Shown: positions 1 through 33,527 of the stretch, piece after piece | Layout: each line of letters starts with the position of its first letter | How positions within the stretch are numbered: the first letter of the stretch is position 1 | Virus record (IMG/VR): IMGVR_UViG_3300032311_000963 | Span: 1-33,527 of that record | Reading direction: 5' to 3' (one strand) | Source: a virus | DNA: 33,527 nucleotides | The notes under the pieces: generated by a model | Told to the model about the DNA's origin: nothing | What the model saw: only the letters and a program-made list of their open reading frames with translations | Database searches by the model: none | Position numbers and translations under genes: made by a program

Positions 1-503
1 ACAACGAGTTCGATGAAGATCGCAGGATAGGAAGTATCACTTACCGGAGCGGCGATGTAATCCACCGAGATCGGGGTCACTAAGTTGGTTTGTATGAAGT
101 TTCCGACAACCTCCCATGTGCCGAAGTTCTCTGAGGTATCAATGCCATTGATGCGAAGCACCTTGATGGTCCCTGTTGGGACGGGGTAGCGCCAATCGTA
201 TCCAGTGACGGGAGCGGTGACATCTTTTGCAACATTGCCTGCCTGTTGGCGGGCAAAGCGCCAATCGTATTCCGAAAGAATCTCGTTGATGGTCTGGTTG
301 TAGAACTTGGCCGCAAAGACAAACGGTTGCCCGTTTTGCTTGAATGCATCGGCGCTGCCGACACGCATGACCGCTTGGCGGATGATCTCGCTGGCGTTTG
401 CGGTGAGAGTGCCAGAGTAGTTTGCGACTGCCTCGACTGCCTCAAGAAGGGCAGGCTTGGACATGAGGAATTGGAGTTCTTTGAAGAGTTCTTCGGATTT
501 CAT
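1..503 (-). CDS. gp11-type tail-tube / head-tail adaptor domain protein, 3' end outside window
   Basis: The frame opens at an ATG at 503 and stays open to the window edge (167 codons), so the C-terminus is missing. The ATG overlaps the stop of the preceding gene (ATGA). From about residue 35 the protein matches both domains of the preceding gene: a VMRVGSADAFK segment, EYDWRFARQQ, GYDWRYPVPTG, NGIDTSENFGTWEVVGNF and YPAIFIELV. These are hallmarks I associate with podoviral tail tubular protein A (T7 gp11-like), which forms the ring between portal and nozzle. The role is inferred from homology to the neighbouring gene and from position after the capsid gene. Confidence 0.75.
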   Translation of the reverse strand, partial: MKSEELFKELQFLMSKPALLEAVEAVANYSGTLTANASEIIRQAVMRVGSADAFKQNGQPFVFAAKFYNQTINEILSEYDWRFARQQAGNVAKDVTAPVTGYDWRYPVPTGTIKVLRINGIDTSENFGTWEVVGNFIQTNLVTPISVDYIAAPVSDTSYPAIFIELV

Positions 504-1513
504 TTGGATTGTTGGGATGTTGGGAATTCAACGATGGCTGCGAGTTTGAGGGCGAGAGTGGCGGTTAGGATTTCGATGAAGATGGGCGGGAACTTGGTCA
601 CATCAGTGACCGTGGCGGTGTGATCGAGAATGATCGGGGTCGCGAAATTGGTGTGGAGGAAGCTGCCGACAACTTCCCACTGCGCGTTGTTCTCCGAGTC
701 ATCTATATTGTTGACCCGGATGATCTGTTTGCAGGCTGTAGGGATCGCGTAGCGGAACGAGTAGCCGGTCGTTGGGTTGGCTGCGTCTTTGGCGATGGAG
801 ACTTGGGCGCGAGCGAACGACCATTGGAAATCAGCCAGCAGGCTATCGCGAACCGACTCGTAGAGAGACTGGGCGATGACCATGGGTTCGCCATGCGGCT
901 TGAACAGATCGGCAGAACCGACTCGCAAAATAGCCCTGCGGCAAATCTCGGCAACGCTGACAGGCACGGCGGATGTGCGAGCCGGGGCGTAGGCTTCGGT
1001 GGCTTGGAAAAATGCAGGCTTCTGGATGGTGGCCGAGTAGAGTTGGACGCACTGCGTGAACAAATCCTTGGAGCCGGTAAGAGGCATCGCGAGGACGGCT
1101 GCGAGCTTCATGGAGAGCGCCTCGATGAAGATGGCCGGGAACAGGGTGGTGGTCGTGACAAGCGCGATGTAGTCGAGCGAGGGAGCGCCTGTTAGGTTTG
1201 TGTGCAGGTTGGCTCCGAGGATTTCCCAAGTGCCGAAGTTTTCGCTCGCATCGATGTCTTCAAGCCGGATTGCCCGGATGAAATCGGCAGGCAAAGCATA
1301 CCTTGTCGAGTAGCCGGTAATCGGTGCAGCACCGCTGGTGAGGTTGACTTGCTTGCGGCAGAATTGCCAATCGAACTCGGCTTGGAGTTCCTCAACCGTC
1401 TGCGCGTAGAACAGAGTGCAATACTGCGCCTGCGCCGTTGAATCGGTCAGCGCGGTGATGCGGGAATCACCGAGTCGGGCGAGAGCAAGGTTGCAGATTT
1501 GGATGTCTGTCAT
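500..1513 (-). CDS. Tandem two-domain gp11-like tail-tube / adaptor protein
   Basis: This 337-residue protein holds two copies of one domain. The first (residues about 1-160) starts with an ICNLALARLGDSRI segment; the second (about 185-330) starts with ICRRAILRVGSADLFK. Both then carry a FDW/FQW..F-R/K..QV segment, GYS-x-RYA-[LI]P, an R-[LV]-x-[DN]-ID-x-SEN-x-x-x-WE-[IV] core, HTN and FP-x-IFIE. The first domain resembles T7 gp11-type tail tubular protein A, expected at the portal-tail interface; T7 gp11 has about 196 residues, so a 337-residue tandem protein is unusual. It starts at ATG 1513, 68 bases after the capsid stop and beyond a terminator-like hairpin. No clear Shine-Dalgarno is seen. 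It overlaps the next gene by ATGA, suggesting coupled translation. Confidence 0.75.
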   Translation of the reverse strand: MTDIQICNLALARLGDSRITALTDSTAQAQYCTLFYAQTVEELQAEFDWQFCRKQVNLTSGAAPITGYSTRYALPADFIRAIRLEDIDASENFGTWEILGANLHTNLTGAPSLDYIALVTTTTLFPAIFIEALSMKLAAVLAMPLTGSKDLFTQCVQLYSATIQKPAFFQATEAYAPARTSAVPVSVAEICRRAILRVGSADLFKPHGEPMVIAQSLYESVRDSLLADFQWSFARAQVSIAKDAANPTTGYSFRYAIPTACKQIIRVNNIDDSENNAQWEVVGSFLHTNFATPIILDHTATVTDVTKFPPIFIEILTATLALKLAAIVEFPTSQQSK

Positions 1514-1531
1514 TGAAGCGTAGTCAGATCA

Positions 1532-1566
1532 CAAAAATTGGGTGGCAGACATTGCCCGGTCTGCCA
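1532..1566 (-). terminator. Rho-independent terminator after the capsid gene
   Basis: On the minus strand an 8-bp perfect stem TGGCAGAC/GTCTGCCA (1559-1566 with 1543-1550) closes an 8-base loop and is followed within five bases by a run of five T. It lies between the capsid stop and the next start, so it could reduce tail-gene transcription relative to capsid. Confidence 0.7.
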
Positions 1567-1581
1567 GCGGGGTGCGGGAAC

Positions 1582-2490
1582 TTAGAGGACTTCGTCGCAG
1601 GCGATCTCGACGACTTTCTTCTCTTCCATACGCACGGCAGCAAGGCTGGCCACGGAGCGGATTTGAAGGGAGTGTGAGAGGTCGGTGCGGATGTCCATGT
1701 GGGTCTTGAGGCCACGCTCGGCGAGGACGATGCCACTCTTCACATAGGCGAAGCAGGAGCGGATATCGACGGCCAGCGGGAGCTGTTGGCTGCGGCGGAA
1801 TTTGAAACCCATGAAGGTATTCAAAGTGCCGTCCACAAGAGCGCGGACCGTGTTGTAGTCAGCCGAGGTTACCTCAGTCGTGCGGAGCAAGTCTTGAAGC
1901 TGCTTGGCCGAAACAACCAGGATGCGATCTTCCTCTTCATCGACTTCGTTGCTGTCGAAGAGAAACTTCGCTGCGCGGAGCTTGGCGATGGTGAGTCCGG
2001 AGTTGGCGACTGCGCCGGACTCGACATAGTTGGCTGCGATCTTCTGGCCTGCTGGAAGGACGGTGGCTGTTGTGCCAGTCGTGCCGGTGTAGGCTGTGCC
2101 GCCGAGGGCGTCGATGATGATCTTGTCGCAAGTGCGAGCGTAGGCTGCTCCGTGCGATTGGATGATCGGGCTTGTGGGAAGCACAACTTCGCCGAGGAAC
2201 TGCTCGTCGAATTCGTCAACGAGTTTGGCGCAGTCGTAATTGAGCGGGCGAATCCAACGCTTGGCCATCGATTGATCGGTGATCCGGGTTTCGCGTGAGC
2301 GATCCGTGATCTGAGTCATCGAGGTTGCGTCGAGTTGATTGTAGGATTTCTCCTTACCTTCGATGGAATCGAGGGTGCAGTATTCTTTCAGCCGAGAATT
2401 TTTCTGCTGAACGAGGTGTTTCCAGTTGCTATCGAACTGGGTAGTGAAGTGATTGGGGATGTTCGTCAGAACTCCGTTTAGATCGGCCAT
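1582..2490 (-). CDS. Major capsid protein
   Basis: This 302-residue protein begins MADLNGVLTNIPNHF. The ATG at 2490 was chosen because AGGAG sits seven bases upstream; a longer reading from 2610 has an arginine-rich, non-conserved N-terminus and would run through the intergenic element. Recognisable segments are WKHLVQQKNSRL, EKSYNQLDAT, AKRWIRP, DALGGTAYTG, GLTIAKLRAAK, VSAKQLQDLLRTTEVTS and SVASLAAVRMEEKKVVEI. I recall this pattern from HK97-fold capsid proteins of BPP-1/BcepC6B-like podoviruses. Position after scaffold and portal genes supports the call. It is one of the few late genes here with a strong Shine-Dalgarno, in keeping with high expression. Confidence 0.92.
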   Translation of the reverse strand: MADLNGVLTNIPNHFTTQFDSNWKHLVQQKNSRLKEYCTLDSIEGKEKSYNQLDATSMTQITDRSRETRITDQSMAKRWIRPLNYDCAKLVDEFDEQFLGEVVLPTSPIIQSHGAAYARTCDKIIIDALGGTAYTGTTGTTATVLPAGQKIAANYVESGAVANSGLTIAKLRAAKFLFDSNEVDEEEDRILVVSAKQLQDLLRTTEVTSADYNTVRALVDGTLNTFMGFKFRRSQQLPLAVDIRSCFAYVKSGIVLAERGLKTHMDIRTDLSHSLQIRSVASLAAVRMEEKKVVEIACDEVL

Positions 2491-2518
2491 TTGGTCTCCT
2501 TTGGTTTTTGGTGAGGTT

Positions 2519-2533
2519 GGTATCAGTCGAAAC
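2519..2533 (-). promoter_or_regulatory. Boundary element copy 1 (upstream of capsid)
   Basis: Reads GTTTCGACTGATACC on the minus strand, one mismatch from the consensus GTTTTGACTGATACC. It ends 28 bases before the capsid ATG. With its flank it forms a 6-bp stem ATCAGT/ACTGAT capped by a TTCG loop, which the other copies do not share. Confidence 0.7.
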
Positions 2534-2654
2534 TGATGGTTTGTTGCTCCCTTCGCTTCCGAGTGTCCCGTGTGGGGTCTTCGACGGCGGGTATTAGGGA
2601 GCAGGCTCACAAAGGAGGTGTCTGCTCTGACGAAGGTGACATTACCGCCGATGC

Positions 2655-2669
2655 GGTATCAGTCAAAAC
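2655..2669 (-). promoter_or_regulatory. Boundary element copy 2 (between tRNA and capsid)
   Basis: Exact GTTTTGACTGATACC on the minus strand, 16 bases downstream of the tRNA and 164 bases upstream of the capsid ATG. It is preceded by an unusual T8-G-A7 tract. The rest of 2534-2654 shows no gene I can support. Confidence 0.7.
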
Positions 2670-2685
2670 TTTTTTTCAAAAAAAA

Positions 2686-2756
2686 TAGCGGGGCCGAGAC
2701 TTGAACTCGGAATTCCAGATTATGAAACTGGTGTTATACCTTTTCACTACCCCGCA
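2686..2756 (-). tRNA. tRNA with CAT anticodon (Met or lysidine-modified Ile)
   Basis: The 71-base cloverleaf has an acceptor TGCGGGG/CCCCGCT with a T1:T72 mismatch, a D arm with GG in the loop and one weak pair, an anticodon loop TTCATAA on a CCAGT/TCTGG stem, a 4-base variable region, and a perfect T arm CCGAG/CTCGG with loop TTCAAGT. No CCA is encoded. Three consecutive G:C pairs in the anticodon stem are absent, so a standard initiator is unlikely; elongator Met or Ile2 are open. It begins five bases after the scaffold stop, so it is presumably cut from the late transcript. The following T8 run could make the T-arm/acceptor region act as a terminator. Confidence 0.85.
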
Positions 2757-2760
2757 GTTT

Positions 2761-3627
2761 TCAACCCTGCTTGAGCAGGGAGGTGACGAGCGCAGCGGCT
2801 TCGCGGTCGCCTTCCATGTATCGCTTGTGCCAAGTGTTGTCGGGATTCGACATGATGTCTTTGGCACGGGCTGCGCCGGTCATAAACTCTGTGCCGCCCA
2901 TGGAGCGACCGACCTTGTCCTCGCTCATCATTTGCGCCATGCGAACGAATCCACGCACGACCTCCGGGTCGCTGAACCCGTGTGAATTCGCATCCACGCC
3001 AGCGATCTTCGCGGCCTGCTTGGCGAGGCCGATGTTTTTCCCGAAATCATTCCCCCACTCCTTCTGGAGCGTCTGCACAGCCTCGGTGCGTTGCTTTTCA
3101 AAGGTGGCTTGGATCGCCTCCATTTTGAACGCCTCGGTGCGGGCATGCTGGTTGACGAGTTCCTTCATGGCCGAAGGCGGGATGCCGTGCTTGTGCGCGA
3201 TCTCGGCATATGGCTTCGCCATGTCGTCGCTCCATGTCATGCCTTCCGGTAGAGCGTCTGGAGCAAACTTGTATTCCTCCAGCGAGTCCGGCACACCCAT
3301 GGCTCGGCGGAAGGCGGCGAGTTCTTCGGGCGAAGATTTCTCGTTCGGCACGCCGAGCTTTTTGCCGATGAGTTGATTGGCATTGGCGAGCGCCTTCGCC
3401 ATGTCGGGAACGCTTTTGTATTTACTCAGCGTGTCCTTGTAGGCAGCGGAGTCTTCCGGGAGGTTGTTGGTCCATCCTTCCCCGAATGTTCCGTCCGGGT
3501 TCACCCAGCCGGTTGAAGGTTGCGTGGTGGTGGTTGTCTCCGGAGCGGCTGGCGCTGCGGCGTTGGTGCTGTCGGCTCCTGTGTCGAGCAGACTCTGCTC
3601 GGAGGAGGTGTCGATGGTGTCTTCCAT
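2761..3627 (-). CDS. Capsid scaffolding protein
   Basis: This 288-residue, charged, largely helical protein has a Ser/Thr/Ala/Pro-rich N-terminus (residues 1-45), then WVNPDGTFGEGW, repeated LPED/SVPDMAKALANANQLIGKK segments, a GVPDSLEEYKF motif and a long central helix. It ends with a Lys-containing tail (HKRYMEGDREAAALVTSLLKQG). This architecture and the place between portal and capsid are typical of podoviral scaffolds, which fill the procapsid and bind capsid protein through the C-terminus. ATG 3627 follows the 15-base boundary element by six bases and has no visible Shine-Dalgarno. Confidence 0.82.
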   Translation of the reverse strand: MEDTIDTSSEQSLLDTGADSTNAAAPAAPETTTTTQPSTGWVNPDGTFGEGWTNNLPEDSAAYKDTLSKYKSVPDMAKALANANQLIGKKLGVPNEKSSPEELAAFRRAMGVPDSLEEYKFAPDALPEGMTWSDDMAKPYAEIAHKHGIPPSAMKELVNQHARTEAFKMEAIQATFEKQRTEAVQTLQKEWGNDFGKNIGLAKQAAKIAGVDANSHGFSDPEVVRGFVRMAQMMSEDKVGRSMGGTEFMTGAARAKDIMSNPDNTWHKRYMEGDREAAALVTSLLKQG

Positions 3628-3633
3628 AAATTA

Positions 3634-3648
3634 GGTATCAGTCAAAAC
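3634..3648 (-). promoter_or_regulatory. Boundary element copy 3 (upstream of scaffold)
   Basis: Exact GTTTTGACTGATACC on the minus strand, ending six bases before the scaffold ATG and starting seven bases after the stop of the preceding 58-residue gene. No Shine-Dalgarno is present between it and the start. Confidence 0.75.
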
Positions 3649-3655
3649 TGCACGC

Positions 3656-3832
3656 TTACGGATGCGGGTGGTAACCGAGATGGGTCCGGCGTCCGGCGTA
3701 GCGGATCGCGAATTCCTGCGGGTGGTAGTCGCGCATCCACTCGACATAGGCGGGAGTCTTGTCGCCGAGCATCTGCTCCATTTCCGGTGCAGGCGGGATG
3801 TCTTTCTTGGGTTCGGATTTGGGCTTACTCAT
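3656..3832 (-). CDS. Small hypothetical protein (58 aa), portal-scaffold junction
   Basis: An intact frame from ATG 3832 to TAA encodes MSKPKSEPKKDIPPAPEMEQ followed by a segment rich in aromatic residues and His (YVEWMRDYHPQEF, RRTHLGYHPHP). The start overlaps the end of the Bbp19-type gene by four bases, so translation is probably coupled. No known domain is recognised. The Lys/Pro-rich N-terminus looks disordered. Position between portal and scaffold suggests a minor head-assembly role, which is inference only. Confidence 0.72.
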   Translation of the reverse strand: MSKPKSEPKKDIPPAPEMEQMLGDKTPAYVEWMRDYHPQEFAIRYAGRRTHLGYHPHP

Positions 3833-4125
3833 TTTTTGACCTTTCGTTTGGGAGTCTCGATGTCGCCATCCGCGATGACCGGCCTGCGGAGGATCGCTTC
3901 GATGTGAAGGATCACGCCTCGCTGGCCATCGCGGAGCGCAGCGACCACGGGATTGAAATCATAACCAGGCAGGAAGACCTGTGAGTCGGTGGCAAATTGC
4001 GTCTTGAGATCGGCGATGACCGCAGCGCCTTCCTTGCCGCCAAAGACCCGGTGGTAGGCATTGGTCGTCTTCTGGCGCTCGCGTTCGCGCCGGAGGGCAG
4101 CGGCTTTGTCTTCTGGGGCCATCAT
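3829..4125 (-). CDS. Bbp19-family small phage protein
   Basis: This 98-residue protein has an N-terminal charged helix (APEDKAAALRRERERQKT), then AYHRVFGGKEGAAVIADLKTQF and a GQRGVILHIEAIL segment. I recall this AYxxVFGxxEGxxVLxDL...GxRxVxLxI pattern from the Bbp19 family named after a phage BPP-1 gene, usually next to the portal gene as here. Function is unknown; a head or packaging accessory role is likely. The start at 4125 overlaps the portal stop (ATGA). Confidence 0.75.
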   Translation of the reverse strand: MMAPEDKAAALRRERERQKTTNAYHRVFGGKEGAAVIADLKTQFATDSQVFLPGYDFNPVVAALRDGQRGVILHIEAILRRPVIADGDIETPKRKVKK

Positions 4126-5792
4126 GCTTGTCCCATCATGCCGGGGAGCATGCCAGCGAGGGCAGAATCCTGCTTCACGCTGCCAGCCTTGCCGAGGGCG
4201 CTTGCAGCCTGCTCCATTTGCTGCGCCTGCATCTGCTGCTGGGCGGCTTGGGCGCGGGCTGCGCGGGTCTGGGCGACCATGTCCTCATCCATGAGCCAGC
4301 GGGCGGGGAGACCATCGTTGCGGGCCATGTCGCGGGTGATCTCGTCGAAATCGAAATTGTCGAGCATGTCCGGCTTGATCTGCACATAGGGCAGGAGCAT
4401 CTCACTGGTGCGGATGAATGCGGCGTTTTCGAGACTCTTGATCGCAAGCGCGATTCGGGAGTTGTAGGCAACATCCGGCTCCGGGATGACGCCGATCATT
4501 TGGAGCGCCTGCGGAGGTGGTGGGAACTTGCCAGCGCGGGCCAAGATCGCGAAGACCCGGCGCAGGAGCGGATTGAATAGCTCGGTCGTGAGGCGGGCGA
4601 AGGTCGGGGAGAATTGGATGAGCTTCTCGCTGGCGCGTTCGGCGACTTCGCGGGCAGTCATCTGCTTTTGGAGTTGGGCGAACATTTGGAAGAGGTCCAC
4701 ATGGAAGGCTTCGTTGATTGCCTTGCGTTTGTGTTCTGCACGCTCGACGCCGATGTCGTAGCGCCCGCCGGTTCCCCACTCTTTCGGCGTGGCCTGCGGG
4801 TTGTTCGGATCGAAATAGGTCACGCCACCGGCGCGGAGGTCGATGTCTCCATCGAACCCGGCAGGGATGAGGATGCGAGGGAACGCATGAATCTCGGCGA
4901 GCGAGTCGAGTTGCTTTTCAAGGAAGTTGAGTTGCTTGCACTCCGGCAGCGCGGTCCACGATGGCGAGTAGCCGTAGCACTCGGAGTTCTTCCACTTGAG
5001 GTAGCGAGTAACGAAAAACGGTTGCTCATCGAACCCGGAAGCAAGGAAGACATGCTTGCTCGCCTTGTCCACATAGACCGAGGCGTAGGGCTTGTTCTCA
5101 GCGTCTCGCTTGCCCATTTCAATCTCACCCGGACCACGGGGAGCGATGAGATGGACGCAGGCAAACTTGCGGTTGGAGTTGGGCTTCTCCAGTTCCTTCC
5201 GCATGGCGTCAGTGATGTTCTCGATGCCGAACTTGAGCGCGGCCTGCCGTGCGGTCATCTCATACTCGCGGGAGAGCGTGTCCACATAGCCTTCGTCGTC
5301 TTCCGAGATCGCGAAGCATCCAAGGTCGAGCTTGGTGAAGTTGAGCGAATTAACCTTGCCGCTTTCGACGAGGATTGCTGCCGTGCCGAATGCGCCACGG
5401 TCGAGATAGAGTTCGTGGATTTCGGTGTAGAAGTTGGACCGGCTGAGTTCGGCCTGCATGACCTCGGTGCAGCGTTTGAACCATTGCTCGATCTCGTCCT
5501 CGCTCTCCATCTCCTTCGGTGGCTCCAGCGAGAACCAGCGGCTTTCCAGTGGGGTCATCCATGAGAGTTGACCATTGGCCAGAACAAGATTCGCCCGGAC
5601 GGCGGTGGCATCGAAGAGTTGCGCCTCGTCGTCTGTGGTGGGCGAGGTCGTCTGCGTGAACATCGTTGCCTTGCGAGGCATCACATACTTCGCGATGTCC
5701 TCCCAGAGCGACTCCCATGTTGCCCGCTGATGGACCATCTCAGCGTGTCGCTGAAGAACCTTGTCGGCGAGTTCGGGATTCTTTCCGGTCAT
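4122..5792 (-). CDS. Portal (head-to-tail connecting) protein, T7 gp8 type
   Basis: This 556-residue protein forms the dodecameric ring through which DNA is packaged and ejected. It shows the start of the podoviral connector family (recalled as Head_tail_con): RATWESLWEDIAKYVMPRK, LFDATAVRANLVLANGQLSWMTPLESRWF, then YLDRGAFGTAAILVE, a YLKWKNSECYGYSPSW segment (clip/wing region), and near the C-terminus QKQMTAREVAERASEKLIQFSPTFARL and ELFNPLLRRVFAIL. A Gln/Ala-rich tail (QAAQQQMQAQQMEQAAS) follows. Length is typical. ATG 5792 is two bases after the boundary element and has no Shine-Dalgarno, which is unusual for a major head gene. Confidence 0.93.
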   Translation of the reverse strand: MTGKNPELADKVLQRHAEMVHQRATWESLWEDIAKYVMPRKATMFTQTTSPTTDDEAQLFDATAVRANLVLANGQLSWMTPLESRWFSLEPPKEMESEDEIEQWFKRCTEVMQAELSRSNFYTEIHELYLDRGAFGTAAILVESGKVNSLNFTKLDLGCFAISEDDEGYVDTLSREYEMTARQAALKFGIENITDAMRKELEKPNSNRKFACVHLIAPRGPGEIEMGKRDAENKPYASVYVDKASKHVFLASGFDEQPFFVTRYLKWKNSECYGYSPSWTALPECKQLNFLEKQLDSLAEIHAFPRILIPAGFDGDIDLRAGGVTYFDPNNPQATPKEWGTGGRYDIGVERAEHKRKAINEAFHVDLFQMFAQLQKQMTAREVAERASEKLIQFSPTFARLTTELFNPLLRRVFAILARAGKFPPPPQALQMIGVIPEPDVAYNSRIALAIKSLENAAFIRTSEMLLPYVQIKPDMLDNFDFDEITRDMARNDGLPARWLMDEDMVAQTRAARAQAAQQQMQAQQMEQAASALGKAGSVKQDSALAGMLPGMMGQA

Positions 5793-5794
5793 TT

Positions 5795-5809
5795 GGTATC
5801 AGTCAAAAC
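5795..5809 (-). promoter_or_regulatory. Boundary element copy 4 (upstream of portal)
   Basis: Exact GTTTTGACTGATACC on the minus strand filling most of the 21-base gap between the preceding stop and the portal ATG, with only AA between element and ATG. A promoter reading in which GATACC is a -10 would put the transcript start inside the portal gene. Confidence 0.75.
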
Positions 5810-5813
5810 AACA

Positions 5814-6209
5814 TCAACCGAGGGTCGAGTAGCCGGTCGTCATCGGCGCTTGTCCGGATTCCCCGGCGAGGATCGACTTGCGGAGTCCCTTGCGCTTGGC
5901 CACTTCTGAGGCCATGTCGGCCTGCGGATTGCCGGGGTCAACCTGCGCTGCGGGCGCGGGCTTGTTCGCCTCCATCTGGCGCATCATTTCCTCCTGCGCC
6001 TTGCGCTGGTCATCCGCCTGCTGGCGGGCGAGATCGATTTGTGCCTTCTGCTGCGCAGCTTGGTTGGCTGCGGCCTGCTGCATTTGCGCCTGCTCGGCCT
6101 TGGCTGCTTGGTTTTCCTCTTTTGAGGGACCGACTTTGCGCTTACCTCCTCCGAACCATGCTAAACAGGGAGAGAGGATGGGATTGAGAGTGTGGTCAGT
6201 GAGTCGCAT
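5814..6209 (-). CDS. Small Gln/Ala-rich phage protein between terminase and portal
   Basis: The frame encodes 131 residues: a short N-terminal segment, a GGGKRKVGPSKEE stretch, a long Gln/Ala helix (residues about 35-85, coiled-coil prone), a Pro/Ala linker and a conserved-looking C-terminus RKGLRKSILAGESG...TTGYSTLG. Short proteins ending in this RxSILAG...TLG pattern are common beside podoviral portals; function unknown. The ATG at 6209 overlaps the preceding frame by 49 bases and lacks a Shine-Dalgarno, so the true start may lie downstream at a non-ATG codon nearer GGGKRK. Confidence 0.68.
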   Translation of the reverse strand: MRLTDHTLNPILSPCLAWFGGGKRKVGPSKEENQAAKAEQAQMQQAAANQAAQQKAQIDLARQQADDQRKAQEEMMRQMEANKPAPAAQVDPGNPQADMASEVAKRKGLRKSILAGESGQAPMTTGYSTLG

Positions 6210-6556
6210 CGCTTATGGAGTTTTTGGGTTTCGTAAACTCGGAGCGGGCGGTCTCGCCGACTCCATGCGATGTAGGGAAGTGTATACGGAGCAAAGTTGC
6301 AAGGATTATTTTGACTGATACCACAATATATTGTGATCAGCCAGCAATTCTGACACAACCTGTGGTATGTGTGAGCCGCATCGCGCCAGCGTTCCTGCGG
6401 GTCGTAAATGTCAACCGGGCGAGCGAGCATGAAGAAGTCCTCGGTGTTGATCACGACCCCATTCCATGCGGTGAGTTCGACTTCCTCGGCGAAGGATCGC
6501 GGCTGTGGATAGCGCCGGTAGAGATCGAGGATTTGGAGTTCCAGTTCGCGTTTCAC
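6161..6556 (-). CDS. Hypothetical protein downstream of terminase, GTG start
   Basis: The frame starts at GTG 6556, overlapping the terminase stop by four bases (GTGA), and encodes 131 residues. The first half (KRELELQILDLYRRYPQPRS, VVINTEDFFMLARPVDI) and the later YTLPYIAWSRRDRPLRVYET look like a small podovirus protein seen next to terminase, of unknown function. The last 15-20 residues overlap the next gene and may not be conserved. Its central part is AT-richer than its surroundings and contains an inverted copy of the boundary element plus a 14-bp palindrome, so part of this stretch may also be regulatory. Confidence 0.6.
   Translation of the reverse strand: MKRELELQILDLYRRYPQPRSFAEEVELTAWNGVVINTEDFFMLARPVDIYDPQERWRDAAHTYHRLCQNCWLITIYCGISQNNPCNFAPYTLPYIAWSRRDRPLRVYETQKLHKRCDSLTTLSIPSSLPV
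6308..6335 (+). promoter_or_regulatory. Inverted boundary element copy plus 14-bp palindrome
   Basis: On the plus strand 6308-6322 reads ATTTTGACTGATACC, one mismatch from the element and in opposite orientation to the other copies. It abuts the perfect palindrome CACAATATATTGTG (6322-6335). Both lie inside a gene on the other strand. The palindrome alone could occur by chance in a window this long; the adjacency is what makes it notable. Confidence 0.45.
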
Positions 6557-7878
6557 CGGCGAACCTTTCCGAATCCCCCACCCCGAAATCCTGCCATGAC
6601 TCTGGTTGCTTCATGCCGCTCGGCTTTGCGAGGGATCGCGGAGCGGTCGATCACCATCCCGCGCTTGATAGCCTGGTGCGAGAGCGAGAAGGCATCGGCG
6701 AAGTGACTACTCCAATCATGCACCGGCACATCCTTGATGGTGACACCATCGCGCTCCTCCTTGGAATGGTAGGCATCGAGCGCATCGAGTCCATCCACGC
6801 ATCCGGCCTCGTTGAAATGAATGCGCGGGAAGGCATCGTTGGCGAGGTTGATCCCATCCCAGACGCTGATCTGCCGAGGCACGGGAATCACGCCGGTCAG
6901 CCCGCTGCGTCCCAGTGCTTCCTGCCAGAGTCCACCAACTTCCGCTGCGGCGTCATGCGGGATGAAGTGTCCACCGTATCCATACTGCTTGTCCTTGAGC
7001 CTCGCAGCCCAGTCCGCTGGCGTCTTGCACTCGTCGCTCCCGGAGAGAGATTCCAGATAGTTGATGCGGTCGCCGACCATCTGCCAAATCCACACCTTCT
7101 GGTTGAGCGGAGCGCCCACATCCCATGAGGTGTAGACCGGCAGTTCCTTGAACCAGAGAATGTCGTTGGTGATGCGCTTTTCAGCGCGGGCCTTTTCGAG
7201 GCTGCGCACATAGATCGCGCCGGGGCGACCGATGGCAAACGAGCATTCGTATTCCTGCTCGTAGATATGCGCGGGAGTTCCCTTGCGGATGTCATTGAGT
7301 TCCTCGTCGGGAATGATGCCGCTATCGCTCGCTTTGAGCATGAGGGAGAACCATTCCGGATTCCCGCAGGCGTCGGTCCAGAGTCTCCAAAACGCATTGC
7401 GGCCTTTCGGCGTGCCGATGAAGGTTGCCCACCCGTTGTAGTCCGAGAGGCAGGGCCGGATCACCGAATACCATGCCGCAGGGTCGATATCCGCATACTC
7501 GTCGATCACCGCTCCATCGAGGTAAAGCCCGCGCATGCGTTCGTAGCTTTCCCCGGAGTAAAGCCGGATCGTGGCGCCGTGTGGCAAGGTCGCGATGAGA
7601 TCCGCCTCGTTGATCTTCACGCCGGGGAGCGGCGAGAGGAAGGTTTTGATGTATCCCCACGCGATGTCTTTGGCTTGGTCGCGTGTCGGCGCGATGTAGG
7701 CGAACCGCAGCGGCGGACCCGCCCGCTCGGTGGTGAATGCCTTGTTGAGCAGGTCTTGAATGCACCCGAATGTTTTTCCGCCGCGCCGGTGAACAACCAT
7801 GCACGCCCAGCGTTTGTCCCGCTCCAGATAGGAGCGAAACTGCCTGCGTGGTCGGATTTCAAATTCCGACTCAGACAT
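6553..7878 (-). CDS. terL: Terminase large subunit (ATPase and nuclease)
   Basis: This 441-residue protein is the motor that packages phage DNA through the portal and cuts it. Residues about 10-40 hold an arginine-rich stretch and the Walker A region VVHRRGGKT. IAPTRDQAKDIAWGY follows, then GLYLDGAVIDEYADI as Walker B with catalytic Glu, and the FIGTPKGRN coupling motif. The C-terminal RNase H-like nuclease shows SWDVGAP, FIPHDAA and HFADAFSLSHQAI as the three acidic positions. ATG 7878 was chosen because it overlaps the small-subunit stop by eight bases and gives the family's usual N-terminus; the frame stays open upstream, but that reading lies inside terS. Confidence 0.94.
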   Translation of the reverse strand: MSESEFEIRPRRQFRSYLERDKRWACMVVHRRGGKTFGCIQDLLNKAFTTERAGPPLRFAYIAPTRDQAKDIAWGYIKTFLSPLPGVKINEADLIATLPHGATIRLYSGESYERMRGLYLDGAVIDEYADIDPAAWYSVIRPCLSDYNGWATFIGTPKGRNAFWRLWTDACGNPEWFSLMLKASDSGIIPDEELNDIRKGTPAHIYEQEYECSFAIGRPGAIYVRSLEKARAEKRITNDILWFKELPVYTSWDVGAPLNQKVWIWQMVGDRINYLESLSGSDECKTPADWAARLKDKQYGYGGHFIPHDAAAEVGGLWQEALGRSGLTGVIPVPRQISVWDGINLANDAFPRIHFNEAGCVDGLDALDAYHSKEERDGVTIKDVPVHDWSSHFADAFSLSHQAIKRGMVIDRSAIPRKAERHEATRVMAGFRGGGFGKVRR

Positions 7879-8263
7879 CGCCGCCCATGATGACTCGGAT
7901 TTTTTGCGTGCCGGTCTGCTCGACCTCGACCTTGTCGCCATAGCGTTTCGGAGCGAGCTTGCTGGCGACCCACTTGAGAGCATCCACCCGGAGCCGCCCG
8001 ATCTGGGCGTCATTGGAATTAAATGCCTCATCGAGGATCATGTCAGCGTAGGAATCAGCCTGCTTCTGCCTCGCCTGTGCGTATTGTTCAAAAAAGACTT
8101 TGTTGTGATTCGTCCACATGATGACGGTCGAAGGAAGCAGACCGATTTTGCGGCAAATGGAGCGCATCGTTTCGCCATTGGCCATGCGTTCACAGATCAA
8201 GTCAGCGAGTTCTTGGGTGAACTTCGTCGGCCTGCCCTGCTTTTTTTTCGGCTTTGTTGCCAT
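7871..8263 (-). CDS. terS: Terminase small subunit
   Basis: This 130-residue protein has an N-terminal GRPTKFTQELADLICERMANGETMRSICRKIGLLPSTVIMWTN stretch, an Sf6/phage-type helix-turn-helix for recognising the packaging site. A central helical oligomerisation region follows (QARQKQADSYADMILDEAF, RLRVDALKWVASKLAPKRYGDK) with a basic/polar tail IRVIMGGDV that would contact the large subunit. It sits directly before terL and overlaps it. ATG 8263 follows the boundary element by ten bases and has no visible Shine-Dalgarno. Confidence 0.9.
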   Translation of the reverse strand: MATKPKKKQGRPTKFTQELADLICERMANGETMRSICRKIGLLPSTVIMWTNHNKVFFEQYAQARQKQADSYADMILDEAFNSNDAQIGRLRVDALKWVASKLAPKRYGDKVEVEQTGTQKIRVIMGGDV

Positions 8264-8273
8264 GATGTTAAAT

Positions 8274-8301
8274 GGTATCAGTCAAAACTTGTCTTGACAA
8301 G
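8274..8301 (-). promoter_or_regulatory. Boundary element copy 5 (upstream of terS) with adjacent inverted repeat
   Basis: Exact GTTTTGACTGATACC at 8274-8288 on the minus strand, in the 55-base gap between the RusA-like gene and terS. Immediately upstream is CTTGTC-AA-GACAAG (8288-8301), a 6-bp inverted repeat that could be an operator. This is the early-to-late transition, where a regulated signal is expected. Confidence 0.7.
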
Positions 8302-8318
8302 GATTCGGTTTTTCCCCC

Positions 8319-8714
8319 TTATAATCCCCCTGTTGTTGTTTGTCTGAAGGTAATTCGGATGGAGGTTCCTTCTTCGGCTTTTGTTTTGGCCTTAATTTGT
8401 CGGAACGAGATTTCAACTGACGCCGGATCGTCGTCTGGAATGAGTCCTCTTCTTCGGATGGCATCGATGAGGAATTTGCAACCGCCAGCAAGGTTATCAG
8501 CATCGAGTGGGTGGCAGGAGATGCGAGTAATGCGGAGTCCAAATGCTGGCTGGTCCGTTGCTTCTCCTTGGACAGAGTGGTCCAGTGTTTGCCGAGGACT
8601 CGATTGAGGCTTGGAGTGAGGAATTCCGGGAGCCACAGATTCAGTTCGTGCAAATGAGCCATCTGGTTTTTCGGTGTAGCCGAGTTGTCGGAGTTGTTCA
8701 TGCGTCCAGTTCAT
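8319..8714 (-). CDS. RusA-family Holliday junction resolvase
   Basis: The chosen start gives 131 residues beginning MNWTHEQLRQLGYTEKPDGSF. The C-terminal half carries the RusA signature: LRITRISCHPLDADNLAGG, a Lys in CKFLIDAIRRRGLIPDDDP, then VEISFRQIKAK and a beta strand IRITFRQ. The Asp residues of DADN and DDD are the metal-binding positions known for RusA, which cuts four-way junctions during phage recombination or packaging. The ATG at 8714 overlaps the preceding stop by 17 bases; a longer reading from 8777 would overlap by 80. The family is usually about 120-150 residues. Confidence 0.85.
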   Translation of the reverse strand: MNWTHEQLRQLGYTEKPDGSFARTESVAPGIPHSKPQSSPRQTLDHSVQGEATDQPAFGLRITRISCHPLDADNLAGGCKFLIDAIRRRGLIPDDDPASVEISFRQIKAKTKAEEGTSIRITFRQTTTGGL

Positions 8715-9066
8715 TAGTTGATATTTTGAACCACCGGCTGAGAGCGGAGGTGATTTGATTAGGGTTTTTGTTTTCATGCCAGCCGAGGCAGTGACTGGCA
8801 GTCATCGCAAACTCGGAGGCGATCTCCTTTAGTTCGTCGCGCTCCTTGCGAACGGCGATGAGTTCCGAGAGCAAAAATTGGTTAAGGCGAGCCGTTTTGC
8901 TAATGCCTTTGCTGGCCGCTTTTGAAATCTCCCGCGCCTCGTCGCGCTCGCGCTCCAGCTTGCGAGCGTAATCAGCGGCTACCCAATCTCCCCAAGAACA
9001 AGGCACAGGTGGGCCATAATCGCTCAAGTCATGCGTTGCCGCGTCCGTCTCAGGCGTGTCACTCAT
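8698..9066 (-). CDS. Hypothetical coiled-coil protein, paralogue of the preceding gene
   Basis: This 122-residue protein begins MSDTPETDAATHDLS and has a WVAADYARKLERERDEAREI helix followed by a second charged helix IAVRKERDELKEIASEF. The TPETD start, the W-x-A stretch and LERERDEARE recur in the preceding gene (9063-9410), so the two are probably duplicates. Such proteins are common in phage replication regions with no known function. It starts by ATGA overlap. Confidence 0.7.
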   Translation of the reverse strand: MSDTPETDAATHDLSDYGPPVPCSWGDWVAADYARKLERERDEAREISKAASKGISKTARLNQFLLSELIAVRKERDELKEIASEFAMTASHCLGWHENKNPNQITSALSRWFKISTNELDA

Positions 9067-9410
9067 TTCGCGCCCTCCTTGCCGTAGATTGCATCTTTGA
9101 GTGCATGGTATTCATGGCTAATGAGGCTGAATGACCCAATGGGCAGTTGCTTATTGATTGCCACCAACAAGCGGCTGGCGGCGTCATGGATTTGCTTGTA
9201 ATCTTCGTGCGCCACCCATTCGCCATCGGGGATTGCTGCCCTCGCCTCGTCGCGTTCGTTGCAAATGCGATTGATTGCCAGCATGTGTTCGGTTGCGAGG
9301 TCGTCGTATTTCTCACGCGCCTCGTCCCGCTCGCGTTCCAATTGCTCTGCCCACTCGGTGGGAACGACATGGTTCCCGCGAGCGAGGTCATCTGTTTGTG
9401 GTGTTTTCAT
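9063..9410 (-). CDS. Hypothetical coiled-coil protein
   Basis: This 115-residue protein begins MKTPQTDDLARGNHVVPTEW; an upstream in-frame ATG at 9422 is also possible. AEQLERERDEAREKYDDL forms a helix shared with the downstream gene at 8698-9066, followed by RICNERDEARAAIPDGEWV and a helical C-terminus. No enzymatic motif is visible. It lies in the replication/recombination operon; function unknown. Confidence 0.68.
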   Translation of the reverse strand: MKTPQTDDLARGNHVVPTEWAEQLERERDEAREKYDDLATEHMLAINRICNERDEARAAIPDGEWVAHEDYKQIHDAASRLLVAINKQLPIGSFSLISHEYHALKDAIYGKEGAK

Positions 9411-9411
9411 T

Positions 9412-9603
9412 TTACCAATCATTTCGTTTTCGTTTGGCTTCGATTGCTCGGCGCTCTGGCGTTGCCGCCCAGAACCGGTCGCAGGCTTCTTTAACCTGTC
9501 TTGAGAGCAAAAGCCACCAGCGGTCTTCGCGGTCGGAGCCGCAGAACTGAGTTCCTGCGGCCCCTTGGGCGACTTTTTTTCGATTAGAACGAGATTTCGT
9601 CAT
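9412..9603 (-). CDS. Small basic hypothetical protein (63 aa)
   Basis: The frame from ATG 9603 encodes MTKSRSNRKKVAQGAAG followed by REDRWWLLLSRQVKEACDRFW and a basic C-terminus EAKRKRNDW. It overlaps the end of the upstream gene by 20 bases and abuts the next gene. The many Lys/Arg and Trp residues suggest nucleic-acid contact, but no family is recognised. Confidence 0.6.
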   Translation of the reverse strand: MTKSRSNRKKVAQGAAGTQFCGSDREDRWWLLLSRQVKEACDRFWAATPERRAIEAKRKRNDW

Positions 9604-10063
9604 CGGTTGGGGTTGCGGTGCGGGCGGCAAGGATGCGCTCGTTGAGGGTCGTGAGCCGGTCAGCCGGGAGCGGCTGCGAGGAAGTCATGGGGTTGAGCCA
9701 TCTCACCTTTAGACGCACCTTGCCGTCCTCTCCCTCCTCGGCCTCGATGGTGATCCGGCAGAGCTTGCCGACCCATGGCGCTTTTCCAGCGTTGAGCGTT
9801 GGGATGTCCCACTCCCGGCCAAATGCCTCGTCAAGCGTCTTCGCCGTGCGCTCTGCGGCCTTCTCCGAGAGCCAGCCCTGCCAGACAGCTTCCCGTCCGT
9901 GCTGGTCGCCTTCGTCCTCGATGAGGAGCGGGATGCGGATGAAATCCGAGCCTTTGGTTGTCGTGCCAAGCCATCCGTTGCCGGGTTGCTTCACTTTCGC
10001 CGTGTATTTGCCTTCGGCGGTCACATAGCGGTTCTGTTTGTCTGCGAGTTCGTGTGTTGTCAT
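9584..10063 (-). CDS. Probable ssDNA-binding protein (DUF669-like)
   Basis: This 159-residue protein is predicted to be mostly beta: AEGKYTAKVKQPGNGWLGTT, SDFIRIPLLIEDEGDQHG, VGKLCRITIEAEEGEDGKV and RLKVRWLNP look like successive strands of an OB-like fold. The pattern recalls phage DUF669-type proteins located between helicase loader and recombination genes, thought to bind single-stranded DNA. The start at ATG 10063 overlaps the helicase-loader stop (ATGA). The ssDNA-binding role is inference from fold impression and operon position; an acidic C-terminal tip typical of SSB is present only weakly (TDDEISF). Confidence 0.6.
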   Translation of the reverse strand: MTTHELADKQNRYVTAEGKYTAKVKQPGNGWLGTTTKGSDFIRIPLLIEDEGDQHGREAVWQGWLSEKAAERTAKTLDEAFGREWDIPTLNAGKAPWVGKLCRITIEAEEGEDGKVRLKVRWLNPMTSSQPLPADRLTTLNERILAARTATPTDDEISF

Positions 10064-10761
10064 TTTTCTGTGTTGATGATGTTTGTGAACTCCGATAACC
10101 GCCGGAGGATCGGCTCGCCCCTGTCGGACGAGAGCATTTTTCTGAGGTCGCCCTTGGCGGCGTTGGCCGTCCAAATGATGGGCAGTTCGTGAGAGGATCG
10201 GTGTTCCAGCAGGTCGAAGAGTTCCAACTCGCTGCGCTCGGTCATTTTCTGCTTGCCGAGGTCATCGAGGAGGAGAACCTTCGTCCGGCGGCAGCGGGTC
10301 AGCGTGTCCTCGGCCATAGCTTTAGCCTGGTTGTTGTCGTGCCACTGGTCGGCACAGGCTTTCGCAAATCCCGTGGCGGTGATGCCAAAGACGCGAAGTC
10401 CGCTGAAATGCAGACGCTTGAGCAGTATCCACGCCGCTCGCGTCTTTCCGCAGCCCGCTGGGCCGATGAGACCGATTCCGACCGGATTATACTGCCATGC
10501 CTCGCATTCGCGCAGGAAGGCCGCAGGAATGCGTCCGAGGTCGCTTTCGCGGTAGAGTGGTGGACAGATGGCATTGAACGCCTCCTGCCGCCTCTCCTGC
10601 TCTTCCATGGCCTGCTCCTGTTGGAGCTTATCGATGCGTTTGAGGTCGCACTCGTCGCAGAGGATTTGCACATTCGGGAAGTAGCGGATGAAATCCTCGC
10701 TCGGTGAGGAGACCGAGTTGAAGCACGATTCGCTCGCGCAGGCTTGGACCGTGGCTACCAT
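10060..10761 (-). CDS. DnaC-like replicative helicase loader (AAA+ ATPase)
   Basis: This 233-residue protein starts MVATVQACASESC at ATG 10761, preceded by a strong AGGAGG in the end of the upstream gene, which it overlaps by seven bases. The N-terminus has two Cys pairs (CASESC and CDEC, residues about 8-40), a possible zinc site. The ATPase core has Walker A GPAGCGKT, Walker B KVLLLDDLGK, a SELELFDLLEHR helix, a sensor-1 segment PIIWTANA and an arginine-rich end EPILRRLSEF. DnaC-type loaders place the host DnaB helicase at the phage origin; the neighbouring initiator candidate and iterons fit this. Confidence 0.87.
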   Translation of the reverse strand: MVATVQACASESCFNSVSSPSEDFIRYFPNVQILCDECDLKRIDKLQQEQAMEEQERRQEAFNAICPPLYRESDLGRIPAAFLRECEAWQYNPVGIGLIGPAGCGKTRAAWILLKRLHFSGLRVFGITATGFAKACADQWHDNNQAKAMAEDTLTRCRRTKVLLLDDLGKQKMTERSELELFDLLEHRSSHELPIIWTANAAKGDLRKMLSSDRGEPILRRLSEFTNIINTEK

Positions 10762-11426
10762 TGCTCGACCTCCTCGACCTTGGCTGGCGCAAGCGCCGGT
10801 TCGACTTTGTTGAGCCAGTTGATGACAAACTGCCGGGTCTTCTTGCGTCCGGGGCGGGCAAGAAGCCAAGCATCCATCTTGCGACTTTCCGCATCCACAT
10901 CGATGCCCGGATAATGCCGCCGCATCTCAGCCCAGAACTCCTCATCGAGCAGGTAGGTCTTTTTGCGATCAGCGCCTACTTCTTCGTTAGAAGAAGTATT
11001 ACTCTTCTCTTCTCTTCTCTTCTCTGGTAACGGTTTTTCTAACGCTTGGGGCGTTACATTTGTAACGCTCGGAGCGTTACATTTGTCACGGTGTTCCGCG
11101 ACTCGCCTGTTGCAAACCGCACGGGCCTTGGAAGTTTGGCCGTTGTGCCGATCAAAGCGCGGGACTTGAAGCGAGCCGGAGCGGACTTCAAGCCAAGCTA
11201 CTTTGCGGAGCGCATCGGAGAAACCCGGCTGGTGGGTGATACGGTCGAGAACGGATTCTGTAACGGTGAGAGCGTTACCGGAGATGGATTGCTGGTCACA
11301 CCACGCCCAGAACCGGATGAGCTTTCCCACCACGGCGTCCGGGTCGATGTCCAAGATTGTCGCCATGGTGTAAACCTCCGGCTTGTCCGGCGTGGCGTGT
11401 TCCACTTTGATCCAGTCACCGGCCAT
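10755..11426 (-). CDS. Phage replication initiator candidate (lambda O-like position)
   Basis: This 223-residue protein begins MAGDWIKVEHATPDKPEVYTM; residues 1-90 resemble the winged-helix region of phage replication proteins (DPDAVVGKLIRFWAWCDQ, VLDRITHQPGFSDAL, VAWLEV). A low-complexity linker follows (LEKPLPEKRREEKSNTSSNEE), then a C-terminal helical domain (EEFWAEMRRHYPGIDVD, QFVINWLNKVEPAL) that could bind the loader. The gene contains iteron-like repeats, a hairpin and a polypurine tract in its middle, as lambda's origin lies inside O. It overlaps the DnaC-like gene. Initiator function is inferred; residues contacting DNA cannot be named. Confidence 0.7.
   Translation of the reverse strand: MAGDWIKVEHATPDKPEVYTMATILDIDPDAVVGKLIRFWAWCDQQSISGNALTVTESVLDRITHQPGFSDALRKVAWLEVRSGSLQVPRFDRHNGQTSKARAVCNRRVAEHRDKCNAPSVTNVTPQALEKPLPEKRREEKSNTSSNEEVGADRKKTYLLDEEFWAEMRRHYPGIDVDAESRKMDAWLLARPGRKKTRQFVINWLNKVEPALAPAKVEEVEQW
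10977..11086. other. Putative replication origin inside the initiator gene
   Basis: Three elements cluster. A perfect 9-bp hairpin TACTTCTTC-GTTA-GAAGAAGTA lies at 10977-10998. A tandem CTCTT tract (nearly five copies, polypurine on the minus strand) lies at 11002-11025. Two adjacent 23-bp direct repeats (11041-11063 and 11064-11086, two mismatches) each hold an inverted repeat AACGC-n5-GCGTT followed by ACATTTGT. The repeat length is not a multiple of three, so it is not a protein repeat. A further related inverted repeat is at 11260-11278. Confidence 0.6.
11260..11278. repeat. Third iteron-like inverted repeat
   Basis: GTAACGGTGAGAGCGTTAC has the same length and half-sites as the iterons at 11041-11086 (TAACG...GCGTTAC with the same spacing) but lacks the ATTTGT tail. 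It is about 175 bases upstream in the same gene and may be an outlying initiator binding site. Confidence 0.5.
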
Positions 11427-11427
11427 A

Positions 11428-11658
11428 TTATGCCGCCCTCCTGTGCCGCCCGATTAGAGCTTCAATGCCCACAACAGGGTCCGCACCGTGGCGTTTGGCA
11501 AAAGCCGATGCCTCCTCGATGCTTGCAAATGTCTTTTGATCGACATCACCAGGCCAGCAGTAAATGCCCTGCATCACATGCCAGAATGGTCCCCAGTTGT
11601 TTTTCACGATCTTCACCGGCTCCAGTTCTTCAAATTGAAATTCAAATTGGATGTTCAT
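11428..11658 (-). CDS. Small hypothetical protein (76 aa)
   Basis: Starts at ATG 11658 by ATGA overlap; a longer in-frame reading exists but lies within the upstream gene. It encodes MNIQFEFQFEELEPVKIV, then a Trp-rich WGPFWHVMQGIYCWPGDVDQ and a helix SIEEASAFAKRHGAD. No family is recognised. The gene ends one base before the initiator candidate starts. Confidence 0.65.
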   Translation of the reverse strand: MNIQFEFQFEELEPVKIVKNNWGPFWHVMQGIYCWPGDVDQKTFASIEEASAFAKRHGADPVVGIEALIGRHRRAA

Positions 11659-11870
11659 GCCGCCTCCGAAAGTTTGCGGAAGATGTGTTGCATGGAGTGC
11701 AATGCTTCCTTCCTGTTGAATGAAAGGCACTCGGTGCAGACCTCATACCATGTGCCATCGACCTTGAGATGATAGTCGTAGCGGAGGCAGTCCTCGTCAC
11801 CGGCGCGTGTTTGCGCCAATGGAAACCCAAAGAATTCTCCACTGATGAAATTGTCGATCCAGTCGCTCAT
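11655..11870 (-). CDS. Small hypothetical protein (71 aa)
   Basis: The frame encodes MSDWIDNFISGEFFGFPLAQ, a YDYHLKVDGTWYEVCTECLSF strand-rich segment with a CTEC pair, and a C-terminal helix. It overlaps both neighbours by four bases, arguing that it is translated. The CTEC pair alone is too little to claim metal binding. Function unknown. Confidence 0.65.
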   Translation of the reverse strand: MSDWIDNFISGEFFGFPLAQTRAGDEDCLRYDYHLKVDGTWYEVCTECLSFNRKEALHSMQHIFRKLSEAA

Positions 11871-12139
11871 GCCGCCCTCCTAAACATGGCTATAGGTCTC
11901 ATGTGAGCGCGACTGGACGACATGTAGCCCACCTTCTGCCATGATTTTGACATGAAGATCGCACCCATGACTCGCGGGTCGATGTTCGCGGGAGGTGGAC
12001 AGACCTCCCGGACATCGTTGACCGTGATGACGCCCTTCTCATTGGCAAGGGATTCCGCTGCGAGCCGCGCCTCGGCGAGGTAGTCCTCACGGGTGGTCTC
12101 AAACAGGTCCATGACGGTTTGGAGATCAGCGCCGGTCAT
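11867..12139 (-). CDS. Small hypothetical protein (90 aa)
   Basis: This protein begins MTGADLQTVMDLFETTREDY, has an Ala-rich helix (AEARLAAESLANEKG), then VITVNDVREVCPPPANIDPR and a basic C-terminus SSRAHMRPIAMFRRAA. The VTVxDVRxxxPPPxxxDPRxMGxxF arrangement resembles a small protein found in other phage replication operons, with no assigned role. ATGA overlap with both neighbours. Confidence 0.68.
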   Translation of the reverse strand: MTGADLQTVMDLFETTREDYLAEARLAAESLANEKGVITVNDVREVCPPPANIDPRVMGAIFMSKSWQKVGYMSSSRAHMRPIAMFRRAA

Positions 12140-12327
12140 TTGGATTCCTCCTTCGCGTGTGCCAAGGCAAGGCCCAGCTCATGCCCGAAAATTTCTGCGT
12201 TTTTTCTGGAAAACGGCGCTGCCCTTTCAATGGAAGCCGCTAACACAAGGATTGCCGGAGCGACCTCTCCTTCAAATTCAACATTTCTTCGCAGATAGGC
12301 ATATTCATCAGCGATTTCTTCAATCAT
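12136..12327 (-). CDS. Small hypothetical protein (63 aa)
   Basis: The start was set at ATG 12327, which overlaps the exonuclease stop (ATGA); the longer reading from 12429 would lie inside the exonuclease gene. It encodes MIEEIADEYAYLRRNVEFEG, a hydrophobic helix VAPAILVLAASIERAAPF and a helical C-terminus ending in KEESK. No family is recognised. Confidence 0.62.
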   Translation of the reverse strand: MIEEIADEYAYLRRNVEFEGEVAPAILVLAASIERAAPFSRKNAEIFGHELGLALAHAKEESK

Positions 12328-13352
12328 TTCGCGGCCCTCGCTTTCTTCTTGTCGGCGACGAGCTTCACGATGTCCTTGCCCACGATGGCCTGCTTCTCCT
12401 GCACCGGCACACCCATCTTCGCGCACCATTCGCGGAACTTCGTGCCGGTCATCTTGCCGCCGCAGTTGGCAACGAGTTCATCGAGGCCGCTCTTCCCGGA
12501 GACTGCCGCCGAGACGATGGCGATCCGGTCGAAATGCTCGCGACCCGCCTCCTCTTGGAGCTTCCACCCCGGCACTGCCGTTGTCTTCATCAGCGCCTTG
12601 GCCTTCGTTTTGAGTTCATCCACGAAATCCTCAAAGATGGCGTTCGTTGTTAAGAACGCCCCCAGCCTTTCCGGGTCCGCCAGCAACCCATCCTTGAGCG
12701 CCTCCAGTGAGACGGCAGTCGGTTGGGCTTCCACCACCGCCAGCGTCTCGACAATCGGACCCGTGCGGGCTGCACAGCTATCGGCCTTCAAGCACCATGA
12801 GCAGTATTGACACGGAGTCGCCACGGCATTCGGATCGTTCACAGCCTCCAGCACCCCGTCCACCACGGCCTTCGCGGTCGCGTAGCTGAACTCGATGCGT
12901 GTGAACTCCCGCTGGTCGCAGAAGAGCAGGCAGCAGGTCCAATGCTCGCCAAAGGTGCGCTCCATGTTCCCCAGCGCATAAGCCGCCACTTGCTCGTAAT
13001 AAGAGCGAAATGATTGCCCCGTCTTGAGGTCGAAACTCATCGCCTCATTCTCGCAGCGGGCATCCTCCGTTCCGATATGGTCCAGACCCGGCGTCTTCAC
13101 TTTCAACTTTGCCTCATCAGCCTCGATCTCGCCTCCGTCCGCCAGATCGCGCACCGTGTCCACAGCCCACATCACATTCTCCTGCTCCTCGGTGGATAGC
13201 TCCACCGGCACAGGTTCACCCATGAGGAACGCCCGGAACGCCGCATCAAGGCGGGTTCCCCGCTCCGCATGCGGTCCTGCCACGGGATTGGATTCATATT
13301 TCGCGCACTGCGCCAGCTTGGGCAGCGAGGAATGTCGGATCGTGGCGCTCAT
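12324..13352 (-). CDS. RecB/Cas4-like PD-(D/E)XK exonuclease
   Basis: This 342-residue protein starts MSATIRHSSLPKLAQCAKY, a typical opening of phage nucleases of the DUF2800/RecB type. Motifs are an early ERGTRLDAAFRAF helix, GTEDARCENEAMSFDLKTG (catalytic Asp/Lys of PD-(D/E)XK), QVAAYALGNME and a Cys cluster CQYCSWCLKADSC (residues about 183-195), resembling the Fe-S ligands of Cas4/AddB-like nucleases. The C-terminal third is helical and basic. Paired directly with a RecT-type protein (TAATG overlap), it would resect dsDNA ends to give the single strands that RecT anneals. Confidence 0.8.
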   Translation of the reverse strand: MSATIRHSSLPKLAQCAKYESNPVAGPHAERGTRLDAAFRAFLMGEPVPVELSTEEQENVMWAVDTVRDLADGGEIEADEAKLKVKTPGLDHIGTEDARCENEAMSFDLKTGQSFRSYYEQVAAYALGNMERTFGEHWTCCLLFCDQREFTRIEFSYATAKAVVDGVLEAVNDPNAVATPCQYCSWCLKADSCAARTGPIVETLAVVEAQPTAVSLEALKDGLLADPERLGAFLTTNAIFEDFVDELKTKAKALMKTTAVPGWKLQEEAGREHFDRIAIVSAAVSGKSGLDELVANCGGKMTGTKFREWCAKMGVPVQEKQAIVGKDIVKLVADKKKARAAK

Positions 13353-14191
13353 TATTTGACCTCCTTCACTTCTGCCAGCACGGTTTCGAGGAAGCGTGGA
13401 GTCGATGAGAGGATACGGTTGCGGTAGCTCTCGTCCGTCATGTCGCGGAATGTCTGCCCCGCCATGATCTGCCCCTTGGCAACGAGGAAGGTATTGACCT
13501 TTGCCTCATGCTCGAAAATGCGCTTCTCCAGCGTGACCGCCCATTCCGGCTCCTCGGCTGCGGTATCAATTGATACCACCTCGGCCTCGATGGCCTTCGT
13601 CTCAGTCGCAGGAACTGCAACAGGCTCGACCACTGGTTCGGCCTTCACTTCCACGACCGGCTCCACCTTGACCGCCCGCGCAGGGCGAGGCGCGTCGAAC
13701 TCACCGACCTCCTCCGGTGTATACATCCCATTGAGGACCGCAGGGAATGTCGCCCGGACGCCCTCGCTGATCACCCGCGCCCGCAGCATCTGCCTTGGGT
13801 AGGATTTCCAGTTGTCCTTTCCGCCCAGCCCAGCCGCCTTGGCCCGCGCCATGTCCCAGTCGATCCGGAGCGATCCGCCCGCCGGATGCGTAAAGGTCGC
13901 GCTCACCTTCTCGTTCGTGTGGTCATGCCACTCGACGCGCCCGCCGCTCTGCTGGAATCTTGCCAGCATTGAATCCGCCTTCAGCGAGGCGCGGCCTTGG
14001 ATGATGTGATAATCAGAGGCCACTGATCCGGGGTGACGCCCTTCGGCGGTCGCCACGATCATCAGCGCCAGAGCCTGGTCTGGTGTTTTCATGCCGAAGA
14101 GACCAGATTTCACGATGGCCGAGGCCATCACCTGCATGTCGCCGAGGGCGACTTGTGTGTTGACTTGTGTAGTCAGTTGTGTGTTACTCAT
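13352..14191 (-). CDS. RecT-type single-strand annealing protein
   Basis: This 279-residue protein has a core at residues about 15-170: a MASAIVKSGLFGMKTPDQALALMIVA helix pair, GRHPGSVASDYHIIQGRASLKAD, MLARFQQSGGRVEWHD, ATFTHPAGGSLRIDWD, and KDNWKSYPRQMLRARVISEGVRATFP with MYTPEEVGEF. I recall this set from phage proteins annotated as RecT/Bet-like recombinases. A repetitive Val/Glu/Pro linker (VVEVKAEPVVEPVAVP) follows, then a helical tail. It is paired with the exonuclease by a one-base overlap. No Shine-Dalgarno is seen before ATG 14191. Confidence 0.78.
   Translation of the reverse strand: MSNTQLTTQVNTQVALGDMQVMASAIVKSGLFGMKTPDQALALMIVATAEGRHPGSVASDYHIIQGRASLKADSMLARFQQSGGRVEWHDHTNEKVSATFTHPAGGSLRIDWDMARAKAAGLGGKDNWKSYPRQMLRARVISEGVRATFPAVLNGMYTPEEVGEFDAPRPARAVKVEPVVEVKAEPVVEPVAVPATETKAIEAEVVSIDTAAEEPEWAVTLEKRIFEHEAKVNTFLVAKGQIMAGQTFRDMTDESYRNRILSSTPRFLETVLAEVKEVK
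13562..13577. repeat. Perfect 16-bp palindrome GGTATCAATTGATACC
   Basis: Inside the recT-like gene. Its half-site GGTATCA equals the end of the boundary element (TGATACC). A 16-bp palindrome has roughly even odds of arising once by chance in a window this size, so only the half-site match makes it interesting. Confidence 0.45.
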
Positions 14192-14205
14192 TTTAGTTGC
14201 TACTA

Positions 14206-14264
14206 CTTCTTGTGGTTTTGACTTGGCCCCTTCGGTTGCACCCGTTGGGGCCGCTTCTTGTGGT
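14206..14264 (-). repeat. Hairpin flanked by 11-bp direct repeats upstream of recT-like gene
   Basis: CTTCTTGTGGT occurs at 14206-14216 and 14254-14264 on the plus strand. Between them GGCCCC (14225-14230) pairs with GGGGCC (14247-14252). It fills the 81-base gap before the recT-like ATG and could attenuate or protect the message. There is no T-run, so it is not a classic terminator. Confidence 0.45.
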
Positions 14265-14272
14265 GAGGATGT

Positions 14273-14416
14273 TTAGTCCTCAAATTCTTCCCAGCGGCGT
14301 CTGCGTTCGTAATGCCGCCGGAACCTTGAAAGGATGTCCGACTGCCCCAGCCGGTAGGAGGCGTAGCAGGAGCCGAGCGTGAGGAAGGCGATGACGATGG
14401 CGAATTCCGCGCTCAT
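14273..14416 (-). CDS. Small membrane protein (47 aa)
   Basis: An intact frame from ATG 14416 to TAA encodes MSAEFAIVIAFLTLGSCYAS as a single hydrophobic segment, then YRLGQSDILSRFRRHYERRR and an acidic end WEEFED. The basic region after the membrane segment suggests an N-out, C-in topology. The start overlaps the previous stop by ATGA. Function unknown. Confidence 0.62.
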   Translation of the reverse strand: MSAEFAIVIAFLTLGSCYASYRLGQSDILSRFRRHYERRRRWEEFED

Positions 14417-14529
14417 TTTGCTCCCTCCGTCCAAGCCCATGTGATGGCCAGCAGCACCGCCACCGGCCCCAGCGCCTTAATCGCCTCGATGCACGACTGC
14501 AAAAGCCAAAGGGTTTCTTGGTGGTTCAT
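14413..14529 (-). CDS. Small membrane peptide (38 aa)
   Basis: Encodes MNHQETLWLLQSCIEAIKAL then GPVAVLLAITWAWTEGAK, with one hydrophobic segment. An AGGAGGGG Shine-Dalgarno lies eight to twelve bases before ATG 14529, and the gene overlaps both neighbours by ATGA, which supports translation despite its size. No family is recognised. Confidence 0.6.
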   Translation of the reverse strand: MNHQETLWLLQSCIEAIKALGPVAVLLAITWAWTEGAK

Positions 14530-14729
14530 TTGCCCCTCCTGCGGTTCGTCGTTTTAATTTTGCGGAGGCGATACCAGTTCTCCAGCACGGCCCTCGATAT
14601 GCGATGGCCGACTCGGTTGCCGAATGGCTTGCTCGCCTCAATGGTTCCGGCATCGAGTAGCCTGTAAATCGTCTTTTTGCTCACGCCCAAAAGGGTCGCA
14701 GCCTCACATGTCGTAATTTCGTCGCTCAT
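14526..14729 (-). CDS. Excisionase-like / MerR-type HTH protein
   Basis: This 67-residue protein has the HTH_17/excisionase pattern: ITTCEAATLLGVSKKTIYRLLDAGTIEASKPFGNRVGHRISRAVLENWY. The helix-turn-helix is at residues about 8-27 and the wing follows. A basic tail KIKTTNRRRGK ends it. Such proteins act as recombination directionality factors or transcription regulators. Two genes downstream of an integrase operon's small regulators, Xis is the likely role, but it could be a plain regulator. It is coupled to the RHH gene upstream by ATGA. Confidence 0.75.
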   Translation of the reverse strand: MSDEITTCEAATLLGVSKKTIYRLLDAGTIEASKPFGNRVGHRISRAVLENWYRLRKIKTTNRRRGK

Positions 14730-14908
14730 GCCGCCTTTCTTTTGGTTGCGGGTTTCGCCTTATTTTGGTAAGGGGTGTCTGACACCCTGTCTAAAAAAAT
14801 AGTTGCCGCTTCCCTCATCACAAAGGCGAGGCTTCTTCGCTCTGCTTTGGCAATAGCTTGAAGCTGCGCCTTCATGTTTTTGTCTATTGGGATCGTAATC
14901 TTGGTCAT
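14726..14908 (-). CDS. Ribbon-helix-helix DNA-binding protein 2
   Basis: This 60-residue protein opens with MTKITIPIDKNMKAQLQAIA (the beta strand and first helix) and AERRSLAFVMREAATIFLDRV (second helix), the Arc/CopG-type ribbon-helix-helix pattern. A basic C-terminus QNKAKPATKRKAA follows. Dimers of such proteins bind short palindromes in the major groove. It overlaps the upstream RHH gene by ATGA. A candidate operator (14774-14786) lies within its own coding sequence. Confidence 0.75.
   Translation of the reverse strand: MTKITIPIDKNMKAQLQAIAKAERRSLAFVMREAATIFLDRVSDTPYQNKAKPATKRKAA
14774..14786. promoter_or_regulatory. Operator candidate GGTGTCTGACACC, copy A
   Basis: A perfect inverted repeat GGTGTC-T-GACACC, extended by one more base pair on each side, lies inside the second RHH gene. 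The same 13-mer (palindromic apart from its centre) recurs at 15101-15113 upstream of the first RHH gene. Confidence 0.6.
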
Positions 14909-15084
14909 TGCTTTTTTGTCTTAGATTTTTTGGATTTTTCTTGGAGATAGGAATCGCACATGAGCTTCATGGCAGCGACTCGGTCAATTCCATTTTCATC
15001 TGCGAATTTTTGTATCCGAGCAAGAAGAGTGTCCTCCATAGGAACTGTCACTCGGACTTTGTTTGCTGCTCGTTTATCAGGCAT
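14905..15084 (-). CDS. Ribbon-helix-helix DNA-binding protein 1 (59 aa)
   Basis: An intact frame from ATG 15084 to a TGA overlapping the next ATG encodes MPDKRAANKVRVTVPMEDTL, then LARIQKFADENGIDRVAAMK and LMCDSYLQEK with a Lys/Ser tail. KVRVTVP is the strand and two helices follow, as in RHH proteins. It is the first gene of a short regulatory operon with a second RHH and an Xis-like protein. The operator candidate 17 bases upstream suggests autoregulation. With no CI-type repressor in view, this pair could run the lysogeny decision, but that is inference. Confidence 0.7.
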   Translation of the reverse strand: MPDKRAANKVRVTVPMEDTLLARIQKFADENGIDRVAAMKLMCDSYLQEKSKKSKTKKQ

Positions 15085-15198
15085 GAGGACAAGTTAAGAT
15101 GGTGTCAGACACCCCGCAACAATTATTTTTCAATAAGGTGTTCACCTACCATAAAAAAACACTTGACATCCGCATGGACACTCGCTCTGCGGGCGAAA
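15085..15198 (-). promoter_or_regulatory. Regulatory region before the RHH/Xis operon
   Basis: This AT-richer 114-base gap holds operator candidate copy B, GGTGTCTGACACC (15101-15113), and a second inverted repeat AGGTG-TT-CACCT (15136-15147). Weak minus-strand promoter boxes (TTGTTG, then TCTTAA 17 bases on, bracketing the operator) are possible but poor matches. No Shine-Dalgarno is obvious before ATG 15084. Confidence 0.55.
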
Positions 15199-15390
15199 TT
15201 ATTTTTTTGTGACCTGCGTTTTTTTAGCCCGATTCTCCAGCACTCGCGCAATCACCTTCTCGCGATTTCGCTGATACCAATCCGCCTTGCGCTGCGCCTC
15301 GGCCTCTTTGAATTTGTCATCGGTCGCATACTTTTTCGTGTATTGCCGAGCCATGAATTTCCGCTGCGTTTTTTTGTTCGCGTAAGGCAT
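15199..15390 (-). CDS. Small basic hypothetical protein after integrase (63 aa)
   Basis: The frame starts three bases after the integrase stop and encodes MPYANKKTQRKFMARQYTKK, then a YATDDKFKEAEAQRKADWYQ and RNREKVIARVLENRAKK stretch. The Y-Q-R-N-R-E-K pattern resembles the charged helices found before HNH nucleases, but no HNH motif is present. Its strong positive charge suggests nucleic-acid binding; function unknown. Confidence 0.62.
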   Translation of the reverse strand: MPYANKKTQRKFMARQYTKKYATDDKFKEAEAQRKADWYQRNREKVIARVLENRAKKTQVTKK

Positions 15391-15393
15391 AGG

Positions 15394-16386
15394 TCAAATC
15401 TCCCACCACGCCTTCTCGTCCGCTCTGGCAGCGGGAACGGCGTAGACTCGTTGCACCATCGCGGGACTGGAATGCCCCATCTGAAAAGCCGTCAGCGGGG
15501 CGCTCTTGCACCGCGCCAAATGATATGTCGCGAACGAATGCCGGAGCGCATTCTCTGGGAACCCATCCCACCCCAGCTTCGCAGCCAGCCGCCTGCGCTC
15601 CTCGTAATGCGCCCGCGCACTCCCCGGCACGATCCGTCCCTTCTTGCCGGTAAAGAACTTTCCCCTCTTCGTCATCGGCTCCGTGAAATCCACGATCCGG
15701 TCCATCATGCCGTGATGCTGCTTCGACACTTCCGGCCTCACCCAAATCTGCCCAGCCTTCACATCGATGTCCTCCCAATCCATCCGCTGCACCTCAATCG
15801 AGCGCAGGCCCGCGAACCCACCCAGCAAGATCGACGCCCTCATCGAGTCGCCCATCTCCGCATCGAGCAGCGCCCGCATCTCATCGGCATCCAGAATGTC
15901 CTTCCGTGACCTCGCTCTCGGACAATCCACCGCCCGGAAAGGCGACCGATCCAACAAATCCATTTTGACACACCAGTTGAAAAACAATCGGACATACCGG
16001 TAGACCGTGGCCCGCTGCGTGTCAGAGCCTTTGATCTTTCCGAACCACTCCACCATCATCATCGGGGTCACTGCCTTCAGCGGGCAGCGCAAATCCCTCG
16101 CCAACCACCCGCACACCTTCTCAATTTTTTCGCGGTGCGATTTGGATGTGTTTTGGTAGAGTGGAGTGAAGATTTTTGCAGCACCGGCCACCGACGGCCC
16201 ATCCTTTTCTTCTAACCCATCGAGACCGCCCTTCTGGAGCTTCTTCAAAATCCGTGGCGCATCGGACCACGCCTGCCCCTCGGTCTGGTAAAAATACCGC
16301 AGCCGCCTCCCCGCCACCTTGGCAGGGATATCGAGTTTCCAAGGCGAGGTCCGGCGTGTAGAATCAAATGTTACCTTGTAGGCCAT
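15394..16386 (-). CDS. int: Tyrosine-family integrase
   Basis: This 330-residue protein catalyses site-specific recombination between attP and attB. The N-terminal ~60 residues form an arm-binding type region. A SAM-like core-binding domain spans residues about 65-155 (TVYRYVRLFFNWCVKMDLLDRSPF). The catalytic domain shows GGFAGLRSIEVQRMDWEDID (first Arg), ALRHSFATYHLA (R-x-x-H box, with His after Arg), MGHSSPAMVQRVYA (His, then the Tyr nucleophile). It lies next to the tRNA-Leu-like attP with candidate arm sites just upstream of its start, so Int could repress its own expression. No Shine-Dalgarno is seen. Confidence 0.93.
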   Translation of the reverse strand: MAYKVTFDSTRRTSPWKLDIPAKVAGRRLRYFYQTEGQAWSDAPRILKKLQKGGLDGLEEKDGPSVAGAAKIFTPLYQNTSKSHREKIEKVCGWLARDLRCPLKAVTPMMMVEWFGKIKGSDTQRATVYRYVRLFFNWCVKMDLLDRSPFRAVDCPRARSRKDILDADEMRALLDAEMGDSMRASILLGGFAGLRSIEVQRMDWEDIDVKAGQIWVRPEVSKQHHGMMDRIVDFTEPMTKRGKFFTGKKGRIVPGSARAHYEERRRLAAKLGWDGFPENALRHSFATYHLARCKSAPLTAFQMGHSSPAMVQRVYAVPAARADEKAWWEI

Positions 16387-16399
16387 AACTGGACATTAG

Positions 16400-16419
16400 C
16401 TTGTGCCAGTTGTGCCAAG
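16400..16419. repeat. Integrase arm-site candidate pair (int-proximal)
   Basis: Two TTGTGCCA repeats in direct orientation (CTTGTGCCAG then TTGTGCCAAG), 14 bases upstream of the int ATG. The same doublet recurs on the other side of the tRNA-like core at 16619-16640. Confidence 0.65.
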
Positions 16420-16477
16420 ATCGCAACCGATATTTGTCCATTTAAGGAAAAACGAGTCTCACAAAGTCCAGACACAG

Positions 16478-16514
16478 AAAACCCGCAGAACTTGTATTGA
16501 TGGGCTTCTGCGGG
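16478..16514 (-). terminator. Rho-independent terminator between attP core and int
   Basis: On the minus strand a 9-bp stem CCCGCAGAA/TTCTGCGGG (16506-16514 with 16482-16490) with a 15-base loop is followed by TTTTCTGTG. It would stop late/lysis transcription before int, or it may be the terminator of the host tRNA-Leu gene carried with the attachment site. Confidence 0.7.
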
Positions 16515-16530
16515 CTTACTAAGAGGAGTT

Positions 16531-16582
16531 TACCGGCGGTCGGGATCGAACCGACACTCATTGCTGAACGAGATTTTGAGTC
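16531..16582 (-). other. Probable attP core: 3' part of a tRNA-Leu(CAA) gene
   Basis: On the minus strand the sequence holds an anticodon arm remnant GA-CTCAAAA-TC (anticodon CAA), a type II variable arm with stem CTCGTT/AATGAG, a T arm GTCGG-TTCGATC-CCGAC and a 3' acceptor strand CGCCGGT plus discriminator A. The 5' half of a tRNA is absent. Integrating phages commonly carry the 3' part of the target tRNA so that insertion restores it. Position 145 bases before int fits. It is not a functional tRNA on its own. Confidence 0.82.
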
Positions 16583-16603
16583 GCTTTCGGTGTGTTGATT
16601 TGC

Positions 16604-16654
16604 AAATACTTATATTTACTTGTGCCAGCTTGTGCCAAACTTTTGTAAGTATTT
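16604..16654. repeat. Integrase arm-site candidate pair (distal) inside an inverted repeat
   Basis: CTTGTGCCAGC then TTGTGCCAAAC at 16619-16640 repeats the doublet at 16400-16419 in the same orientation. It is framed by the inverted repeat AAATACTTA (16604-16612) / TAAGTATTT (16646-16654). A single TTGTGC lies further out near 16735. This resembles the P and P' arm layout of tyrosine-integrase phages. Confidence 0.6.
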
Positions 16655-16766
16655 AATGGTTTTTTTCTAAATAATTGATCAACGACTTACGAGCGCGACT
16701 CTTTTTCCCCACTGAAACGCGACTTTTGGGGCAACTTGTGCTTTTAAGCAATTATCGATTATAAAA
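16655..16766. other. AT-rich non-coding stretch between attP arm and endolysin
   Basis: No gene is seen here. The stretch holds two GCGACT repeats near 16695 and 16723 and AT-rich segments. A bending-protein (IHF-like) site would be plausible in an att region, but I cannot point to one. Confidence 0.4.
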
Positions 16767-17285
16767 TTATCCCGAAGTTACTGGGCGGATTCGGATGAAG
16801 TTCCGGGCGATGGTTTTTTGCCGTGCCTTGCGCCAGACTCCGTCTCCGGATTCTGAGTCTCGCTCCCCTCGCCCGTTGGTGTTCCCCTCGATGGTGATGA
16901 TCTGGTGGCCGGAATCAGACTCGACGATTCCGACATGAGAGAAGTCGAAGACGACGATGTCGCCGGGTCTCGCGAGTTCGCGGTCGTGGAGGATGATGGC
17001 GGTCTTCGGGCGGGCTTTGGCCCATCCGAGGAATCCGTAGGCGAGCGCCGTTTTGGGTCTCCAGTCCTCCGGCGTGGAGGATTGGAGGTTGAGCCAGTCG
17101 CGGACGCCGGGCCGGTCGAGCCACTCGGCGATTACCCAGTCCACGAAGGCCGCGCACCATGGCCATGAGGCGGGTTTTAGGTCGCTGGCTTTCTGGTAGT
17201 CGCGGATTTTAGATCCGTTGTTGTTCCCGCCTTCCTCGCGGACTCCGATTTGTGAGGCGGCGATTTCGGCGAGGAGCTTGGTCAT
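16767..17285 (-). CDS. Endolysin, CHAP-type amidase/endopeptidase
   Basis: This 172-residue protein cleaves the peptide part of peptidoglycan for host lysis. It opens MTKLLAEIAASQIGVREEGG (the usual lead-in helix) and has the catalytic Cys in SWPWCAAFVDWVI, an LARPGDIVVFDFSHVGIVES segment carrying the catalytic His, and a later EGNTNGRGERDS stretch with the polar residue. Length is that of a single CHAP domain, with no wall-binding domain and no signal peptide, so it depends on a holin. It follows the lipoprotein gene by ATGA overlap. Confidence 0.88.
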   Translation of the reverse strand: MTKLLAEIAASQIGVREEGGNNNGSKIRDYQKASDLKPASWPWCAAFVDWVIAEWLDRPGVRDWLNLQSSTPEDWRPKTALAYGFLGWAKARPKTAIILHDRELARPGDIVVFDFSHVGIVESDSGHQIITIEGNTNGRGERDSESGDGVWRKARQKTIARNFIRIRPVTSG

Positions 17286-17524
17286 TTGTCTTTGAGGGCT
17301 TTTGCCTCGCCGAATTTCGACCAGGCGTGGTTGAGATTCTGATCTCCGGGGAGTTCGGGGTTGGTCAGCGGAATGTATTTGACGCTGACGCTGACTTGAA
17401 GGTTACCGAGTTCCCCTCGCCGGTCACCGAATGGCGGAACCGGAACGCTGACGCAGGAGGTGAGGAATGCCAGCGCCACGAAGGCAACGACGATCAGTCC
17501 TGCGGCGATCCGGCGCGGCTTCAT
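17282..17524 (-). CDS. Lysis-cassette lipoprotein, possible o-spanin
   Basis: This 80-residue protein has a signal peptide MKPRRIAAGLIVVAFVALAF and a lipobox LTSC at residues about 21-24, so the mature form would be lipid-anchored at Cys24. The mature part opens VSVPVPPFGDRRG and is short and polar. Small lipoproteins between holin and endolysin are often Rz1-like outer-membrane spanins, which would imply a Gram-negative host. No Rz-like inner-membrane partner overlaps it, so the spanin call is tentative. ATGA overlap on both sides. Confidence 0.7.
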   Translation of the reverse strand: MKPRRIAAGLIVVAFVALAFLTSCVSVPVPPFGDRRGELGNLQVSVSVKYIPLTNPELPGDQNLNHAWSKFGEAKALKDK

Positions 17525-17697
17525 TTTTCTTTACGAAGTAGGTTGATCAAACCGACTGCCGACAACCCAACCGCCAAGATTCCCTCTTGAAGTTGGGGTT
17601 CCAGCTTCAAGCCCAGTGCGGTTAAAATTAAAATCGCGCCCCTCCAGCTACTTTGTTCCTGCGCCCGGTTTAAAATGTAGGTGATGAGGTTTTTCAT
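17521..17697 (-). CDS. Holin candidate (58 aa, two hydrophobic segments)
   Basis: An intact frame from ATG 17697 encodes MKNLITYILNRAQEQSSWRG, then the hydrophobic AILILTALGLKL, a polar turn EPQLQEG and a second hydrophobic ILAVGLSAVGLINLL ending in RKEK. A RAQExSxWRGxxLLLTALGxxLxP pattern recurs in small phage holins. It heads the lysis cassette, overlapping the lipoprotein by ATGA. It would form the membrane lesions that release the endolysin. The boundary element ends eight bases before the ATG and no Shine-Dalgarno is present. Confidence 0.75.
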   Translation of the reverse strand: MKNLITYILNRAQEQSSWRGAILILTALGLKLEPQLQEGILAVGLSAVGLINLLRKEK

Positions 17698-17705
17698 GGT
17701 TAGAT

Positions 17706-17720
17706 GGTATCAGTCAAAAC
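17706..17720 (-). promoter_or_regulatory. Boundary element copy 6 (upstream of holin)
   Basis: Exact GTTTTGACTGATACC on the minus strand in the 35-base gap between the giant ejection gene and the holin gene, the only gap in the tail-to-lysis transcript of more than two bases seen in the window. TTGACT upstream with TACCAT 16 bases on could mimic a promoter here, but the other copies lack that upstream box. Confidence 0.75.
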
Positions 17721-17732
17721 ACTATAGTCAAA

Positions 17733-20700
17733 TCACTCTTCGCTGGTGGCGTTTTGGTAGAGGCCGACAACCGGCTTGATCATGTTGAGGAGGACGGCGG
17801 GCGCGGCCATTGATGGCGAGAGTGCCATCGAGCGGAAGATGTTGTTCCATTCTTTGAGCATGGCGTCTGGGTCGTCGAGGTCGAAGGCGTCTTCCAGATT
17901 GTTCAGCGCACGCACGCCCTCCTCCATGGAAGAGAGTAAGGGATTTTGCGTGGTGCTGTTAAAAGTTTTTTGTCCGGTGAGCTTGGAGATCGCCAGCTCG
18001 CCGCCCGTGCCTGCAAAGAAAAATCCTTGGAGCGGTGCGAGGAGCATGGCTTTGGCAAAACCGCCGGGGTTCCAGATTTCATCATCGTCATCGTCAGAAA
18101 AGGCATCGCGGAAGGCGCTGGAAACCACATGGGAAAGGACGGCCATTGTTTCGATGGCAAGGATTCGACGAATGTGTGTGCCTTTGTCACCACTGCCGGT
18201 GGCCAGCCCGCGAGCAGCGTCAGCAAGGATCGCGGTCTTTAATCGGGCATCTGACATGAACAAGAAAAACATTTTTGCCATCACATTCCCGTTATTTTCA
18301 ACGATGCTTTTCTGGCCGAAGCTGACCGGCTGCGCGAAGCGGTAGATGGCTTGGCTGGCAGCGTCGAGAGCGGTTTGCTTGGCGAGATTTTCCGGCATGC
18401 CTGCGGCAATAGCGTCATTGAGGTTGGCTCGGTAGACAATGGCACTGGAGATCGAGGTCGCAGCAGAGTCGAGCCAGTTGATCGGTGTCATTGATGCCTC
18501 GGCAATCTTCGCAGCGAAGTTTGGTTTCCCGGCATAGCGTGAGAATAGGAATCGAGCCTCGGCGGTTGCTCCACCTTGGAGTCGGTTCTGGATGGCATTG
18601 GATTCCCACACGGTCTGAATGTCCTCCGTGATTGTCGCTGGGTTGGAGAGTGCGGAGACGATTTGTCGCATGTCGAGGGCGAGGCCGAAGCGGATCGTGT
18701 TGTCCAACTGCATGGCGAGGGTCTTCAAGCTGAATCCCAGCGAGGAGACGGCCTTGCCGGATAGGACCGTGCCGAGGATTGGATTCAGCCAAGCAATTTC
18801 TTTGGCCTTGTTGCCGCCTCGTTGTTCCAGTTGATCGGCCCAGAGTTCGGCACTTTTGAGGACTCCGTCTCCGTGCGCTTGCTTGAGGGATTCGCGGACA
18901 TCCGGGGAGGAGAGGAGTGCGCGGAATTCGCGGGCGAGTTCGGCGAAGTGGACCCAGTGCGCTTGCTGGGCGATGTGGCCTTGCGCCACGGTGAGAGCGT
19001 CTTCCGGCGCGATCTTGGCCGAGTGGGTGACACGGGATTTTGCAAAGCCCGGTGTCGTGCCAGTAGCTGTGGGCGACCCGTCGAGGCCGATGTCCTTTGA
19101 GTCTTTGGCGTTGAGGAAGCGGGTGGGGGCGTAGTTTTTGACCTGCGGCATGGTCATTCCGAACATGCGTGAGTAGACCGGATTCACGATGCCTGCGCCT
19201 TTGCCGTAGAGGCTTTGCAGGTAGCTCACAACAGATCGGGAGACGGGGTCGTTGACGAGCGCCTTGAGGTCGGCTGCGCTTTCATCGGTCCAGCCTTCCT
19301 TCCGCATCTTGATTTGGACATCCGGTTGGTTCCATGAGAGCAGGAGTTGGATGGCCTTGGCGCGGGACATGTCGAGCTTCACATCCTCGCCACGGAAGAT
19401 GACGCGCTTGATGGTTACGAATTCTTTTTGCGTGTCTGCCGGGAGTGCGGCGAGTTCGTTGCGGAGGGTTTCCACATCGGCGTCGGTGAGCTTGCTGCGG
19501 TCTGCCATGCCGGTGACGATCTTTTGAGCGAGATCGATGGCGATGCGCTCGTCCTTCACCTTGCGGCCTTCAAGGTAGGCGACCGCATTTTTCTGATCTC
19601 CCTTGAGCCAGAGCATGGCATCGCCTGCGGACATGTTGGCGGCTTTCGCGCCTTCCCGGACGGCATCGAGGATGCCTTTGCCATCGCGGATTTCCGAGGA
19701 TTGCGCGGCCATGTCGGCCTTGCGGAGGCGCTCCGAGAAGTTCGCGGCGATCTCTGGCGGGAGCATGGCGGTGACGAACTGCTCAAAGCTGGCGTGGTCG
19801 AGGAGGTAGTTGTTCCCGACCTCGGCGATGCGTTGCATGAGTCCCTTGTCGGCGAAGCGTTTTTTGGCAGTGCCTTTACCGAGCCATTCGATGGTCGCTG
19901 CGGCCCTTGATCGTTGCTCGTCGATGCGGGCTTGCTCCTTGATGCGCCATGCTTCGCGACCCATTTGCAGTTGGCCTTTGAGCCAGTCGAGTCCCTGCGC
20001 GAGCGTCTCGGAGGAGCGGTTGTCGAGGTCGCCAAAGGTGTTGAGGATCGACCACTCCTCGGAGAGCGCGGAGATGTCTTCGGCGGTGGCGTCCGGGTTG
20101 GCCAGCGCGGCCTCGATCTCGGCCATGCGCTTGGGCGTGGCCTCGTCGTCGAGAAGTGTGGCGCGTTGGACCATGTCGGCGAACTTCTGCGTCTCGGCTC
20201 CGAGCGTGGATTTGCGGACTCCGTTGTCACCGGCCTTCGGGCGGGATTGCTTCACGGCCTTGGTGATGGCCTCGGTGTATTCGCGCACCAGCACCTTTTC
20301 GAGTTCGGTGTCGATCTTCTTGATGCGGTCGCGGAAGAAGTCGGCGATGGCTTTGTCGGCCCGCTTGGTGGAGAGGTTTTCGGTTGCTGTGTAGCCGGGT
20401 GGAAAATCCACTTTCTTTCCGGCTTGCCCGATATTTAAACCTTGATCCATCCATGCGCTGATTAGCGCCCCCTTCATCCCACTGACTTCACTGATTTTCA
20501 CCCCGTCCTTGAAGACATCGTGCGGGGCGATCCCGGCGAGCTTGGTGTAGCCCCCCACCCTGCCGCGCACTTCGGGCGGGAGGACAGACATGATGCCGTC
20601 GAGTTCGCCGAGACCTTGCAGGATTTGCGTGCGGCGGATTTGCGAGTCGTCGGAGCCGGTGTCGGCCATCGCGGCGAGTTCGTCGGAATTCCAAGCCATG

Positions 20701-23700
20701 ACCTTGGAGAATTTCTGCTTCGCCCGTTGGTAGACTTTGAGCCGCTCGTCCGGGCCTCGGTTCATGCCGCCGAGGGCGCGGTTCACCCGGTCGATCTCCG
20801 ACTGGCTGGCTATGGAATAGTTTACTCCTCCGTCTCTGCCTGCTCCGGTTGGTCGAACTCCAGAAAGTAGACCTCCTCCAGAGACATCTCCACTCCCATC
20901 TTCTTGTAAGCCGCTTGAGAGTGCTTGAGATTCTCGATTGTCGTTGACTCCAGCCCATACTGGGCTTGGAATTCTTCCTCCGACAAGAGTGTTTCGGGCG
21001 CTGTCATCAGTTAAATCTTTCCATGTTTTTTGTGATTTTGCAAGGGTGGCGGCATTTTTGGTTGCTGCCGGATAGACCAGCCGGATTGCCTCCCATGTGA
21101 TGGATTGCATCTGGCGTGGCAGTATTCCGCGATCCGCTGCGGCTTCGCGGTAGGCGTCGAGATAGAGATGATAGACTCCAGAGATGCCAAGCACCTCGCT
21201 GCCATTCATGCCCGATCCGAAATTGTGTCCGACCTCCGTTGCCTTGGCCCCGTATGGCATGAGGTGCGCGGCTGCGACAGCATGGGTGTCGATGGTCGCG
21301 TCTCCATATGGAGTGTTCGGAGCGACGATGTTGTTGTAGAAGTTCCGAACCTTGTGTTCATTCCCAAGGTTGTCGCTGATATTTTTCAGCGACCCGTCCT
21401 TCATTATGCGGACAGCTTTTTCGATTTCGTTGGTTGATCCCCATCCATTCTTGGAAAGAGCGCCATCATCGTTGGTAGCCATGCCGAGCCGGTCGCCTTC
21501 CGGTGAGAGGTTCCGGTAGTTGCGACCAAATGTGACCTGCGCCAAGACGCGAATTCCCCACCCTTGAAGTGTTGGCGTGGCATCAAGCTGGCGAATTGTT
21601 TTCCCAATGACCTGTTCAACAATTTTCCTGCGCTTTTCTTTTTCAAGTTTATCCAGCGCCTTGTTGTATTCTCGACGCTCGGCGGTTTGTTCCTTGGTTT
21701 CTCCGTCTACTTTTTTGCGTTTCTGTTTATCGGCTACGGTAGCCGCTTCGATGATGCCTTCGATCTCGGCGCGGACGAGGGATTCTTCCAACACGACATC
21801 CTGCGAGTTCGTCCAGAGTTCCATGAACTGCTCGGCCTGCGCCACATTCATGAACCAATCCTTCTGCGGCGAGAACACGGCGATCACGCCGGACGCCTGT
21901 TCGACCGAGGCTTGGAACTGACTGCCCATTTCCTTGGCGATGCGGTTCGCTCCGTCATACCAATGCGTGGCGCGGGCGCGGAATTCCTCCGGGAAGGCGT
22001 CATGCAATGCCAGCAGGTTTTTCTTGAACCAGTTGATGAGCTTGCGGCGTTTTTTCTTGGGGTCTTTTTCCGAGAGGATGTTTTTCGGAAGGTGCGCGTA
22101 GTTCATCTTCTCCATCTGCTTGGCAAGGAGATCGTCTGGAACATTGTCGCCGGAGACATTGGAATCCTGCGGCGTGTTTTTGGGAACTTTGGCTGTGCCG
22201 AGCTTGGCTGTTCCTACGCGAGATGCATCGTCCTTTTCACTGACTTGGCTGATGGCATTGCGAGCGATGCCGATGCTGTAGTTGATGCTTGGGCTTCTTG
22301 GATTGAACCTCTGCGAGAGCGGGATCACATTGCCTGCGTCGTCGTAGGTGACGGGGTCAATCAGCTTGCGGTTGTTTTTCGTGTTTTTGTAGGCGTAGTC
22401 CTTGCCGTCATCCTTGCCCCATTCGCGAATATCGTTCCCATCCCAGAAGAGTGTTTCAGCCGGAACAGATTCATTGATAATTCGATATTCACCTTCACCG
22501 AAACGAGACTCTCCGTGATTTACAGCGTAGGTTTTTGATGGAGTCACCCAATCTCGGTTCTCCAACTTCGCGCCTTTGATGTCATTTGGGACGGCTCGAA
22601 AAACTGTGACAAATGCTTTTTTGCCTTGCTGGATTTTATCCATAGCGGCACGGATCGCCTTAAATGCCTCCATTCCAGCCTTGTCTTTATATGAGTAATA
22701 CTGCGGTCCAACACGGGGATCGAAATAATCGTCCGGCTGAATATGAACACCTCGCGCAACTTGAACAAGCGAAGCGTCAGCGTCTCCATTCCTTACCTCT
22801 TCATCGGCTCCTGCCGGGCCGGATGGCGCTGTATGTGAATCTCTAAAATCTCCATGAGGCAAATACCCCGCTGATTTCGCCGCCTCGTCCACCATCTTCT
22901 GGACGGTCTCCATGTCTCCACTCTCGACGGCTGCGAGGTAGTCGGCGTCCTGTTTTTGCCCAATGCTATAGTTGGTCGCGCCGGTAGCTGGACCAGCGAG
23001 GGCTTGCGAGGCGGGGATGCGGTTGCCGTTTTCCTCGGTGATCTTGATGAGGTTCTCGTCGAAGACGACATAGTTGTATGTGCCTTCACCATCCGAGCGA
23101 CTGCCGCCGTCGAGGTAGCGGATGCCGGGGATGCCTAATTTAAGAAGTTTTTCTGATGCTTCTTTAAGGGAAGATGTAACAGGTCTATACGGCGATTGGC
23201 CTCCCATTAAATTGTAAAAAGCCTCTCCTTTAATTCCTTTCAGTAGGGACTCCATGTAGAACCCGCTTTCCACCCCTGCGCTTTTTACCATACTTGGCCA
23301 AAGTGGAGATTTGCGGACGGCATTCATTACCTTCTCACTCTGCTCGCTCAATGGCTTGTCCCAATCGAGCAGGTCTTCCGGTTCGACATCGAGTTCGACG
23401 GTGTAGAGGTTGCTTTCGGGTTTAACCCATTTCCAACCGTCTTCCTTCCATTTCTCAAGCAGTGAGCGAACCTTTGCCGAAAACCTAACTGCAATTGGAT
23501 TGTCACTGTTTTTTGCAGCAAAGGCTTCTTGATCCGCCATTGCCTTTGCAAAGTCGCCATTGTGACGGTTTAGATAGTCGGCAGCCAAAGCGTCGTCTGA
23601 AAAATCCATTTCCGGAAACTTCACACGACCAGAAGGCGTTTCAAACTCTGGAGCCATTCCTTTTTGATAGGTTTCAGCGACATCACGATTTTCAGCAAAA

Positions 23701-26700
23701 TAAAGCCCCCAGCCATAAGCCTGCGCTCCCTCGCCTGTGCCGATCTTCGCGGTGCTGAATTTGTCCACCTTGTGCGGCGTTCCGTGGTGTGCGGCAATGC
23801 TGTAGTTTGCGGGGCCGGTGATCGTGGCGTTGCTGGCGCGGATGGACGGAGTATCAGTCGAAACTGCATTGGTTCGGGAGCCGATGGAGAAATCCATGAG
23901 CATCTGCCCGCCATCGGTGATGATGTCTTTGCTGACCCTGTTGCTTGCGGTATCGACACGCGCCTGCTGGTTGAGGCCAACCGAGTCGGCGAGGAGGGTT
24001 TCAAAGTTGGCGTCCACTTTGCCTTCGGCGACGAGGCGCTTGAGGTTGTAGGCGCGGCGGTAAATGTCTTTGACGATGATGGCCATCCGGCGCAGGAATC
24101 CACGGAATCCTTCGGGAATCTGATTTTCGCGGATGCGTCCTGTCATGTAAGCCAAGGCGACATCGGAAAACGACTCGATGACATCGGTGTCGGTCTCGGT
24201 GCGGAGTGCTGGGCCGGTGTTGCGCTCGCTCTCGATGAGCGGGATGATCTGGTTGAGGTTCTCGCGGACCCAGTCCATGGTGATACGCCCCTCGGAGATG
24301 GCTCGCTTGAGGTTATCCTGCGAGAAGTCGCGAACGACTTTGTCGCCGGTTGCCCCGTCTTGAATTTGGATAATGGAGCGGAAGACTCCTTCCACCAGAG
24401 CGCCCTGGTTGCTGGCGAGGACAGGGAAGTTGGCAAGTTCGGCGGGTTCGTTGATGTCTTGGCCTTGGGAACGAACGGTCTCGAAAAGGTTGTTGAGGTT
24501 CTGCTCGGTGGGGTTGGCCTCGTAGTCGGTGAGGAGGGTGCGCGGAGCGTTGCTCAGAAGGAATTTTTGGACATCCTCGCCGCGACCGGCGGCTTCATTC
24601 ATTTGGTTGAAAAATGAGATAGACTCAAAGATGCCACGGGTCGTGCCGGTGATTTGGGTGCGGAGGAGTTCGCTGAGTGCTATTTGTGCGGTCTGCTCAT
24701 CTGAGGTGGTGTATTTGACATCGCCCTTCGGATCGCGGATGACAAACTTTTTGGAACCATCTGCGAGGGTTTCGCGGGTGAGCGTGTGTGTGTTGGGGTC
24801 TTCCTGCTGGTCTTTGGCGGAAGCTATTTTCCCCTCCATGTAGGCGACCCCTGCTTTGACATTCTCCGGGGTGAGCTTGCCGAATTCGGACTGGAAGTTC
24901 TGCTGCACCTCGGCGAGGTCTTTGCCGTCCTCGATTTTTTTGATGGTGGCATCGTCCATGCCTGTCATGCGGTATCTATCTTGGCGCTCCTCAAATTGGG
25001 CAAAGCGTTTGTTGTCTGCAAAGGTGGACACACCTGTTCCAAGAAGGATTGTTGGAAGCGATGCAGCGAGGACATCGAGGCGTGATCCGCCCCATTTCTC
25101 AAGGATGGGTTGCCACTTCACATCCGGCACATCGGCTCCGAGCGCCTCGGAGACATCCTGCACCAGTGGGGTGGTGAGGTCTTGAGCGCCTTCGACAAAT
25201 TGCTCTCCTGTGGCAGCGGCCAAGAATCGGACGCCTGCGCTGCCAGCCTTCCCCACGCGAGCAGGGTTGCCGATCTTACGCATGAGTTTTTCAAAGGCCG
25301 GGAGCTTTCCGAAGATTGCCTTTGCGCCGGTGCGTTCCAGACCGGCTTGGACGGCTGCGCTCACGCTGCCGATCTGCACCGCTTGGTCCACACTCATGCC
25401 TTGCTGGCGAAGCTGGTTGTATTCGTCGGAAAACATGGCTGCGCCTGCGATGTAGGGGCCGACGACCGGGACAAGTGCCGTGGCGGTGTAGGCCAGACCC
25501 TGCGGCGAACCGTAGGCCATCGCTTCCATGAAGCCGAGGAACCCACCCTTGTTGATTTTTTCAATCGGGTCGAACTGGTTGTCGGCCACGCTTTGGAGTT
25601 CGCGGACGACCTCGAAACGCTTGACCTTCTGGCGGGCTTGGTCGGCCTCGGCAGCGATCTCCTCCGGGGTAACCTTGCGGAGGTCGGCTTCGTCGTAGAA
25701 GGCACGGTTCGCGAGCGGGATTTTTTCTCCCGTGGATTTTGAAATGTAGTAGTCCGGCGGGGATGTCTTATCCTCCAGCATGCGGAGGTCGGATTCTGCG
25801 GCCATCTCCTGCGCGGTGAGCGCCCCGGTGCGGACCATGTTGAGAGTGCGGCTCCAGCTTTCTCCCCACTGCTCCATGAATTTCTTCGGGTCTTGACCGG
25901 CCTTCTGCGCTCCAAGCACGACCGAAGCGTAGGCCCGCTCGCGCACAGGCTTGGGCATGGAGGCGAGGGTGTCCACCATGGAATCCATTTCCTCTTGGTT
26001 CTTGGGGTTGGTCTCCCCTGCCCGCTCGGTATCGCGCCCGGTGACTGCGGCGAGGTGGTCGTAGACCTTCTTGAGAGGTTCGGCGTAGTCGCGGAGCATG
26101 CCCTCGGTCTCGGTGTGGAAGGCTTGCGCGGATTCCAAGAGCGGAGCTTCCCAGCCGGGTGGCAGTTTCTTGATCGAATCGGCGTTCTTGGTCTTCCAAG
26201 TCTCGACGAGTTTCGGCACATCCACGGGATCACCACCGCCAATGGAGTCGAAGAGGGAAAGAGCGATGTCGCCGGGGATTTGGTTTGCCGCCTCGGACAC
26301 CTCGTTGCGGGCGTCCATGCCTTGCTTGATGAGGTCAAAGGTTTCCTTCTCGGACATTCCTTTTTTGCCGACCACCGACTCGGTCCACTTGTCGCGGAAG
26401 GATGAGTAGATGTCTTGCTGTTCTTCCGGGGTCTGGTCGAACTGCGAAGCGATGAACTGCCGGTTGGCGATGTTGTAGCGGGAATCCTCGTCGAAATCCT
26501 GCAACCCGGCATCGTTCACATAGCCATCGAAATCCGAGTAGATTTTGTTGAGCGTGTCGAACTGCTCGCGTTTCTGATCGGCATCTTTCTGGTCGGCCCA
26601 GAGACGAAGCGCCTCGGCGCGGGATTCGCGCTCCGCTCCCTCCAGAGTGTCAAATTCGTTGTAGTATCGAGTGGCTGTATCGTCGTCGATGAGTTCGACC

Positions 26701-26723
26701 GGCGTAGGTGTGACAGAGAGCAT
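17733..26723 (-). CDS. Giant internal virion / ejection polyvalent protein (2,996 aa)
   Basis: The gene starts at ATG 26723 (TAATG overlap) in the place of T7 gene 16. Residues about 1-940 are helical with hydrophobic stretches near 390-440 and 550-565, typical of DNA-ejection proteins. Residues about 973-1245 hold an ART-PolyVal-like ADP-ribosyltransferase (AAHHGTPHK, AYGWGLYFAENRDVAETY, GIRYLDGGSR). About 1255-1475 hold a second ART-like domain (VFRAVP, WVTPSKTYAVNHG, NDIREWGKDDG, suggesting an R-S/T-E triad). About 1481-1900 match an HhH-glycosylase-like phage family I recall as DUF7178 (HDAFPEEF, SPQKDWFMN, KVRNFYNNIV, TIDTHA). The C-terminal 1,000 residues are helical with hydrophobic ends. 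Five [N/D][Y/F]SI[G/A] motifs mark boundaries. No lytic transglycosylase motif is seen. Confidence 0.85.
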   Translation of the reverse strand: MLSVTPTPVELIDDDTATRYYNEFDTLEGAERESRAEALRLWADQKDADQKREQFDTLNKIYSDFDGYVNDAGLQDFDEDSRYNIANRQFIASQFDQTPEEQQDIYSSFRDKWTESVVGKKGMSEKETFDLIKQGMDARNEVSEAANQIPGDIALSLFDSIGGGDPVDVPKLVETWKTKNADSIKKLPPGWEAPLLESAQAFHTETEGMLRDYAEPLKKVYDHLAAVTGRDTERAGETNPKNQEEMDSMVDTLASMPKPVRERAYASVVLGAQKAGQDPKKFMEQWGESWSRTLNMVRTGALTAQEMAAESDLRMLEDKTSPPDYYISKSTGEKIPLANRAFYDEADLRKVTPEEIAAEADQARQKVKRFEVVRELQSVADNQFDPIEKINKGGFLGFMEAMAYGSPQGLAYTATALVPVVGPYIAGAAMFSDEYNQLRQQGMSVDQAVQIGSVSAAVQAGLERTGAKAIFGKLPAFEKLMRKIGNPARVGKAGSAGVRFLAAATGEQFVEGAQDLTTPLVQDVSEALGADVPDVKWQPILEKWGGSRLDVLAASLPTILLGTGVSTFADNKRFAQFEERQDRYRMTGMDDATIKKIEDGKDLAEVQQNFQSEFGKLTPENVKAGVAYMEGKIASAKDQQEDPNTHTLTRETLADGSKKFVIRDPKGDVKYTTSDEQTAQIALSELLRTQITGTTRGIFESISFFNQMNEAAGRGEDVQKFLLSNAPRTLLTDYEANPTEQNLNNLFETVRSQGQDINEPAELANFPVLASNQGALVEGVFRSIIQIQDGATGDKVVRDFSQDNLKRAISEGRITMDWVRENLNQIIPLIESERNTGPALRTETDTDVIESFSDVALAYMTGRIRENQIPEGFRGFLRRMAIIVKDIYRRAYNLKRLVAEGKVDANFETLLADSVGLNQQARVDTASNRVSKDIITDGGQMLMDFSIGSRTNAVSTDTPSIRASNATITGPANYSIAAHHGTPHKVDKFSTAKIGTGEGAQAYGWGLYFAENRDVAETYQKGMAPEFETPSGRVKFPEMDFSDDALAADYLNRHNGDFAKAMADQEAFAAKNSDNPIAVRFSAKVRSLLEKWKEDGWKWVKPESNLYTVELDVEPEDLLDWDKPLSEQSEKVMNAVRKSPLWPSMVKSAGVESGFYMESLLKGIKGEAFYNLMGGQSPYRPVTSSLKEASEKLLKLGIPGIRYLDGGSRSDGEGTYNYVVFDENLIKITEENGNRIPASQALAGPATGATNYSIGQKQDADYLAAVESGDMETVQKMVDEAAKSAGYLPHGDFRDSHTAPSGPAGADEEVRNGDADASLVQVARGVHIQPDDYFDPRVGPQYYSYKDKAGMEAFKAIRAAMDKIQQGKKAFVTVFRAVPNDIKGAKLENRDWVTPSKTYAVNHGESRFGEGEYRIINESVPAETLFWDGNDIREWGKDDGKDYAYKNTKNNRKLIDPVTYDDAGNVIPLSQRFNPRSPSINYSIGIARNAISQVSEKDDASRVGTAKLGTAKVPKNTPQDSNVSGDNVPDDLLAKQMEKMNYAHLPKNILSEKDPKKKRRKLINWFKKNLLALHDAFPEEFRARATHWYDGANRIAKEMGSQFQASVEQASGVIAVFSPQKDWFMNVAQAEQFMELWTNSQDVVLEESLVRAEIEGIIEAATVADKQKRKKVDGETKEQTAERREYNKALDKLEKEKRRKIVEQVIGKTIRQLDATPTLQGWGIRVLAQVTFGRNYRNLSPEGDRLGMATNDDGALSKNGWGSTNEIEKAVRIMKDGSLKNISDNLGNEHKVRNFYNNIVAPNTPYGDATIDTHAVAAAHLMPYGAKATEVGHNFGSGMNGSEVLGISGVYHLYLDAYREAAADRGILPRQMQSITWEAIRLVYPAATKNAATLAKSQKTWKDLTDDSARNTLVGGRIPSPVWAGVNDNRESQALSSGLQEDGSGDVSGGGLLSGVRPTGAGRDGGVNYSIASQSEIDRVNRALGGMNRGPDERLKVYQRAKQKFSKVMAWNSDELAAMADTGSDDSQIRRTQILQGLGELDGIMSVLPPEVRGRVGGYTKLAGIAPHDVFKDGVKISEVSGMKGALISAWMDQGLNIGQAGKKVDFPPGYTATENLSTKRADKAIADFFRDRIKKIDTELEKVLVREYTEAITKAVKQSRPKAGDNGVRKSTLGAETQKFADMVQRATLLDDEATPKRMAEIEAALANPDATAEDISALSEEWSILNTFGDLDNRSSETLAQGLDWLKGQLQMGREAWRIKEQARIDEQRSRAAATIEWLGKGTAKKRFADKGLMQRIAEVGNNYLLDHASFEQFVTAMLPPEIAANFSERLRKADMAAQSSEIRDGKGILDAVREGAKAANMSAGDAMLWLKGDQKNAVAYLEGRKVKDERIAIDLAQKIVTGMADRSKLTDADVETLRNELAALPADTQKEFVTIKRVIFRGEDVKLDMSRAKAIQLLLSWNQPDVQIKMRKEGWTDESAADLKALVNDPVSRSVVSYLQSLYGKGAGIVNPVYSRMFGMTMPQVKNYAPTRFLNAKDSKDIGLDGSPTATGTTPGFAKSRVTHSAKIAPEDALTVAQGHIAQQAHWVHFAELAREFRALLSSPDVRESLKQAHGDGVLKSAELWADQLEQRGGNKAKEIAWLNPILGTVLSGKAVSSLGFSLKTLAMQLDNTIRFGLALDMRQIVSALSNPATITEDIQTVWESNAIQNRLQGGATAEARFLFSRYAGKPNFAAKIAEASMTPINWLDSAATSISSAIVYRANLNDAIAAGMPENLAKQTALDAASQAIYRFAQPVSFGQKSIVENNGNVMAKMFFLFMSDARLKTAILADAARGLATGSGDKGTHIRRILAIETMAVLSHVVSSAFRDAFSDDDDDEIWNPGGFAKAMLLAPLQGFFFAGTGGELAISKLTGQKTFNSTTQNPLLSSMEEGVRALNNLEDAFDLDDPDAMLKEWNNIFRSMALSPSMAAPAVLLNMIKPVVGLYQNATSEE
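23850..23864 (-). promoter_or_regulatory. Boundary-element-like copy inside the giant gene
   Basis: Reads GTTTCGACTGATACT on the minus strand, two mismatches from the consensus, in frame as V-S-T-D-T at residues about 954-958, between the DFSIG (about 944) and NYSIA (about 973) motifs. Whether it acts at DNA/RNA level or is chance is open. Confidence 0.4.
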
Positions 26724-28387
26724 TAGGAATTGGAAAGTTCTGGAAGCGGAGTGGAGTAATCGATTTCTTGCGCGGCCTTGGCGATGTCCTCCTTGGAAGA
26801 TTTTTTGTTGATGCTATCTGCCTTGGAGGTCTTCGGTGGGGCGTCGATCTTTTTGCGGACATCTTCAGTCGATGTCGCTGGCTTGGAGGGAGCGAACCAT
26901 GAACCCGGATACCACCACGAAGACCCGCCGGATTTGATTTTCTGGACATTCTTATCAGCGGCGAGGATTTCGTTGAGTTTCTCGTAGACCTTGGTCTTGT
27001 CGGCGGCTTCCTTCGGGTTTGCCTTGGCCCAGTTTTCCAAGTCGCTTTTGAAGCCTGCAAACTTCTGTCCGGCGGCGAGGTATTTCGGCACTTCGGAGTC
27101 TGGCATTTTCCCGTCCTTTTCAGTCCATGTCCCGAATTGGCCTTTGGTGAAAAGGGTTTTGAGTTGGGATGTGGCTTCGGTGACCGGGGTGGCTTCCTTC
27201 GGATTGTTCCACTTGTCGCGCAGGGAGGAGAGGAGTTCGCCTCGCTCGCCTTCGGGAAGTTGGCGGATGGAGTCTTTGATTTTGAAGTATTCGGAGCCTT
27301 TGCTGTCGTCCTTAGTCCTAACGTAGGCATCGACCATGGTGAGTAGGATCGGACGCATGGCGAGGGCTTTTTCAATTTCCGCCGGGGTCTTGGAAAGAGT
27401 TTCGATGGCCGAAAGAATCCGGCGCTCTGGGAGGATGCCTTCAGCGACTCGGCGGATATCTTCTGGTTTGGTGAGTTCTCCGGAAAGGATCAATTGATCC
27501 AAATCATCCTCAATGTTGTTGCGGTAGACGCTCGCCTCAGATCGGGCGTTGCTGTAGGCACGGACGATATCGGCCTTTTCGGTGAGTTCCGGGAAGAGTT
27601 CGGACTTGCCTGTTTCCAGCGCCTTTTCCAAATCCGCCTCTGCGCCTATTGGGTTTTGAATGATTGTGCTGGCGACATTGGCGTTGCGCTCCTCCTTGGC
27701 TTTGCGGGCGTTGTTATCTGCCAATCGGGCCACGGCGAGTTTGCCTGCGGATTCCGATATGATTTCGTCTGCGACCGCTTTGTTGTAGATGCCGATTGCG
27801 CCTTCGATGTCGTCGTCTGCGACTTTCATCAGTGCGTTGGCCTCGATGTCCTGCTGGTAGCCTTCGATGCGTTTTTTGTTGGCCTGCCCTTCGATTTGCA
27901 GACCGCCCATGGTGTTCCAGCGGTCAAAGGCGGGAGAGAGCGACTGGGCGGCGTTGTTGCTGATGCCGATCTCGCCGATGGCTTTCTTTGCCTCGGAAAC
28001 ATTGGTGAGCCACTTCTCCTGCCACTTGTCCACCGGCGTGTTCATCTGGTCGTTCTGCTGCTTCTCAAATGCTGAGCGCATGAGGGTCTCGGCGCGGGCG
28101 AGGTCGGCGGTGTCCTTGGCCTTCGCCATCTTTTCGGAGTAGGCAAGGGCGACCTCGCCGACTTGGCCGACTTGATAGGCGATCTTGCCCATCGCGGCGT
28201 CCTCCTTTGAAAAGGCATCGAGCGCCAGCGTCTGGTCGAGCATCGACTTGGCGCCACGGGTTGCGATAGAGGAATCCACCATGGCGGCTCCGGTGAGCTT
28301 GGCGGCTTGCGGGGCGAGGATGCCGGTCGAGGGGCCGAGGGCTTGCGGGCCTGCGTTGGGAATGTCGGCGAGTCGGATGGTTGGCAT
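26723..28387 (-). CDS. Internal virion protein (T7 gp15 position)
   Basis: This 554-residue protein is almost entirely predicted helix, rich in Ala, Lys and Glu. The N-terminus MPTIRLADIPNAGPQALGPS and TGAAMVDSSIA lead into KEDAAMGKIAYQVGQVGEVALAY; a DKWQEKWLTNVSEA stretch and repeated LAxARLAD/NxARKAKEERN helices follow. A Lys/Asp/Ser-rich C-terminal tail contains WWYPGSWFAPSKP. Between the gp14-like gene and the giant gene it matches the gp14-gp15-gp16 ejection trio, which would form the channel guiding DNA across the envelope. No enzymatic motif is seen. Confidence 0.78.
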   Translation of the reverse strand: MPTIRLADIPNAGPQALGPSTGILAPQAAKLTGAAMVDSSIATRGAKSMLDQTLALDAFSKEDAAMGKIAYQVGQVGEVALAYSEKMAKAKDTADLARAETLMRSAFEKQQNDQMNTPVDKWQEKWLTNVSEAKKAIGEIGISNNAAQSLSPAFDRWNTMGGLQIEGQANKKRIEGYQQDIEANALMKVADDDIEGAIGIYNKAVADEIISESAGKLAVARLADNNARKAKEERNANVASTIIQNPIGAEADLEKALETGKSELFPELTEKADIVRAYSNARSEASVYRNNIEDDLDQLILSGELTKPEDIRRVAEGILPERRILSAIETLSKTPAEIEKALAMRPILLTMVDAYVRTKDDSKGSEYFKIKDSIRQLPEGERGELLSSLRDKWNNPKEATPVTEATSQLKTLFTKGQFGTWTEKDGKMPDSEVPKYLAAGQKFAGFKSDLENWAKANPKEAADKTKVYEKLNEILAADKNVQKIKSGGSSWWYPGSWFAPSKPATSTEDVRKKIDAPPKTSKADSINKKSSKEDIAKAAQEIDYSTPLPELSNS

Positions 28388-28389
28388 GG

Positions 28390-29277
28390 TTAGGAAACGG
28401 CTCTTACAGGTGTGGCGCGGCGGTATCCAACGAGGTTCCCATTGTTGGACACATAACCATCGTATGGTTTGGCGGTTGATTTGGATGCAGAACTTCCGTA
28501 GGCGGACAAACCGATCTGGCCCATCTGGGCGACTCCGGCGGCTCCGGCGGCGTAGCCACCGAGTTGGGTGGCGCGGGAGGTTGCGTAGCCTGCCTGCTGC
28601 TCGATGGCGGCTTGGCGCATGGCGATGCGGTAGCCTGCGCCTGCGGCCTTCTCGGCGAACTGGGCATCGTTGAAGGAAATCTGTGCGCTCTTCTTGGCCA
28701 TGGCGCTGGAGAAGAGGTCGGCATTCATGTTGAAATCGCCAACCAGGCTATTCATGTCCGCCTCGTAGCGTTTCTTGTTGGATTCCAAGTTGGCGAGGAG
28801 CTTGGTGTCGGCGACCTGCTGCTCGTAGAGATTTGCGGTATCAGCCAAAACAGCAAGAGGAGAACCTTCGGTGGTGACTCCACCCTTGGCGAACTGGCTG
28901 CGCTGGAGACCGAGGATGCGGGCCTTCTCGGCGCGGATGCGGTCTGCCTGTTGGCGGGCTTGGGTATCGACGCCATCAGCTTGGGCGCGGAGCTGCTGCG
29001 CCTGCTGCTGAACAAGGATGTTGTTCATGTTCGCCTGGTCGCCAGCGGACTGGGCGTTGAACATGGCGAGTTGGGAATTGAACTGCTCGGCCTGCGCGGC
29101 CCGCTCTGCGGCCATCCGTTGCCATGAGGCATTCTGCTCGTTGATCTGGCGGTTGTAGTCCGCGATGGCCGCTTGGGATTTCGACTGCTGGTCGGCGGAA
29201 TACATCGCGATGCCGGTCGAGGCGGCTGTGGCGAGGACGGATGCAGTCGTAAGGGCGATGGTGGTTGCGGATGCCAT
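28390..29277 (-). CDS. Internal virion protein (T7 gp14 position)
   Basis: This 295-residue protein has an N-terminal hydrophobic segment (ATTIALTTASVLATAASTGIA, residues about 3-23), a long Gln/Ala coiled-coil region (residues about 30-130), a GLQRSQFAKGGVTTEGSPLA motif and a Gly/Ala-rich segment near 240-265 (LGGYAAGAAGVAQMGQIGLSAYG). I recall the RSxxAxxGVxxxGSPxxVL motif from podoviral gp14-like proteins annotated as internal virion protein. In T7 this protein enters the outer membrane first during ejection. It abuts the gp15-position gene. Confidence 0.78.
   Translation of the reverse strand: MASATTIALTTASVLATAASTGIAMYSADQQSKSQAAIADYNRQINEQNASWQRMAAERAAQAEQFNSQLAMFNAQSAGDQANMNNILVQQQAQQLRAQADGVDTQARQQADRIRAEKARILGLQRSQFAKGGVTTEGSPLAVLADTANLYEQQVADTKLLANLESNKKRYEADMNSLVGDFNMNADLFSSAMAKKSAQISFNDAQFAEKAAGAGYRIAMRQAAIEQQAGYATSRATQLGGYAAGAAGVAQMGQIGLSAYGSSASKSTAKPYDGYVSNNGNLVGYRRATPVRAVS
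28837..28851 (-). promoter_or_regulatory. Boundary-element-like copy inside the gp14-position gene
   Basis: Reads GTTTTGGCTGATACC on the minus strand, one mismatch from the consensus, in frame as V-L-A-D-T. That peptide lies in a conserved-looking LAVLADTANLYEQQ stretch, so codon constraint may explain it. Confidence 0.35.
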
Positions 29278-29278
29278 G

Positions 29279-29692
29279 TCAGTTCAAGGTTTGCACAAGG
29301 TGGATCATTTCCGTGTCTGTGCGTTGAAAACCGGTCTTCTCATAAACCCGCGCCAGCGACTCCTGTTTGCATGTGGTCAACATGACAGAGTATCCAAAGG
29401 ATTTTGCCTGCCCTTTGAGGAATTCCACAATGGCCTTAATCGACCTGTAGACGGATTTCGGTTTGGCTCCGGGGTTGGAAACGACCCACTCCATCATGGA
29501 AACGCCGATGCTATTGTCCATGTAAAGCCATCCTGCGGCAACGGGACCACCATCTAAATTTGCCACGATTCCAAGTTTTGGAAGAACGGAGATTGGAACG
29601 GCATTCCATCCGTGACCTATCCACCACTCTTTCACAATGGCGTAATCCGTCTCTGGATCAAACATTTTGAGAATTGGGAAAATCTCACTCAT
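29279..29692 (-). CDS. GNAT-family acetyltransferase
   Basis: This 137-residue protein has the GNAT outline: an N-terminal DYAIVKEWWIGHGWN, beta strands GIVANLDGGPVAAGWLYMD and VSMMEWVVSN, a PGAKPKSVYRSIKAIVEFLK segment where acetyl-CoA pyrophosphate binds, SVMLTTCKQESLARVYEKTGF as the final strand-helix, and a C-terminal strand. Many podoviruses carry such a gene between tail and internal virion genes. The substrate is unknown; modification of a virion or host protein is possible. It overlaps the tail gene by eight bases. Confidence 0.78.
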   Translation of the reverse strand: MSEIFPILKMFDPETDYAIVKEWWIGHGWNAVPISVLPKLGIVANLDGGPVAAGWLYMDNSIGVSMMEWVVSNPGAKPKSVYRSIKAIVEFLKGQAKSFGYSVMLTTCKQESLARVYEKTGFQRTDTEMIHLVQTLN

Positions 29693-32615
29693 TACCGAAA
29701 GTATCCCACACGGGTTGAAGGGCGATGACTGCCATTGGATAAGGGGCAGTTTGCCTCAGAGTGACATCTGCGTCGATTCCAAACGCACCGGCCAAGATCA
29801 TTTTCTGGTCGCCGGTGGTGAGCGTGTCGGCGAGGGCATACCACTCGCCGTTGTTCGTGCGGATCTCCCCTCCCCGGCTCTTGTAGAGGCGGGCGATGAT
29901 TTTGTGGATGCGCTTCTTGCGGCCTTGGGAGGAACCGTCTTCAAGGTCCATGTCGAGCTTCATGGGCGTGAGCGTCGATGTGTAGGGCAGGCCGACATAG
30001 CCTGCGGCTGCGACTGGGACGGTGATTGATCCGCTGGCCACGGTGCGGGTCACGGGGGCTTGGCCGTCTTGCATGACGGTGACGGTCTTGCCATTGAAGC
30101 GGTCGAGGCCGGAGATCGTGCGGCCTGCTGCGTTAGAGGCAAAAGCGGACCACCCATCGAGGTAGCGCCAAGAGGCTGTTGTCTGGTCATCGAGGTGCTT
30201 GCGCCACAAAAGCGGGAACCGCTCGATGGTGCGGTAGTCCTGCCCGGAGACGGTGCGCTTGACGACCATCCAGACTTCGTCCTCCGTGCCGTTGCCGTAG
30301 ATGGTGGCGACCGATTCAACCAGGGCATTGTCGGCGATGGTGTGTCGATGCCAGCCGACGACCTTCTGGTCGCGCTCGTAGGTCATGGCGATGAGTGTGC
30401 CGTCTCCGCGCACGCACCAGAGGACGGCATCCGGTTGCTGCTGGTAGGCGATCTCGACAATCTCGCCATTGGTGATGTGTTCGGCAAGCAGGGTGAGGTC
30501 TGGCGCGACCCATCCGTCCTTGTTGAGTTCGTAGACCAGCTCGCGCACTTTGCGTCCATTGCGTTGGACGAACAAGAGGACATCGTTGACCAGAGCGGCT
30601 CGCATGTATTTTGACCCGTAGCTCGACTGGCGGCTGGCTTGCACATTGGTTGCCGAGAGCGAGGCTGAGGAGTCGGCGCTGCCGATGGTCCACTCGTCGC
30701 CGGATGTGCCGATAAGGAGTTGCGACTGGCTATACATCCAGTTGATGCGGTTGCCTTCGGAGGCGGCGAGGGTGAATTGGACCGCATCGCTCGCGGTGAC
30801 GCCGGTCTTAAAGTTCTCGAAATTGTCAATCTGGCTACACCAGATCGTGTTCGGCTGGGTGGCTGTGCCGCCAAAGCACAGGCGTTGTTCGTGCATGGCG
30901 ACCGAGCGAGGGTAGCCGCGAGTGGAAGAGAATGCGCCGAACGCCCAGAACTTGGTATTGCGCTGGTTGCGCGGCCCCTCGCCGAGCCACTTGTCCACAT
31001 TGATTTGCTCTGCGGCGACGATGGTCGCGATGCCGCCGGTCACCTTGGTGTCGGTTTCCAATCGGGCTTTCTGGACAATGGTTCCAGACACAGAGGCCCA
31101 GTCCAAGATACGGATTTTGAATCCACAGCGTTCGGATTCTGTGCCGCTGGAAATAATGTTGCGGTCTGCTGCCACGGCATATTCCTTCACGATCTCCATC
31201 TTCGTGAGGTTCTCCGGGTAAATGTCGAGGTATCCAGTCTGGGCGTTTGCTCCCACATCGTATGTGTAGGTGTGCGTGCCGGTGACGGTGATGGAAGCTA
31301 AGTGCGTAGCGTAGTTGTTTGTTGATAGCCCATCTCCAACACAGATTCTGTCTCCATTGTTCCACCCATGGTATGGGTGATAGACGCTCACTACCGTTCC
31401 GCTTCGCGTGCCAGTAGCCACAATACGCCCAGCGGAGAAGACATCCGATGGAACTCGCAGGATTTGCACGGTGGCCGTCCAAGTGCCGGATGTGCTGAAA
31501 TCCCACCCGCCCTCCACAGCCAGAGTTGATGACACATAATTTCCAGTGATGACTTGTTCGGCGTAGAAATTTGATTTCTGCCACTTGAGTTCCACTTGTG
31601 AACCCACGGTAGAAGCCGGGAAAAGTCCAGACCCGGCGCTCACCGAGTATTTGCCCATTTCATTGAGCGGAATCGGGAATTGCGACCATTTGCCAGCAGC
31701 TTGATCCACGCCAAAGTTCGACCCGGCGCGGTGGGCGCTCATGGCGTAGTAGTAGAATGCCTGCCCGCTTTGGTTTTGGGCCGTCCATTTGGCTGCGGTG
31801 AATGTGGCGTCCGTGTTGGCCGTGATGCACTTGTAGGCGATGCTGCCGGAGAGGACGATGTCGCCCACTGCGTAAGCGGTGCTTGCGGCCCATGCCGGAG
31901 GACGCACATAGTCTCCGAGGATGTAGTTTGTGCCAGCGACCCAAGTGTCCGGGTTTGGGTAGATGTTCACGACCTGCTCTGTGGCGTTCTGGTCTTGGAG
32001 CGGAGGGTAGTCAAAGACCACTGGCGCAAAAGTCCAATTGTTGTCGGCAAGGCGAGAGAGCTTGTGTGGCAGGTAGTTCGCATGCGCGAAATACATGATG
32101 TCATTGATCTGGGAAAATTGGATTTCGCGCAGGTCAGCGGCGGCGTAGGGAGTGGGAATCTCAAGGATCGACTGCGCCACCCAGCGGCCTGCGGCGAGGT
32201 CGGTGGCGAATGTGCCTGCGGTGTGGGCAACAACGCAGTAGTAGGTCGTGCCGCTGGAGGAAACATAGTTGCCGACTGCGTAGATGTTCCCGGTCGCCCA
32301 CGCGGCAGGCGTGGCGGCGTTGACCGGCGCTCCTGTGGAGGGAGACCAGAACCTCATGTAGCCTGCCCCCATTTCGATGACGAACCGGGTGGTGGTCGAG
32401 AAGTTGAATCCGATCAAGCGGGTCTGGCTTGTGGCCGACTTGGTCGTGCCGCGAAACTCCGTGCCGGGTCGGCGGATGACGCCTCCGTATGGCAGGATTT
32501 GGAAGTTCTCCAGCGTGCGGCAGGCGCTGCGGTATTTCTCCAGACTCGTCCGGGCGTCGATGAAGGGCGAGACTTCACCGGCGTTGAATGAGGGGTAGAA
32601 ATCGAACTTCGGCAT
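29685..32615 (-). CDS. Large tail-tube / nozzle protein (T7 gp12-like position)
   Basis: The chosen start gives 976 residues beginning MPKFDFYPSFNAGEVSPFID, followed by LEKYRSACRTLENFQILPYG and GVIRRPGTEF, a start shared by a family of large podoviral tail proteins I associate with tail tubular protein B. The remainder is beta-rich, with repeated Trp/Gly/Tyr carbohydrate-binding-like inserts (WVAGTNYILGDYVRPPAW, STAYAVGDIVLSGS, GNIYAVGNYVSSSGTTY) and NTIWCSQIDNFENF, typical of this family. The start at 32615 is preferred over one at 32651, which would overlap the upstream gene by 35 bases. The protein likely forms the tail nozzle. Confidence 0.83.
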   Translation of the reverse strand: MPKFDFYPSFNAGEVSPFIDARTSLEKYRSACRTLENFQILPYGGVIRRPGTEFRGTTKSATSQTRLIGFNFSTTTRFVIEMGAGYMRFWSPSTGAPVNAATPAAWATGNIYAVGNYVSSSGTTYYCVVAHTAGTFATDLAAGRWVAQSILEIPTPYAAADLREIQFSQINDIMYFAHANYLPHKLSRLADNNWTFAPVVFDYPPLQDQNATEQVVNIYPNPDTWVAGTNYILGDYVRPPAWAASTAYAVGDIVLSGSIAYKCITANTDATFTAAKWTAQNQSGQAFYYYAMSAHRAGSNFGVDQAAGKWSQFPIPLNEMGKYSVSAGSGLFPASTVGSQVELKWQKSNFYAEQVITGNYVSSTLAVEGGWDFSTSGTWTATVQILRVPSDVFSAGRIVATGTRSGTVVSVYHPYHGWNNGDRICVGDGLSTNNYATHLASITVTGTHTYTYDVGANAQTGYLDIYPENLTKMEIVKEYAVAADRNIISSGTESERCGFKIRILDWASVSGTIVQKARLETDTKVTGGIATIVAAEQINVDKWLGEGPRNQRNTKFWAFGAFSSTRGYPRSVAMHEQRLCFGGTATQPNTIWCSQIDNFENFKTGVTASDAVQFTLAASEGNRINWMYSQSQLLIGTSGDEWTIGSADSSASLSATNVQASRQSSYGSKYMRAALVNDVLLFVQRNGRKVRELVYELNKDGWVAPDLTLLAEHITNGEIVEIAYQQQPDAVLWCVRGDGTLIAMTYERDQKVVGWHRHTIADNALVESVATIYGNGTEDEVWMVVKRTVSGQDYRTIERFPLLWRKHLDDQTTASWRYLDGWSAFASNAAGRTISGLDRFNGKTVTVMQDGQAPVTRTVASGSITVPVAAAGYVGLPYTSTLTPMKLDMDLEDGSSQGRKKRIHKIIARLYKSRGGEIRTNNGEWYALADTLTTGDQKMILAGAFGIDADVTLRQTAPYPMAVIALQPVWDTFGNE

Positions 32616-32616
32616 T

Positions 32617-32886
32617 TTATTTGTTTTCCAGCTTGCGCTCGACTCGCTCAATCACCGCTTTAGCCGAGGCGATGACTCCGAGCATTTCTTGGTTTGCCGT
32701 TTTCAAATGCGCGACAAATTCCGCAGTCTGGCCATCCATGCGGTCTTGGAGCGTGTCCAAGCGGGCCGTGAAATAGCGAAACAACACGCCGATGGCCGCG
32801 AGGCCGATGACGAGAAGCGCCACAAATAGCCACCGGTCGGATTGGCCTGCGGCAAAGTTTGTGGCGTCGATGAGGTGTTGATCCAT
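32617..32886 (-). CDS. Small membrane protein with coiled coil (89 aa)
   Basis: One transmembrane segment (WLFVALLVIGLAAIGVLFRY, residues about 19-38) is followed by a charged helix likely to form a coiled coil (ARLDTLQDRMDGQTAEFV, SAKAVIERVERKLENK). This is the outline of an inner-membrane spanin (Rz) or a small phage membrane protein, yet it lies in the tail module away from the lysis genes. It joins its neighbours by a TAATG overlap and a one-base gap. Role not determined. Confidence 0.65.
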   Translation of the reverse strand: MDQHLIDATNFAAGQSDRWLFVALLVIGLAAIGVLFRYFTARLDTLQDRMDGQTAEFVAHLKTANQEMLGVIASAKAVIERVERKLENK

Positions 32887-33527
32887 TAGCTGTTGGCTTG
32901 GGCAAGGAGGTTACCGACCTGCGAGAGGGTCGCGGTGTTGTTGACCCTGTCCACATTCAACGCATCTGTCTTGGCCTTGATGGCGGTGACATCCGAGGCC
33001 AGCGTGCCGGAGGCTGCTCGACTCCCCACATTTGTGTCGAGGCGATTGAGTTCGGTGGTTAGCTCCGATCTCACCTGTGTGGCGATGGCGGCTGCGGTCG
33101 GCACGGTCGGTGCATTGGTCAATGTCGTGACCGTTGCCAGCGTGCCGTTGGGGGCGAGACGACTGGATACGGTGGCGTCCAAATTAACGAGGCGTCCTCC
33201 TGCTCGCTCAAGATCGCTGCGGATTGCGGCTACAAGTGCAACTTGATCCACATTGCTGTTTCCAATGGCTCCCACGATGGCGTTGAGAATTTGCTGTCCG
33301 TCTGCCTCGTTGAGGATGGAGGACTCAACGGCGGTTGCGATGGCTGTGCGCTCGGCGCCGGTGAGTGAGTAGCCGGTCTTGTCTGCGGCGGCCCACACTG
33401 CCGAGGCAATTGTTGCTGCCGTTGGGCCAATGTCAGCAGTCAGCGTGCGCGATGCTGCGGCCCATACTGCCGATGCGTTTTCTGCTGCTGTTGGTCCGCT
33501 CGATGTGGTGAGTGTGCGCGTTGCCGC
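32886..33527 (-). CDS. Repeat-containing structural (fibre/stalk-like) protein, 5' end outside window
   Basis: The frame is open from the window edge to a TAA at 32886 (213 residues visible). It starts with repeats of about 27 residues: R-T-L-T...GPTAA...ASAVWAAA occurs twice, and a related TGYSLTGAERTAIATAVESS follows. The rest is Ala/Thr/Val-rich with regular heptad-like spacing (IATQVRSELTTELNRLD, DVTAIKAKTDALNVDRVNN). Such repeats are found in phage fibre or stalk proteins. An internal GTG at 33398 exists but the repeats run across it, so the real start is outside the window. Confidence 0.65.
   Translation of the reverse strand, partial: AATRTLTTSSGPTAAENASAVWAAASRTLTADIGPTAATIASAVWAAADKTGYSLTGAERTAIATAVESSILNEADGQQILNAIVGAIGNSNVDQVALVAAIRSDLERAGGRLVNLDATVSSRLAPNGTLATVTTLTNAPTVPTAAAIATQVRSELTTELNRLDTNVGSRAASGTLASDVTAIKAKTDALNVDRVNNTATLSQVGNLLAQANS

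Follow-up and report, generated by a model that had tools for sequence, protein, structure and literature searches.

The locus analysed here raises the question of whether a group of short repeats inside a phage gene forms the origin from which that phage replicates. The stretch examined, called the window throughout, is an entire IMG/VR virus record of 33,527 bases, and the repeats lie in a gene for a putative replication initiator. An earlier note on this DNA had proposed an iteron-type origin within the gene, and this is the reading that the comparative evidence favours. We consider it very probable that the region is a phage replication origin inside its own initiator gene, acting through the mechanism proposed below.

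The initiator gene and its surroundings

The initiator matches the phrog_2509 'replication initiation protein' profile over residues 1–156 (E = 9e-58). The AF2 model of its N-terminal domain has a mean pLDDT of 79 and contains helices and a β-hairpin. The closest named relative, with 94% identity over this domain, comes from a Verrucomicrobia MAG (L351). The adjoining gene encodes a DnaC-like helicase loader; the listed ORF spans 10060–10869, with a probable ATG start near 10761. The features discussed below are as follows.

10060–10761, minus strand: gene for the DnaC-like helicase loader (phrog_50, E = 2e-19; IstB/AAA), directly downstream of the initiator gene
10755–11426, minus strand: initiator gene, 223 amino acids, encoding an N-terminal domain (about residues 1–115), a linker that carries the putative origin and a C-terminal domain
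10977–10998, minus strand: hairpin with a perfect 9-bp stem and a 4-nt loop
11002–11025, minus strand: polypurine tract of 24 nt with a 5-nt period, reading (AGAGA)n in the coding strand; candidate unwinding element
11026–11032, minus strand: half-site CGTTACC, abutting the purine tract and about one helical turn from the right arm of B2
11039–11057, minus strand: linker iteron B2, one outer mismatch, 23 bp from B1
11062–11080, minus strand: linker iteron B1, GTAACGCTCCGAGCGTTAC
11260–11278, minus strand: site A, the distant iteron (GTAACGCTCTCACCGTTAC), nt 149–167 of the gene (codons 50–56), in the coding sequence of the N-terminal domain

Elsewhere in the window a head-to-tail connector gene is found at 4122–5792. 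An ORF of 2996 amino acids (17733–26723, minus strand) combines DUF7178 with a weak ART-PolyVal match and is possibly a polyvalent protein, and one of 988 amino acids (29685–32651, minus strand) has two CBM_5_12 carbohydrate-binding matches and perhaps encodes a tail fibre or spike.

Palindromes, purine tract and hairpin in the window

The earlier note had described two adjacent 23-nt repeats with internal inverted repeats, a diverged third copy upstream, a perfect 9-bp hairpin and a 5-nt polypurine tandem, and each of these is present. The adjacent pair occupies 11036–11081 (11036–11058 and 11059–11081, 87% identical) and the third copy 11257–11279 (70% identical). Recast, the repeats amount to three palindromes of 19 bp with the form GTAACG-N7-CGTTAC, all inside the initiator gene. 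The note had placed every element in the linker-encoding part; this holds for B1 and B2 but not for the third copy, which falls in the conserved N-terminal domain.

In the whole window the 19-bp dyad occurs at these three positions and nowhere else. Counting both strands there are six matches, compared with 0.04 expected by shuffling, where the largest count in 100 shuffles was one. The tract is the sole purine or pyrimidine run of at least 15 nt in the 33,527 bases. A chance origin of the dyads and the tract is rejected by the shuffles, by the control windows described below and by the uniqueness of the tract in the window. In the direction of the gene the order is linker iterons, half-site, purine tract and hairpin, and the linker cluster is separated from site A by about 200 bp. 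The hairpin region folds with a z-score of −5.2, and the most A+T-rich local 60-mer ranks among the lowest 0.6% in GC content across the window. The 50 nt that begin with the tract have a GC content of 0.42, compared with 0.54 for nt 1–300 of the gene; it is lower in 287 of 291 genes. GC skew, which the earlier note had suggested as a check, did not bear out the proposal: the cumulative skew has its peak near 11 kb, with the sign that a terminus would give, and is confounded by the direction of the genes; we rejected skew as evidence on the origin.

Conservation and association with the N-terminal domain

Of the 80 loci obtained with a protein query, 39 encode the N-terminal domain. At least one dyad (at most one mismatch) is present in 38 of these 39, always in the gene. 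The palindrome is absent from all 41 loci that have the C-terminal domain of the window behind another N-terminal domain; contig ends truncate some of these genes, and the one tested (L009) is of the DUF1376 type. A scan of 2.9 million viral contigs (IMG/VR) with the exact 19-bp pattern GTAACGCTCNGAGCGTTAC gave 36 stretches, all in contigs that encode the N-terminal domain. The stretch lies in the initiator gene or 32 bp before it in 35 cases, and in the remaining one (L102) the gene is elsewhere in the contig. DNA scans with half-site plus tract point the same way: among the 236 matches listed, 229 have the N-terminal domain at most 1200 nt upstream, and the other seven comprise five places cut by contig ends, L102 and L202. 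In L202 a half-site and purine tract occur on the reverse strand near 1194 with no N-terminal domain in the 1193 nt upstream.

Two further gene sets (300 and 69 genes) include loci fetched by motif scans, and a protein-selected subset of 116 non-identical genes was considered separately. A tract (lenient pattern) is found in 111 of these 116. A GT..AC dyad with an N7 spacer occurs at most 45 nt before the tract in 97 of the 116, compared with seven of 1500 control windows from the 300-gene set. Among 80 genome relatives, with N-terminal domain identities of 34–94%, the canonical dyad is present in 49 and missing from 31. The earlier note had asked about conservation of iterons in relatives; the layout is retained in relatives whose N-terminal domains are as little as about 35–66% identical.

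The geometry is retained as well. Close dyad pairs in relatives are spaced by 23 bp in 11 of 14 cases. The half-site is usually preceded by a gap of 5 or 6 nt, which is why a single stretch matched when the gap was set at 4 nt. Site A keeps its position: among genes whose site is at nt 149, Asn51 is encoded by AAC in 51 of 51 cases and Val55 by GTT in 50 of 51. The hairpin varies in sequence among relatives and its stem recurs in a minority; of 62 genes tested against mononucleotide shuffles, 21 have p ≤ 0.05 and 14 have p ≤ 0.01.

Clade-specific arms, helical phasing and a relocated module

Most of the non-canonical relatives examined carry a dyad of their own in the same place, with arms GTCACG..CGTGAC, GTCCGC..GCGGAC, GTGACG..CGTCAC, GTCCCG..CGGGAC or GTAGAC..GTCTAC. 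A dyad of the GTTGCG type is found in L021. In L398 neither a canonical dyad nor one of its own was seen. The half-site follows the iteron arm of its own gene, with 5.1 of six positions matching in 30 non-canonical genes compared with 3.75 after permutation (0 of 5000 permutations, which ignore kinship). With 14 non-canonical representatives and a cruder parsing of the half-site the covariation is not significant (259 of 2000 permutations reach the value). Site A covaries in the GTCACG, GTGACG and GTCCCG clades (12/12 matches in most) and is absent in the GTCCGC clade. The tract varies less than the iteron. A purine run of at least 13 nt is present in 63 of the 80 genome relatives, and a clean run of this length is missing in 17, many of which are Pseudomonas copies. 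Measured from the start of the tract, the right arms fall at −7/−8 (half-site), −18/−19, −30/−31 and −41/−42, corresponding to steps of about 11.5 bp.

In L102 (IMGVR_UViG_3300038701_001112) about 9 kb separates the module from the initiator gene. The gene itself (contig position 4031 onwards) has one dyad and no tract-bearing module, and a DnaC-like frame is nearby (L126). The relocated module at about 13,690–13,900, outside the initiator gene, consists of three dyads, a half-site, AGAGAAGAGAAG and a C-run; among the ORFs listed there, one of 66 amino acids overlaps it.

These data bear on the alternative that the palindromes are operators, bound by this protein or by some other regulator to control how the replication operon is transcribed, and that replication starts elsewhere. 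Dyads of 19 bp do look like operators, and in the Rac 442/2 prophage and two relatives an extra copy precedes the gene by 32 bp. However, the copies otherwise lie deep in the gene (around nt 149 and at 340–390), the half-site and the purine tract belong to one fixed module, and in L102 that module is about 9 kb from the gene, so that we regard the operator explanation as unlikely. Its broader form, a genome-wide operator of a regulator, was rejected because the window has no copy of the dyad beyond the gene and the 80 genome loci have none, at up to one mismatch, beyond −300 to +700 of the gene.

Comparison with the lambda origin and with plasmid initiators

The earlier note had likened the locus to lambda O. 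The likeness holds for the order of elements in the annotated lambda ori but does not extend to the protein, which has no detectable sequence relation to lambda O (best BLASTP E = 1.1). Phage_rep_O (PF04492) likewise does not match the initiator at E ≤ 5, whereas lambda O matches it at 5.7e-36. In lambda the annotated iterons (39034–39118, nt 349–433 of gene O) are followed by AAAAGAAAAAAGAAAAGA, an 18-nt stretch that is the sole purine run of at least 10 nt in O, and then, by eye, by an inverted repeat. Common to lambda and to the predicted origin of the window are thus a location inside the initiator gene and the order iterons, purine tract, inverted repeat. The window shares further lambda-type traits: candidate initiator sites repeated within the gene, dyad symmetry in each repeat, an adjacent strand-asymmetric A+T/purine-rich tract and an adjoining helicase-loader gene, although the helicase-loading gene P that follows O is replaced by one for a DnaC-like loader. 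An array of at least four tandem iterons is not found: lambda has four, whereas the window has two in tandem, the half-site and one iteron about 200 bp away. The iteron GTAACG-N7-CGTTAC also differs from that of lambda.

PMC5043065 states that O binds the lambda iterons as dimers, that the A+T-rich region of lambda has nearly all purines on one strand and that the origin is activated by transcription. For lambdoid phages, PMC7466680 describes each iteron as an inverted repeat and two iterons plus the A+T-rich tract as enough for unwinding. Iteron plasmids, as treated in PMC5043065, have Rep initiators with helically phased sites beside an unwinding region, as in the candidate in the window; these bind plasmid iterons as monomers, in contrast to the palindromes found here inside the gene.

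The modelled N-terminal domain resembles winged helices in combining helices with a β-hairpin, but its fold gives weak matches to solved structures. The best Foldseek hit in the PDB has E = 0.37, VIA Z-scores to CRP and Rep initiators are about 4–5, and the similarity to the initiators 4pt7 and 5kbj is weak (Z about 4). Matches among predicted viral folds (BFVD) include a replisome organizer (E = 3e-3). No description of the motif, or of an origin in the phrog_2509 family, was found in an open-access part of the literature, which is weak evidence as most subscription journals lie outside it.

The same comparison speaks to the idea that the sites serve handcuffing, incompatibility or packaging and that the origin is nearby but distinct. 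With some 200 bp between it and the main cluster, site A could indeed pair DNA segments, but the lambda-like succession of iterons, tract and hairpin together with the adjacent loader gene suits an origin better, and we judge this idea very unlikely. The best reading is a lambda-type intragenic origin with an initiator of an unrelated family and few iterons, one of which lies some 200 bp off in a position within the gene that hardly varies, and with arms that step by about 11.5 bp in the direction of the tract. That two initiator families without detectable sequence relation share the layout suggests convergence or very deep ancestry.

Constraint at the level of DNA

The palindrome module is under constraint as DNA and is tied to the N-terminal domain of the initiator. 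In 69 non-identical genes, partly selected by motif, 142 dyads with at most one mismatch are present compared with 26.2 under within-gene synonymous shuffling; for exact dyads the numbers are 114 and 4.0. This agrees with the contention of the earlier note that the DNA rather than the protein is constrained. Its argument that 23 is not a multiple of the codon length was right in spirit. The 23-bp tandem spacing places neighbouring copies in different frames; exact dyads in the protein-selected set are distributed over the frames as 80, 31 and 1, so that 111 of 112 use the two frames without TAA, the third frame reading a stop. At site A the synonymous identity is 1.0 for Gly50 and Asn51, 0.99 for Ser54 and 0.96 for Val55, and mostly 0.2–0.6 elsewhere in codons 2–65. 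The longest purine run in nt 331–520 averages 21.1 nt, compared with 13.3 nt after synonymous shuffling (p ≤ 0.05 in 36 of the 69 genes).

That the DNA pattern merely mirrors conservation of the motif GNAxSVT and a charged linker, KRREEK, is extremely improbable: the residues encoded at site A are conserved too and most genes encode LPEKRREE at the tract, which itself mostly reads KRREEK, but the palindromes use two reading frames, synonymous positions at site A are nearly invariant, the tract encodes poly-Glu in L120–L123 and the L102 copy lies outside any initiator gene. Protein constraint as the sole cause is rejected by the synonymous shuffling and the two-frame use.

Proposed mechanism

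We infer that the initiator binds, the DNA is unwound and replication starts at this locus. The N-terminal domain, which may be winged-helix-like, would bind each palindrome as a dimer, and steps of about 11.5 bp would align the protomers on one face of the helix. A last, single protomer would occupy the half-site where it borders the (AGAGA)n tract, and the tract would then be strained and opened, perhaps aided by transcription through it. The C-terminal domain may recruit the adjacent DnaC-like loader and so deliver the host helicase. Site A, about 200 bp off, might act through looping or be a reserve or regulatory site.

Bacterial oriC has a DnaA-box/DnaA-trio arrangement. A tentative extension of the intragenic-origin reading is that the locus is a phage counterpart of it: a self-contained, swappable cassette of DNA-binding domain and origin with a two-part code. 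One part would be the clade-specific dyad, with GTAACG or one of the other arms given above, read by the N-terminal domain. The other would be the nearly clade-invariant (AGAGA)n tract, fed by the unpaired protomer on the boundary half-site, which might load onto the purine strand or stabilise an R-loop.

If the intragenic origin is real, the sequence would show where phages with this initiator have their origin, and would do so in prophages from the Pseudomonadota, Verrucomicrobiota and Planctomycetota. The change of iteron from clade to clade along with the N-terminal domain would offer a ready data set for a protein–DNA recognition code, and the near-invariant purine tract with its boundary half-site would make DNA opening by the initiator a directly testable question.

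Domain shuffling and the Rac prophages

The C-terminal domain of the initiator (about 80 amino acids; window 10755–11000) is found with 83–99% identity behind unrelated N-terminal domains in 41 viral loci (L009–L083). The joined domains are of the DUF1376 type and others, and each locus has its own low-complexity linker. There is strong domain shuffling at the linker.

Escherichia phage TL-2011b and the Rac-like prophage of strain 442/2 belong to the phrog_2509 family and have the same palindromes at similar gene positions as the window. Their C-terminal domains differ from that of the window, the one of TL-2011b being a DnaT domain, and in both TL-2011b and 442/2 GAGGAA repeats replace the GAGAAGAG tract. 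The extra iteron of Rac 442/2 and its two relatives (L120, L090 and L098) is an exact copy and lies about 193 bp from site A.

The YdaU protein of the E. coli K-12 Rac prophage has a C-terminal domain nearly identical to that of the 442/2 protein, and ydaV is adjacent. Its N-terminal domain, however, is DUF1376 (PF07120, 2.7e-26), which does not match the window initiator at E ≤ 5, and its gene lacks GTAACG-N7-CGTTAC, of which the 442/2 Rac ydaU has three copies. An equation of the 442/2 'Rac' ydaU with K-12 oriJ was dropped on these differences. Between nt 300 and 560 of the K-12 ydaU gene (L127), repeated TGTTCAAACA/TGTTTGAACA-like words are visible by eye, followed by a stretch rich in A and a C-run; these may represent an analogous origin of DUF1376 initiators.
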